A DNA stretch of 64,000 bases. Origin: Lucinisca nassula (taxonomy: Eukaryota; Mollusca; Bivalvia; Lucinida; Lucinidae). Below are positions 1 to 64,000 of the stretch, piece after piece; positions within the stretch are counted from its first letter, which is position 1; every line of letters starts with the position of its first letter. Made by a program: the position numbers and the translations under genes. The notes beneath the pieces were generated by a model. The model searched no databases, was not told the DNA's origin, and saw only the letters and a program-made list of their open reading frames with translations. The stretch lies in assembly GCA_963580285.1 (NCBI GenBank), contig OY757011.1, positions 100,904,316 to 100,968,315 of the forward strand, in the 5' to 3' direction.

Positions 1-281
1 ATCTCATTACGAAAACACAGCTTTTCAAGTAAACTGCGAATTTTGCAACCATATAGTGAAAATTTTTCGATAAAACAAAAGATCCAGTATTTTTCATATT
101 TCTGCTTCTAAACATAGATTGTAGGAACTCCGCAGAACGGCGAAACGGTTTCAACGAGTACACACAACCTATGTTTTTGAGCAGAAGTAAGAAACAATTT
201 ATGTATACCCTTGTTAACCCCAGCTTTACTAAATAAAAGTGGGGTCAGAGGAGGTCAGATGATATAGGCGTGTTTTCGTGT
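1..281. mobile_element. MITE with ACGAAAACAC ends (family M1)
   Basis: Inverted ACGAAAACAC motifs lie at about 9-18 and 268-280, and an imperfect GCCTC hairpin occupies 105-215. The same ends recur at 39179 and 40851, where the copy is split by a hAT element, and a left end recurs near 27497. There is no coding capacity. Superfamily not determined. Confidence 0.6.
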
Positions 282-301
282 TGTAATATTTTCAGTTTTC
301 G

Positions 302-815
302 GTGATAAAATTTTCAATCCTTTTGTCTTTTATCTTTTTGGTTTCCCGCCAGACCGTTGTATTTGCTCCCGCCCGACTGATGTGTCCGTATCAGCTGGAT
401 CCAGCCCAACAATTGTATCTGCTGCATCCCGCCCAACCATTGTATCTGCTCCCCGCCCTATTAGTGTATCTGCTGTATCCCGCCCGACTGTTCTTTCCGT
501 ATCGGCTGCCCCCCCCCCCCAACCCCCCCCCCCCCCCCCGAAATGTTATTTCTGCTCCCCGCACAACTGTTGTGTCCGTACCAGCTACATCCCGCCCAAC
601 CACTGTAATTGCTCCCCTCCCGACTGGTATGTCTGCTGTATCCCACCCGACTGATGTGTCCGTATCTGCTGCATCCCGTCCAACCGTTGTATCTGCTCCC
701 CGCCCCGCCAGACTGTTGTGTCTGCTGCACCCCGCCCCACTGGTGTCACACTCCTCGCCCGACTGGTGTATCAGCTGTATCCCGCCCGACTTTTATGGCA
801 GGTACCGAATTCTAA
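302..815 (+). repeat. C-rich minisatellite, ~30-bp degenerate units
   Basis: Degenerate units built on CCCGCCCGACTG and GTATCTGCTGCATCC repeat about 16 times, broken by a C-run at 510-538. Several frames are open only because of the repeat, so apparent Pro/Leu/Tyr-rich proteins here are not credible genes. Confidence 0.85.
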
Positions 816-818
816 TGA

Positions 819-820
<2 letters not shown>

Positions 821-882
<62 letters not shown>
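821..882 (+). repeat. (GT)n microsatellite
   Basis: About 31 perfect GT units directly follow the minisatellite. Confidence 0.97.
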
Positions 883-885
<3 letters not shown>

Positions 886-1197
886 GAATATTTTTATGAT
901 GCAAAAGTTTGGGCATTTTGGTATCAATTTAGATGTTTAAATTAAATGATAATGTTTGGTATCAAAATGTTCCTTATGAAAAGCGGATTCTGAAACTGTC
1001 ATTCTTATTCAGAATATTTAAGATTTTTGTCAATAGAGTTACTTTTGATTTATGTTTTACATTTTTGAAACAAAGAAACACTTTTAGAATTTTAGAATTA
1101 TCGGTCTATCTTTTGGCATGTTTTGCTACAGGATTAAGTAATCATAATTTCATGTCCTGAAAGAAGCTATAAATAGAACAGAACAATAGGCTTATTC
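883..1197. other. AT-rich spacer, nothing recognised
   Basis: AT-rich, with one short ORF (933-1160) of unremarkable composition. No repeat match elsewhere in the window. Confidence 0.5.
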
Positions 1198-1441
1198 AGT
1201 TTTCTGTGGCGATTTATTTATGTTGTTGTTTGTTGCTTACTGTGTGTATCACTTGTGTCTTTTAATTTTGGATGGCCATATGGCCATTTTGTGGGAAAGT
1301 AACTGTCCTTATGGCCTTCCTTTGTTTAGGTTTCCATTATGGTTTGGTCGCTTAATGTTTGTATTTCTTTCCCTTTGGTGTCTTTTATGGGTGGAGTAAG
1401 TTAATTGTATCAATTCCTGATCTTTGATTTACTTCTACTTT
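1198..1441 (+). mobile_element. Solo copy of the Penelope-like terminal module
   Basis: A ~235-bp block runs from TCTGTGGCGATTTATTTATG to TTGATTTACTTCTAC and includes the short palindrome GGCCATATGGCC. The same block sits at 3789-4018 (-), 6192-6430 (+), 13157-13394 (+), 13807-14031 (-) and 15848-16081 (-), beside reverse transcriptase copies. Here it stands alone, like a solo LTR. Confidence 0.75.
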
Positions 1442-1960
1442 GGTAAACAAACATGTTTGAAGGCACTGAGATGCAATTCATACTCAATGCGTCAGTTTTG
1501 TAGCGGAAGCCATTTTTGTTTTTATTTGTTTTTCATAGTTTTGTGAACTGAGCATCTCACGCAAATGCGGAAACCTCATTGGTTGATAAGTTTCTTGTTT
1601 GTTTGATCAGGGGCGTTAACTTTGATTTTTAGTGCGAGTTTTTATATTTTGTAAAAAAGAAAGATCAGTTAAGAAATTCCAACGGAAGGATTCAGACGTA
1701 AAACATAATTTATGCTTGGAGTTTTCCAGCAGAACTTTGAGGAAATTATAAGACTTGTTAATTAATGTGACTTTTGACTGTGTGTAATTTGGATGTAACC
1801 AGTTACAATTGTGTATTGAAAGAACGTTTTTGTTACTAAATGCGGTTTTTTGATGAACATTATTAAGAGCGAAAAATAGAACTTTATTCTGTCTCGTTTG
1901 TTTTGAACTAATTCCCCACATTTTATACGAACAGTTAAGAACTGGAAGCTCCAGCTCTTA
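1442..1960. other. Unassigned AT-rich stretch
   Basis: No domain, repeat or RNA recognised. A minus-strand ORF of about 100 codons (1616-1921) has low-complexity composition and no support. Confidence 0.4.
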
Positions 1961-2343
1961 ATGATTTGGTGCGAGCAATCCGGGGTAACATCTTTTAAGC
2001 TTGTTACACGATCCTGTGCGATACCTTCATACATGGATTATAATAGGAGACAGAAAATGAAGTTTGAAATTTTCTACGGTTGCTTAGGTAGGCCATACTG
2101 GCTGCCTTATGGACAGTCTCGTCAGCTTTCATTTATGGTGATCAATGTTCCAGTACCAGCGCGATCGCCGTTCGGGGATAAACAGCCGACTTTCAACAGG
2201 GATGTACGGAAACACTTCGTGAAAACAAAAAGTAAGTCAACGAGAACCAGGGACTTAAAACGCAGACAAACATTTTTCGAGGTAAAACAATTTGTTCGGG
2301 ACTGTCTTTCTATGAGCTTGACAATTTAGAACTTTAAGGTGAA

Positions 2344-2965
2344 ATGGCTAATAAGAAGGATTTTCAAAATTCAAAATCAAAGTTAGCAGAATGGAAATCT
2401 GTATGTTCTTCTCTACCAGGTACCGGACTGTCAGACAAACAATTTAGAATGTTTTTCGCCAGACAACACGACCACCAAATTGTGGTATATAACGCGCGCG
2501 TTAATACACAGTCTGGTTCTGTCCGACAAGCGAATATCCAAACTTCAAGACGAACTCCAACAGTTGACCTCGGAGCGACAGCGACACTCCAACGAAATGA
2601 AACGAACAATGGAAACATTGAATTGGTATACATTTGATGCCGAACTCTGCCGACTGAAGATCGCAGACCTAGAGAAGAGGAACAGACAACTTAATGAGAG
2701 CTTCAATTTTGTGAACACTGCGTGCTGCCGACTAATAGAGACTAAGGAAGAGCTATCAACAATGGTACGCAAATGCTTTGAAAACATAACCTCGTACAAA
2801 GAAGTGACTAAAGAACATGTTCAACAAAGTGATACACGTTCAAACTCTCAGACCAATCAAATCGGAGAATCACACTCAGTTCAAGAACGGTCTTCTCTTG
2901 GATATTTGGACTGTGAATGGTGTGGTATTGTCAGGGCATTTTATTGGCTGTGTCTGCCCAAATAA
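2344..2965 (+). pseudogene. Unrecognised coding remnant with coiled coil
   Basis: ATG 2344 opens a reading with KDFQNSKSKLAEWKS and LSDKQFRMFFARQHD. Near 2480-2510 the plausible coding passes to the next frame, which has no ATG and reads KRISKLQDELQQLTSERQ and later IADLEKRNRQLNES, with heptad-spaced Leu/Ile typical of a coiled coil, ending at a stop by 2965. A single frameshift or an unseen intron would join the two. An upstream ORF (1961-2329) may belong to it. It could be a decayed transposon protein or a host exon pair. No family recognised. Confidence 0.35.
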
Positions 2966-3788
2966 ACAGTTGAACAATGTAATGAAAACATGATTGACAT
3001 GACAATATGTTTTAGTATTAGTTCCAAGGTATTTCCATGCATTTTATATTTTACCTGCTTAGTTATATTTGTTATTTCTGCTCCGCTGCACTTTAATTTG
3101 AAAACATTATTAGGCATATTTTAAGTTTTTGGATAAGGTTCAAGGTTTCGCGGCCTATCTATCTATCTTCTTATACTGAGTCGGTCATATCTGGCCATAC
3201 CTCAGTTGATTGGGTGGCTAAATTTAGAATTTAGCTGAAAAAAAAAAAAAAAGAGGCACTGGTAAAAGCCGTCGTATAATTTTGATGTTATAGTTTAAAA
3301 GTTTGATATTATCAGTTTTGACGTGCAACTGCGTCCATCGAAAAAATATAATAATTCAATGTTCATCGGAAAAATATTAGACTTGTCAATGAGAGAATCT
3401 TTGCATTGGTTGGCAAAATAATGTATTTTAATGCAATTTAGGTTTTGTTTCATTGGTAAGAAAGCGATATTTGGAAAACTATTTGTAGCACAAACATTTC
3501 ACGTGTAGTTGTAAGCAACCTTAAACAAATGAAATTTGTTAACTATAGTGCTATTGATGGCTGGCCCCCATCATCCCGCTGAAAGTACACGTGAAATGTT
3601 CCTTACTCAATGAATTATGAACGTGAAGAAATATTTTTTCTGAGCACTTTTTATGAAAACCTAGTGAGCCGAAATTTCCAATCTGATACGATTTTCATTT
3701 TTCTTTTTATACATGTAGTTATTTAATTGCAATGTCAGCTATTTTCATATGTACATGGTACCAGAACTAGATATGCAAAGTAGAAGTA
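2966..3788. other. Non-coding stretch with one short inverted repeat
   Basis: Contains an A-run (about 3238-3254) and an inverted AACATTTCACGTG pair (about 3492-3506 and 3586-3600). Nothing else recognised. Confidence 0.45.
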
Positions 3789-4018
3789 AAACAAAGATCA
3801 CGAATCGATACAATTAACTTACTCCACCCATAAAAGAGACCAAAGGGAAAGAAACACAAACATTAAGCGACCAGACCATAATGGAAACCCAAACAAAGGA
3901 AGGCCATAAGGACAGTTACTTTCCCACAAAATGGCCATATGGCCATCCAAAATAAAAAGACATAAGTGATACACACATTAAGTAACAAACAACAACATAA
4001 ATAATCGCCACAGAAGAA
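3789..4018 (-). mobile_element. Penelope-like terminal module, inverted, 5' of copy A
   Basis: Reverse complement of the module at 1198-1441. Together with the direct copy at 6192-6430 it brackets copy A as an inverted pair. Penelope-like elements are known to carry terminal repeats in either orientation. Confidence 0.75.
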
Positions 4019-5190
4019 CCAGAACCAGAACTAGATATGTCATGCACATATATATCGAAATCGTTTTTTATTGCGTATGTCTAATTATTATAGTTCCTTT
4101 CCGAGTAGTACTATGGCGAATTGTAGCAAACTAAGCTTCCTAAAAAAGAAACTTTTCTCTGTAAGTGAAACAAAAGCAGCTATACACATTTGTTTGTGTA
4201 AAATGTTTCTATTTTCAAAATCAGGAAGAAATCTCTTTTGGTCTATAAAAAATTCGAATGAGGTTTTAAATAAATTGAAATCCAGACATGTTCGTGCTTC
4301 AAGTCTGTCTACTTACGATTTTTCCACTCTTTACACTACACTTCCTCATAATCTTATAAAAGAAAAGCTTAATGATTTACTTGAATGGGCTTTTCACAGA
4401 GAAGATTCTCTCTATCTTGCATGTAATGTCACAAATGCATTTTTCACTTCTAAAGAGCATAAGAATTATACACTTTGGTCATGTCAGAAAGTGTGTGGTG
4501 CCCTCACCTTTCTACTTGACAATATTTATATTAGATTCGGTACTAAGTTATTTAGACAAATTGTGGGTATTCCGATGGGTACGAATTGCGCACCTCTTGT
4601 GGCTGATCTGTTCTTGTATTGTTATGAAAGAGACTTCATGTTGTCGCTTTCCATTGATAACCAATCTGAAATTATTGAAGCTTTTAGCTGCACTTCTAGA
4701 TATTTAGATGATTTATTAAATATTGATAATACCTTTTTCGATGGTTTGATCAGTCAGATTTACCCCCCAGAACTTCAGTTAAATAAAGCAAATTCTTCTG
4801 ATACCGAGGCCCCGTTTTTGGATTTACATCTATCTATTGTAGATGGGTTTGTTTCGTGCAAAATTTATGATAAACGCGATGACTTTGATTTTGAGATTGT
4901 AAATTTTCCTTTTTTGGATGGTGATGTTCCTCGTGCGCCATCCTATGGCGTTTATATTTCGCAATTAATTCGATTTGCTAGAGTCATGTAACTGACTTCA
5001 ACACTCGTAATAAATTATTAACGGCTAAACTTCTTAATCAGGGTTATCGGTACCATAAACTACGCAAAGCCTTTTCAAAATTTTATAGACGCCATTCTGA
5101 TTTAATTTCAAAATTCAATATATGGCTTAGTGTATATTATATTTTCTTGTCCTTTGGGATCATTGATTCCATTGTGGAATTTTGAAAATA

Positions 5191-5247
5191 TCTGAGGGTC
5201 ACTGATGAGGCCTAATTGGCCGAAACTAGCTAGTCTGGCCCAGAAAA
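5191..5247 (+). ncRNA. Hammerhead ribozyme, type I, unit 1
   Basis: All core positions are present: CTGATGA (5202-5208), 4-bp stem II GGCC/GGCC with loop TAATT, GAAA (5222-5225), a 2-bp stem III in CTAGCTAG, then the TC cleavage site (after C5235). Stem I pairs GGGTCA (5196-5201) with TGGCCC (5236-5241). Stem III is minimal, and hammerheads like this are reported to cleave best as dimers. Confidence 0.85.
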
Positions 5248-5451
5248 CATGTACACTCCATATTTTTCAGTTCTGTGCTGTATTCCTTGCTTCCAAAGGA
5301 TAACCCTTTTATAGAACATATTTGACTTCACTACAGCTGGTGTGTGGGAATGTGTGGCGGCGGTAAAACGTCTCCCTGCCCTACATCATAGTGTAGATTA
5401 TATTTTCTTGTCCTTTGGGATCATTGATTCCATTTTGGAATTTTGAAAATA

Positions 5452-5508
5452 TCTGAGGGTCACTGATGAGGCCTAATTGGCCGAAACTAGCTAGTCTGGT
5501 CCAGAAAA
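5452..5508 (+). ncRNA. Hammerhead ribozyme, type I, unit 2
   Basis: Same core as unit 1: CTGATGA 5463-5469, GAAA 5483-5486, predicted cleavage after C5496. The stem I partner reads TGGTCC, which still pairs with GGGTCA through a G-U wobble. Cleavage at both sites would release a 261-nt RNA. Confidence 0.85.
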
Positions 5509-5860
5509 CATGCACACTCCATATTTTTCAGTTCTGTGGTGTATTCCTTGCTTCCAAAGGATAACCCTTTTATAGAACATATTTAAATCTCTTCTGCAAC
5601 AAGGTCTATCGGAACCCGAATTTTATGGTGACTCAGTATATAAATTCAGAAAAATATATAACCGCAATGACTTCAGCACCAAATTTGGTAAACTCATTCT
5701 TCGATATAAAAAAATTGGGTACATCATGGATGTTATACGACAGACTGCATGCATGGTAGTTAACCCAATCACGGTTGGCAACTTTGCTTCCCTCTTTAAT
5801 TGCACGCTGATGGGTCAGGCCTCAGATTCTATGACGGCTCCAACGTAAAGGCTTATTGAG

Positions 5861-6191
5861 AATTAGAGAGATCTAATTCGAGGTAATGTTGGTTGGTGCC
5901 AGATGCTCTGTCTCTGGTCGGACCCATCGGAGTCTAACTGTTGGTTTTCTTTTGCTCCAGCATTTCAGTGGTTTCTTGCTGTCGAGTCCTCACCGTTGTC
6001 TCACCTCTGTGGTTCTTTGATTATTTGTGTTCACGGAGATGTTGCACTACTGAGTTAGGAGGCCTTCATGCGGACTGAACAAATTGTTTGTCTAAATCGC
6101 GACGGAAGTAAGGGCGAGGATTTCGGCCACGTAAAATCGATTTAAGCCCCCCAGTGGAAATCTTTCCACTGACCGTTCCAAGGCGGTTCAT
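5861..6191 (+). mobile_element. 3' UTR of Penelope-like copy A
   Basis: Shares its sequence with 12815-13156 and with the complement of 14032-14386, from TTATTGAGAAT through CTGTCTCTGGTCGG to the CCAGTGGAAATC hairpin just before the terminal module. Confidence 0.75.
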
Positions 6192-6430
6192 CTGTGGCGG
6201 TTTATTTATGTTGCTGTTTGTTACTTACTGTGTGTATCACTTGTGTCTTTTTATTTTGGATGGCCATATGGCCATTTTGTGGGAAAGTAACTGTCCTTAT
6301 GACCTTCCTTTGTTTAGGTTTCCATTATGATCTGGTCGCTTAATGTTTGTGTTTCTTTCCCTTTCGTGTCTTTGATGGGTGGAGTAAGTTAATTGTATCG
6401 ATTCCTGATCTTTGTTTTACTTCTACTTTG
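6192..6430 (+). mobile_element. Penelope-like terminal module, 3' of copy A
   Basis: Direct copy of the ~235-bp module (see 1198-1441), joined to the 3' UTR of copy A. Confidence 0.75.
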
Positions 6431-7127
6431 AAAGTCCGTGAAACCCAAGTTTATATAAAGAAAACTAGGTTAACAGGACAGGGGTATGCATTATTTATCT
6501 CATATTTGCTCAAAAACATGGTTTGTGAGTTCTCAAATGAGAAAAAATAGTTTACACTGATCTATGATATTTTCCTACTTTTTTCAAAAAGGGTTGTGGG
6601 AACTCATTAGAACGGCCTCATTGAGGTGTATAAAAGGAAAAGTTTCAATATTAAATTAGAATGGAGCACAAAATTTTATCTGTTATCAATTAGTGACCAC
6701 CACAAGTCGAGGATTTATGATAATGCACCACTACCCCACACATTCCGGACACAATCCCATAGCATCCCGAACGAACCAAATTCAAAATGAATCCCTAAGA
6801 GGCGGTTCTAACGAGTACTCACAACCTATGATAGCAGTGTATATGAGTTATGTTTTTGTTATTTATGTCTCTATCTAAATATATACAAACATACGGAAAC
6901 TATACACACAAATTACATAAGTAGTTAATGTATATTCAAATATCAAGTACATCGGATAAATACAAAAATATTCAAATTAGAATATGATAGAAACGAGGTA
7001 TTTTCTTTTTCAAAATGATTCCAAATGATAAGCACATATTAAAACAATACTCTAACGTATAAGGAAATGTGTCATAAGAAATGTGTATATAACTTATTTT
7101 AACAAGAACAAAAGTCAAACTAAGTAC
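6431..7127. other. AT-rich spacer with GCCTC hairpin fragments
   Basis: Half-hairpins of the GTACTC-TTAGAA-GCCTC type lie at 6596-6632 (GGGAACTCATTAGAAC) and 6796-6828 (GGCGGTTCTAACGAG), so one hairpin element may have been split by about 165 bases. The rest is AT-rich. Confidence 0.45.
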
Positions 7128-8063
7128 AAAAGGTATGCACTGAAGTTTTATAACGGCATAATACAATTATAAAATGTAAATTCGTGTAAATTAAAACAGA
7201 TGATAATTAAAAGTGGCAAAGCAAATTGAACGGTTTAAAGAGCAAAATAAAAGCTTAAATAAATTGTTTTTGTAAAAAGACTGTAAACTGTTGCCTATAA
7301 ACCCATAACAGTGTAATAAAACAGATGAAATAAAATTTGAGAATTGCATATACATTAAATAATTATATAAAGCAAGCATGGATCTGTTACATGTACAGTG
7401 AAATTTCTATATTAAGACCACCTTTGGGACTGTACAAAAGTGGTCTTAAGACCACTTTTTAATAATCCCACAGGTGGTCTCTGACCAGTGCACCATGTAT
7501 GCAGAAAACGCTAAGAAAGAATAACAAGCTGTAGACTTGAAACCCAAAGGAACAGTAGTTCAAGACGTTGAGTGCCTTTTAGTTTCTATTATGGTGGTGT
7601 TTTAAAAACAGCTGTGCACCATACTAGGTGTAGCGATGGAAAACCATGCTGTATTTCACAACTCTTATTTAAACAATCACCGCTTTTTACTTCTTTCGTT
7701 TATCGGGCGCTTTCTTTGAGAGAATTTTATCGCAGTACCTTTGGCTTTGTTTACAACTGTAAACTTTCCATCTCTTGACTTTATGAATTTTTCTTTCTGA
7801 CGTTTCTTAGTGTCTTTCAAAAAGCTTTGAAATAACTGTGTCTTTTCAGCTGCAGATTTGCAGCGCCACAGGGAATCGGATACATGATATGGAAATTCAT
7901 CTTTAACAAGTTTGTAATTTCCGCTACCGTGCAACGCGCTTCTGTAGTCCATTAAATGCAGTTCTGTGACGCTGTAAATATTTTCAATCAATTCCCTAGT
8001 GTCCTTTGGCTTTCAGTCTACAGCTATCTTCAGCATGTTATTCATGGACTCAGCATTATTGTT
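7128..8063 (-). repeat. Segment duplicated at 18187-19494
   Basis: The 3' part of the MULE-like element plus downstream AT-rich sequence matches 18187-19494. The copy lacks about 205 bases (7608-7813) and carries a 590-bp insertion. The common left edge at 7128/18187 may be the element's 3' end or a breakpoint. Confidence 0.8.
7395..7510. mobile_element. TA-flanked MITE fragment with GTGGTCTTAA hairpin
   Basis: Starts TA|CAGTGAAATTTC and folds through AAAAGTGGTCTTAAGACC. Related to full-length copies at 33894-34093 and 43212-43411. Present in both duplicated segments (also at 18454), so it is older than that duplication. Confidence 0.6.
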
Positions 8064-8699
8064 TGTCCAGTTTTTAATATTATCATTTTTCCCGCATCAT
8101 TCGAAAACATATTTGTGCAGTCTTTGTTTTAGGTTTTTATCAAAGTATTTGTCAAATGCAGGATAATTTTGTTCAACAATGGATTTTAAATTCCCTGATC
8201 TGGTTAAAAAATCAATAGTACTGTTCGCATCAATTATGCCCTTCGCGCCGAATATTTTTTCCATAATGTTATCTCTCTGAGATTTGTCCAATCCTACATC
8301 GTTTTGCAAGTAATGTTTCACGTTATCTTCCAAGTGTTTGGTACACAGATATCTCTTTGCAGTAGGAAAGACATGGTCGATATCTTTAGTCAAGGCCTTT
8401 TCGTCGTCGGTACCGAGCTCCATTCTGTCGTAAATGCGTACCTCGACTGTATCGATTTCGCTATCAAGCTCTGTGGCAATATGCTCCAAGAAACACTTGT
8501 AAGTTTTATAAGTTACATCCTTAGGGAGCATTACCGGACCCCAAAAGATGGGATGTTCATCCGCTATTCTGGTTCTTGTATACAAGGGTCCCGTGACATA
8601 GAAATTACCAAGATTGAATGTTCTGTCTATTCCGATTGGCTGTTGCTTAGCATGCTTTAAAAATGTCTTAAGTCTTGCATTTGTTCTTGTGTATAACAA
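7677..8699 (-). pseudogene. MULE-type DDE transposase domain (decayed)
   Basis: The minus strand reads GIDRTFNLGNFYVTGPLY (first Asp), HPIFWGPVMLP, GTDDEKALTK (second Asp), HVFPTAKRYLCTKHLEDN, then NWTNNNAESMNNMLK (likely catalytic Glu) and a basic C-terminus to 7677. The order D...D...E with NNxxESxN fits Mutator-like (MULE) transposases. Two in-frame TGA stops break it, at 8097-8099 and in V-D-stop-K near 8014. Upstream minus-strand pieces 8797-10517 belong to the same element. Confidence 0.65.
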
Positions 8700-8796
8700 A
8701 TGATATTAGGAACTTGGTCCTTGTTATGTATGATGGTTTGAACGTAGGGATGATCATTGACCATACCTAGAACCTCTAAAATTTCGTCAGCAACAT

Positions 8797-9728
8797 TCAG
8801 TCTGTTGGCACGCACAGTTCTTTCTTCTTCTTCTCTGCATATTTTTGTTTTTTTACATCTCGGAAGTCCCTTGTGCAGTTAAGAGAATCATCCCTCTTCA
8901 GGTCAGCAAAAATTTCTTTGGGCTTCTTCTGATTAATGTTTGCTTTAATTTTGTCTACGGTTTTTGGGTTTGTTCTAACATATTCTTCACTACCATGCGA
9001 ATTGCCATGGCAACCGGTCGTAAGTGGCTGCTGACCTTGGTACTCAAGAAGTGCTATATCTGATAGCGAATTATCACGCCTTCTTACGCAGTATGATATA
9101 CGTTTTCTGAGCGTTTCATCTCGCTTTAAGGTAGCATAATATTTACTTATAATGATAACATTTTCCTCTGCTGGCTGGGGGTCTATTGGAACCCATATGG
9201 ACTGACCTTTATTTCTTTTCCTGGTACAGTAGTTTCCATTTTTCACCTCACAATAAATGAGAAAATCATTTTGAAGGGCATAGTGAGCTTTCACTGTATT
9301 TCCCTTGTTGCAATTCCATACTCCGCAATCATCAAAAAATTCACAGTTTCTGTTCAGTTTTAACCTGTCAACGTTTCGGGCATTATCCACCAACATGAAA
9401 CTGTTCCACTTATTACCAGGGGCACATCTGCGTGAACATAATTTCTAGTCAAAATTAAAGTGTACACCTGTTCAGCCGTATGCCATTTTCCTAACGGTAA
9501 CGGTTTTATGTTATCTGGAACTGGTAACACCTGTTCGCTTTCTAGGATCAGGTTTGCGCCACTGTCAGAGGCATCACTATCAAGGTCATCATGGTCGGAC
9601 TGTGTTGCATCAACAGGCATCCGTTCCTTTAAAGTCACAGGACTAGATTTTTCACTGTTTTTTACCGACGTCACACTGTCGTTACGTGATGAACAATTAT
9701 CATGGGTTTCCATTGTTGTGATGTTCAA
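8797..9728 (-). pseudogene. N-terminal/DNA-binding part of MULE-like element
   Basis: Two minus-strand frames (9728-9360 then 9396-8797) are parts of one broken protein. The first has an acidic Ser/Asp-rich linker; the second has CGVWNCNKGNTVKAHY and YCTRKRNKGQSIWVP with paired Cys/His, then basic stretches. The second frame leads directly into the transposase after one more frame change. The Cys/His pattern suggests a zinc-binding DNA-recognition domain, which is inference. Confidence 0.5.
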
Positions 9729-9783
9729 CTAGGAGTCTTCTACATTGATATTGCCATCGTCTCTTGGACATGTGCTTTCCACA

Positions 9784-10517
9784 TCACACTCTTCCTTTTT
9801 CTGCATTTTCATTTCCAAACATGTTTGTTACCAGAAAGGCCATTTTTCTTTTGGATAGATTTACAGGAGTGCTGTTTGTCATTGGAATAAATTTCTGCTG
9901 TGGTGGCTGCTGATAAGGTTCTTCAGCACAGCGTATTACTGGAACAAAATGGTTTGCCATCCATGTTGGACGCCGCCACGGTCCCATACGGCTCCAGAGT
10001 ATCAGCACTGGTTCTCTATCTTGGTGGCCTTGTGTATTGAAAAGTTTACTAAGAGCACGTGACGTTGGACATGCCGGGCCGTTCATAGATGGATATAACG
10101 TTATTATTGGAACGCCAATTACACTTGATAAGCCATAACTGTCCAGATTGAAGAGTAAGCTCCCTCAGTGAAACAAGAAGCAAGGGATTCTTCATATCCT
10201 GGCGAATGGTCCATTAGTTCACGGAAATCATCTCGTCATTTGTAAAGTTGTGAGTCGACGGCCATTTCAACAGCGGTTCTGAGTCGCAGCTCTGCGGCAT
10301 AGTCTTCAGTTCCAGTCAACGTTATAGACACAGCATTAAATAGGCAGTTACCATTGCCTCTTGTCATCGCCGGAACACCTAAAGACTCAAGATTGCACTT
10401 TTTCATTATGTCTTGCGCATTCCTGTCAAGCTCCACAAAATCTGCTGGTACAGTAGGACGACCAAATAACTCGAAATGGGTTATTCGTTTGGCCTCGCGT
10501 CTTGCAACAAATCCCAT
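9784..10517 (-). pseudogene. OTU-like cysteine-protease domain of the same element (frameshifted)
   Basis: From 10517 the minus strand reads RGNGNCLFNAVSITLTG and ELRLRTAVEMAV. After frameshifts comes MNGPACPTSRALSK and WMANHFVPVI. GNGNCLFNA resembles the OTU catalytic Cys motif (usually GDGNC, so Asp is replaced by Asn), and NHFVPV resembles the His motif. OTU-like domains joined to transposase-like proteins occur in invertebrate transposons, and vertnin-like proteins look similar. Several frame changes make it non-functional. Confidence 0.55.
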
Positions 10518-10614
10518 ATTCTCCGTGCCATTAGCTGAACACCGCTGTAAATTATACCAAGAAAAATGTTACTTGTTGTAGGCGCTCTTAGAATAATAAA
10601 AAACCCAGATTTTT

Positions 10615-11045
10615 CACATTATGGTTACTCAAAACTTATGTTGTTGTTACTCTATTGAAACTCCTCAGCGAGGCGGCTCTAACGAGTACCCACAATCAAT
10701 GTTATAGATAGAAATAAAAAAAAACTAAGCGCGGCTTGCAATTGCATTCTAAGAATGAAAAAAGAAGAAAAAAAAAAGATTTTTCACTTTGTTACTACTC
10801 AAAACTTATGTTGTGGTTACTCTATAGAATCTCCTCAGCGAGGCGGCTCTTACGAGTACCCACAATCAATGTTATGGATAGAAATAAAAAAAAACTAAGC
10901 GTGGCTTGCAATTGCATTCTAAGAATGAAAAAAAGAAGAAAAAAAGATTTTTCACTTAGCTACTACTCAAAACTTATGTTGTGGTTACTCTATGGAATCT
11001 CCTCAGTAAGGCGGCTCTAACGAGTACCAACAACAATCAATTTTA
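10615..11045 (+). repeat. Three tandem ~175-bp units with GCGAGGCGGCTCT core
   Basis: Units begin near 10624, 10800 and 10972 with CTCAAAACTTATGTTG, run through CTCCTCAGCGAGGCGGC and CGAGTACC, then an A-rich linker with TTGCAATTGCATTC. Each carries one GCCTC-type hairpin, so this is a tandem expansion of the dispersed hairpin family. Confidence 0.75.
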
Positions 11046-11050
11046 TTGAG

Positions 11051-11078
11051 TAGAAATAAACTCGCACCGCTTTGCCTG
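11051..11078 (-). mobile_element. SINE-1 fragment
   Basis: CTCGCACCGCTTTGCCTGGG is the complement of the middle of the ~300-bp SINE-1 described at 33369. Confidence 0.55.
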
Positions 11079-11181
11079 GGCAGGATTAGTAAGTGAGAGT
11101 ATGTTGAGCATTAAGCCCTTAAGGACTGGAAACTTAGCATTTTAAAACTAGTGAATAAACGCATTTCTTTCTATTCTCAAA

Positions 11182-12814
11182 ATACTAACTTATTACCTCC
11201 TAAGCCCAAGACGTCTTTACGTCATCTTAAACTAGGTATTCAAGAATTTTATAAGAAGTTTGTTTTGGTCCCTGCAGACAAGGCCGCTAACAACGTCGTC
11301 GTTGTGTGACGGCTCCACTATGTTAACACGCTTAAGCAGGAGCTTGGTGGTACTAAGGCCTATGAACTTCAGCCTTTAGCTGAAGAGAGAGCTATAGTAG
11401 ATAAACATGTTTGTCTTTCAGCCACGAAGTTTGCTGTGTGTGTTAACGAAAGCCAAGACAAGCTTCCTACGCTATACTGGTTACCAAAACTTCATAAAAG
11501 ACCTTACAAAGCACGGTTTATTGCATATTCTAGCTCTTGCACTACCACTGAACTTTCTAAATTATTAACTTCCTGTCTTACTGCTATTAAAACGCATGTA
11601 ATAAAAAATATTGTGATAAAGTCTTTGAAAGATCAGGAAGGAATCTGTTTTGGTCTATAAAAAAAATTCGAATGAGGTTTTAAATAAATTGAAATCCAGA
11701 CATTTTCGTGCTTCTAGTCTGTCTACTTACGATTTTTCCACTCTTTACACAACACTTCCTCATAATCTTATAAAAGAAAAGCTTAATGATTTAATTGAAC
11801 GGGCTTTTCACAGAGAAGATTCTCTCTATCTTGCATGTAATGTCAGAAATGCATTTTTCACTTCTAAAGAGCATAAGAATTATACACTTTGGTCATGTCA
11901 GAAAGTGTGTGATGCCCTCACCTTTCTACTTGACAATATTTATATTAGATTCGGTACTAAGTTATTTAGACAAATTGTGGGTATTCCGAAGGGTACTAAT
12001 TGCGCACCTCTTGTGGCTGATCTGTTCTTGTATTGTTATGAAAGAGACTTCATTTTGTCGCTTTCCATTGATAACCAATCTGAAATTATTGAAGCTTTTA
12101 GCTCCACTTCTAGATATTTAGATGATTTATTAAATATTGATAATACTTATTTTGATGGTTTGATCAGTCAGATTTACCCCCCTAGAACTTCAGTTAAATA
12201 AAGCAAATTCTTCTGATACCGAGGCCCCGTTTTTGGATTTACATCTATCTATTGTAGATGGATTTGTTTCGTGCAAAATTTATGATAAACGCAATGACTT
12301 TGATTTTGAGATTGTAAATTTTCCTTTTTTGGATGGTGATGTTCCTCGTGCGCCATCCTATGGCGTTTATATTTCGCAATTAATTCGATTTGCTATAGTG
12401 TGTAGTCATGTAACTGACTTCAACACTCGTAATAAATTATTAACGGCTAAACTCCTTAATCAGGGTTATCGGTACCATAAACTACGCAAAGCCTTTTCAA
12501 AATTTTATAGACGCCATTCTGATTTAATTTCAAATTTCAATATTGGACTTAAATCTCTTCTGCAACAAGGTCTATCGGAACCCGAATTTTATGGTGACTT
12601 AGTATATAAATTCAGAAAAATATATAACCGCAATGACTTCAGCACCCAAGTTCGTAAAATCATTCTTCGATATAAAAAGATTGGGTACAACATGGATATT
12701 ATACGACAAACTGCATGCATGGTAGTTAACCCAATCACGGTTGGCAACTTTGCTTCCCTCTTTAATTGCACGCCGGTGGGTCAGGCCTCAGATTCTATGA
12801 CGGCTCCAACGTAA
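11182..12814 (+). pseudogene. Penelope-like reverse transcriptase, copy B (broken, longest N-terminus)
   Basis: The earliest recognisable coding reads KTSLRHLKLGIQEF, FVLVPADKAANNVVVV, a TGA stop at about 11307, then YVNTLKQELGGTKAYE, DKLPTLYWLPKLHKRPYK and RFIAYSSSCTTTELSK. After a frame change near 11640 comes the RT core (DFSTLYTTLPH, GIPKGTNCAPLVADLF with Met changed to Lys, SRYLDDLL). A 7-C run at 12177-12184 replaces the 6-C run of copy A and shifts the frame before the C-terminal domain (12233-12814), which ends QASDSMTAPT. The C-terminal part shows no GIY-YIG motif. Confidence 0.75.
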
Positions 12815-13394
12815 AGGCTTATTGAGAATAAGAGAGATCTAATTCAAGGTAATGTTGGTTAGTGCCTGATGCTCTGTCTCTGGTCGGGCCCATCGGAGTC
12901 TAACTGTTGGTTTTCTTTTGCTCCAGCATTTCACTGGTTTCTTGCTGTCGAGTCCTCACCGTTGTCTCACCTCTGTGGTTCTTTGATTTTTGTGTTCACG
13001 GAGATGTTGCACTGATGAGTTAGGAGGCTTTCATGTGGACTGAACAAATTATTTGTCTAAATCGCAACGGAAGTAAGGGCGAGGATAGTGGCCACGTAAA
13101 ATCGATTTAAGCCCCCCAGTGGAAATCTTCCACTGACCGTTCCAAGGCGGCTCTTATGTGGCGATTTATTTATGTTGTTGTTTGTTACTTACTGTGTGTA
13201 TCACTTGTGTCTTTTAATTTTGGATGGCCATATGGCCATTTTGTGGGAAAGTAACTGTCCTTATGGCCTTCCTTTGTTTAGGTTTCCATTATGGTCTGGT
13301 CGCTTAATGTTTGTATTTCTTTCCCTTTGGTGTCTTTTATGGGTGGAGTAAGTTAATTGTATCAATTCCTGAGCTTTGTTTTACTTCTACTTTT
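12815..13394 (+). mobile_element. 3' UTR and terminal module of Penelope-like copy B
   Basis: 12815-13156 matches the 3' UTR of copies A and C; 13157-13394 is the ~235-bp module in direct orientation. No matching module was seen at the 5' end, so copy B looks 5' truncated. Confidence 0.75.
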
Positions 13395-13395
13395 T

Positions 13396-13500
13396 AGATC
13401 CTCTAAGCGGTTTACCAGCACTCATGCCCGGCCTATTTCAGCTGTGCGTGGAAGCATCATGCAGCCCATCTATTTCTTCAAGCCATGATGGGCGGGGGCG
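13396..13500 (-). mobile_element. SINE-1 head fragment
   Basis: Complement of the SINE-1 5' part (GGAAGCATCATGCAGCCC, CTTCAAGCCATGATGGGC). Lies next to the copy B terminal module. Confidence 0.7.
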
Positions 13501-13607
13501 GAAAGAATAGATTAACAGATCGATAATCACAGGTTGGTGAAAACTGAAGTACTCGTAGAAATAAAAAACCTTGTATTGAAGTGCGGTCAGTTTCGCACGA
13601 GTTAATT

Positions 13608-13746
13608 TGGAGACATTGCTCTAATTTTGTAGGACTTTTACCCGGCACTGAGACGAAAAGACATCCCAAGCCCTGTCGCCCAATTGAACCAATAGGGTTT
13701 ATAAGCATGGACGGTCCAACTCGCACCGCTTTGCCTGGACAGGCTT
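13608..13746 (-). mobile_element. SINE-1 middle fragment
   Basis: Complement of the SINE-1 middle (AAGCATGGACGGTCC, CACCGCTTTGCCTGG). The order relative to 13396-13500 is wrong for one simple copy, so these are two fragments or a rearranged one. Confidence 0.7.
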
Positions 13747-13806
13747 CTGTTTGATTGATCACCGAATTGAGAGGCCTTATTGTTTTGACAGCAAACGCTT
13801 TCGTAA

Positions 13807-14031
13807 GTAGAAGTAAAACAAAGATCAGGAATCGATACAATTAACTCCACCATCAAAGACACCAAAGGGAAAGAAACACAAACATTAAGCGACCAGACCA
13901 TAATGGAAACCTAAACAAAGGAAGGCCAAAAGGACAGTTACTTTCCCACAAAATGGCCATATGGCCATCCAAAATAAAAAGACACAAGTGATACACACAG
14001 TAAGTAACAAACAACATAAATAAACCGCCAC
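13807..14031 (-). mobile_element. Penelope-like terminal module, 3' of copy C
   Basis: Module in minus orientation joined to the copy C 3' UTR. Confidence 0.75.
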
Positions 14032-15520
14032 AGAAGAACCGCCTTGGAACGGGCAGTGGAAAGATTTCCACTTGGGGGGGGGGGGGGGCTTAAATCGATT
14101 TTACGTGGCCACAATCCTCGACCTTACTTCCGTCGCGATTTAGACAAATAATTTGTTCAGTCCGCATGAAGGCCTCCTAACTCATCAGTGCAACATCTCC
14201 GTGAACACAAAAAATCAAAGAACCACAGAGGTGAGACAACGGTGAGGACTCGACAGCAAGAAACCACTGAAATGCTGGAGCAAAAGAAAACCAACAGTTA
14301 GACTCCGATGGGTCCGACCAGAGACAGAGCATCAGGCACCAACCAACATTACCTTGGATTAGATTTCTCTAATTCTCAATAAGCCTTTACGTTGGAGCCG
14401 TCATAGAATCTGAGGCCTGACCCACCGGCGTGCAATTAAAGAGGGAAGCAAAGTTGCCAACCGTGATTGGGTTAACTACCATGCATGCAGTCTGTCGTAT
14501 AACATCCATGTTGTACCCAATCTTTTTATATCGAAGAATGATTGTACGAAATTGGGTGCTGACGTCATTGCGGTTATATATTTTTCTGAATTTATATACT
14601 AAGTCACCATAAAATTCGGGTTCCGATAGACCTTGTTGCAGAAGAGATTTAAGTCCAATATTGAATTTTGAAATTAAATCAGAATGGCGTCTATAAAATT
14701 TTGAAAAGGCTTTGCGTAGTTTATGGTACCGATAACCCTGATTAAGAAGTTTAGCCGTTAATAATTTATTACGAGTGTTGGAGTCAGTTACATGACTACA
14801 CACTCTAGCAAATCGAATTAATTGCGAAATATAAACGCCATAGGATGGCGCACGAGGAACATCACTATCCAAAAAAGGAAAATTTAAAATCTCAAAATCA
14901 AAGTCATTGCGTTTATCATAAATTTTGCACGAAACAAACCCATCTACAATAGATAGATGTAAATTCAAAAACGGGGCCTCGGTATCAGAAGAATTTGCTT
15001 TATTTAACTGAAGTTCTTGGGGGGGGGGGGGGGGGGGTAAATCTCACTGATCAAACCATCGAAATAGGTATTATCAATATTAATAAATCATCTAAATATC
15101 TAGAAGTGCAGCTAAAAGCTTCAACAATTTCAGATTGGTTATCAATGGAAAGCGACAGCATGAAGTCTCTTTCATAACAATACAAGAACAGATCAGCCAC
15201 AAGAGGTGCGCAATTCATACCCATCGGAATACCCACAATATGTCTAAATAACTTAGTACCGAATCTAATATAAATATTGTCAAGTAGAAAGGTGAGGGCA
15301 TCACACACTTTCTGACATGACCAAAGTGTATAATTCTTATGCTCTTTAGAAGTGAAAAATGCATTTCTGACATTACATGCAAGGTGCAGACAATCTTCTC
15401 TGTGAAAAGCCCATTCAATTAAATCATTAAGCTTTTCTTTTATAAGATTATGAGGAAGTGTTGTGTAAAGAGTGGAAAAATCGTAAGTAGACAGACTTGA
15501 AGCACGAAAATGTCTGGTAA
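14032..15520 (-). pseudogene. Penelope-like reverse transcriptase, copy C (broken)
   Basis: On the minus strand from about 15517 it reads RHFRASSLSTYDF, DFSTLYTTLPH, GIPMGMNCAPLVADLF and SRYLDDLL, then a C-run of 19 (G-run 15019-15037) in place of the YPP codons, then LHLSIVDGFVSCKIYD to QASDSMTAPT at 14387; 14032-14386 is the 3' UTR. The protein starts abruptly at 15517, so it is 5' truncated. The long homopolymer shifts the frame. A second G-run in the 3' UTR (14076-14088) is also expanded. Confidence 0.75.
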
Positions 15521-15847
15521 GGTAAATGTAAGGTGTCAAAATCGATTATCGTACATCGATCATCGAATCCTTTGGACTTCTGTTTGATTGAAAAGATAAA
15601 CGTATACAATAAACAGTAGCGATTTTCACATTATCACCTATTAACAAACACGGGGCTGACAAGGTAACACATCAGGTATTGCGAAACTAGTCTTAAGTGT
15701 CATTAAATAGTATAATGAGGTGCGGTCTACCACATTCTTTTCAATCTTTTTCTTAATTATAGTATTATCAGCATGATTGGTTTACACACTCCGGTAAATG
15801 GTGTAATTAATTAAATAATGTAGTTTTTTACTGTTTCGACATTTTAA
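15521..15847. other. Unassigned spacer
   Basis: AT-rich; begins with a short run of GTAAGGTAAATG-like sequence and an ATCGAT-rich stretch (15541-15568). Nothing else recognised. Confidence 0.4.
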
Positions 15848-16081
15848 AGTAGAAGTAAAACAAAGATCAGGAATTGATACAATTAACTTACTCCATCCAT
15901 AAAAGACACCAAAGGGAAAGAAATACAAACATTAAGCGACCAGACCATAATGGAAACCTAAACAAAGGAAGGCCATATGGACAGTTACTTTCCCACAAAA
16001 TGGCCATATGGCCATCCAAAATTAAAAGACACAAGTGATACACACAGTAAGTAACAAACAACAACATAAATAAATCGCCAC
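15848..16081 (-). mobile_element. Penelope-like terminal module, same orientation as copy C
   Basis: With 13807-14031 it brackets copy C as a direct pair, whereas copy A has an inverted pair. It ends about 150 bases before the SGNH gene. Confidence 0.7.
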
Positions 16082-16091
16082 AACATAAATA

Positions 16092-16177
16092 AAGTCTCAT
16101 CTAATTATATAGCCGTCGTGATATGACTGAAAAATTGTTGAAAGCGACGTTAAACCCGAATTCACACACACACACAT
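16092..16177 (+). mobile_element. SINE 3' tail of Nin-DC type
   Basis: GCCGTCGTGATATGACTG followed by ATTGTTGAAAGCGACG and TTAAACCCG then (CA)n matches what I recall of the conserved Nin-DC SINE domain of metazoans. The 5' tRNA-like part is not visible. It lies directly upstream of the SGNH gene. Confidence 0.55.
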
Positions 16178-16229
16178 CTAATTATATATATATTGGCAGT
16201 GAAAAACAGATTTAACAACAACCATCAAA

Positions 16230-16820
16230 ATGCCTAAGACAATTGCAATGTATGGTGATAGCTACGTTAAAAGACTGAAAGAATACTGCGATGGCGATCT
16301 TCGGGTGCCTGGTAGAGTCTACTGGTTTGCTAAGGAAGGTTTACGTTCAGACTTAAAGGATAGATATGGTTTACACGTAGACGTTGATGGCAAATCCAAG
16401 TTCGACAGGCTCAAGATGCTCAAACCAGATGTCGTCTTCTTAAATGTCGGTGGGAACGACTTAACGTCGACTACAACCCCTAGACAGATCTTCGAACAGG
16501 TCGTCCGAATGGTTGAGGAACTGAAAGAAGCCGGCATAACAGACGTCTATGTTGCAGAAATACTGACGAGAGGCGACTTCTCAAAATGTCCAGATTCGGC
16601 CATGAATAAGACTTCGTTTGATCTTCAACGTAAAAAGATTAATACACTGTTAGTAAAAGAGTTACAGGAGAAACTCGTCAGGTTTCCAGATATTCGTTTT
16701 CCAGCCGATTATACAGCAGACCTCGTACATCTGATGCCCCGTTCGTCAAGTACGAATAACAGCGGTTTGAAGAAATACGCAACCAGAATATGCAGGATCC
16801 TCTGCAGTCAAAACAATTAA
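16230..16820 (+). CDS. SGNH/GDSL-hydrolase-like protein, intronless, intact
   Basis: 196 codons from ATG (context ATCAAAATGC) to TAA. SGNH blocks are in order: YGDSY with Ser11, a Gly at 38, NVGGND with Asn76, and DLVH with Asp164/His167. The catalytic set for an esterase or acetyl-hydrolase fold is therefore complete. There is no signal peptide or membrane segment, so it is likely intracellular. Small SGNH proteins like this accompany invertebrate retroelements and recombinases, so transposon cargo is possible, but no partner ORF is adjacent. An AT-rich TATATATATATTGG (16180-16193) could be a TATA box. The histone-like stem-loop just downstream is described separately. Substrate unknown. Confidence 0.75.
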   Translation: MPKTIAMYGDSYVKRLKEYCDGDLRVPGRVYWFAKEGLRSDLKDRYGLHVDVDGKSKFDRLKMLKPDVVFLNVGGNDLTSTTTPRQIFEQVVRMVEELKEAGITDVYVAEILTRGDFSKCPDSAMNKTSFDLQRKKINTLLVKELQEKLVRFPDIRFPADYTADLVHLMPRSSSTNNSGLKKYATRICRILCSQNN

Positions 16821-16846
16821 TTCGGCCCGGTTGGCTCGAATTTAAT

Positions 16847-16881
16847 GGCCCTTTTAAGGGCCTTTCAAATAATCAGAAAGA
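16847..16881 (+). terminator. Histone-type 3' end signal: stem-loop plus purine-rich downstream element
   Basis: GGCCCTTTTAAGGGCC (16847-16862) is a 6-bp stem with a 4-base UUUA loop and fits the metazoan histone consensus GGYYYUNNNNARRRCC. Twelve bases later CAGAAAGA (16874-16881) resembles the U7-binding histone downstream element. The stem-loop starts 26 bases after the SGNH stop codon, as in replication-dependent histone genes. No AATAAA was seen between the stop codon and the stem-loop. Confidence 0.7.
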
Positions 16882-17605
16882 ATAACCAATATATTGTCAA
16901 AACGTAAGCGGTTAACCATTACTCATTCTTTCCCCAGAAATTGTCTGGAACTCTTACAGCATCAGCAGAATGGAGAGACGGACCGCTGGCGATCTCCAAG
17001 AAAACATATTGCCGACCCCGGCAGGTCACCCTCATTAGCTATCGAGACCGGATTTTTTTTTCAAATAGATACCAAACACTGAGACGGTTCTAATGGGCAC
17101 CCACAATCTTTTGCATCACGTGAACAAGTCCGTGAAATGAACACCCCTTAAACCCCACTTTAAATTGAAGACTGGGGTTTACGGGGGTAAGCATTATTTT
17201 TCTTCCTTTTGCTCCAAGACATAGATTGTCGGTACTCCTTAGAACCGCCTAATGAGCAATCACACCCTATGTTGCAGTATAAATAAGAAAAATATCAGGG
17301 ATTTTCATCAGAAAAATAGCTATTTTGGAGATGTTAAAAAATCCACCAGGGGTTTGGGCTGTGAAATTCTCAAAAAAAATCATCAGGTGTTTTTTAATGG
17401 TAATTATAATGTCTGGCAAGACAAAAATACTACAGTAATGAAATAATTAATTTATAAAAAATAAAAGTTTAACGCCCCCAGCTCATTCAAACACACATGT
17501 ATCAATAATCGTCGTGGGGTGATTATACCAAGAACGAATCCAAGTATATCGATGTCGTGGGGTGATGTCTAAAAGCTGTTGGTGTATACTTTTGTGCACC
17601 TGTAT
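16882..17605. other. Spacer with GCCTC hairpin fragments, no gene recognised
   Basis: Half-hairpins at about 17080-17108 and 17222-17272 flank a stretch with TTAAACCCCACTTT and GGGGTTTACGGGGG, pieces of the M1-type MITE. The ORF at 16894-17082 has no recognisable domain. A direct repeat containing GTCGTGGGGTGAT occurs at 17510 and 17552. Confidence 0.4.
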
Positions 17606-17662
17606 GAATGAATGAATGAATGAATGAATGAATGAATGAATTAATTAATTAATTAATTAACA
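17606..17662 (+). repeat. (TGAA)n then (TTAA)n microsatellite
   Basis: Perfect tetranucleotide runs: about 10 ATGA/TGAA units followed by about 5 ATTA units. Confidence 0.95.
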
Positions 17663-17714
17663 TGATGCGGCTCGTGGGACGCTTCATATTATTGATGCGA
17701 AATTATTGGTGCGG

Positions 17715-18180
17715 AATTAGACATAGACATAGACAAACTTTATTTAACGTCGGATATAAATAAACTACAAACATAAGCCCTGTAGGGCTTTTATTCCGAC
17801 AAACAATAGTAAAATAACAGGACATATCACATATAGCTTATCATGCACATAAAGAACAAAACATATATCACAAACAATGCTTATTTTGCACAAGTACAAT
17901 TACACCACAAAGAGGAATCACAATAGTTTATAGATTGTTAAGAAGTGTTTGGATATATACATAAATTTTATCACAGCTTACACAAACATTTAGACTATTT
18001 TCACAAAATACATACACATTATATTCAAACATAGTACCGCAAACACAAGACTTGTCCGACCATCCATGGAAATAGAGTGAGAAGAAAAATAGTGTGGTTT
18101 ACGTATCCTTAGGCCTGGAATGGGTAGGAAGAGAAGAAGATGTCTTAGAGGGGTATTGTCCCATTTAAAGACATCTTCTC
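17715..18180 (-). mobile_element. Possible LINE 3' end, minus strand
   Basis: AGACATAGACATAGACAAAC leads into TTTATTTAACGTCGG and the inverted pair AAGCCCTGTAGGGCTT. This resembles 3' ends of molluscan LINEs read backwards. No RT coding is visible. A small hairpin (GAAGATGTCTT with AAGACATCTTC) lies at 18135-18178. Tentative. Confidence 0.3.
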
Positions 18181-18186
18181 GCGAAA

Positions 18187-19494
18187 AAAGGTATGCACTG
18201 AAGTTTTATAACGGCATAATAAAATTATAAAATGTAAATTCGTGTAAATTAAAACAGATGATAATTAAAAGTGGCAAAGTAAATTGAACGGTTTAAAGAG
18301 CAAAATAAAAGCTTAAATAAATTGTTTTTGTAAAAAGACTGTCAACTGTTGCCTATAAACCCATAACAGTGAAATAAAACAGATGAAATAAAATTTGAGA
18401 ATTGCATATACATTAAATAATTATATAAAGCAAGCATGGATCTGTTACATGTACAGTGAAATTTCTATATTAAGACCACCCTTGGGACTGTACAAAAGTG
18501 GTCTTAAGACCACTTTTTAACAATCCCACAGGTGGTCTCTGACCAGTGCACCATGTATGCAGAAAACGCTAAGAAAGAATAACAAGCTGTAGACTTGAAA
18601 CCCAAAGGAACAGTAGTTCAAGACATTGAGTGCCTTTTAGTTTCTATTACAGTCATGTAGGCTAATTCTGCCCATCTGCCAATTCGGCGCATTGGGATTA
18701 TTTCAAAATTAAATGAACCTGATTAAATCTTTTCAATTTTCTTTGACAGGTATCAAAACAAAGCTTCAAATATTATTTTGGATGACACTTGGGGGGTAAA
18801 CTGGGCGAAAGAAATGTATTTTTTGTTTTTACCTGAATCAGGCTTAATGAGCGCCACAGGCCCTTACTTAATTTTGATTTTTTTTTTACAGACATCTATT
18901 TTTTTCAACCAGCTGGACCATCAGCATTTAATAAACACATGACAAATCAAGTATAACAACACAACATCTTTCCTTGTCTAAAGTATTGTATCTTGACTGG
19001 ATGTTATTGTTTGGGTGCGCGGAATTAGCAGACAAAAGTGATGGCGTCTTAACATGGGGGTGTGTCTATTTAAAGACAGACCACAACATAACTGCACCAG
19101 AGAAATTAAAGGTTGCTATTGTCTTTTAACAAGCTAAGACAACTGTATAGCATAGTGCTGCAAAATAGGTTTTAGATCCCTGGAATGGATGAAACAAAAG
19201 CTCAAAGTCTTAAGTGCGCAGAATTAGCCTACAGCACTGTATGGTGGTGTTTTAAAAAGTGTCTTTCAAAAGCTTTGAAATAACTGTGTCTTTTCAGCTG
19301 CAGATTTGCAGCGCCACAGGGAATCGGATACATGATATGGAAAGTTTGTATTTTCCGCTACCGTGCAACGCGCTTCTGTAGTCCATTAAATGCAGTTCTG
19401 TGACGCTGTAAATCTTATCAATCAATTCTCTAGTGTCCTTGGGCTTTCAGTCTACAGCTATCTTCAGTATGTTATTCATGGACTCAGCATTATT
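18187..19494 (-). mobile_element. Deletion copy of the MULE-like 3' region
   Basis: Matches 7128-8063 with about 205 bases deleted (7608-7813), a 13-base deletion near 19345, and the 590-bp insertion 18650-19239. Too short to encode a transposase. Confidence 0.8.
18650..19239. mobile_element. Tc1/mariner-type MITE with TA target duplication
   Basis: The ends are inverted (left CAGTCATGTAGGCTAATTCT, right complement CAGTGCTGTAGGCTAATTCT), flanked by TA at 18648-18649 and 19240-19241. The duplicated segment at 7590-7591 shows the unoccupied TA. 590 bp, no transposase ORF. Confidence 0.85.
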
Positions 19495-19755
19495 GTCCGG
19501 ACATTAGTGTGCACCATATATTGTTTTCTCGGTGTCTCGTTCTACTGTAATGCCGGCTTGTCCGAATCAGAATATTGTTACTGGTGACAATATGACATTC
19601 ACACACCAGGACTAGTGATATGGGAAGTAAGGTAGTCCCTAGCTCTAAACAAAGAGCTAAACTTAGCTACACAATTCTCAGGAATTACGGACAACTCGTC
19701 CCAAAGACAAGTCGGCCCAGGAACATCTCGGCCCATGCAAAAGCTGATATATCCC

Positions 19756-20766
19756 GGTTGCCTACTCTATCGCGGTACTAACAGTTAATCGCCAGTAATT
19801 AAATAAACACATCAACTTACCTTATATGTGCCTGTTTGTGTGTTATAAGTAACCCTACTTCGATATTGTAAAAGGGGTAGAAATATATTTTAGCGTCAGT
19901 CAATTTTAAATTTTCCGGTTGTTGACAGCCATGTTGTTTAGAGTTACGTCAGAGTGACTTCCTAGTCTATCGCGGCATTCACTTGAATTGAAAGTGTCAA
20001 AATATTTGAGGCCGTGTGCATATCCATGTAATATCAGTTATCAGCACTGATTCATAAGAACATATTTAGCACTTGAATTGAATCATTAAACGTTAATTAA
20101 CCCTTTAAATAATCCAAAAATTCAACTTTAACAGAAATTAACGTATTTGCAATGTTTGGTGTTCTTAGTATGCTATTTAATAGTCACATGACAGGCATGG
20201 ACACCTTTACTCACTGCCTTCATTCACAGAAAGGATTGTGGAGCAAAACTAAAGGGGTGCCCAATGACCGCATATGTCACACTCTGCCCAGTTCACTATT
20301 TTGACCGACTTAAACACTTTCAATTTAGATGCCCCCCATAAGCCGTTCGGGGTTTCATTTCCAATAATAGTCGCTAATTGTCCACGTGACTTTCGGCTCC
20401 AGGAAACCGTTTCCATATAAGGTAATAACGTGACTTTACGTGCGCGCGGCATTTGTCAACTTCAGACGACAACAACCAGAATCGAACCAAAATAATACAT
20501 TGAAGTTTTAATAAAGTAGACTGGGATTTATATAGGTAGGGGTATAGAATAGATTCAGTGAAGAAAGTATTACTTGATTTTCTAAATAAATAAACTTTAC
20601 TCAACAATATACTTGATATTTTGTTCAATTTCTCTCGTGGTGTGGAGTTTGATGTTTGCCTCGGAAGGTAATTAATGTAAACATCAAGCAGGGGCCGCTG
20701 CTCGCGAGAATAAGAGGAGAACGTGAATACCGCGATATAGTAGAACCCGCGATAGAGTAGGAAGGG
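19756..20766. mobile_element. Possible TIR element with CTATCGCGG ends
   Basis: CCTACTCTATCGCGG at 19759, CCTAGTCTATCGCGG at 19971, and the complement CCGCGATAGAGTAGG at 20746-20760 suggest inverted ends with an internal left duplicate. No target duplication or transposase found. Weak. Confidence 0.35.
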
Positions 20767-20795
20767 AGTATACTCAACAGATGGATCGTACTAAA

Positions 20796-21205
20796 TACCA
20801 CAAAGTACCACAAAGTACTACAAAGTACCACAAAGTACTACAAAGTACCACAAAGTGAATCACAAAGTACCACAAAGTAGTTACACAGTACCACAAAGTG
20901 TATCATTATATACTACAATTTCAAAATGGGGAGTGGGGCTTGTGTGGAGTGTGTGTGTGTGTGTGTGTGGGGGGGGGGGGGGGTTTAACGATACAAGAAA
21001 TAGTCAAAGGGATTCTTAGTGCAGCTTTGATTTCGTTCTCATCATGTGACATATTCTCCATCAGCCGGATAACATGACTGAAAACCTGTTGATAGGGCCA
21101 TAGGATCCTAACCATCCATTTAGCTTCACCTTGATACTCTTTGTGGTACTTCGTGATGTACTTTGTGGTACTTTGTGTGATACTTTGTAGTATACATTGT
21201 GAGGC
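20796..21205. repeat. Foldback satellite of ACTTTGTGGT units
   Basis: About ten ACCACAAAGT-like units on the left (20796-20905) face ACTTTGTGGT-like units on the right (21140-21200). The loop holds (GT)n with a G-run (20946-20982). The same satellite recurs as a one-sided array at 23352-23464. Confidence 0.8.
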
Positions 21206-21825
21206 AGAATGTGAACACATGTGTGCTAAATGCCTTTTGTCATGTTTCATGAACAAATATTTTTACATACATGTAGTTTAATGTGGTGTTCATTACATGG
21301 ACTTGTTAACGTGATGATCTCAACGGAAGCCATAACCTCTTACCCAGCCAGCATAAACGTCAGGCCAACTTGTGACCGGCGGCAATACATCGCTGCCATG
21401 TATCGCCATCGTTACGACGTTGGTCTGTCATTCTTTGGTGACTGTGTATATGTGTTGGTTAAATACCCACTTTTACTTTTGGGTTTGAGTCTTACAGCTC
21501 TGTTAGCATTACTTAGGTCATATCGAGCTTGTCAGTTTACGTAACCGGGCTTATTCACTGGGTGATACCATTAACAAGTGGAAAGGAGGAACGCTGCACT
21601 GTCTGACTGAAATCTTGGTTAACACATGTTTCTATATGTGTTGGGTTTTAGTCTTACAGCTCTGTTAGCATTACGTAGGTCATATCGAGCTTGTCAGTTT
21701 ATTCACTAGATAAAATATGTTTCATTCATGTTGACAGGAATATGAAAACTCGGACGAGATAAACAAACAAACAAACTATTCTTGTACTCATTAATTTTAT
21801 TACCTAAATCTAAATGATAATAATA
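21206..21825. other. Spacer with a ~60-bp direct repeat
   Basis: GTCTTACAGCTCTGTTAGCA and following bases at 21488-21540 recur at 21650-21702 (about 160 bp apart). An ORF (21230-21544) overlapping the first copy has no recognised domain. Confidence 0.5.
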
Positions 21826-22045
21826 GGTCTCTGTGGCCAAGTGGATAAGAGCATTTACTTTTAAACTGCCGTGGGTTCAAGCCTGATTCAGGTCACATGT
21901 GAGACGCCAGCCAACTTTTGCAACTGAAGGTCAGGTGATTTTGCTGCAGGTACTCCTGTTTCGCCCACCTATGATTAACCATCTGCTCGATATTAGTGAA
22001 ATTACCTTGAAAGGGCCGTAAAGCCAAAATCAAAATCAAAATAAT
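21826..22045 (+). mobile_element. tRNA-derived SINE (SINE-2)
   Basis: A-box-like GTGGCCAAGTGGATAAGAGC and B-box-like GGGTTCAAGCCT mark a tRNA-like head with a TTT anticodon position. The body carries GGTGATTTTGCTGC and CTATGATTAACCATCTGC, and the tail is AAATCAAAATCAAA. Confidence 0.8.
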
Positions 22046-22129
22046 AAAACAATATCATGGTTTGCAAAAAAAATGCTGTTAACCAGTTGTTCTTTGATGA
22101 AGATATCTTATTTTCCTTAATACTGCTAG

Positions 22130-22205
22130 AAAACATAGATTGTGGGTAATCGTTAAAACCGCCTCATCGAGGCTGTTCTAACGAGCACCCTGAATCTTTG
22201 TTCGA
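22130..22205. repeat. GCCTC hairpin
   Basis: ACATAGATTGTGGGTAATCG with AAAACCGCCTCATCGAGGC and a weaker right arm. Same family as 22440-22510, 23010-23065, 26975-27045, 27595-27710 and 39265-39370. Confidence 0.65.
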
Positions 22206-22227
22206 AAACTTCAACAACATATATATT

Positions 22228-22360
22228 CAGGTAACATGTGAGACGCCAACAAGGTCTGGTGATTTTGCTGCGGGTACTCCGGTTTCGCCCACCTATGGTT
22301 AACCATCCGCTCGATATGAGTGGAAATATCTTGAACTGGCTATAAAACCAAATCCAAAAC
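22228..22360 (+). mobile_element. SINE-2, 5'-truncated copy
   Basis: Repeats the body and tail of 21826-22045 (AACATGTGAGACGCC to ATAAAACCAAATCC) without the tRNA-like head. Confidence 0.8.
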
Positions 22361-22439
22361 TTAAACAACCAAACAATATCATGGTCTAAAAACGCTTTTA
22401 ACTAGTTCTTTGATGGATCTTATTTTCCCTAGCACTGAT

Positions 22440-22810
22440 AGAAAACATAGATTGTGGGTACTCGTTAAAACCGCCTCGTCGAGGCTGTTCTAAAGAGTAC
22501 CCTGTGTCTACAGCAACTGATCTTGAACTGCATTGTTTGCTATTTACATTGATAATGATGCTTGTTAATATGATACACTGTAAAAAAGACATAATAAAGT
22601 GCAAGGGTATGTACAGTAAGTATCTGAAAAGAAGAACTTATTGAGCCCCACTTTACTCATGTGCGGTTAGGTTCTGTTCCACATTCTATTAGATTCTATT
22701 AGAGCCGGGTCTGGAGTGATAATATTTTGCGTGTTTCTTCAAAATAAATATCTTGTGTGTATTGACCAGAATCGCCTCATCGAGGCATTTCTAATAAGTA
22801 TACATAACAT
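22440..22810. repeat. Further GCCTC hairpins
   Basis: One copy at 22440-22510 (GTGGGTACTCGTTAAAACCG) and one at 22745-22805 (AGAATCGCCTCATCGAGGC). Confidence 0.6.
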
Positions 22811-23351
22811 ATATTTTCAAGATCAAATTTACCACTTTAGAGGTTTCTGTGATGAACGTAATCGATGTTCGAGCCATTAAGTGTTACTGTATTTGTACGC
22901 TTAAATAATAAAGTTATCATTAAAGTAACCACACTAAATTAAAATCTGCATTTACTGAACCAGAATATGAAAATTTGCGACATTTTTCTTTATTTTACTC
23001 CAAACATAGATTTAAAGGTGCTCATTAAAATCGACTCATTGAGATGCTTCTAACGAGTACCAACAAAAAATATCGGAACATTATGCCTACATAATATCAA
23101 CCCCCTAAAAGCCCACTTTTAGGTAGTAAAACTGAGGTTTACAAGGGTAATTTTTTTTTTATTTCTTAATAGAACCACCTCGTTGAGGTAAAGTGAATTA
23201 GGTGAGATGCGCTGACAGACATTTCTGTTGATGTTCGGTAACTGACACAATATCTAAACGATATTGTTAAATGGCCAAGGAACTCATGTCTAGATCGCTG
23301 GACCAGACATACCCTACCCCCCTCCCCACAAGCCACCCCAGACCCGTTTTG
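22811..23351. other. Spacer with degenerate hairpin at 23010-23065
   Basis: Contains one GCCTC-type hairpin with an altered apex (AATCGACTCATTGAGATG) and a pyrimidine-rich tract at 23310-23345. No gene recognised. Confidence 0.45.
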
Positions 23352-23464
23352 TTGCACTTTGTGGTACTTTGTGCTTCACTTTGTGGTACTTTGTGCTTCA
23401 CTTTGTGGTACTTTGTGGTACTTTGTGGTACTTTGTAGTACTTTGTGGTACTTTGTGGTATTTA
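23352..23464 (+). repeat. ACTTTGTGGT satellite array
   Basis: About eleven 10-bp ACTTTGTGGT units with GCTTC variants, ending GGTATTTAGTA, exactly as the complement of 20790-20905 ends. Confidence 0.9.
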
Positions 23465-24151
23465 GTATAACCGCAACAGACGGGTTCGTAGAAATACCGG
23501 AACACACCAAAACACCGGAACACACTTGTAATTACCGGAACACACTCATTTTTTTTTATTTTATATCATTTAAAACCGTATTTATGACTTAATCACAGTT
23601 TTAGTGTGTATGATGTTGTTACTAACAATTCTGATCCGACAATCATACATGATAAATTAATCTTATTCCATTTCATTTTTATAGAAAATGTGTTCCGATG
23701 CGGAGGGTCTGAATATTGAAGAGATATTTAGTTTAAGGTTACAACTCTCTGATAAACTCGTCTGATTACAAAATGAAGTCGATTTGCATATTTTTCCATA
23801 AAAAAATAAATAAAGATTTGACATTTCCAACAATGTGCCTCCGTTTCAGACGATAAACATGAACTGTCAAAACCGTTAGCTGGGAAATAATAACAAAATG
23901 TTATCTGAAATTTTTAACCAGTCTGCTTAGTGCTGAATGTCCGCCCCATGCTTTTGCCCTGTCTGATGTTATATGTGGTTTACGGCCTAATGAACAGATA
24001 AGGTCATGTCTGTCCGTAATGCACCAGTCTTTTGGTCTTATTCTGAGCAGAGAATGAAAAAGGATAACTGGTGATGAAACATAGCAAGACATGTTTTTAT
24101 ATTTGCACAGTTTTATTTCATCATCAATCAATTCATTATAAAACATGTTAT

Positions 24152-24152
24152 A

Positions 24153-24222
<70 letters not shown>

Positions 24223-24270
24223 TTAAACAATGTATATAGTACATAAAAACACTATGTATACACAAAAATC

Positions 24271-24306
<36 letters not shown>
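24152..24306. repeat. Two (CT)n tracts around a duplicated 53-bp segment
   Basis: (CT)n at 24152-24220 and 24272-24306. The segment after each (AAACAATGTATATAGTACAT, ending ACAAAAATCAACT) is the same, so tract plus flank were duplicated as a unit of about 85 bp. Confidence 0.9.
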
Positions 24307-24308
<2 letters not shown>

Positions 24309-24454
24309 AAACAATGTATATAGTACATAAAAACACTATGTATACACAAAAATCAACTAAACTAAAGAATTTGAAGAAGCACCCCAATTTTTGCAATGCC
24401 ATGAGAAAACCTGTCATCAAACATATGTTGCCAGCAAAGGTCCAGATCAGACTG

Positions 24455-24628
24455 TGTAGCGATGCGAGTTGGACCGTCCATGCATATTTACCATGTTTAC
24501 TCTTTGGTTCCACTAAGCCGCAGGGCTTGATCTGTCATTTCAATTAGTCCAACAAAATGGCAAAAAACGTCACTTTAATGACCTATTAAGTGTTGATGAG
24601 GATGTTAAACCTCAAATTAAACAATGCC
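24455..24628 (+). mobile_element. Diverged SINE-1 fragment
   Basis: GCGAGTTGGACCGTCCATGC, GCAGGGCTTGAT and a GATGTTAAACCTCAAATT tail match SINE-1 with many differences; the head is missing. Confidence 0.7.
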
Positions 24629-24984
24629 CATTTTTTTATAAATTAATCCCCATAATAATTCTTTTTTTAATTAAAATAACATATTGAGGTTCACATGGTT
24701 AATTGATGAATTATAACTTTCTATAATTTACCTAACATTTACTGGATCACACTGCCATATAGCAGGATTAATCATTTGATTCTTAACTGAGCCAGGGTGA
24801 ATAAAGTATGTTCACATGTTAAATTTGGTCAAACTATGACATACCAAATATATATTAAGCATATATCCCCCCCCTCCCCCCAAAAAACTATTTAATTGGC
24901 CCCAAACAATTTTTTTGAGTGTGTTCTGATAATTACCAGTGTGTTCCGGTGTTTTGGTGTGTTCCGGTATTTCTACGAACCGTC

Positions 24985-26595
24985 AACAGACAGTTTGAGT
25001 CTGTGTACACCCGGGAACAAGTAGGTGCCCCTCCATCAAAAGGACCAAGCCCCTATCCAGACATAGATGACCTATTCATTGACCCAAATGGGGTCAGAAA
25101 ACTACTAGACCGTCTTAACCCCCACAAATCCTCAGGTCCTGATGACCTCAGCGCCCGTGTGTTAAAAGAATGCAGCGCAGAAATTGCTCCAGTCCTTGCC
25201 TGCATCTTCAATCAGTCCCTGGCCCAGGGTAAGGTCCCAGATGATTGGCTTCAAGCCAATGTGGCACCCATTTACAAGAAAGGGGAAAAGTATGACCCTG
25301 CCAATTATAGGCCTGTATCACTGACTTGTATTTGCTGTAAGTCTCTGGAGCACATCATCGTGGGCAAAATCATGCAACATCTTTCAGAGCACAAGATCCT
25401 TGTCGAATCCCAACATGGATTTAGAAGCGGTAGGTCATGTGAGACCCAGCTTGTCCAGTTCATCCACGACCTACAGGAAAACCTGGACGGGGCCCATAAT
25501 AGGGGTCACAAACAAACAGACCTAATTATTATGGACTTCGCTAAGGCTTTCGATAAAGTCCCCCACAGAAGACTTCTGTATAAACTGGAGTACTATGGTA
25601 TCCGAAATGATACCCTCCAGTGGATTTCTGCTTGGCTATCCGGACGAACACAAAGAGTCGTACTTGACGGTGTTTGCTCTGACCCCGCCCCGGTGCTGTC
25701 TGGTGTCCCACAAGGTTCCGTGCTGGGACCGATATTGTTTTTGATTTTTATTAATGACCTGCCAGACAACATCAACTCTACAATCCGCCTTTTCGCTGAC
25801 GATTGTGTACTGTATAGAAATATAAGAGGGTCTGATGACCTACAGATACTTCAAGATGACTTGGAAAAGTTGGCTACCTGGGAAGAGGCATGGCTCATGA
25901 AATTTAATGTCGCCAAATGTCACTCTATGAGAGTGACAAGGCACCCCCCACATAAACAGATGGTCCATGGTTATACATTACATAACCAGGTTTTAGAGAA
26001 CGTTTCTTCTGCTAAATACTTAGGAGTTCAAATCACTGATGACCTCGAGTGGGGTCAACACATTAATGAGATAACTAATAAAATTACTAAGACACTCGGT
26101 TTCCTTCGTAGAAATTTGGCCTTCGCACCGAGGGAAACCAAGGATGCTGCATACAAAACCTTAGTCCGCCCCAAGCTTGAATATGCAGCTCCAGTTTGGA
26201 TGCCCTATCATCAAAAGGAGACTGATAGAATAGAAAAAGTTCAGAGGACTGCTGCTCGCTGGACCTGCAGACGTTGGCGCAACCAAAGTCACGTTGGAGA
26301 GATGCTTGAAGAACTCCAGTGGCCGACTCTGCAGGAAAGGCGAGAGCAGGCTTCGCTGACTCTATTCTATAAAATCCACAATAATTTAGCCATTATAGAT
26401 AAGAGTAGGTACCTATCTGAAGCTGGTGGAGGATGTAGGAGAACCAGGTCCCATCCCTTTCAGTATCACCGTCCTAATGCTTATACGGATGGTTTTAAGA
26501 GTTCTTTTTTCCCCAGGACAATTGCAACTTGGAATGGCCTTAGAATCGAAGCTGTCTCTTCTGAGACAGTTGATGGGTTTAAGGCCAAAATATAA
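24985..26595 (+). CDS. CR1/Jockey-like LINE reverse transcriptase (5' truncated, ORF intact)
   Basis: About 536 codons with LNPHKSSGPDDLSARVLKEC, APIYKKGEKYDPANYRPVSL, QHGFRSGRSCETQL, DFAKAFDKVPHRRLLYKL, GVPQGSVLGPILFLIFINDL and the catalytic FADDCVLY, then AKYLGVQITDDLEW and the C-terminal connection domain to a stop at 26595. The motif order is that of CR1/Jockey-group LINEs. The apurinic endonuclease that should precede it is absent; upstream lies the TIR element 23482-24983, and the open frame continuing into that element is chance. Probably not mobile, but recently active since the RT is open. A 3' UTR follows. Confidence 0.85.
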   Translation, partial: NRQFESVYTREQVGAPPSKGPSPYPDIDDLFIDPNGVRKLLDRLNPHKSSGPDDLSARVLKECSAEIAPVLACIFNQSLAQGKVPDDWLQANVAPIYKKGEKYDPANYRPVSLTCICCKSLEHIIVGKIMQHLSEHKILVESQHGFRSGRSCETQLVQFIHDLQENLDGAHNRGHKQTDLIIMDFAKAFDKVPHRRLLYKLEYYGIRNDTLQWISAWLSGRTQRVVLDGVCSDPAPVLSGVPQGSVLGPILFLIFINDLPDNINSTIRLFADDCVLYRNIRGSDDLQILQDDLEKLATWEEAWLMKFNVAKCHSMRVTRHPPHKQMVHGYTLHNQVLENVSSAKYLGVQITDDLEWGQHINEITNKITKTLGFLRRNLAFAPRETKDAAYKTLVRPKLEYAAPVWMPYHQKETDRIEKVQRTAARWTCRRWRNQSHVGEMLEELQWPTLQERREQASLTLFYKIHNNLAIIDKSRYLSEAGGGCRRTRSHPFQYHRPNAYTDGFKSSFFPRTIATWNGLRIEAVSSETVDGFKAKI

Positions 26596-26900
26596 TATCC
26601 TAGGGTTGGGCAGGGGATAGGCATGGATTCCTTCCTCTGATGGCTTCTTGTAAATAGTTTTAATCTGCTGGTGGCTGTGTCACAAAGCTCTTTTTGGGGG
26701 TGGGGATTGAAAACATTTGTGCCACACCCCAAACCTGTTATCATGGTCAGAATTGACCGAAAACAGTATCGGGAGAAAGAAAGAAAGAAAAAGTCGGCCA
26801 AAGACGACTCGGCCCAAATCGTCCAATTTTTTTCAAAACAGCTCGGCCCAAATCACCTCAACTTTGAAAGACCTCTCAGACTAATAAGACAAAGCAAATA
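26596..26900 (+). mobile_element. CR1-like 3' UTR and following unassigned sequence
   Basis: Typical LINE trailer (AGGGTTGGGCAGGGGATAGG) ending near a GAGAAAGAAAGAAAGAAA run at 26771-26790. Beyond that come repeated CTCGGCCCAAATC motifs, also seen at 19712-19732. Confidence 0.6.
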
Positions 26901-26974
26901 TTAGTATTGAAATAATTTGATGTAGGCACTTTTATTGCTCTGTATCTGATGTACATAGACCTTATTTTTCTTAT

Positions 26975-27050
26975 TTCTGCTCTAAAATATAGATTGTGGA
27001 TACTCTTTAGAACCGCCTCGATGAGGCGGTTCAAACGACCCTGCCTGTTA
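26975..27050. repeat. GCCTC hairpin
   Basis: AGAACCGCCTCGATGAGGCG apex with a decayed right arm. Confidence 0.65.
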
Positions 27051-27084
27051 ATGCAATATATTATATTATGGGGATAACTAAGAA

Positions 27085-27290
27085 ATTAACAAACAAAATT
27101 GAGGCTTCTTACACTACACTCCTTGACAATGCGGATTCCCTTAAGTACCACATGACGCCCCCATTTTAACGCCCCGGATGATATGCTGCACCCCACTTTT
27201 ATACAGTAAGGTAAACCTTATTTTTCTTATTAAATGAAATGGAATGCTCATATTAGCAACATGTGTACAAAGGCTAATTCGACATATTTG
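27085..27290 (+). pseudogene. CR1-like LINE remnant, split
   Basis: DNADSLKY (27100-27125) and WNAHISNMCTKANS (27241-27282) are adjacent parts of the conserved LINE segment NVDSIKYLGV...WNTHISNVCTKANS seen at 58880-58970. About 110 bases of MITE end separate them. Confidence 0.6.
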
Positions 27291-27772
27291 CATTATTTGC
27301 TGGCTTCCAGCTTGCACATTGTCAATATTGGAAAAACAGGTAACCAGACCCCCTGACCTTTTAAGGTCAGGGGGGTCTGGTTACCTGTTTTTCCAACGCT
27401 GATAACCTTCAGACTAGGAACCAGCAGATAATGCAAATAATGTGAATAGAACATTTGGCTTCTTAAGGTGAAATCTGGATCATTGCTCCTAAGATGTACA
27501 TTACGAAAACAGGCCCATTCAAATACATTGAAAATTTTATCGCCTAAAACGACAATTTTCAGATGAAAAATCGTGAGTTTTCTTATTTCTGCTCAAAATA
27601 TTAATTGTGGGTACAAGTTAGAGCCTCCGCATTGAGGCGGTTCTAACGAGTACCCATAGTCTATATTTTATAAGGCAGTTCTAACCAGTACCCATAATCT
27701 ATGTTTTAGAGCAGAAATAAGAAAAATAAGGTTTACCTTACTGTATAAAAGTGGGGTGCAGCATATCATCCG
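27176..27772. mobile_element. Composite hairpin element with ~57-bp inverted ends
   Basis: Left end 27176-27230 (TGATATGCTGCACCCCAC, TAAGGTAAACCTTATTTTTC) is the complement of 27716-27772. Inside are a CR1 remnant, a strong hairpin (27329-27396), the left end of an M1 MITE (27497) and a GCCTC hairpin (27595-27710). Looks like several MITEs merged. Confidence 0.65.
27329..27396. repeat. Near-perfect hairpin, ~33-bp arms
   Basis: GGAAAAACAGGTAACCAGAC on the left is complemented by GTCTGGTTACCTGTTTTTCC on the right around TTTTAA, with one extra G. Weaker pairing continues outward (GCATTATTTGCTGG with CCAGCAGATAATGC). Confidence 0.9.
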
Positions 27773-27774
27773 CC

Positions 27775-28690
27775 ACATCTTGCCTGGCTGACACGCTCAA
27801 AATGTTTGTCTTGATGTTCTTTAGGTTGACATCAAAACTCGGTCACTTTGGTTAAAAATTAGGTCACCTAGCCAAATAAAAAAAAAACCTTGTTATTTCT
27901 CTAGAGGTCACATATTTTAAGAAATTGTTATGAATTTTGCTCTAAATGTTTGTCTTGATGATTTCTAGGTCAAGTTTGACATTGGTCACTTGCGGTAAAA
28001 ACTTAGGTCACCAGGCCAAATTAGAGGAAAACCTTGTTAGCAATCTAGCGGTCACATTTTGGATTTGATTGTCATGAATATGAAAAAAATGTTTGTCTTG
28101 ACTATTTCTAGGTCAGGTTTGAAACTGGGTTACTTTGGGTCAAAAACTAGGCCAAATGAAAGGAAAACCTTGTGAACACTTTAGAGACCACAAATTTGAA
28201 GCAGTCAGCATGCATTTTGCTCCAAATGTTTGTCTGGGTGATTCCTAGGTCAAGTTGGAAACTCTGTCACATGGGGCCAAAAACTAGGTCATCTGGTCAG
28301 ATCAAAGGAAGATCTTGTTAATTCTCAAACGGTCACATTTTTGAAGCAATCATCATGAATTTTGCTCAAAATTTGTTAGGTTGACTTCAAAACAGTTGGG
28401 GTAAAAAAAACTAGGTCTTCGGGTCAAATCAAAGGAAAACATTGTTAATACTAGAGGGCACATTTTTGAAGTAATCTTCATGAATCTTGCTCAAAATGTT
28501 TGTCTTGATGATTTCTAGGTCAAGTTTGAAACTGGGCCACTTGGTGTCAAAAACTAGGTCACTCAGCCAAAACACAGAAAAACCTTGTTGACACTCTAGA
28601 GGCCATATTTTTCAAGTGATCATCATGAAGCTTGTTCAAAAAGGTTGCTGTGATGATTTCCAGGGGACTCTTGGTCAGACTGTTTCTTTT
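27775..28690 (+). mobile_element. Helitron-like core-repeat array (AGGTCAAG family)
   Basis: About six ~140-bp units share TGTTTGTCTTGATGATTTC, AGGTCAAGTTTGAAACTGGG and AAAACCTTGTTAACACTC. No hairpin head was found; the array starts at the edge of the composite MITE, so it may be 5' truncated. Confidence 0.6.
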
Positions 28691-28740
28691 GATGAATTTT
28701 AACCCATTTTGTACTGGAAACCCCAAAATGGGTAGTTGGT

Positions 28741-28806
28741 AAACACTGCAGTCCCAGATCAGATGCCATGTTGCGGCATCTGATCAGGACCTAAACTGTT
28801 TGCAAA
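28741..28806. repeat. CTGATC hairpin (AGATGCC type)
   Basis: CCCAGATCAGATGCC and GGCATCTGATCAGGAC pair across a short loop, flanked by remnants of the CAAACAGTG outer arm. Similar hairpins: 29968, 35239, 38311, 38510, 52989, 60598. Confidence 0.8.
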
Positions 28807-28917
28807 AATATCAGCCATTTTCCAAAAATTTTTTCAAGAAAACACAACCAGACACCCCTAAAGTTTGAAATGGACTCCTGCTGTATCATATTCTCCCAAA
28901 GTGCTATGATACTAAGG

Positions 28918-29208
28918 TGAGCCGCCCATCGAGGCCTGGTGAAAGCTCTGGCTTCCATGCAGAGCTTAAACCAACCGCACATGAGTACTGGTATTAAACT
29001 GCTTAGAAGGTCTAAGCCTGCCCAGGCAAAGTGGTGTGAGTAGGACCATCCATACAAATATACCCTGTTGGTTCCATTGGGCGGCAGGAATTGAGATGTC
29101 ATTTCATCCTAATGTCGGGTAAAAGTCCCACAAAATTGGAAGCAACATTTCCAAAATGACCAAAATAGTGTTGATGGGGATGTTAAATCTAAAATCAAAC
29201 AAATAAAC
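28918..29208 (+). mobile_element. SINE-1, near full length
   Basis: Runs from GCCGCCCATCGAGGCC through GAGTACTGGTATTAAACTGC to the tail AAATCAAACAAATAAA. Confidence 0.8.
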
Positions 29209-29283
29209 TCAGCTAAACCATCATGGCCCACTTGTTAAAATTTGTCTATTTCATTGCTTACAGTTTGGCCTGCAATGATTTTT

Positions 29284-29552
29284 AGCTCAGCTGTTTTCGA
29301 AGAAAACAACGAGGTATTGTCATAGCTGTGGCGTTGTCTTCATCGTCGTCTTGCAAAAACTTGGACATTTTGTAATATCTCTGTCATTACTGAACATATT
29401 TACTTGCAACTCGGACTAGTTGTTCATATGAAAAGGGGAACTCATACCAATAGGTGAGGTAACCCTCAAAATATTTTTGACACAGTTATGCCCCTTTTTC
29501 GACCTAGAATTTTTGCAGACGAGCGTTGGCACCCGCATGCAGTGCTCTTGTT
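29284..29552 (+). mobile_element. Short Helitron-like element upstream of COX18
   Basis: T-rich flank, hairpin head AGCTCAGCTGTTTTCG, TCATCGTCGTC tract, one core, and right end GTGCTCTTG|TT. It ends about 125 bases before the COX18 ATG, so it may form part of the promoter region. Confidence 0.6.
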
Positions 29553-29675
29553 CACTTTTGGTACTGTTCCAGGAAGCAACTTTTTGCAACCATTCCAATT
29601 GTTACTAAATTTCCAGGTAGCTGTTAACCTTTCCTGAGCACTAGACCATTTGGAAACAGTAGGCCTTTCTGTAAA

Positions 29676-29804
29676 ATGGTGTATGCTGGAGGCAAATTAC
29701 CATTAAACTACACACTGGCAAGACAGCTGAATGTTAGCTACTCAGTATGGAGGAGTTTGTCAGTTTCACCAGCAGTAAATAGCAGATGGAGTTCAAGATC
29801 TCAG
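29676..29804 (+). CDS. COX18: COX18 exon 1 (start codon and presequence)
   Basis: ATG at 29676 opens 43 codons beginning MVYAGGKLPLNYT and ending RSQ at a CAG|GTAAAT donor (phase 0). The peptide has several Arg/Lys, many Ser and no acidic residue, as expected for a mitochondrial targeting sequence. Exon 2 begins in phase 0, which supports the join. A Helitron-like element ends about 125 bases upstream, so 5' UTR and core promoter must be short or lie in that element. This is the least certain exon because presequences are poorly conserved. Confidence 0.68.
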
Positions 29805-32800
29805 GTAAATTCCCTCTCTCTCTGCGGGCATTGGTGGCTCAGCCGTCACTCTGGCAGCAAATTGATCACAATCCCCCTCTCTTTTCAAGAAGGGCAGCTA
29901 ATACCGTAATAATCCTAAGTATTGGTTCAGATAGGCATAATTATTATGCAAATAATGCAGAACCATATCAGACTGCTCCTTCAGGAGCAGGAGCAGTCTG
30001 ATCTGGCACTACACTGCCATTCCATCAGCACCTTTTGGACTCCATGCTGGATCATGAAACTAGTTATGCCCCCCCCCCCCCCCCCCCCACCGGGGGGGGG
30101 AGGAGGGAGACATATTGTTTTTGGTGCGGATCCCGTTTGCGTCAGTGTCCGAGTAGCCTGTTTGAAGCACTGTATCTCCTGAACCTATGGATGGATTTAT
30201 AGACACATCACTAGGATGGTGGAAACAAATTAATTAATTTTAGTCAAACTTGGTACAATAAATCATTACAACATACCGCAGATTTGATTAGATTCTCTTG
30301 ATCTTGCTCTCATTTTCAAGGTCACAGCGACCCAAAAACAGTCATTTTTGGGCCAAAAATGGCTTGTCTGCACTCTATCTCATTAAAGAATTTATTAATT
30401 TTAGTCGAACTTGGTACAATATATCATTACAACATACCGCAGACTTGACTAGACCTCATTTTCAAGGTCACAGTGATCCAAAAACAGTTATTTTGGGGTC
30501 AAAAATGGCTTGTCTGCACTCTATCTCATTAACGAATTGATTGATTTTAGTCAGTGGCTTGTTCGCAGCTTACAGTTTGGTGACTTTAACCTTGTTATTA
30601 AAGTCAAATGGGTGTTTAAGATATATTTATGGTGGGGGGACATTGTTTTCCTCTGAAAACATTTCTAGTTTGTTAAAATTTTAGGAGATTACTGCAAGTC
30701 CTCAAGGTGTCAAAATTTTTAGGACTTTTACATTATGTACCAAAATTAAAATTGCAGATTGCCAACTGGAAGGAGTATTTTCTGGTCACACAGGTCCTCT
30801 TGAAGATTTTGGAGTGCCCCATCACAATAAATCCTGTCTCTGTTTTTGTTTTCTTTTTTAACAAGGTAAGAGCCCCCTCCCCCCACCCATGCACACATTT
30901 TTTTTTTCTGGGAACCCTACCAAGCCTACTTTTTGGAGGCCTGCTCAAACTTTATCTGAGAAATTTTCATCTACTTTTAGGTAGTTGGGTATTTTTAAAG
31001 ATTTAACGCTTTTCGTATAAGTAAAATAAACAAAAAAATGACCTACCTACCAACCCCAAAATGTTTTGAGACACACTGTGAAACAGACCCCTTTTTTTTT
31101 TTAGCTCACCAGAGCCGAAGGCTCCGTGGGAGCTTATAGTAAGGCAGTGATCCGCCGTCGGTCGTCCGCGTCTGCGTCCGCGTCCGCGTCTGCGTCAACA
31201 TTTTCAAATGACTTCTCCTCAGAAACTGCTGGGCCAATTGAAACCAAATTACATGTGGAGTCTCTATGGGAAGGGGGAACGAAAGTTTGTTCGGGAGGAC
31301 TGGGTCACATGACCAAGATGGCCGCGATGCCCATATATGGTAAAAACCTTTAAAAATCTTCTTCTCAAGAACCGAACAGCCGATGATCTTGAAACTTGGT
31401 ATGCAGTATCAGGGACTCGGGCCCTACCAAGTTTGTTCAAATGATGACCTTTGGTTGACCTTGACCTGTTTTACGTCAAGGTCAAATTTGGTCACTTAGA
31501 CATTTGTATGGAAAAATGGCAAAACAGTGGATTTTTTTCTGATTGTATGTTAGCTAGTGGCATCAGAAATGGTATTAGCAATCAGCTGAATGGAAGTTTA
31601 TCAGTTTCAGAGGTCAAGGTCATTTACCGACCTTTGTCCAGGATGGCTCAGATTCAGTATTTTCATCTTCTTCTTCACTTAAACTACTTGGCCAATTGAA
31701 ACCAAATTACATGTGGAGCCTCTATGGAATGGGGGAACGAAAGTTTGTTCATGAGGACTGGGTCACATGACCAATATGGCCGCCATGCCCATATATGGTA
31801 AAAACCTTTAAAAATCTTCTTCTCAAGAACCGAACAGCCGATGATCTTGAAACTTGGTATGCAGCATCAGGGACTCTGGCCCTACCAAGTTTGTTCGAAT
31901 GATGACCTTTGGTTGACCTTGACCTGTTTTACGTCAAGGTCAAATTTGGTCACTTAGACATTTGTATGGAAAAATGGCAAAACAGTGGATTTTTCTGATT
32001 TATATTAGCTAGTGGCATCAGAAATGGTATTAACAATCAGCTGAATGGAAGTTTATCAGTTCCAAAGGTCAAGGTCATTTACCGACCTTTGTCTTGGATG
32101 GCTCAAATTCAGTATTTTTATCTTCTTCTTCACTTAAACTACTTGGACAATTGAAACCAAATTACATGTGGAGCCTCTATGGAATGAGGGAACAAAAGTT
32201 TGTTCGTGAGGACTGGGTCACATGACCAATATGGCCACCATGCCCATATATGGTAAAAACCTTTAAAAATCTTTTTCTCAAGAACGGAATGGCCGATGGT
32301 CTTGAAACTTGGTATGCAGCATCAGGGACTCTGGCCCTACCAAGTTTGTTCAAATGATGACCTTTGGTTGACCTTGACCTGTTTTACATCAAGGTCAAAT
32401 TTAGTCACTTAGACATTTGTATGGAAACATGGCAAAACTGGATTTTTCTGAATGTGTATTAGCTTTTGGCATCAGAAATGGTATTTACAATCAGCTGAAT
32501 GGAAGTTTATCAGTTCCAAAGGTCAAGGTCATTTACCGACCTTTGTCCAGGACACCTCAGATTCAGTACTTTTATTTTCTTCTTCACTTAAACTACCCGG
32601 CCAGTTGAAACCAAATTATATGTGGAGTCTCTATGGAATGAAGGAACGAAATTTTGTTCGTGATGACTGGGTCACATGACCAATATGGGCCGCCATGCCC
32701 ATTTATGGTAAAAACCTTTAAAAATCTTCTTCTCAAGAGCCGAATGGCCGATGATCTGGAAACTTGGTATGCAGCATCAGGGACTCTGGCCCTACCAAGT

Positions 32801-35800
32801 TTGTTCAAATGATGACCTTTGGTTGACCTTGACCTGTTTTATGTCAAGGTCAAACTTGGTCACTTAGACATTTGTATGGAAAAATGGCAAAGTAGTGGAT
32901 ATTTCTGATTGCCTGGTAGGCTGTGACATCAAAAATGATATTTGCAGTTAGCTGAAAGGAAGTTTATTAATTCCAAAGGTCAAGGTCATTACTGACCTTT
33001 GTCTTGGATGGCTCAGTTTCAGTATTTTTATCTTCTTCTCCAGTAAAAGAGCTGTGCTGATTGAAACCAAGATACATGTAAAGCATCTATGGGGGTGAGG
33101 CAGTTAAACATTATCCGTGGTATTGTTGTCACATGACCAAGATGGGCACCTTGCCTTTATATGGTATAAACCACATGACCTCTGGTGAGCATAGTGGCCC
33201 ATGGGCCTCTTGTTTTTTTTTTTTTTTCCTAAGTCACAAGTAAGCATGCTCAGCTACACAGACTAGCTAAAGTCTTGAAGTTTTACAAATACAGTAGAAT
33301 TCCACTATTAAGACCAGCTAAAATTAAGAAAAATTCTGCTTTTAAATGCATATGATAAAAAATTATTTCCCCGCCCATCGGGGCTTGAAGAAATAGATGG
33401 GCTGCATGATGCTTCCACCCAGAGCTGAATCCGACCTGCACACGAGTACTGGTAAACTGCTTAGAGGATCTAAGTCTGCCCAGGCAAAGCGGTGCGAGTT
33501 GGACCATCCATGCTTATAAACCCTATTGATTTCATTGGGCGATAGGGCTTGAGATGTCAATTCATCTCAATGTCGGGTAAAAGTCCCACAAAATTGGAAG
33601 CAACATCTGCAAAATGACATATACAGTGTTGACAGGGACGTTAAACCTCAAATCAAACAAACAAACATCTCAAGCCCTGTCGCCCAATGAAACCAATAGG
33701 GTTTATAAGCATGGACGGTCCGACTCACACTGCTTTGCCTGGGCAGTCTTAGATCCTCTAAGGGGTTTACCAGTTCTCGTGTGCAGTCGGTTTCAGCTCT
33801 GCGTGGAAGCATCATGCAGCCTATTTATTTCTTCAAGCCCCAATGGGCGGGGGCCAAGCAAAAGTTTTGAAATTTTACAAATACAGTAGAATTCCACTAT
33901 GAAGACCAGCTAAAATTTAGACAAATTCTGCTTTTAAATGCATATGATATCTAAATGAGTTCAGCTGTTCTGTCTGTGTCTTTCTACACCGAGAGTCCTC
34001 TAGAATGGGACCACCTTTGGTACTGTTCAGAAGTGGTCTTAAAGACCACTTTTGAACAGTCCCAAAGGTGGTATTAATATAGGAATTGTACTGTATATGT
34101 AAACACAAAAGTACTACTATCCAAGTAGTGAACACAAAGGTGCTGATCAGACTGTGCGGATGCACAGACTGAATATCCCCTTCCTTGTTCCCAAATGCCA
34201 GAGAAGAGATTTTCTCAGGTCACTGTTCATGTAAAAAGAAATGAATAAATTTTCAGAGAAGGCAAATCATTCAATAATATTTGAATTATGGTATGAAATT
34301 TTTCCACCAGCCATCACCCTTTGTATTAATACTTGTCCTGCTGAATAAATTTATTTTGCCACACCCATTTCTGTCTCTCAGTCAATCAGATTGCTCAACA
34401 TAATGCAGTGTTCTGCCAAGAAATTCAAAAACATGGGCCAATGGCCCATCAGACAGGAAATTGTCGGGCCATTTACAAAAAAGTGGGGCCATTCACCAAA
34501 AAAGCAGGGCCATTCACAAAAAAAAATCAATTTATACAAAGGGCGAGTATGACCTCTTGAAAGGGCCATTTATCAATCAATATTTTATTTCTGTCCGACT
34601 TTTTTGATTTTTATTTTAAATGTGGAAATACAATGTTAAACAGGTGTTGTAGACATTGACATGAAAATCATGACCTTGCAGTCGGTAAACAAAAAAGATC
34701 AAACAGAATTTTTTTCTTGGCCTTCAGCTAAATGTGTCTCATTACTATTTTTAGCCTAAGGAAATATAATTTTGGGGAACACTGAAACATGGGTTGATCA
34801 AAAAGAGACAGATCAGCCTGCGCAGCCTGATCAGAACATTCGCTGTTGGCTCTACAATTAAGTAGGAATCTGTTACCATAAACAAATTATTATAAGAGCG
34901 TTGGGTATTATCAAACCAAAGGCAATAATATTTACGGCCACTGACACGTGACCAGTCCACAGGTGTCAGGTGTGAAAAACGTGTTGGGTTAATTTTGAGA
35001 GGCTAAAAATATATATTGGGCTGCAGATTAATAGACTTCAAAGGAAAGCAACCGGATCAAGACATGATGACGGTTCGTTCCTCGAGAAAAAGGTGCGCCC
35101 GGCAATAATTTGGATGCCCCCACGGGCCCATGGATGTCAACTTTTCTGCGCCATACAGATTTTTTCCGCGCCAATGGCGCAAGGGCGCGGCCTTGGCAGA
35201 ACACTGATAATGGATGCATTAAGTTCACAGACTGATGACAAACAGTGTAGATCCTGATCAGATGGCTTCAGAAGAAGCCATCTGATCATATCTACACTGT
35301 TTAGAAAGGTGGTGAATGCTAAATGAGCAGACGACAAATTGACAATATTTTCTTACTTTTTGCAGAAAACATATTTTGACATTTCATGCTTTTATTTGTT
35401 TGTTTGACTTGAGGTTTAACATCCCCGTCAATACTGTATAGGTCATTTTGGAGACTTCGCTTCCAATTTTGTGGGACTTTTACCCAGCATTGAGACAAAA
35501 TGACATCTCACTCAAGATCTGCCACCCAATATTACCAAAAGGGTTTATACACATGGATGGTCAGACTCGCATCACTTTTCCTGGGCAGGCTTAGAACATC
35601 TAAGCAGTTTACCAGTACTCGTTTGCAGTCGGTTACAGCTCTAAGTGGAAGCATCATGGAGCCCAATCTATTTCTTCAAGCCCTGATGGGCTGGGGCTGG
35701 ACATTTCATGCAAATTATCTCCAATGAGCCAGTTTGCATGCAATGTCAAAATATGTTTTCTCGGAAAAATAAGAGATATACTTTAAAAAATCGTCTTTTG

Positions 35801-38800
35801 AGTTTTTTACCAAAAGTGCTAAGCATCTAAATAGGTCTCAACTCATTTTAGGTGGTGAACTCCAAAATGGGACACTCACAAACCATGTAGCTCCAATGTT
35901 TGCAAAAGCATAGCCATTTTCTAATTGAAATCCTGGAAAGAACTCAATCTGACACACCTTAATTGCGATATGGACTCTTGCTTTCATAGCCTCAGATAAG
36001 AGGGGGTATCCAAATATTATTTTTCTGCATGAAAATATATGTTGTGGGTACTCATTAGAAGTGCTTCAGTTTTCTTCTTTCTGCATGAAAACATGTTGTG
36101 GGTACTCATTAGAAATGCCTCTCCAAAGTGCTTCTAATGAATACCCACAACCTATGTTTTCAATGTTGTGGGTACTCATTAGAAGTGCCTCGCAAGGCGC
36201 TGCTAATGAATACCCACAACATATGTTTTCATGCAGAAATAAGAAAAATATCAATATTTTTGGGATGAAAAAAGTACCTTATCTGGAGCTATGGTTATAC
36301 AGTCCAACCTGTGATAAGCAAGCACCTAAGGGATGATCAAAATGTGCTTGCTTAAGACAGGTGCTTGCTTACTACAGGTGTATATTAATGCATTTTACTT
36401 TTTGGGAACTAAATGCATGCTTGCTTAAGACAGGTTGCTTGCTTAATAGAGGTGGCCACTATGACAGGTTTGATTGTACAGTTGAAAATGGATTGAATCC
36501 TTAAGATGCCAAATAAAACTGCATTTAAAAATGTTAATTGTCTGTTCGTGTCATCTGCTAAATCTTCTTACAAACTATTTAAAAGGATTTTTGCATACAG
36601 GCAAACAGTGTGGGCTAATAGAGGAGAAGTCTGATCTGGGTACACACTCTTTGCAAAAGTGACGTTTAAGTAACAAGCAGACAACAAAGCGGGCCGCAGT
36701 TTGGTAATTGGCATCTTATGAGTTGATTTTCCATATTTTAGGTACAGCACTCCTCAAGATGTCAAGGAGATATCTTGACACAACCAGTATCATCAAGGTT
36801 ATCACCACACTGGAGCTGTGGTTCACCAGTTCTCTATACTCAGAGGAGACATATCTCATTGGAGACATACGAGAAATATTTCTCACCAGACAGTCCACCC
36901 ATAGCTGTGATCATGCATTATTTAAACACTGTACATGACATGACAGGGTTGCCATGGTATCTCACCATTGGTAAGTACATGTGGTAAAGCTGGAATGATT
37001 AATTTGATGATCGATTAATCAATCGATAAACACCTGCGGCCAGTTGTTCAACATCGTTAGTTAATGTATCGTTAAAACTTTTATCATTTAATATGGCAAA
37101 TATACTAATATTTTTGCTGAAAAAATGTGAGCAGCTTTTGCATTTTTTCAACAAAAATAACAAACTTTTAGGTATTAAACTTGCTAGAATAGGCACCAAT
37201 TTGATCGCTAAGGAGCTCGTTAAACTAACGAGGCTTTGAACAACTGGCCCCAGAAAAACGATTATTGATATTGATTTGCTGATAACTGATTATTACATTT
37301 TATGTACCTGTTACATTCTTTTCCTATCCAAAATAGCATATTGTTTCTTTCTTGTGCATTTTGATTTGTACAGTAGCTTCATAGAGCATCTTACATCAGT
37401 GTTCATGTATTATTGAATCTAAGCCAGCCCAGGCAAAGCGGTGCGAGTCTGACCATCCATGCTTTTAAACCCTATTGCTTTCATTGGGCGAGAGGGCTTG
37501 AGATGTCATTTCATCTCATTGTCGGGTAAAAGTCCCACAAAATTGGAAGCAACGTCTCCAAAATGACCTATACAGTGTTGACGGGGATGTTAAACCTAAA
37601 ATCAAGCAAACAAATCATGTATTATTGAATTTATTAAACGAGTTGAGGAAAAGGGAATAAATGTGAGGCTTTGTTGGGCATTTTATCCCTTTTCCTCAAC
37701 AAGTTGGATAAATTTAATAATACATGATGAATGTAGGATTCTATTTATCATAAGGCATTTAAAATGCATTTTATTCACAAATTTTGACAAAAATATCAAT
37801 ATTCTGTCATAAGTAAATGCGATGTTGTTAAGGATGTCGTATGTGTAACATTTCGGGGTATATCTAACTAATTTGCATACTTAATCCACGAGTGGATTTC
37901 CAAATTTAATGCATGGCGTTATTACATCTCAGACATGACGTCATATGATAAATTAAAATGTGTCAATCAAAGCATAAATAAAAGCGTCCCGTGTTAAGTA
38001 AACTGATCAACTCAACATGACCTAAATGGTGTTGACTGGTGAACTGCTTAGTATCTAGATATGTCTTCCTTAGCAAAGTGGTGTGAGGTAGCATGTCCTT
38101 GCAATAAACTCAAGTGGTTTGTTTAGGCAGTAGTGCTTGAGATGTCATTTTATCTCAATGTCGGTTTAAAGTCCCACAAAATTGTGAACAACTGTCTTAA
38201 CCCTTAACCCTTGTCCTGCTGAATATTCATATATGCCACACCCACTACCGATTATCAACCAATCAGATTATTTGATGCAAATTATTACAACAAATTCACA
38301 ACCTGAATGGCAAACAATGTAGATCCTGATCAGATGGCTTCTTCAGAAGCCATCTGATCTGGATCTACATTGTTTCAAAGATTAGGCCTATCCGGGATCA
38401 GCAGGACAAGGGTTAAGATACCATGAAAAGCTGCATCTCAAAATGTCATCTGTTTATGTTGTCTGCTAAATCTTCTTGTAAACTTTTTAGAAATAATTTT
38501 GCATGCAGGCAAACTGTGAACCCTGATCAGACTGATCCTACAGGAGCAGGCTGATCTGGGTCTACACTGTTTGCAAAAATGACTTAAAGTTACCAGCAGA
38601 CGACAAAGCAGATGACAATTGTTGTGATTGGCATTTTATGGGTAAACCCATTTTCAGCAGTATGGAATCATCCTCGCTATGTTTAGCAGGAGTCCATTTT
38701 GAAATTGAGGACCATCAGTTTGAGTTAGTTCCATAAATTCAGTTTGAAAATGGTAGAACATTACATCTAATCTGGGCCTTCATGGTTTGCAAAAACTTCT

Positions 38801-41800
38801 TCTAAGCAAGAACTTTTTGCAACAACTTGACATTCTGTGGCATCTGATCTGGACCCGCACTATTTGCCAGTGCTACCATTTTGGAGTTTCCGATATAAAA
38901 TTGGTTAACCCTTTTTGTACCAAATGGAATATTTCTCCTTATATATGGCAGGAGTCCATTTTGAAATTTAGGGGAGACAGGTTGTTTTATCCTAAAAATG
39001 TATTTGGAAAATTGCTGAATTGTTTTGCAAATAGTGGAGGCCCTCTGTGGCGTCTGATCTGGACCTGCACTGTTTGCCAGGGCACAGGACATTGACGTTT
39101 CATCAGAAACCATAAGAGAGCCCTCAGATTGTCCTAAATCCACTGTTGCTATAATAAGCTTCGCTTGCTTATTATAGCATTACGAAAACATGCCTATACA
39201 AATACATTGTTAACCTTATCGCTGAAAAAAGGAAAATTTTAAGATGAAAAATTCTGAAATATTTCTTATTTCTGCTCAAAATATAGATTGTGGGTACTCT
39301 TTAGAACCGCCTCATCGAGGTGGTTCTAACAAGTACCCTAAAGCGATATTATAGAACAGAAATAAGAAAAGTAAGGATTACCCCCTGTAAACGCCAGTTT
39401 TACTATATAAAAGTGGGGTTCAAGGGGGTCAAAATTATATAGGCGTGTTCAGGGCTCGAGAAACTGAAGAATCCAAATCGGTCCAGCCAGATTTCGCCAA
39501 AAAATTACGGAAATTGCCGATCGGTTTCGGTAATTTCCGTAAACTCAATTGGCGATTTTCAATTTCAAAATGTGGTATTAGCGTAACGAATGACATACCA
39601 ATGTTGCTCTTACACTTGTCAACGGATATGAGCACCAGTATCTCGATTATAAACAACAATTATTGTTCACATCGTTCAGATTTCATAGATCTACTTTCAT
39701 TTTCTACGCCAGATTTCATCTACTTTCATTTTCCCAATATCCGGGTCACTCAGAACCTGAAGACCGCTAAAGGGAAACAACCGACGTGGGGCAGTAAAAG
39801 ACCAGTTCGATGGTCACTATATTTGTTCCCCCTTTTTAAAACCTTTAAAATATTTCTCTTATTTCACGCATTTTATTTTGCCCAAATTGCTTTGTTTACA
39901 AATGGCGACAACGTGCAGCAACGTGGTCGGAAAATGACGTCATACGGTTTCCGTTTACACAATACACATTAATGCAGTCAAGGACGTAACCCACACACCT
40001 GTTTTAAGTGATTGATTTTAATAGAGCGTATTTATAAAAAAAAATCGTTTTGAACGGGTTAAAAAATCGAAAAACATTTCTTTACTGTCGAAACAAAACA
40101 TGGCCGAACGAGAGTCATTGAAAATCTTACATGGCCGAACCGTGTTAAAAAGAATATAAATACATATTTCACGATTACACAAGCCTGAAACAAATCGCTT
40201 TGTCTACAAATGACGTGGTTTATGTTATTGGTTTCAATGGAGCGTATTCTTAAATAAAAATACATGTATCGTTAAGAATGGGTGAAATAAGGCATTTTCC
40301 CTCGAAGGCATAACACGCAATGTTCAGACATGACAGGTGTGTATTGAAAATTGCGCCCTGTGAAAAAAATATATATATATTCAAATACCGGTTCTATAGT
40401 AAGCCATAAATTAATGACTTGTCTAAACAAACTAGCGTATGCCCTGCATTTATTGACCTTATTTTCTCACCTTGCCAGCTTGCCGATAATGCCTCAGGCC
40501 AGTTTTCACGGATTAATAATTTTGACACACAGGTCAAATTGCGCTGCGATAAGATCAAAGAACCCGACATGGACTTGGCCAATTTTCACCTAGTTAGATA
40601 ATGAACCAATCTAACACCTTGTACTGCAGGCGTTTTGTATACATGCTTGGATTATCAGTGGCAAACGGTCAGCTTGTTTTTACAACATAATGATTTAGCG
40701 AAAATTTTCGAACTGATTTTTTTAAAATGTTATAGAGTTACGGACCGATTTTTTTATCTTCTTCTGAAGTCAAAATCGGTTTATGGAGGCCAAATTCGGT
40801 CCATAACCGGAAAACCGGCATTTTCTTGAGCCCTGGGCGTGTTTTCGTGATGGCAGCAGTGAATTTAGGACAATTTGAGGGTTCTCTGATGGTTTCTTAT
40901 GAAACATCAATGTCCTGTGGCCAGGGTAGCAGTTTTGGGGTTTCGGTACAAAATGGGTTAATATTGCTCTTCTTTTTTAGGTATTTGCACAATAGTACTG
41001 AGACTTGTGCTTGGCTTGCCACTTAGAATTGTTTCCAAGAAGAATGCCGGTAAAAATAAAGTGATGAATGCTTATGTGAAGGCCTTTACTGAGAGCATGA
41101 GATACCAAGTGCAGCAGGAGGCAGCCAGACAAAACTGGGATGAGAAAATGGCCAAGGCAATTCTTACAAAAAGGGTAACTCGTAAGGCACTATAAAACAT
41201 ATTCTAACATTCTGAACATAAAGTCTTTCTCATGGAATGAAAAAGATGGAGTAAATTACTCCAAATTTGGAGTTAACAAGAACTCTGGGACCAAACATTT
41301 TTGCTACAAATTTTTGTCGCACCTGCTTGTAGCAGGGTGGGACATAGGCATCCAATTTTCTGTCCGTACGTGCGTCCATTCGTTCGTCCGTCCGCCTGTT
41401 AACATTTACATCGAAGTTTGACATTTACGTCAAAGTTTTTGTTTTACGAACCTCAGCTACCATCAGACCTTACATAAAACATCTCATAGCCCTTCTCACT
41501 TTGTAAGCACCTTGACCTGGTGATTTTGACCTATATTTTGCGCTCCAGTGACTTTGACCATGACGTCGAAGTTCTACATTTACGTCAAAGTTTTTATTTA
41601 CAGACCTCAGCTACCATCAAACCTTACATGAAACATTTCATAGACCTTCTCACTTTGTAAGCACCTTGACCTGGTGACTTTGACCTATATTTTGAGCTCC
41701 AGTGACTTTGACCATTACGTCAAAGTTTGACATGTACGTCAACATTTGACATTTACGTCAAACTTTTTATTGTACAAACCTCATCTACCATCAAACCTTA

Positions 41801-44800
41801 CATGAAACATCTCATAGACCTTCTCAACTTTGTAAGCACCTTGACCTGGTGAATTTGACCTATATTTTGCGCTCCAGTGACTTTTACCATTACGTCTAAG
41901 TTCGACATTTACGTCGAAGTTTGTATTGTAATCAACTATAAGACTAAACAACCATCAAACCTTTCATGAAACATCACCCTGAGCTCCTGACTAGGCAAGC
42001 ACCTTGACCCGGTGACCGTGACCTATATTTTACGCTTCAGTGAGTTTGACACAAATTACGTCAATGTTCCAGATCTTCTCAAATAAAAAGCCTTCACCAA
42101 TAAAATCTTGAATAGTGTTTCTCCTAGATGTATTGACTCTGCAGGTACCTTGACATGGTGACTTTGACCTATATTTTACGCTCCACTGACTTTGACACAT
42201 TTTACGTCGAAGTTCCAGATCTCTTCAAATCAAAGGCCCACAACCATCTAATCTTGCATAGTGCTTCTCCTACATGTACTGACTCTGCAGGTACTTTGAC
42301 CCAGTGACCTTGACCTATATTTTACGCTCCAGCGACTTTGCAGGGCTCAAGCTAGAGGGCGACTCGGGCGAAGAAGTCGCCCTGTTGGGGCTCACTTCGC
42401 CGACTTTGGCGATGAAAGCGAAAAAAACTTCGCCCTGAAATTTCGCCCGTTTTTTTTTGTGTGTCTTCCTTATGAACAGTAACGGTAAACTGACAAGGTG
42501 ACGATAATCCTTCGATCCACTAGTGTCAGAAATTTCAGTAATTGCACTGAACAAAGCTAACTGTTTATTCTGCACTTCGTCCCATGTGCAGTTTGGTACT
42601 GTTATGTAATTTAATTCTAACCGTTAGCTCATGCAGCTCGAGCCACTTGCAACACGCTTAGTAGTCTTGTACTGTCATAAATCTATCTCACAAAGTTTTT
42701 ATTGCATTGAGCCAATTAAGATTACACAAGATTATGTAACTTAAACAGGTATATTTTTAGCTCGTGCCAAAGTCCGGGTGCGGACGTACTTTGTTAAGTA
42801 CTGTTGTATTCAGTAATAAGATTAAGCTGACCGATAACATTGACACTGCATTAGGATTTAATAAATTTTAAATATAGATGGTTTTATTTGCCATTGATTT
42901 GTTTCTACATTATATTTTGCATCCATCAATCGTTTTCATTTTTTTATGGACAACAACAAAAGTAGGTAGCAATTTTTTATTTTGTAGGTGAAAATAATTA
43001 TTACTTGCCGGTAAATATTCAGTTACTCAGTATTTATCCAAATTCATAAAAAATAACAACTGATTTTCATCTAGCGAGGTTGTTCCCCCTTGTTTCAAAT
43101 ACAATTGTGACAGGTACTTAGTGAACTGATCTATTACATAGAAACCTCTTTACTTAACACCTTTCATTATAACATGGTTGGATATAACAAAAGTTACAGC
43201 TTGCCCAAATACAGTAAAATTATTATATTAAGACCACCTTTGGGACAGTTCAAAAGTGGTCTTTAAGACCACTTTTGAACAGTCCCAAAAGTGGTCTCTG
43301 ATCAGGGGTCACTGTATGCAGAAAACAGAAGAAAAACTGCAGCCAACCAAATAAGCTTTTAAAACCGGAATTAGTCTTCATTTCAGGTGGTCTCAATATT
43401 GGAATTGATTGATACCCCTATAAAACACACTCTCCAAATAGGCGTTTACAGGAGAACTCATTACATTGTTGTTGTTCGGCGTTAAGCCGCACCCACTTCT
43501 CCCTTGACCCCGCAAACTTCTCCCTATTTTCCCAGGAGGGAGAAGTCACTTCTCCCAAATTTTTTGGGCTAGCTTGGGCCCTGCTTTGACAAATTTTTAT
43601 GTCGAAGTTCCAGATCTCTGCAAATAAAAGGCCTACAACCATCAAAGCTTGCATAATGCTGCTCCTGGATGTACTGATTCTGCAGGTACCTTGACCTGGT
43701 GACCTTGACCTATATTTTACGCTCCATTGACTTTGACACAATTTGCGTCAATGTTCCAGATCTTCTCAAATAAAAGGCCTGCAACCATTAAATCTTGCAT
43801 AGTGGTTCTCCTAGATGTACTGACTATGCAGGTACCTTGACTTGGTGACCTTGACCTATTTTTATGCCCCAGCATCATATGATGCCGGGGGCATATAGTT
43901 TTTCGGTTTTCCGTTCGTGAGTACATGTGTACGTCCGTCTGTACGTGTGTGTGTATGTACGTACGTACGTGATCCTGTAACCTCAGGTTAAAGTTTTTGT
44001 AACAGGTAGAGCCTGATTTATGAGTGGCATTTGGCGGGGGCATCCGTGTCCTATGGACACTTTTTATCCCCCGACCGAATAGGTTCGGGGGATATAGCGA
44101 TCAGCCTGGCGTCCGTCCGTCTGTCCGTCCGTCTGTCCGTCCGTCCGTCCATCCGTAGACGCAACCTTGTGATGGCCATAACTCCTATACCCTTTGAGAT
44201 TCATTGATGGTTATTGGCACAATTATTCACAAGGCCGAGACGGCGTGTCATGCGCAAGAACCAGAACTCTGGATGCCATTCTTTTTTAGTTATCTCCCCT
44301 TTTAATAAAATATAATGGCTACTTTGTGATGGCCATAACTCCAATACCCTTTGAGATATATTGATGGTACCTGGCACAGTTGTTCACAAGGCTGAGATGG
44401 CGTGTCATGCACAAGAACCACAACTCTGGTTGCCATGGTTTTGGAGTTTTCTCCCCTTCCAATAAAATAGAGTGACAACCTTGTGATGGCCATAACTCCT
44501 TTACCCTTTGAGATTTATTGATGGTTCTTGGCACAATTGTTCACAAGGCTGAGAAGGTGTGTCATGCGCAAGAACCAGAACTCTGGATGCCATACTTTTT
44601 TAGTTATCTCCCCTTTTAATAAAATAGAATGAGAACTTTGTGATAGCCATAACTCCAATACCCTTTGAGATATATTGATGGTACCTGACACAGTTGTTCA
44701 CAAGGCTGAGACGGCATGTCATGCACAAGAACCACAACTCTGGTTGCCATTGTTTTGGAGTTATCTCCCCTTCCAATAAAATAGAGTGACAACCTTGTGA

Positions 44801-47652
44801 TGGCCATTACTCCAATACCCTTTAAGATATATTGATGATACCTGGCACAGTTGTTCACAAGGCTGAGACAGTGTGTCATGCGCAAGAACTACAACTCTGG
44901 GTGCCATGGTTTTTTAGTTATCTCCCCTTCCAATAATATAGAATCACTACCTTGTGATGGCCACATCTCCAACACCCTTTGAGATATATTTATGATACTT
45001 GATACAGTTGTACATGATGTTAAGCAGGTGTGTCATGTGCAAGAACCACAACTCTGGGTGCCCTGGTTTTTTTAATTATCTCCCCTGACAATATAACCTT
45101 GAGATGGCCATAACTCCAATACCCTTTGTGATATATTGATGGTACTTGGCACAATTGTATACAACTTTGCAACGGCACTTCATGCCAAAGAACCACAACT
45201 CTGGGTGCCAAGATATTTGAATTATCTCCCCTTCCAATATAACAGTATGACAACCTTGTGATCATAGTACCTACAATACCCTTTGAGACATATTTGTGGT
45301 ACTTGATGCAGATGTACATGAGGTTAAGCAGGTGTGTCATGCTCAAGAATTACAACTCTGGGTGCTCTGGTTTTTAGCTCACCGTCACGTAGTGACGAGG
45401 TGAGCTTTTGGGATCACGTTTTGTCCGTCGTCAGTGCGTCCGTCCGTCCGTCCGTCCGTGCGTAAACAATTTCTTCAAACGACATCTCCTCCTAAACCAC
45501 TGATTGGATTTTGACCAAACTTCACAGGAATGATCCTTAGGTGGTCCCCTTTCAAAGTTGTTCAAATGGTTCCGGTCCGTTGCACATCTGGGTCACAGGA
45601 GCCAAAAATAGATTTTTTTTCACCGAAAACTTAAAAAATCTTCTTCTCTGAAACCACAAGGCCCAGGTCTTTAATATTTGGTATGTAGCTTCATCTAGTG
45701 GACCCCTACCAAGATTGTTCAAATTATAGTGCTGGGGCCAAAAATGCCCCCGCCCCGGGGCCCTTTGGTTTTACATGGGCTTATATAGGGAAAATCTTTA
45801 AAAATCTTCTTCTCTGAAACCGTAAGGCCCAGGACTTTGATATTTGGTATGAAGCTTCATCTAGTGGACCCCTACCAAGATTGTTCAAATTATTATGCTG
45901 GGGCCAAAAATGCCCCCGCCCCGGGGCCCTTTGGTTTTACATGGGCTTATATAGGGAAAATCTATAAAAATCTTCTTCTCTGAAACCGCAAGGCCCAGGT
46001 CTTTGATATTTGGTATGAAGCTTCATCTAGTGGACCCCTACCAAGATTGTTCAAATTATAGTGCTGGGGCCAAAAATGACCCCGCCCCGGGGCCCTTTGG
46101 TTTTACATGGGCTTATATATGGAAAATCTTTAAAAATCTTCTTCTCTGAAACCACAAGGCCCAGGTCTTTAATATTTGGTATGTAGCTTCATCTAGTGGA
46201 CCCCTACCAATATTGTTCAAATTATAGTGCTGGGGCCAAAAATGCCCCCGCCCTGTACATTGGCTTATATAGGGAAAATCTATAAAAATCTTCTTCTCTG
46301 AAACTGTAAGGCCCAGAGCTTTGATATTTGGTATGAAGCTTCATCTAGTGGACCCCTACCAAGATTGTTCAAATTATTGTGCCGGGGACAAAAATGCTTC
46401 CGCCCCGGGGCCCTTTGGTTTTACATGGGCTTATATATGGAAAATCTATAAAAATCTTCTTCTCTGAAACCGCAAGGCCCAGGTCTTTGATATTTGGTAT
46501 GAAGCTTCATCTAGTGGACCCCTACCAAGATTGTTCAAATTATTGTGCCGGGGACAAAAATGCTCCCGCCCCGGGGCCCTTTGGTTTTACATGGGCTTAT
46601 ATATGGAAAATCTATAAAAATCTTCTTCTCTGAAACCGCAAGGCCCAGGTCTTTGATATTTGGTATGAAGCTTCATCTAGTGGACCCCTACCAAGATTGA
46701 TCAAATTATAGTGCTGGGGCCAAAAATGACCCCGCCCCAGGGCCCTTTGGTTTTCCATGGGCTTATATATGGAAAATCTATAAAAATCTTCTTCTCTGAA
46801 ACCGCAAGGCCCAGGTCTTTGATATTTGGTATGAAGCTTCATCTAGTGGACCCCTAACAAGATTGTTCAAATTATAGTGCTGGGGCCAAAAATGCCCCCG
46901 CCCCGGGGCCCTTTGCTTTTACATGGGCTTCTACATGAAAAATCTTCTTCTCTGAAACCGCAAGGCCCAGGTCTTTGATATTTGGTATGAAGCTTCATCT
47001 AGTGGACCCCTACCAAGATTGTTCAAATTGTAGTGCTGTGGCCAAAAATGCCCCCACCCCGGGGCCCTTTGGTGTTACATGGGCTTATATAGGGAAAATC
47101 TTTAAGAATCTTCTCTGAAATCTTCTTCTCTGAAACCGCAAGGCCCAGGTCTTTGATATTTGGTATGAAGCTTCATCTAGTGGACCCCTACCAAGATTGA
47201 TCAAATTATAGTGCTGGGGCCAAAAATGACCCCGCCCCAGGGCCCTTTGGTTTTCCATGGGCTTATATATGGAAAATCTTTAAAAATCTTCTTCTCTGAA
47301 ACCGCAAGGCCCAGGTCTTTGATATTTGGTATGAAGCTTCATCTAGTGGACCCCTACCAAGATTGTTCAAATTATAATGCTGGGGCCAAAAATGCCCCCG
47401 GTCTGGGGCCCTTTGCTTTTACATGGGCTTCTACATGAAAAATCTTTAAAAATCTTCTTCTCTGAAACCGCAAGGCCCAGGTCTTTGATATTTGGTATGA
47501 AGCTTCATCTAGTGGACCCCTACCAAGATTGTTCAAATTGTAGTGCTGTGGCCAAAAATGCCCCCACCCCGGGGCCCTTTGGTGTTACATGGGCTTATAT
47601 AGGGAAAATCTTTAAAAATCTTCTCTGAAACCGCAAGGCCCAGGTCTTTGAT

Positions 47653-47691
<39 letters not shown>

Positions 47692-50600
47692 CATACAAAG
47701 TATGATTGGGGTATATTGTTTTCGTCCGTCCATCTTTCCATCTGTCTGTCCGTCTGTCAATTGTCCGTCTGTCCGTCCGTCTGTTAACATTTTGGTTAAA
47801 GTTTTGCATCAAAGTTTCTAGGAGATTGTTACTTTCGAACCATTTAATAGATTTAGTTGATACTTACACTGAAGTTACATACTGGTCTTAAGATTTCATT
47901 GATGCATGTCCCAGCCCTGACAGTGACCTTGATGTCACAGACTTAAAAATTTTACATTTGGTTAAAGTTTTGCGTCAAAAGTTTCTGAGAGATTGTATCT
48001 TCTGAACCCTTTGATAGATTTAGTTGATACCTACACTGAAGATTTCATTGATGCATGTCCTACCCCCCACAGTGACCTTGAGGTCGCTTTCTCTAGTATT
48101 TGGTATGAAGCTTCATCTTGTAAACCTCTACCAAGATTGTTCAAATTATAGCCCTGGGTCAAAAATGCCCCCGCTCTGGGGCCCTTTGATTTTACATGGG
48201 CTTATATCGGGAAAATCTTTAAAAATCTTCTCTGAAACGGCAAGGCCCAGGTCTTAGATATTTGGTATGGAGCTTCATCTAGTGGACCCCTACAAAGATT
48301 GTTCAAATTAGAGTGCTGGGACCAAAAATGCCTCCGTCTCAGGGCCCTTTGGTTTTACATAGACTTATATGGGGATAATCTTTAAAAATCTTCTTCTTTG
48401 AAACCACAAGGCCTAGGTCTTTTATATTTGGTGTGAAATTTCAGCTAGTGGACCTCTATCAAAATTGTTCAAATTATAGCCCTGGGGCCAAAAATGCCCC
48501 CGCCCCAAGACCATTTTGTTTTACATAGACTTATATAGGGAAATCTTTAAAAATCTTCTTCTCCGAAACTGCAAGGCCCATGTCTTTGATATTTGGTATG
48601 GAGCTTCATCTAGTTGACCTCTACCAAGATTGTTCACATTATAGCCACTGGGCCACAAATGCCCCCGTCCCGGGGCCCTTTTGGTTTTACATAGACTTAT
48701 ACAGAGATAATCTTTGGAAATCTTCTTCTCTGAAACTGCAAGGCCCAGGTCTTTGATATTTGGTGTGAAGCTTCATCTAGTGGACCTCCATCAAGATTGT
48801 TTAAATTATAGCCCTGAGGCCAAAAATGCCCCCGCTCTGGGGCCATTTGGTTTTACATAGGCTTATGTACGGAATATCTTAAAAAAAATATCTTCTTCTC
48901 TGAAACTGCAAAGCCCAGGTCTTTGATATTTGGTGTGTAGCTCTATCTAGTGGACCTTTGCCAAGGTTGTTCAAATTGTGAAGCTTCAACTTTTCAGACC
49001 TCCCTAAACATTATGCACATTGTAGCCCTGGTGTCAATAATGGCCCTCCCCGGGGCCCACTTGTTACTCTATGGATCAGGTGAGCGATCCAGGGCCATCA
49101 TGGCCCTCTTGTTTAGTTATCTCCCCTGGCAATATAACCTTGTGATGGCCATAACTCCAACACCCTTTGAGATATATTGAAGGCACTTGGCACAATTGAA
49201 TTGTATACAAGGTACAGAAGGAATGTCATGTGCAAGAACCACAAGTGTTGGTGTTGTGGTGTTTGAGTTATCTACCCTTCCAATATAACAGTATGACCAG
49301 CTTGTGATCACCATATCTCCAATACCTTTTGAGACATATTGATGGTACTTTGTACAGAAGCAGGCATGTCATGCGCAAGAACCACATTTCTGAGTGCCCT
49401 GGTTTTTTAGTTATCTCCCCTGACAGTATAATCTTGTGATGGCCATAACTGCAATACTTTTGTGATATATTACTGGTTTAATTCTGGTGCACTTTCTATT
49501 GGTGAACAATCTTCTGAAGGCCATATTGGCTTTTGGTCGGGGGATTTGCCATCTCTTCCGATGGCTATTTTTCTAGTTTGCACTCCATTAACTTTAACAC
49601 ATTTTAGGTCGACATTCCATATCTTCTTAACTATAAGGCCTACAACCACCAAACCTTGCATAGTGCTTCTCCTACATTTACTTACTCTGTTGGTACCTTG
49701 ACCTGGTGACCTTAACCTATAGTATGCACTCCAGCGACTTTTACATCAATGTTCAATATGTCCTAAAATAAATGGCATACAGCCACCAAACTTTGCATAG
49801 TTCTTCTCCTCATTGTACTGATTTGGCACGTACCTTGACCTGGTGACCATGGCCTATATTTTTGGTCCAGTGACTTTGACGCAGTTTACATCAACTATCA
49901 ACTGCTATGAAATTTACTTAATTAATAACAACATAATAACAACATTCTGATTGTGCGGCCCCCGCCCATAGGGGCTTGAAGAAATATATTGGCTGCATGA
50001 TGCTTCCACGCAGGGCTGAATCCGGCCCGCACACTAGTACTGGTAAACCGCTTAGAGGATCTAAGCCTGTCCAGGAACGACAGTGCGAGGCGGACCGTCC
50101 ATGCTAATAAACCCTATTGGTTTCATTGGGGGACAGGGCTTGAGATGTCATTTCATCTCAGTGTCGGGTAAAAGTCCCACAAAATTGGAAGCAATGTCTC
50201 CAAAATGACCTTTACATTGTTGACGGGGACGTTAAACCTCAAATCAAACAAACAAACATTCTGATTGTGGCTTCTATGACTTACGCCACCAGTAGGTGCG
50301 ACGCCGCCTTCTGCGGAATTCTTGTTTACATATGTGATCTGATGTTTTATTTGAGGATAAAAAAACGATTTGATCCCTTGAGAAATCCTTAATGCTGAAA
50401 AGTTTCATAATTTAAGTTGTACACCACAACTTCCTTATAATACAGTTTGTTATAACACGGTTTTGGATATATATATGGATGGATCCCAAACATGTTTAGA
50501 TTATATAGCGAAATGACCATAAATGGACATTGTATTTCAAAAATGTGTAAATTACATAGAAAAATGACCATAAATGGTCATTTTTCTATATAATCTATAC

Positions 50601-53600
50601 ATTTTTGTTTGGATATAACACGGTTGTTTACCTAGCACGGTTTCTGCTATGGACCCCATCAATAGTTTTATAAAGAGGTTGGGGTGTATATAAGTAAGGA
50701 TATGAGAAAGGCATTGTTCCTGAGAAACATTGAAACACATGTAGATGTATCTCTGTTGTGCCTTCTAAAATAACCTATTGAATATAATAACATCCTAGAG
50801 ATAAAAAAAAAATGTTTAATATACATGTAGTAACTGACCAGAAATTAAAAAAAAAAAAAAAAGACTGTTACCTATTGTAACACAACAGAGATTATCAAAG
50901 AAATGACAGCACTGTTGGGTTGATTGTCTCTGAGTGTAGGCTGTAAAAATAGTTCTGAACTGAGGCTATAGACTGTTTCCTTTTACCCTAAACTATTAAC
51001 CGTTATTCTGCTGAACACAACAACCTCTGTCATTGCAAACAGTGCAGCTCTTGATCAGCTGGCTTCTTCAATCTGATCAGGATCTACACTATCATTCAGT
51101 TTGCAAATTAGAATGAAAACAATACATTAAGATATTTGATTGGGTGAAATGTGTGGCTAAATTAATTTATACAGTAGGATAAGGGTTAAATATTGTGTGT
51201 TACTACATTGAATTCATACAAATTCTATGTGCACAGGATTTAACATTGTCAGTGATATTCACACAGACAATCACAGGGAATGGCATCATTTAACATATAG
51301 TACCTTCGGGTGGATTGATGAACAATCAACCTGAAAGGAACTCTGATAATTGATCTGCTTTGGGACTGAAAATTTGCTCTAAGGGGGGTGAGGTGTAGTT
51401 TTGTTTGTTTGGATTCAACACTATTTAGGTCATTTTGGAGACATTGAAAGCCCTGATGGGAATATGAGTGTGGCAGTCACAGAAAAGACTGTGTTAGCTA
51501 AACAACTGTATATAGAAAAATCAATACCTTTTTGTTATATCAAAAAGGTATTGATTTTTCTATATAATCTATAGATTTTAGGGATTCATTTTCTGGTCTT
51601 TTCATATCCAAATCATGTTCTACTGAATTATGTTTTATTAAAACTCTGGTGTATACTGGATTGTACTATGCAAATGAAGTTGGCAGACTAATTAACATGA
51701 CTATACACATGTTTATAATCTTTTCCTTTACCTTTATTTATGCAGGTGGGCCAGAGCATTCTCAAAGCTCGGCAACAAACAGGTGCTCATCCGATAAAAA
51801 CTGCCCTGTACCCAATGTTACAAATACCAGTGTGGATCAGTATGTCATTCTCACTTAGAAACATGGCTGGCTATAGGGTCTTAAATGTTGGTAAGCTCCT
51901 TTATTTAGTCTTACTTTTAAGTTATATGGTTGTTTATATATGAACTGTTAAAGTGCCAACAAAAATTGCAATCCAGGAGGAATTCTTTTTTATGCCCCCG
52001 CAACGAAGTTGGGAGGAACATTAGTTTTGTCCTTGTTTGTACGTACATGCGTCTGTATGTCACACTTTGTAGGACTGTTATTGTCTCCGCATCTCCTCCT
52101 ACAGTATTTGATGCAGGGCATTGAAACTTGTGACACAGACATGCATTGAACATGTGCATAAAGGAAACAGGATTCTGATACAGCCCGTCATTGCAGAATT
52201 ATGTCCCCTTGAACTACTTAAACATTTGGCCATCTGTTAGCATAAAAAAACATGCCATCTACTAACAGCCATGCATGGCACTGTTAACCCGACTACATAG
52301 AAGGTCTCACTTCATTGACATTTCATAAGAAATGTATCAACCAATTTTATGCTGAAAGGAATTTTCTGCCTTATACAGTAGAACTTCGATGGCTCGAACA
52401 ACGATGGCTCGTTTACCATGGATGAGTCGAACCCATTCTTGAGCCCATAGCTAAATCCTCTACATAAGAAATAGTGTGAGATAATTAAGGAGATTTTAGT
52501 CTTTTATCTTGCAAATGTATGCTGTGTGTACTCATTAGAATCGCCTCGATGAGGCGATTCTAATGAGTACACACAGCATACATATTCATTATAGAAAACC
52601 GAAAAGATGTCTAAAAGTATCTCGTTATGCCTCCTGACAGTAACCTCAGGGGCTCGAACAGATTTTCGAGGTCCCAAAGATGTTCGAGCCATTGAAGTTC
52701 GACTGTATATAGCAGGAGTCCATTTTAAAATTTAGGGCTGTCAGGTCAAGTTTTGATAGCAGTGTATTTTAGACAATGCTTGAACTTTTTGCAGTGAAGT
52801 ACATGATCAGACGGCGCATTCTCCAGCATCTGATCTGAGCCTGCACTGTTTGCCAATGACCCGTTTTGGGGTTTCCCCCAAAAAAATTGGTTATACAAGC
52901 CTCTGGTGAGTTTCTTAACCCTTTAGGTGCCAGTCACAACAATTGTCATCTGCTTTGTTTTCTGCTGGTTACTTTAAAAATTATTTTTGCAAACAGTGTG
53001 AACCAAGATCAGACTGCTCCTGTAGGAGCAGTCTGATCAGGGTCAATACTGTTTGCTTGACCATTAGTGTTGGATTCTTTGTTTTGTATGTGGTGGTTTA
53101 TTAGCTCACCTGAGCCGAAGGCTCATTGGTGAGCTTATAGGGTGGTCATGCTGTCTGTATGTATGTCAACATTTTCAAACATCTTCTCCTCTGGAACCGC
53201 TGGGCCGATTGAAGCCAAATTTCATGTGGGGCCTCAGTGGGATGGGGGAACGAAAGTTCCTTCGCGGGGTCCAGGTCACATGACCAAGATGGCCGCCATG
53301 CCCATTTATGGTAAAAACCCTTCAAAAATCTTCTTCTCCGGAACCAGTGGGCCGATTGGCCTGAAACTTGGTATGTAGCATTGGGGACTCGGGCCCATCA
53401 TATTTTGTTCAAATGATGACCCTTGGATGACCTTGACCAATTTTAGGCCAAGGTCAAATTTGGTCGCATAGACTTTTGTATGGGAAAAAGTAAATCCGTG
53501 TTTTTTTTGGAAACTATTGCAGCCTATGATCTGAAAATTAGTAGATGCAGTAAGCTAAATGGGTGGATGAAACCACATGAGTATTCAAGGTCAAGGTCAT

Positions 53601-56600
53601 TCTTTGACCTTTGTTCAAGGTCATTCAGATATGAGAATTAAAACTTATTTTTATCAGAAACCACAAAGCCATTTGTAACGAAATTTCATATGAAAGTTTT
53701 TTAGAAAAAGGTAATGACAATTAATCAATATGAATTTGGTCACGTGACCAATATGGCCACCATGCCCATATAAAGTAAAAACCCTTCAGAAATCTTCTTC
53801 TCCGGAACCATCAGGCCGATTGGTCTGAAACTTGGTATGTAGCATTAGGAACTCGGGTCCATCGTATTTTGTTCAAATGATGACCCTTGGATGACCTTGA
53901 CCAATTTTAGTCCAAGGTCAAATTTGGTCGCATAAACTTTTGTATGGGAAAAAGTTAAAACCGTGTATTTTTGGAAACTATTGCAGCTTGTGATCTGAAA
54001 ATTAATAGATGCAGTAAGCTAAATGGGTGGATGAAATTACATGAGTATTCAAGGTCAAGGTCATTATTTGACCTTTGTTCAAGGTCATTGAGATATGAGA
54101 ATTAAAACTTATTTTTCTCAGAAACAACAAAGCCATTTGTAACGAAATTTCATATGAAAGTTTTTAAGAACATGGAATGACAATTAATCAATATGAATTT
54201 GGTCACATGACCAATATGGCCGCCATGCCTATATAAAGTAAAACCCCTTCAAAAATCTTCTTCTCCGGAACCATCGGGCCGATTGGCCTGAAACTTGGTA
54301 TGTAGCATTAGGAACTCAGGCCCATCATATTTTGTTCAAATGATGCCCCTTGGATGACCTTGACCAATTTAAGTCCTAGGTCAAATTTGGTGGCTTAGAC
54401 TTTTGTATGTGAAAAAGTCAAAACCTTGTATTTTTTGGAAACTATTGCAGCCTGTGATCTGAAAATAAGTAGATGCAGTAAGCTAAATGGGTGAATGAAT
54501 CTACATGAGTATTCAAGGTCAAGGTCATTATTTGACTGTTGTTCAAGGTCATTCAGATATCAGAATTAAAACTTATTTATTCAGAAACCACAAAGCCATT
54601 TGTAACAAAATTTCATATGAAAGTTTTTAAGAACAAGGAAATGACAATTAATCAATATGAATTTGGTCACATGACCAATATGGCCGTAATGCCCAGATAA
54701 GGTAAAGCCCTTCAGTAATCTTCTTCTCCGGAACCAGTGGGTCGATTATCATGCAACTTTGTATGTAGCATTAGGGACTTGGGTCCATCAAATTTTTTCT
54801 CAAATTATGACCCTTGGATGACCTTGACCAATTTTAGGCCAAGGTCAAATTTGGTTGCATAGACTTTTGTATGGGAAGAAGTCCAAATCGTGTATTTTTT
54901 GGAAACTATTGCAGCCTTTGATCTGAAAATTAGTAGATGCAGTAAGCTAAATGGGTGGATGAATCTACATGAGTAGTCAAGGTCATTCTTTGACCTTTGT
55001 TCAAGGTCATTCAGTTATTGAGAATTAAAACTTATTTTTCTCAGAAACCACATAGCCATTTGTAATGAAATTTCATATGAAAGTTTTCAAGAACAAGGAA
55101 CTGACAATTTATCAATATGAATTTGGTCACATGACCTATATGGCCGTCATGTCCATATAAGGTAAAAACCCTTCAGAAATCTTCTTCTCTGGAACCAGTG
55201 GGCCGATAATCATATAACTTGGTATGTGGCATTGGGAACTTGAGCCCATGATGATGACTCCTGAATGACCCTGACCTATTTTAGGCCAAGGTCAAAGTTT
55301 TTCGCATAGACTTTTGGATGGGGAAAAAGTCAAAACTGTGTCTTTTTGGAAAATATTGCACCTGGTGATCTGAAAATCGGTAGATACAGTAAGCTAAATT
55401 AATGGATGAAATGACATGAGTACTCAAGGTCAAAGTCATTCTTTGATCTTGATTCAAGGTCATCCAGATATGAGAATTAAAACATATTTTTCTCAGAAAC
55501 CACTGAGCCATTTGTAACAAAAATTTCATATGCAGCATTGGGGGCTCGGGCTCATCACATATTATTCAAATGCTGACTTTCTGATACCTATTTTACGCCA
55601 AGGTCAAATTTGGTCACATAGATTTTGGGATGGGAAAAAGGTCAAAACCATGTTTTTTTCGGAAACTATTGCAGTCTCTGATCTGAAAATTGATAAATGC
55701 AGTTAGCTAAATGAGTGGATGAAACAACATGCGTATTCAAGGTCAAGGACATTCCTTGACCTTGGCCTAAGGCCTTTCAGATATGAAGATTAAAATTTAT
55801 TTTTAACCAGAACCTCTGTGCCGTTTGTGACCAAATTTTATACTAAGCTCGTAGAAACAAGTAAATGAAGATTTAAATACATGCGTTTGCTCAAATGACC
55901 AAAATGACCTTCATGCCCATATAAGGTAAAAACACTTCAGAACCAGTGGGCCGATTTTCATTAAACTTGGTATGTAGCATTTGGGATTTGGGCCCACTAT
56001 AGTTTCTTCAAATGATGACCCCTGGATGGCCATAACCTGTTTTACGCAAAGGTCAAATTTGGTTGCCTATACATTTGTATTGGAGAAAGTAAAAAAAATG
56101 TGTATTTTTTGGAAACTATTGCAACCTGTGATCTGAAAATTGGTAGATGCAATAAGCTAAATGAGTGGATAGAACTAAGGTCAATATTATTCTCTGACGT
56201 TGTCCCAAGGTCATTCAGATGAAATTAAAATTTATTTTTCATAGAAACCACTACTCCATTTGTAGCCAAATTTCACTTGAAAACTTATAGGAACAAACAA
56301 ATGAAAATTTATGAATATGAATTTGGTCACATTACTAAAATGGCTGCCATGTCGATATACATGTATACCCTTCGGGTTTTTTTCTTCGAACCAATGGGCC
56401 CATTATCAAGTCACAAGACCGAGATTAATACTTGGTAAAAACCCTATAAAATCGTCTTCTCAGAAATGAAATGGCTCCATAAGCTCTCAGCACTCAGGTG
56501 AGCGGCTCAGGACCAATGGTCCTCTGGTTAAATTAAGAGTTAGAAACCTAAGTACAAATAAAAAGTCTTTTATCGGAACAATTTTCTACATCTTGATCAC

Positions 56601-59600
56601 TCAGTGGAAAGAATTGCTTAACTGCTGGGGGGGGGGGGCAGAGTTTGGGGGAGGGGGATGCTGAGGAGGGGGCAGTGGGGTTGGCCTTGGGCTTAAAACA
56701 GTTATACATATCAAATCTTCACCCTGTGTTTGCTTATGACCCACAAAGAGGGTTGATGGGTCGTTAAAAATGAAATCACCACCCTGTGTTTGGGCTGTGT
56801 TCTAAACACAAAGAAATGCTTTCTCTTTTCAGAGGCGGTGTTAAACAACCCAGAGATGATAAAGGAAGGTGCTCTGTGGTTTTCTAACCTCCTTGTACCT
56901 GATCCAACCATCATCATACCAATCACAATTGGAGCTCTTCATCTGCTTAATAATGAAGTAGGTTATATATAGAGGATATTACATGAGTGGTAATGTATTA
57001 TTGAATTTATTAAATGAGTTGAGGAAAAGGGATAAAATGCGAGGCTTTGCCAAGCCAAGCATTTTATCCCTTTTCTTCAACAGGTTTAATAAATTCAATA
57101 ATACATGAGCATGAATGCAAGAGTCTATTTATCATATGACATTTAAAACGCATTTTATTCACCATTGTTTAACAAACATGTCCATATTTCGCCATTAGTA
57201 AACGCGACATGTTAAAGGACATCGTATATGTTACTTTAAGGGATGTATCTAGCTTATTTGCATATTTAATCCACCAGTGGATTATCAAATTTATTACTAT
57301 AATGTTATTAATCAAGTCATTTCGTATTGGCCCAGGTACAGGTCCGAGGTTTGCTGCATTGGCCCGAGGCCGAGGGCAAATGCAGCTGACCGAGGACCTG
57401 TAACTGGGTCAATGCGAAATGACTTGATTAATGACAATTTTATTAATTGACACAATTAAAAAAACATGATTATTGATTTTTTGACCTCAGTTAATATTGG
57501 TTGACCTGGTGTTAATATGGATGACCTCCGATCAATACAGGATAGTCAATTTATAAATTGCGTTATTACACTCTCAAACGCAATGTCGTATGATAAACCA
57601 TATTTACCTTACTTATTCAGACAGACTGGACTGAGCAAAGAGTGTAGATCCAGTTGAGACACCATGCCTTGTCTCAGCATGGTCAACATTGTTTGGCACT
57701 CATCTAGCTATTTTTAGACTCAACATCCGGTATTAAACCATTAGGACCTGATGAGCTTCATCCTAGAGTCCTGAAGGAACTATCAACTGAGTTAGGTGCA
57801 ATTTTTGCACACCTGTTCCAACAGTCACTTGGGAATGGGTGAAATCCCCAAAGAATGGCTCCTAGCAACCATTTGCCCACTCTTCAAAAAGGGAGATAGA
57901 GCTCTTGCCCATAATTATTGCCTTGTGTCCCTGACTTGTGTTCTATTTAAATTGCTTGAACATATAGTCTGGTCAAACATCATTGGATGAATAGAAACTT
58001 TTGTCAGACAGACAACATGCATTTTGGAAAAGGTATAGTTATGAAACTCAGTTTAGCATGGTTATTAATGACTGGGCAAAAGTCTTGGCCAATGGGGGAC
58101 AGGTGGACACATTGATTCTGGACTTCAAGAAAGCTTTTGACACCCGACCACATGAACTACTTAAATCTATGTTTGTTTGTTTTTTTTGTTTTGGGGTGGG
58201 GGGTGGGGGGGGGGGGGGTGAAAGGAGACTCTCAAATGAATAGATTCCTTTCTTTGTTACAAAAAACAGCATGTTGTTGTTTATGGTAAATCTTCAGAGT
58301 GGGCTCCAATTTTGTTTGGGGTCCCACAAGGGATTGTTCTTTGGTCCACTGTTAGTCTCCCTGTACATTAATGGCCCCCACCCATTAGGGTTTGAAGAAA
58401 TAGATGGGCTGCATGATGCTTCCATGCAGAGCTGAAACCGACCTGCCCACGAGTACTGGTAAACTGCTTAGAGAATCTAAGCCTGCCCAGGCAAAGCGGT
58501 GCGAGTTGGACCGTCCATGCTTTTAAACCCTATTGGTTTAATTGGACCGCAGGGCTTGAGATGTCATTTCATCTCAAAATTTAAAAAATTCCCACAAAAT
58601 TGGAAGCAACGTCTCTGAAATGACCTTTGCAGTGTTGACGGGGATGTTAAACCTAAAATCAAACAAAACAAATGATGATATTTCCTCTGACATTGACTTA
58701 CAAATAAGATGACTGTTTGCTACCGTAACATTAGAGATACAGAGGACTCACTGAAACTTCAAAATGATATTAGATTAAAATGTTGAGCACGAAAATGGGG
58801 CATGAGTTTTTGGCCTATTAAATGCAATATTATGCAGATAACCAGGGAGAGAACAAATAAATTTTAGAAACAGTCCTCGAGAATGTGGATTCCATTAAAT
58901 ACCTTGGTGTGACAATCACACACATTTTGAGATGGAATACACATATTAGCAACGTGTATTAAGGCAAATAGCATGCTTGGTTTCCTGAGGCAGTACCGTC
59001 ATCATTGTCGGCCCCCACCCATTGGGGCTGGAAGAAATATTTGGGATGCATGATGCTTCCAGGCAGGGCTGAAACCGACCGCACACGAGTACTGGTAAAC
59101 TACTTAGAGGATCTAAACCTGACCAGGCAAAGTAGTGCGAGTCAGACCGTCCATGCTTATAAACCCTATTGGTTTCATTGGGCAACAGGGCTTGAGATGT
59201 CATTTCATTTCAATGTCGGGTAAAAGTCCTACAAAAGCTTTGTTTTTTAACAACTGAGTTTCAGCCAAACAAAATCGTCAGCCCCTGCCCATCGGGGCTT
59301 GAAAAAATAGAATGGGCTGCATGATGCTTCCACACAGAGCTGAAACTGACCCCACATGAGTACTGGTAAACTGCTTAGAGGTTCTTAGTCTACCTAGGAA
59401 ATGTGGTGCGAGTCGGACCGTCCATGCATATAAACCCTATTGGCTTCATTGGGCAGCAGGGCTTGAGATGTCATTTCATCTCAGTGTTGGGTAAAAGTCT
59501 CTCAAAATTGGAAGCAATGTCTCCAAATGACCTATACAGTGCTGAATGGGATGTTAAAACTCAAATCAAACAAAAAAACAAGCAAAAATATATAGATTAT

Positions 59601-60236
59601 ACAGAAAAATGACAATTAAAGATTACCCTCAACAAATGCACCCCCAGGCCCATCGAGGCTTGGAGATATAGATTGTACTGCATGGTGCTTACGTGCAGAG
59701 TTAAACTGCCTGAACATGAGTACTGGTAAAACTGCTTAGAAGCTCTAAGCCTGCCCAGGCGAAGTGATGTGAGTCTGGCCTTCCCTTGGTATACATCCTA
59801 GCAGTTTCTTTGTGGGGCAGGGCTTGAGATGTAATTCCATCTCACTGCTTGGTAAAAGTCCTCAAAATGGGAAGCAACTTCTCTAAAATGACCTAAATAG
59901 TGTTGATGGGGACATAAAACCTCAACTCAAACAAACAAAAATCTCCTAGTGTTTGAGTGTCAGCTAAGGTCATATGGAGATGGGACCTCGGTTTAAAGAC
60001 TCATCCGAAAGTCTGGAGAACCCTGGGATCGATCCTGAGAGCCCTGGTTTACAAAGCGAGTAGCCACTACACCACGGAGGCTTCTCAAAAACCTCAAGTG
60101 AATAACTTTAAAAGGTACTTCTTTTTTCCAGGTCAATACATACCACATGCCTAAAGGTGCAGGAACAGCTGTAGTGAAGTGGCTGGGCCGAGGTTTTTCT
60201 CTCATCTTCATACCATTTGCATGTTTAGTTCCAAGT
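29676..60236 (+). CDS. COX18: COX18, mitochondrial inner-membrane insertase (6 exons, 3' end beyond window)
   Basis: Joined exons 29676-29804, 36742-36970, 40981-41174, 51746-51890, 56833-56957 and 60132-60236 give 309 codons with no stop. Intron phases run 0,1,0,1,0, and every intron is GT-AG with a pyrimidine-rich acceptor. The first ~60 residues are rich in Arg/Ser and poor in acids, as in a mitochondrial presequence. Then come the Oxa1/YidC/Alb3 signatures: TGLPWYLTI, a hydrophobic segment after it, HPIKTALYPM, IPVWISMSFSLRNM, GALWFSNLLVPDPT and IPITIGALHLL. These match COX18 better than OXA1L, notably the HP-K and MSF-LRN stretches. Known family role: COX18 exports the C-terminal tail of COX2 across the inner membrane during complex IV assembly. 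About 50-60 C-terminal residues should lie to the right of the window. The span of over 30 kb reflects transposon-filled introns. Family assigned from recalled COX18 features, not from a search. Confidence 0.87.
29968..30007. repeat. CTGATC hairpin (AGACTGCTCC type)
   Basis: ATCAGACTGCTCC pairs with GGAGCAGTCTGAT. COX18 intron 1. Confidence 0.85.
30066..30562 (+). mobile_element. Helitron-like element with C/G homopolymer head
   Basis: The head hairpin is a C-run of about 21 (30068-30088) facing a G-run, then ACATATTGTTTTTGG and a short GTCAGTGTCCG tract. Cores carry AGTCAAACTTGGTACAAT and AAGGTCACAGCGACC, about 170 bp apart. The right end near GGCTTGTT is approximate. Confidence 0.6.
30563..31100. 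other. COX18 intron 1, unassigned
   Basis: No repeat or gene recognised. Has a C-rich tract (30873-30890) and T-runs at 30900 and 31091. Confidence 0.4.
31103..33216 (+). mobile_element. Helitron-like element, ~457-bp cores (x4-5)
   Basis: Head AGCTCACCAGAGCCGAAGGC with self-complement GGGAGCT, then CTTATAG, a GTCCGCGTCTGCGTCC tract (31158-31196), then cores starting near each ATGACCAAGATGGCCGC (31309, 31766, 32222, 32678, 33135). The right end is hairpin GGCCCATGGGCC then TCTTG|TTT (33197-33214). Confidence 0.8.
33369..33667 (+). mobile_element. SINE-1, full length (reference copy)
   Basis: ~299 bp: CCCCGCCCATCGGGGCTTG head, GATGGGCTGCATGATGC, CGAGTACTGGTAAACTGC, AGGCAAAGCGGTGCGAG (B-box-like), TTGGGCGATAGGGCTTGAG, TCGGGTAAAAGTCCCAC, and tail GACGTTAAACCTCAAATC(AAAC)n. 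The tail resembles Nin-DC. The family has about 16 copies here, three with clear target duplications of 12-16 bp. Confidence 0.8.
33668..33853 (-). mobile_element. SINE-1, inverted partner lacking its tail
   Basis: Abuts the previous copy tail-first, giving a tail-to-tail inverted pair. The pair is flanked by direct copies of an ~85-bp sequence (33270-33357 and 33862-33950). Confidence 0.8.
33894..34093. mobile_element. TA-flanked MITE with GTGGTCTTAAAGACCAC hairpin
   Basis: Ends CAGTAGAATTCC and (complement) CAGTACAATTCC, with TA on both sides. The central hairpin has 25-bp arms (about 34008-34073). Confidence 0.75.
34406..35206. mobile_element. hAT-like non-autonomous element, 801 bp
   Basis: Inverted ends CAGTGTTCTGCCAAG (34406-34420 and complement 35192-35206), with ATAATG on both flanks (34400-34405, 35207-35212). 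The subterminal region is rich in GGGCCATT repeats on the left and GGCGC on the right. No transposase. hAT assignment rests on the CAG...CTG ends and target-duplication size. Confidence 0.7.
35239..35302. repeat. CTGATC hairpin (AGATGGCTTC type)
   Basis: AACAGTGTAGATCCTGATC... with GATCATATCTACACTGTT, arms about 29 bp, apex AGAAG. Confidence 0.9.
35352..35776. mobile_element. Hairpin MITE interrupted by SINE-1
   Basis: Arms GAAAACATATTTTGACATTT (35365-35384) and CAATGTCAAAATATGTTTTC (35742-35761) pair around a SINE inserted at 35390. A related uninterrupted hairpin is at 60995-61080. Confidence 0.75.
35390..35699 (-). mobile_element. SINE-1 with 12-bp target duplication
   Basis: Full minus-strand copy flanked by GACATTTCATGC at 35378-35389 and 35700-35711. 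Confidence 0.85.
36020..36245. repeat. Compound GCCTC hairpin (two nested)
   Basis: Three left arms GTTGTGGGTACTCATTAGAA (36042, 36091, 36164) and two right arms TTCTAATGAATACCCACAAC, bounded by CTGCATGAAAA and TTTTCATGCAG. COX18 intron 1. Confidence 0.85.
36300..36474. mobile_element. TA-flanked MITE (Tc1/mariner-like)
   Basis: Ends CAGTCCAACCTGT and complement CAATCAAACCTGT next to TA. The interior repeats GCTTGCTTAAGACAGG. Confidence 0.65.
36475..36741. other. End of COX18 intron 1 with CTGATC hairpin remnant
   Basis: AACAGTGTGGGC... TCTGATCTGGGTACACACTCTTTGC (36604-36657) is a decayed member of the CTGATC hairpin family; the exon 2 acceptor follows. Confidence 0.5.
36742..36970 (+). CDS. 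COX18: COX18 exon 2
   Basis: The acceptor is TTTTAG at 36736-36741, and the in-frame TAG across it shows the exon cannot extend left. Translation runs from VQHSSRC through YEKYFSPDSPP and IAVIMHYLNTVHD to MTGLPWYLTI. The TGLPW motif marks the start of the insertase core. The donor is GTAAGT at 36971, leaving one base (phase 1). Confidence 0.87.
37419..37614 (+). mobile_element. SINE-1, 5' truncated, with 16-bp target duplication
   Basis: Starts at CTAAGCCAGCCC in mid-element and ends in the AAAT tail; TCATGTATTATTGAAT flanks it at 37403-37418 and 37615-37630. Shows LINE-type integration. Confidence 0.9.
37615..37732. repeat. Foldback MITE (TCATGTATTATTGAA family)
   Basis: ATTATTGAATTTATTAAACG with GAGGAAAAGGG on the left, complemented by CCCTTTTCCTC and TTTAATAATACATGA on the right. 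A second copy is at 56990-57108. Confidence 0.85.
38035..38192 (+). mobile_element. Strongly diverged SINE-1
   Basis: GTGCTTGAGATGTCATTTTA and GTCCCACAAAATTG match; the head is degraded. Confidence 0.6.
38311..38376. repeat. CTGATC hairpin (AGATGGCTTC type)
   Basis: AACAATGTAGATCCTGATC... pairs with ...CTGGATCTACATTGTT. Arms about 30 bp. Confidence 0.9.
38510..38577. repeat. CTGATC hairpin (AGACTGATCC type)
   Basis: GCAAACTGTGAACCCTGATC... with TCTACACTGTTTGC. Confidence 0.8.
39177..40853. mobile_element. M1 MITE split by a hAT-like insertion
   Basis: Left part 39179-39449 (TTACGAAAACATGCC, GCCTC hairpin, TAAAAGTGGGGTTC) and right part 40836-40851 (GGCGTGTTTTCGTGA) form one M1 copy once 39450-40835 is removed. 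Confidence 0.85.
39450..40835. mobile_element. hAT-like non-autonomous element with 8-bp target duplication
   Basis: Ends CAGGGCTCGAGAAA and complement CAGGGCTCAAGAAA, flanked by GGCGTGTT at 39442-39449 and 40836-40843. The subterminal regions repeat ACGGAAATT/GGTAATTTCCG and ACCGGAA motifs. A 175-codon ORF on the left half is not a recognisable transposase. 1386 bp. Confidence 0.9.
40981..41174 (+). CDS. COX18: COX18 exon 3 (first core membrane segment)
   Basis: The acceptor CTTTTTTAG ends at 40980. With the G from exon 2 the reading is GICTIVLRLVLGLPLRIV, a membrane segment, then a charged amphipathic stretch through NWDEKMAKAILTKR. The exon closes in phase 0 at AGG|GTAACT. The spacing from the membrane segment to this Arg-Lys-rich helix matches COX18 orthologues as I recall them. 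Confidence 0.87.
42341..43583. mobile_element. hAT-like non-autonomous element in H0
   Basis: Ends CAGGGCTCAAGCTAG and complement CAGGGCCCAAGCTAG (1243 bp). CTTTG lies on both sides, within the H0 core word GACTTTGACA. Subterminal ACTTCGCC (left) and ACTTCTCCC (right) are repeated several times, typical of hAT. It contains the MITE 43212-43411. Confidence 0.8.
43212..43411. mobile_element. TA-flanked GTGGTCTTTAAGACCAC MITE inside the hAT element
   Basis: Same family as 33894-34093. Hairpin at about 43230-43300. Confidence 0.75.
45376..49114 (+). mobile_element. Helitron-like element H2 inserted in an H1 core
   Basis: Head AGCTCACCGTCACGTAGTG, complement GAGGTGAGCT, then (GTCC)n at 45440-45462. 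About 20 cores of 150-170 bp with TTCTTCTCTGAAACCGCAAG, ATATTTGGTATGAAGC and TCATCTAGTGGACCCC. Right end GGGCCATCATGGCCC then TCTTG|TTT. Removal restores the H1 core word TTTTTTAGTTATCTCC. Confidence 0.85.
47653..48097 (+). mobile_element. Helitron-like element H3 inserted in an H2 core
   Basis: A C-run of about 37 replaces the head stem, then GGCATACAAAGTATG and a GTCCGTCTGTCCG tract. Two cores contain GTTTCTAGGAGATTG. The 3' end has hairpin GACCTTGAGGTC, GCTTTCT, CTAG, then T. Removal restores the H2 core word TTTGATATTTGGTATG. Confidence 0.8.
49956..50254 (+). mobile_element. SINE-1, full length, 15-bp target duplication
   Basis: Flanked by AACATTCTGATTGTG at 49941-49955 and 50255-50269. 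Inserted near the 3' end of H0. Confidence 0.92.
50419..50690. mobile_element. TA-flanked MITE with internal hairpin
   Basis: Ends CACCACAACTTC and complement CACCCCAACCTC near TA. The centre (50520-50600) is an inverted pair GAAAAATGACCATAAATGG / TGGTCATTTTTC. Confidence 0.65.
50691..51505. other. COX18 intron 3, hairpin remnants
   Basis: A-runs at 50801 and 50847, a decayed CTGATC hairpin (51037-51100), and a deleted SINE-1 remnant on the minus strand (51400-51465: TTTAGGTCATTTTGGAGAC, AAGCCCTGATGGG). Otherwise unassigned. Confidence 0.5.
51510..51573. repeat. Perfect AT-rich hairpin
   Basis: TATATAGAAAAATCAATACC + TTTTT and its exact complement surround GTTATATC. Arms 25 bp. Confidence 0.95.
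51746..51890 (+). CDS. COX18: COX18 exon 4 (HP-K and MSF-LRN motifs)
   Basis: The acceptor is ATGCAG ending at 51745. The phase-0 reading is VGQSILKARQQTG, AHPIKTALYPML, QIPVWISMSFSLRNM, then AGYRVLNV, with donor GTAAGC at 51891 (phase 1). The IPVWISMSF-LRN block is the most diagnostic COX18 segment in the window and forms a membrane helix. Confidence 0.9.
51995..52205 (+). mobile_element. Single-core Helitron-like element (ATGCCCCCGC head)
   Basis: T-run, head ATGCCCCCGCAACGAAGTTG then GGAGGAAC, a GTACGTACATGCGTCTG tract, and one core with CATCTCCTCCTAC and TTGAAACTTGTGACAC. The right end is not defined. Confidence 0.65.
52376..52705. mobile_element. Tc1/mariner-type MITE (TA target), holding a perfect hairpin
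   Basis: Ends CAGTAGAACTTCGATGGCTC and complement CAGTCGAACTTCAATGGCTC, flanked by TA. 330 bp, no ORF. Confidence 0.85.
52515..52583. repeat. Perfect GCCTC hairpin, 33-bp arms
   Basis: ATGTATGCTGTGTGTACTCA through GAATCGCCTC, loop GAT, then the exact complement. Nested in the MITE 52376-52705. Confidence 0.97.
52780..52862. repeat. Decayed CTGATC hairpin
   Basis: GATCAGACGGCGCATTC with CAGCATCTGATCTGAGCC and a CACTGTTTGCC end. Confidence 0.6.
52989..53055. repeat. CTGATC hairpin (AGACTGCTCC type)
   Basis: GCAAACAGTGTGAACC... and ...GGGTCAATACTGTTTGC pair over about 30 bp with apex TGTA. Confidence 0.9.
53103..56528 (+). mobile_element. Helitron-like element, ~463-bp cores (x7)
   Basis: Head AGCTCACCTGAGCCGAAGGC with TTGGTGAGCT then TATAGGGTGG. 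The cores carry TTCTTCTCCGGAACCAGTGG, CTGAAACTTGGTATGTAGC and ATGACCAATATGGCCGCC near 53280, 53745, 54209, 54671 and 55132, and more diverged beyond. Right end GGACCAATGGTCC then TCTGG|TT. Occupies COX18 intron 4. Confidence 0.8.
56529..56832. other. End of COX18 intron 4 with G-rich tract
   Basis: G-run at 56626-56638 and further G-rich sequence to 56690. CACCCTGTGTTTG occurs twice (56720, 56780). The acceptor of exon 5 follows. Confidence 0.5.
56833..56957 (+). CDS. COX18: COX18 exon 5
   Basis: The acceptor is TCTTTTCAG ending at 56832. Completing the split Glu codon gives EAVLNNPEMIKEG, then ALWFSNLLVPDPT, then IIIPITIGALHLLNNE. The LWF-L--PDP block followed by a hydrophobic helix is typical of the family. 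Donor GTAGGT at 56958, phase 0. Confidence 0.89.
56990..57108. repeat. Foldback MITE, second copy
   Basis: Same arms as 37615-37732 (GTATTATTGAATTTATTAAA, GAGGAAAAGGG). Confidence 0.85.
57303..57432. repeat. Foldback element, ~40-bp arms
   Basis: ATTAATCAAGTCATTTCGTA with CAGGTCC on the left, GGACCTG and TGCGAAATGACTTGATTAAT on the right, GC-rich loop. Confidence 0.9.
57735..58972 (+). pseudogene. CR1-like LINE pseudogene, interrupted by SINE-1
   Basis: Frame-broken RT: GPDELHPRVLKELSTEL, IPKEWLLATICPLFKKGD, SDRQHAFWKRYSYETQ, DTLILDFKKAFDTRPHELLK, GVPQGIVL (58317), then after the SINE DDISSDIDLQIR, NVDSIKYLGVTIT and WNTHISNV. A one-base insertion at LGNG/EIPKEW, a G-run insert at 58155-58250 and several stops disable it. 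More diverged than 24985-26595. Confidence 0.8.
58376..58672 (+). mobile_element. SINE-1 inside the LINE pseudogene
   Basis: CCCACCCATTAGGG head to GATGTTAAACC and AAATCAAAC tail. The LINE reading LYIN resumes as DDISS after it. Confidence 0.85.
59009..59240 (+). mobile_element. SINE-1, 3' truncated
   Basis: Head to GTCGGGTAAAAGTCC; the tail is missing. It cuts the LINE pseudogene. Confidence 0.8.
59278..59578 (+). mobile_element. SINE-1, full length
   Basis: CCCCTGCCCATCGGGGC head to GGGATGTTAAAACTC tail. Confidence 0.85.
59640..59940 (+). mobile_element. SINE-1, diverged full length
   Basis: CCCCAGGCCCATCGAGG head, GAGTACTGGTAAAACTGC, tail GACATAAAACCTCAACTC. Confidence 0.8.
59955..60092 (-). 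mobile_element. tRNA-derived SINE (SINE-3), minus strand
   Basis: The complement reads GCCTCCGTGGTGTAGTGGC (A-box-like) and GGATCGATCCCAGGG (B-box-like), a good tRNA-like head. It lies about 40 bases before the COX18 exon 6 acceptor. Confidence 0.75.
60132..60236 (+). CDS. COX18: COX18 exon 6 (last exon in window)
   Basis: The acceptor is TTTTTTCCAG ending at 60131. Phase-0 translation VNTYHMPKGAGTAVV, KWLGRGFSLIF, IPFACLVPS ends at AGT|GTAAGT. The IPFAC-VPS stretch corresponds to the last core membrane helix. The next exon, expected to begin with a -YW- motif, was not found by eye up to 64000. Confidence 0.86.
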
Positions 60237-60299
60237 GTAAGTCTTAAGGTTGAGGAATACACCTTTAGCAGAGTCAACTCTGTCAAGAATATTTTTTTT

Positions 60300-60760
60300 G
60301 TGTTCCTTATCATTGTGCCCCCTTTTCAGGGGTGCTGAGTTTATAGGAAAGTTACCAGTCCAGAATATTTCCATCTCCCTTAGCATTAGGCTCCCTTTTT
60401 CAGGGGTGCTGAGTTTAAAGTAAAGCCCCCCGTCAATGATATTTTTGTTTTCCTTTTCTATAGATGTCTACTCTTAACCCATTGTATACTAGTGGACCTT
60501 CCATTGCTATATCTTGGACAAGTCTGTCATTTAAGGGGTGTTGGGCATAAGTTTTCGTTTTTATTCTATTTTTGACGGAAAATTCTGTTAGCAAGTAGTG
60601 CAGGCCCTGATCAGATGCCACATTCTGCGGCATCTCATCTGGGTCTGCACTGATTGCCTAGGTGTCCCTTTAGGGGTTTCCCCGCATACAATGGGTTAAA
60701 AGAAAAAATTTGCTCCCTAAAGAGTAGGCTGCCTTTTTCGGTTGTGCTGAGTTTACAAGA
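60300..60760. other. COX18 intron after exon 6: short repeats and CTGATC hairpin
   Basis: TTTTCAGGGGTGCTGAGTTT occurs at about 60323 and 60397, with a decayed copy at 60737. A CTGATC hairpin (AGATGCCACATTC type) is at 60598-60662. Confidence 0.6.
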
Positions 60761-60994
60761 AAGCCATCAATGCTTCTGCTTCCATTAAAGGGAGATTACT
60801 CAGAGATAAAAAAAAAATAGTTTCTCTTGTTTTTGTAAGCATTGAAGAACACCCACTACTGGAATAGTTTCTTCTATTTTACCCATGAAAATGCTAGACT
60901 AAAGATAAGCTAGGTAGCTATAAATTCTTTACCACTCTCTTGGCTAATTCAGCAGACGACAGATTGTTGATATTTTTCGTAATTTTCCCTGAAA

Positions 60995-61082
60995 GCAAAA
61001 CAGAATTTGACATCTCATGCAAATTGTCAGCATAGGAGACAATTTGCATGAGATGTCAAATCCTGTTTTCTGGGAAAATAAG
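60995..61082. repeat. Hairpin with ~40-bp arms
   Basis: GACATCTCATGCAAATTGTC pairs with GACAATTTGCATGAGATGTC around AGCATAGGA. Same family as the SINE-interrupted hairpin at 35352. Confidence 0.9.
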
Positions 61083-61254
61083 AAAAATATTTCAAAATGT
61101 CGTCTGCTGCGAAAAAATACCCAGCATGCAGAGTGTTAAATGATTAGAAATGACCCTCGCTATAACGACAGTATCTGTATCCTAACAATTTGTCGCTATA
61201 GAATCCCAATAATAAGTAGTATAATAGGTTATAAAGGACTTTCTCCCTTAATTA

Positions 61255-61553
61255 ACCCGCCCATCGGGACTTGAAGAAATATATGGGTTGCAAGATGCTT
61301 CCATGCACAGCTAAATCCGACCCTCACACGAGTACTGGTAAACCGCTTAGAGGATCTAAGCCTGCCCAGGCAAAGCCGTGCAAGTGTCGGACCATCCATG
61401 CTTATAAACCCTATTGGTTTCATTGGGCGGCAGGGCTTGAGATGTCATTTCATCTCAACGTTGGGTAAAAGTCCCACAAAATTGGAAGCAACGTCTCCAA
61501 AATGACCTTTACATTGTTGACGGGAAGTTAAACCTCAAATCAAACAAACAAAA
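61255..61553 (+). mobile_element. SINE-1, full length
   Basis: CCCGCCCATCGGGACTTG head to AAACCTCAAATCAAAC tail. Confidence 0.85.
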
Positions 61554-61554
61554 T

Positions 61555-61645
61555 TACTCCAAGAAACAAATGTTGCGGACATTTGTTAGAATCGCCTGGC
61601 CGAGGCGATTCTAACAAATGTCCTCAACATTTGTTTCTTGGAGTA
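61555..61645. repeat. GCCTC hairpin with different arms
   Basis: ACTCCAAGAAACAAATGTTG, ACATTTGTTAGAATCGCCT, then the complement, 43-bp arms with few mismatches. The apex matches 52515-52583 but the arms do not. Confidence 0.9.
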
Positions 61646-61949
61646 TGAAAAATTATAATATTCTTGAATATCTCCATTATTCTGTCTTATCTTGAGCTTA
61701 GGATTTGTGCCATTGAAATTGTCGGTATAACAAGTTTTGTTGTGATATCGAATGTCGGTATAAAGAGGGTTGACTGTATATATGCACGGATGTAAGTCAT
61801 TATCAGTCACCTGCTATATAAATTGCATTGTAACACCCTGACCTGATAAAGATAAGCTATCTCAGGATAAGTGAGCTTTATCATGCACTTCTATGAAGTG
61901 GAGAACTGGCAAAACTGTAAGAGTGTACAAGGGGGTTGGTTAACTGATA

Positions 61950-62105
61950 AATAGAATACCAGATTCGTGTCATTTGATACCAAGTTTATCAGGCTCGGCT
62001 TCGAGAACACATGAAGAATCACTCAGCAAGCCTTGCGATTCTTCAAGTGTTCTCGAAGCCTTGCCTGATAAACTTGATATCAGATGACAACCTGGTATTC
62101 TTTAT
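61950..62105. repeat. Long foldback, ~65-bp arms
   Basis: GAATACCAGATTCGTGTCAT, AAGTTTATCAGGC and TCGAGAACAC are complemented by GTGTTCTCGA, GCCTGATAAACTT and CCTGGTATTC. Loop about 30 bp. Confidence 0.9.
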
Positions 62106-62269
62106 ACATTGCCCCTTGTTGGGATATAGAAGGACGAACACAAGCACATGTCTTCCATATCACAACGTGGAACAGATTTACCAATATTAGTACAATAACC
62201 CTATTTTACAGCTGCTTTGTTGTATTGACCCGTTTTGTACCAGAAACCCCAAAACGGGTAATTAGCAAA

Positions 62270-62345
62270 CATTGCAGATCCAGATCAGATGCCAGAGAAC
62301 GTGGAGTCTGTCAGAGCAGGGCCTACACTGTTTGCAAAAAAGTTC
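62270..62345. repeat. Decayed CTGATC hairpin
   Basis: CAGATCCAGATCAGATGCC and GGCCTACACTGTTTGC. Confidence 0.55.
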
Positions 62346-62392
62346 AGCCATTTTCAAAATTTTGAAGAAAATACATCAGACACCCTTAATTT

Positions 62393-63075
62393 TTGTCGCG
62401 CCTGCTATTAGAATGGCGCGATATAGGCGCCCGGTTTTCCGTCCGTTTGTTCGTCCGTTCGTCAATGCGTCAACATTTGCGACCACCCTAGCGTTCACCC
62501 AAAGGTTCAAGTTTATTCCTAAAGAACTATAAGAGCTTCATTAATGATACTTGGTACAAGCTTGACCTGTGGATGGCAACTTAAATGCAAGCATCCATAT
62601 TTGACCTTGGCCTACATTTCATGGTCCACTGACTTGGTAAAATATTGCAACCACCCTAGCATTCAACCCAAATGGTCAAGTTTATTTCTCAAGAACTATA
62701 AGAGCTTCAATAATGATACTTGTACCTGTGGATGGCAACTTAAATGCAAGCATCCATATTTGACCTTGGCCTACATTTCATGGTCCACTGACTTGGTAAA
62801 ATATTGCGACCACCCTAGCATTCAACCCAAATGGTCAAGTTTATTTCTCAAGAACTATAAGAGCTTCAATAATGATACTTGTACCTGTGGATGGCAACTT
62901 AAATGCAAGCATCCATATTTGACCTTGGCCTACATTTCATGGTCCACTGACTTGGTAAAATATTGCGACCACCCTAGCATTCAACCCAAATGGTCAAGTT
63001 TATTTCTCAAGAACTATAAGAGCTTCAATAATGATACTTGTACCTGTGGATGGCAACTTAAATGCAAGCATCCAT
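62393..63075 (+). mobile_element. Helitron-like element, 159-bp cores (x4), cut by the next element
   Basis: Head GTCGCGCCTGCTATTAG with ATGGCGCGATATAGG, a GTCCGTTTGTTCGTCC tract, then cores repeating TGTGGATGGCAACTTAAATG at 62569, 62728, 62887 and 63046. The last core stops at CATCCATATTT where the next element begins. 159 bp is 53 codons, so an open frame of 180 codons is an artefact. Confidence 0.85.
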
Positions 63076-63077
63076 AT

Positions 63078-64000
63078 TTATTATAGCCCCGCTTGAAAAG
63101 TGGGGCTATATTGGATTTGCCCTGTCATTCCGTAATTCTGTAATTCCGTAATTCTGTAATTCTGTAATTCCGTAATTCCGTTATTCCGTTATTTTTTCGT
63201 CACAGTTTTCCCCGAAACTAAGAGAGCTAGAAAACTAAAACTTTGTATACACGTGGACAATGGGTGCCTCCACGGACCTTACCGAAATTATGACCAAGGG
63301 CCCATAACTCTTGGAGTTATCTCCCCTGATAGGTTTTTTTAAATGAAAATGTTTGGTCACAGTTTTCTCAGGAACGAAAGAAGCTAGAAAGCTCAAACTT
63401 TGCATAAATGTGGACAATGGGTGGATATAGGGAGCTTACCAAAATAATGGCCAAGGGCCCATAACTGTTGGAGTTATCTCTCCTGATAGGTTTTTTAAAT
63501 AAATGAAAATATAGGTTTTTTTTAAATGAAAATGTTTGGTCACAGTTTTCTCAGGAACTAAAGAAGCTAGAAACCTCAAACTTTGCATAAATGTGGACAA
63601 TGGGTGGATATAGGGAGCTAACCAAAATAATGGCCGAGGGCCAGTGGGGCTATATTGGATTTGCCCTGTCATTCCGTTATTCTGTAATTCCGTAATTCTG
63701 TAATTCCGTAATTCCGTTATTCCGTTATTTTTTCGTCACAGTTTTCCCCGAAACTAAGAGAGCTAGAAAACTGAAACTTTGTATACATGTGGACAATGGG
63801 TGCCTCCACGGACCTTACCGAAATTATGACCAAGGGCCCATAACTCTTGGAGTTATCTCCCCTGATAGGTTTTTTTAAATGAAAATGTTTGGTCACAGTT
63901 TTCTCAGGAACGAAAGAAGCTAGAAAGCTCAAACTTTGCATAAATGTGGACAATGGGTGGATATAGGGAGCTTACCAAAATAATGGCCAAGGGCCCATAA
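63078..64000 (+). mobile_element. Helitron-like element with (ATTCCGTA)n, runs off the window
   Basis: Head ATAGCCCCGCTTGAAAAGTG with GGGGCTATATTGG, an ATTCCGTAATTCTG tract, then ~156-bp cores with TTTTCTCAGGAACGAAAG, CAAACTTTGCATAAATG and GGAGTTATCTCCCC. The part 63101-63460 is duplicated at 63645-64000, tract included. Confidence 0.8.

Follow-up and report, generated by a model that had tools for sequence, protein, structure and literature searches.

Known hammerhead retroelements

Metazoan non-LTR retrozymes (Cervera and de la Pena 2020, PMC7229834) are described, in the accessible text of that source, with units of ~350–390 bp in Mytilus, ~220–245 bp in coral and 330 and 350 bp in axolotl, and with target duplications that, when present, exceed 4 bp. 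The same text names LINEs or PLEs as retrozyme helpers and regards PLEs as a strong candidate, and the accessible part of PMC7761336 states that retrozyme repeats show no conserved motif pointing to a helper. In PAc, a PLE of Anolis, the available text of PMC11167929 places the hammerhead cut at +26 and the start of reverse transcription at +111–118, inside the RNA, with the RNA beyond the start being required.

Retrozyme integration and the helper are described as open, and many near-identical copies in one genome let sequence address both. The window, by which we mean the whole 64-kb stretch of DNA analysed here, holds one insert of such a family. We consider this insert very probably to be a genomic metazoan non-LTR retrozyme whose cut and circularised units are copied from a near-fixed start by a reverse transcriptase (RT) acting in trans. 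The retrozyme reading, which had been proposed from the letters of the window, is supported by the high number of dispersed arrays, by their anatomy and by the constraint that transmitted templates show on the ribozyme. The main interest lies in what the family shows about retrozyme copying and not in the window insert: its arrays have a near-fixed end beside a conserved block, some of them resemble copies of a single template, and transmitted variants can be tested against private ones.

The insert and its target site

The features of the insert and of the RT element that hosts it are as follows.

3776..6430, + strand: host RT element copy A, interrupted by the insert; inverted ~245-bp terminal repeats
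4227–4985 and ~5585–5848, + strand: RT fragment and C-terminal part of copy A
5127..5129, + strand: TTA target duplication, left copy; both flanks match copy B at 12549–12551
5130..5582, + strand: putative retrozyme array insert, 1.75 units of 261 bp, from alignment against the empty sites of B and C; ends ambiguous by TTA
5196..5241, + strand: type I hammerhead motif 1, core 5202–5235, cleavage expected after C5235; descriptor scan, alignment and pair counts
5226..5233, + strand: stem III with palindromic AGCU loop of motif 1, read from the sequence and from a cofold of the family consensus
5236..5496, + strand: predicted 261-nt unit RNA between both cleavage sites (inferred product), 41% GC
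5323..5422, + strand: unit positions 88–187, a block common with family V2 (~79%), at the start of which V1 and V2 arrays end
5457..5502, + strand: type I hammerhead motif 2, core 5463–5496, cleavage expected after C5496; descriptor, alignment and pair counts
5583..5584, + strand: array 3' end at u87–88, the near-fixed end of the family, from alignments and genome pattern counts
5583..5585, + strand: TTA target duplication, right copy, the first two bases of which are also unit positions 87–88

Self-alignment and a descriptor scan of the window bear out the tandem pair of hammerheads 261 bp apart that the sequence-only reading had described. The copies at 5128–5323 and 5389–5584, each of 196 bp, share 97.4% identity at an offset of 261 bp. 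The same reading had the array missing from sister copies B (+, 12549–12551) and C (−, 14650–14652) of the RT element, and this holds: both are uninterrupted and empty at the insert site, with the TTA overlap. Since the flanks of the insert overlap by TTA, positions 5130–5582 were inserted with a 3-bp duplication. The GC content (41.4% in the unit, 39.5% in the insert) is below 50%, as in metazoan non-LTR retrozymes, and none of the three + strand frames is open through the window array, each of them containing stops.

The 3-bp duplication in the window falls short of the >4 bp reported for metazoan retrozymes. Because the accessible text of PMC7229834 words duplication as ‘when present’, we treat a >4-bp duplication as typical of retrozymes and not as defining them. 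Comparison with uninterrupted copies of the same RT element gave 4-bp overlaps of TTTG for the insert at L032 and of TTGA for that at L027, the latter read by eye from the flanks. Alignment of further loci gave up to 6 bp with mismatches at L021, 1–2 bp at L030 and L040, and 0–3 bp at L035. CTT stands at the junction in six of the eight loci with a readable host site (nine were inspected) and is absent from L028 and L040. A junction match of at least 4 bp was found in 24 of 48 pairs against a mean of 28% and a maximum of 43% in 200 mispaired controls, for a set from which L010, L013, L014, L033, L041 and L042 were excluded, as were nine positional arrays out of 23.

A large dispersed family

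In the 2.93-Gb genome of the species itself, exact matches to the 34-nt ribozyme core number 15,322, and the reversed control has none. A search of the same genome returned at least 85 places at 96–100% identity, with 40 of 2178 candidates scored. The existence of other 261-bp copies, on which the sequence-only reading had staked its retrozyme claim, is thereby plain. The family is dispersed and has many thousands of genomic copies, and the window insert itself is an ordinary member of it.

Structure of the hammerheads

Both window motifs carry CTGATGA, GAAA and UC cleavage sites at 5235 and 5496, together with a 4-bp stem II (GGCC/GGCC, loop TAATT), a stem III of 2 bp plus a closing A–U pair (ACU/AGU, loop AGCU) and a 6-bp stem I (GGGUCA/UGGCCC). 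The single stem I difference, a C to T at 5500 in motif 2, keeps its pairing as G–U, as had been claimed. The descriptor (stem I ≥4, stem II ≥3, stem III ≥2) matched exactly twice in the 64-kb window, both times in the insert, and four times in total over both strands of 60 dinucleotide-shuffled windows. The bare pattern CTGANGA-N(4–20)-GAAA is loose: it matched eight times in the window against 3.04 expected, a number reached by one of 100 shuffles, and six of the eight matches fall outside the insert motifs.

A covariance-model hit had been named as a check whose failure would count against the hammerheads, and taken literally the check failed, no Rfam family reaching its gathering score anywhere in the window. 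The best sub-threshold matches covered both copies at E values of 0.25–3.4 (RAGATH-1-hammerhead, 19.7 and 18.1 bits; Hammerhead_3, 18.2; HH9, 17.6). We judge the missing match to be a limit of the Rfam models, because the shortfall is outweighed by 15,322 exact copies in the genome and by the test for constraint given below. The short stem III and the lack of a gathering match are what a chance hammerhead-like sequence in an unrelated repeat would also present. Such an origin is nevertheless extremely improbable in view of the low descriptor background in shuffled windows, of array-wide variants that spare ribozyme positions, and of a second family that keeps the core and the pairing with some changed letters.

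Thermodynamic folding was less distinctive. Free folding of two 61-nt motif pieces was unremarkable (z −0.94 and 0.08), the hammerhead fold, at −14.8 and −9.2 kcal/mol, lying above the minima, which are other folds at −16.6 and −13.0 kcal/mol. Against 100 shuffles the 261-nt circle showed only a modest gain in stability (z −1.95), and the hammerhead fold was absent from its minimum free energy structure. The AGCU loop with stem III and the flanking A and U, ACUAGCUAGU, is a full palindrome, and pairing between two copies, such as motifs 1 and 2 of the insert, would allow a dimeric or double hammerhead in which stem III has ten pairs. In a cofold of two consensus copies this stretch pairs between the copies (−47.1 against −16.6 kcal/mol for one copy), and the remaining stems of the cofold differ from those of the double hammerhead. 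The motifs and their spacing are consistent with the predicted release of a 261-nt RNA able to circularise.

Array ends

Unit positions are numbered from u1, the first base after the hammerhead cleavage site. The array set comprised 39 fetched loci and the window, giving 44 segments that include short fragments of L013, L014 and L041; the main 98% array of L014 lies on the other strand, outside the 40-array set. The 40 variant-analysed arrays had been chosen by similarity to a 456-bp query, which favours the u87 end in short arrays, and arrays of at least 717 bp and a positional sample were therefore counted separately. For the positional sample, the 30 core matches that come first on contig C1 were merged into 23 arrays.

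The 3' end is nearly fixed. It falls at u83–93 in 40 of the 44 segments and, among the 16 arrays that reach 717 bp or more, in 15; these 15 long arrays stop 84–91 nt past the cleavage site, just before the ~100-nt block common with V2. The positional sample agrees, with the near-fixed end in 19 of 23 arrays under lenient alignment and in 16 of 23 under strict alignment, against 0.97 expected. Exceptions are L033 (u205) among the fetched loci and L051 (u72), L056, L065 (u32) and L071 (u75) in the positional sample. Genome-wide, u69–87 has 23,350 exact copies, of which 4,852 (20.8%) survive a 15-nt extension across the site, against 24,260 and 12,553 (51.7%) for a control 19-mer elsewhere in the unit; since the drop at u88 partly reflects subfamily differences past the site, it gives no exact count of insertions.

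The 5' ends, by comparison, are variable. They cluster at u140–166 (19/44 segments, 10/16 long arrays) and at u228–235 (6/44), and several lie at u244–256, shortly before the cleavage site. Arrays range from under one to about nine units of 261 bp, their lengths not being whole units, and the unit lies within the ~150–450 bp described for tandem units that run from dimers to multimers.

The 5' cluster at u140–166 could mark either a transcription start or a strong stop. The former would suit a hammerhead satellite or SINE-like repeat that moves as linear multimers, with no circle, transcription from ~u140–166, reverse transcription from u87 and a ribozyme serving RNA processing only. Reverse transcription of a multimer would also yield multi-unit arrays. 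The starts are, however, spread over ~25 nt and also occur elsewhere in the unit, and together with the likeness of units described next this makes linear multimers an unlikely explanation.

Likeness of units and constraint on the ribozyme

Units of one array resemble each other more than they resemble units of other arrays. For 82 full units, forming 85 within-array pairs, mean divergence was 0.78% within arrays against 2.34% after label shuffling (0 of 1000 shuffles as low), and with partial units included it was 1.25% within and 2.77% between arrays. Some arrays have the appearance of copies of a single template. L023, with ten full and partial units, carries three array-wide variants and one private variant; L032, with four units, has five array-wide and no private variants; and L035, with six, has four array-wide variants and one other. 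Others are unlike a single template, with array-wide and other variants numbering 0 and 5 in the window, 0 and 15 in L027, and 1 and 18 in L034.

This likeness is what several laps on a single RNA circle and subsequent decay would produce. The arrays without array-wide variants, the window's included, accord with the linear-multimer explanation as well, but the multimer of an aged source array would carry unit-to-unit differences, and so the greater likeness within arrays, with some young arrays resembling copies of one template, counts against it. The main alternative for unit likeness is crossing-over, which could also homogenise units: retrotransposed dimers would then have grown locally into longer arrays by unequal exchange, as satellites do. 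This also predicts homogeneity within arrays, yet array lengths are not whole units, long and short arrays end at the same 3' site, and the young array of L023, with its one private variant, needs no later exchange. We regard local satellite expansion as rather improbable, and copying from a circle as the better account of the arrays.

Array-wide variants were probably present in the template, whereas variants of single units probably arose later. The ribozyme, defined as u222–261 plus u1–6, makes up 18.7% of testable sites; the two variant classes comprise substitutions found in all units or in one unit only, at sites covered by more than one unit. Only 1 of 70 array-wide variants falls in the ribozyme against 24 of 139 private variants (Fisher p 4.5e-4), and when distinct array-wide variants are counted the figure is 1 of 36 (p 0.03). 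The sole array-wide ribozyme variant, a C to T at u246 in L036, lies in stem II and keeps a G–U pair. As far as genomic variants record it, these counts show the ribozyme to be under constraint in transmitted templates.

A second family

A hammerhead-bearing unit of 383 bp, here called V2, was found in L013. Stems I and II of its hammerhead remain paired although some letters differ. Its loop III is ACGU, again a palindrome, which is lost in one V2 copy (L072). Cleavage is expected after GUA in the following copies.

L013, 1088–1478, − strand: V2 copy
L063, 1905–2351: V2 copy
L070, 946–1331: V2 copy
L072, 1791–2140: V2 copy

In an alignment of ten V1 and V2 hammerheads, nine of them distinct, pairing holds in 93.2% of cells, a value reached by 22 of 500 shuffles, and the covariation score of 0.252 is reached by 2 of 500; only two pairs are changed on both sides, a number reached by 144 of 500 shuffles. 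In the four loci with the end covered, V2 arrays stop 65–67 nt past the cleavage site, while the copy in L055 runs off its stretch. This end aligns with that of V1, at the start of the ~100-nt block common to both families. Since V2 ends at 65–67 nt and V1 at ~87 nt, both at the same block start, the fixed feature is the block and not the distance from the ribozyme.

The two families are also found joined. At L013 (near 2118 in array orientation) and at L063 (near 1883), an exact V1 3' end adjoins a V2 copy truncated in hammerhead loop II; these junctions could have arisen by template jumping, by a nested insertion or because a single locus was duplicated.

The host element and the candidate helper

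The RT element interrupted by the insert is abundant, with at least 7,998 related proteins scored, some of which are labelled as Candidatus Thiodiazotropha bins. It may be Penelope-like, as its motifs and its inverted terminal copies, a feature also of PLEs, suggest. Three fragments were scanned: RVT_1 matches were weak (14.3 and 21.3 bits against a Pfam cut-off of 29.6), and GIY-YIG, the endonuclease of canonical PLEs, had no match in any of them. The descriptor scan found no hammerhead in the window copies of the element. An AlphaFold model (pLDDT 37.6) was unusable, a sequence search of the PDB returned insulin matches alone (E 0.3 or worse), the profile search gave nothing and NCBIfam nothing relevant. 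The pattern CTGATGAG-N(6–12)-CGAAACTAGCTAGT had no match in viral_contigs or in genome_contigs. The element has a near-fixed 3' end of its own, TTTTACTTCTACTT(T), and occurs with solo and inverted ~240-bp terminal copies, placed in the window as follows.

1315–1441: RT element terminal copy
3777–3903: RT element terminal copy
6301–6429: RT element terminal copy
13267–13393: RT element terminal copy
13805–13925: RT element terminal copy
15846–15972: RT element terminal copy

The suggestion that the array had landed inside its likely helper family finds no support. The RT element lies on both sides of 4 of 40 insertions (window, L027, L028 and L032) and on the 3' side only of L008. Its share of the sequence is 8.2% in the flanks of loci lacking such an insertion, 11.7% over the flanks as a whole and 10.0% in the window, the flank background not being random genome and L014 being evaluated on other than its main array. 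With a coverage of 8–12%, 4 of 40 insertions, or 5 of 40 with L008, is about what chance gives, and enrichment inside the RT element was rejected.

Contacts between the elements were seen occasionally. At L014 (1000–1284) the start of an old retrozyme copy (80%) coincides exactly with the RT element 3' end (ACTTCTACTTT), the one such case in 80 merged arrays, and RT copy B and the retrozyme of L035 abut the same nucleotide of one repeat. These contacts and the V1–V2 junctions, few in number, could mean template jumping or a common target preference.

GIY-YIG elements are present in the genome, with at least 138 matches and open frames of, for example, 763, 764, 801 and 820 aa, and some stand in direct tandem at 3.8–4.0 kb, as PLEs do. 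Six of the 138 listed matches were sampled: L077, L078, L079, L082 and two 3' flanks, L080 and L081. A hammerhead descriptor requiring CTGANGA, at least 4 bp in stem I and at least 2 bp in stem II matched nowhere in these six stretches, and the retrozyme block was absent apart from a 92-bp retrozyme piece in L082. This very short piece (3027–3117) runs from u258 to u88 over 92 aligned columns, downstream of the GIY-YIG open reading frame. Since the sampled stretches hold no hammerhead, the idea of a PLE helper draws on mechanism, namely the internal start of reverse transcription in PAc.

The minimal hammerhead might instead be a piece of a PLE pseudo-LTR and no independent element. PLE hammerheads are minimal type I and may act as dimers according to the accessible text of PMC7229834 and PMC7761336, and in PAc the distance from cut to RT start, obtained by subtraction from PMC11167929, is 85–92 nt, like the 87–88 nt here. 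Against this, the units form stand-alone arrays with no ORF of their own, the window array is an insertion with empty sites, and the six GIY-YIG stretches lack a descriptor hammerhead and, but for the piece in L082, the retrozyme block. An 87-nt spacing from cleavage to end as a constant common with PAc was also rejected, the V2 distance being 65–67 nt. We consider an origin as a PLE fragment very improbable, and an independent retrozyme the better description of the units.

Other elements were noted in the window. An open frame of 558 aa at 24919–26592 with a strong RVT_1 match (120.8 bits) belongs to a different RT element; 8100–8705 (−) has a weak MULE transposase match below the cut-off (19.5 bits); and 16203–16817 (+) holds a GDSL-lipase-like ORF above it (39.8 bits). 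Long tandem arrays of 166-bp and ~460-bp units occupy 45625–47652, 31223–33092 and 53274–55532, and repeats of the 166-bp type also host retrozyme insertions at L021, L030 and L040.

A proposed model of retrozyme copying

From the sequences, copying probably proceeds by target-primed, rolling-circle reverse transcription. Each hammerhead in an array transcript, working singly or paired with a second ribozyme as a dimer, would cut the RNA, releasing units of 261 nt. A ligase of the host would then circularise the unit, a step taken over from the literature. An RT supplied in trans, primed at the nicked target, would then start at a near-fixed place ~87 nt past the cleavage site and round the template for under one to about nine laps, stopping at variable places. 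Arrays made in this way would have nearly the same 3' end but differ at the 5' end, consist of almost identical units and be flanked by a short target duplication. Cleavage, circle, the detail of priming and the helper are all inferred at this stage.

We offer a more specific form tentatively, as a possibility that falls somewhat short of probable: one circle would be copied for several laps, from a start beside the conserved ~100-nt block that a Penelope-type RT would recognise, and the hammerhead would be selected because only a freed circle is mobilised.

Comparison with known systems

The family resembles the metazoan retrozymes of PMC7229834, as far as its accessible text describes them, in its type I hammerhead, tandem units within 150–450 bp, low GC, non-coding sequence and thousands of dispersed copies, and it resembles axolotl HHR_Amex2 (same source) in a weak stem III, which has two base pairs capped by a tetraloop. 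It differs from them in its 261-bp unit and short TTA-type duplications, and the likeness is one of description and not of sequence. The near-fixed internal 3' end and the one-template arrays were not found described in the accessible text of PMC7229834, and our literature search, whose coverage of subscription papers was thin, returned no prior report of either, or of a test of transmitted against private selection, for retrozymes.

The palindromic loop III, and with it a possible double hammerhead with extended stem III, recalls the satellite hammerheads of newts and salamanders (PMC6155905 and PMC7229834, accessible text). Unlike these, the monomer has three pairs in stem III, counting the closing A–U, which makes activity of the monomer more plausible. 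Plant LTR retrozymes, as the accessible parts of PMC7229834 and PMC7761336 present them, likewise have a hammerhead in direct repeats flanking the unit and a circular RNA intermediate, the latter presumed here; they differ in a type III ribozyme, LTRs with PBS and PPT, and a length of 600–800 nt.

PLEs with minimal hammerheads, namely PAc (PMC11167929) and Penelope of Adineta (PMC3846280), share with the family, in the accessible text of both sources, a partial tandem organisation, AT-rich targets, 5' microhomology and short or absent target duplications. The retrozyme unit differs from PLEs in being non-coding and short, with its hammerhead outside any ORF. What it has in common with PAc in particular, going by the accessible text of PMC11167929, is a hammerhead placed upstream of an internal start of reverse transcription.
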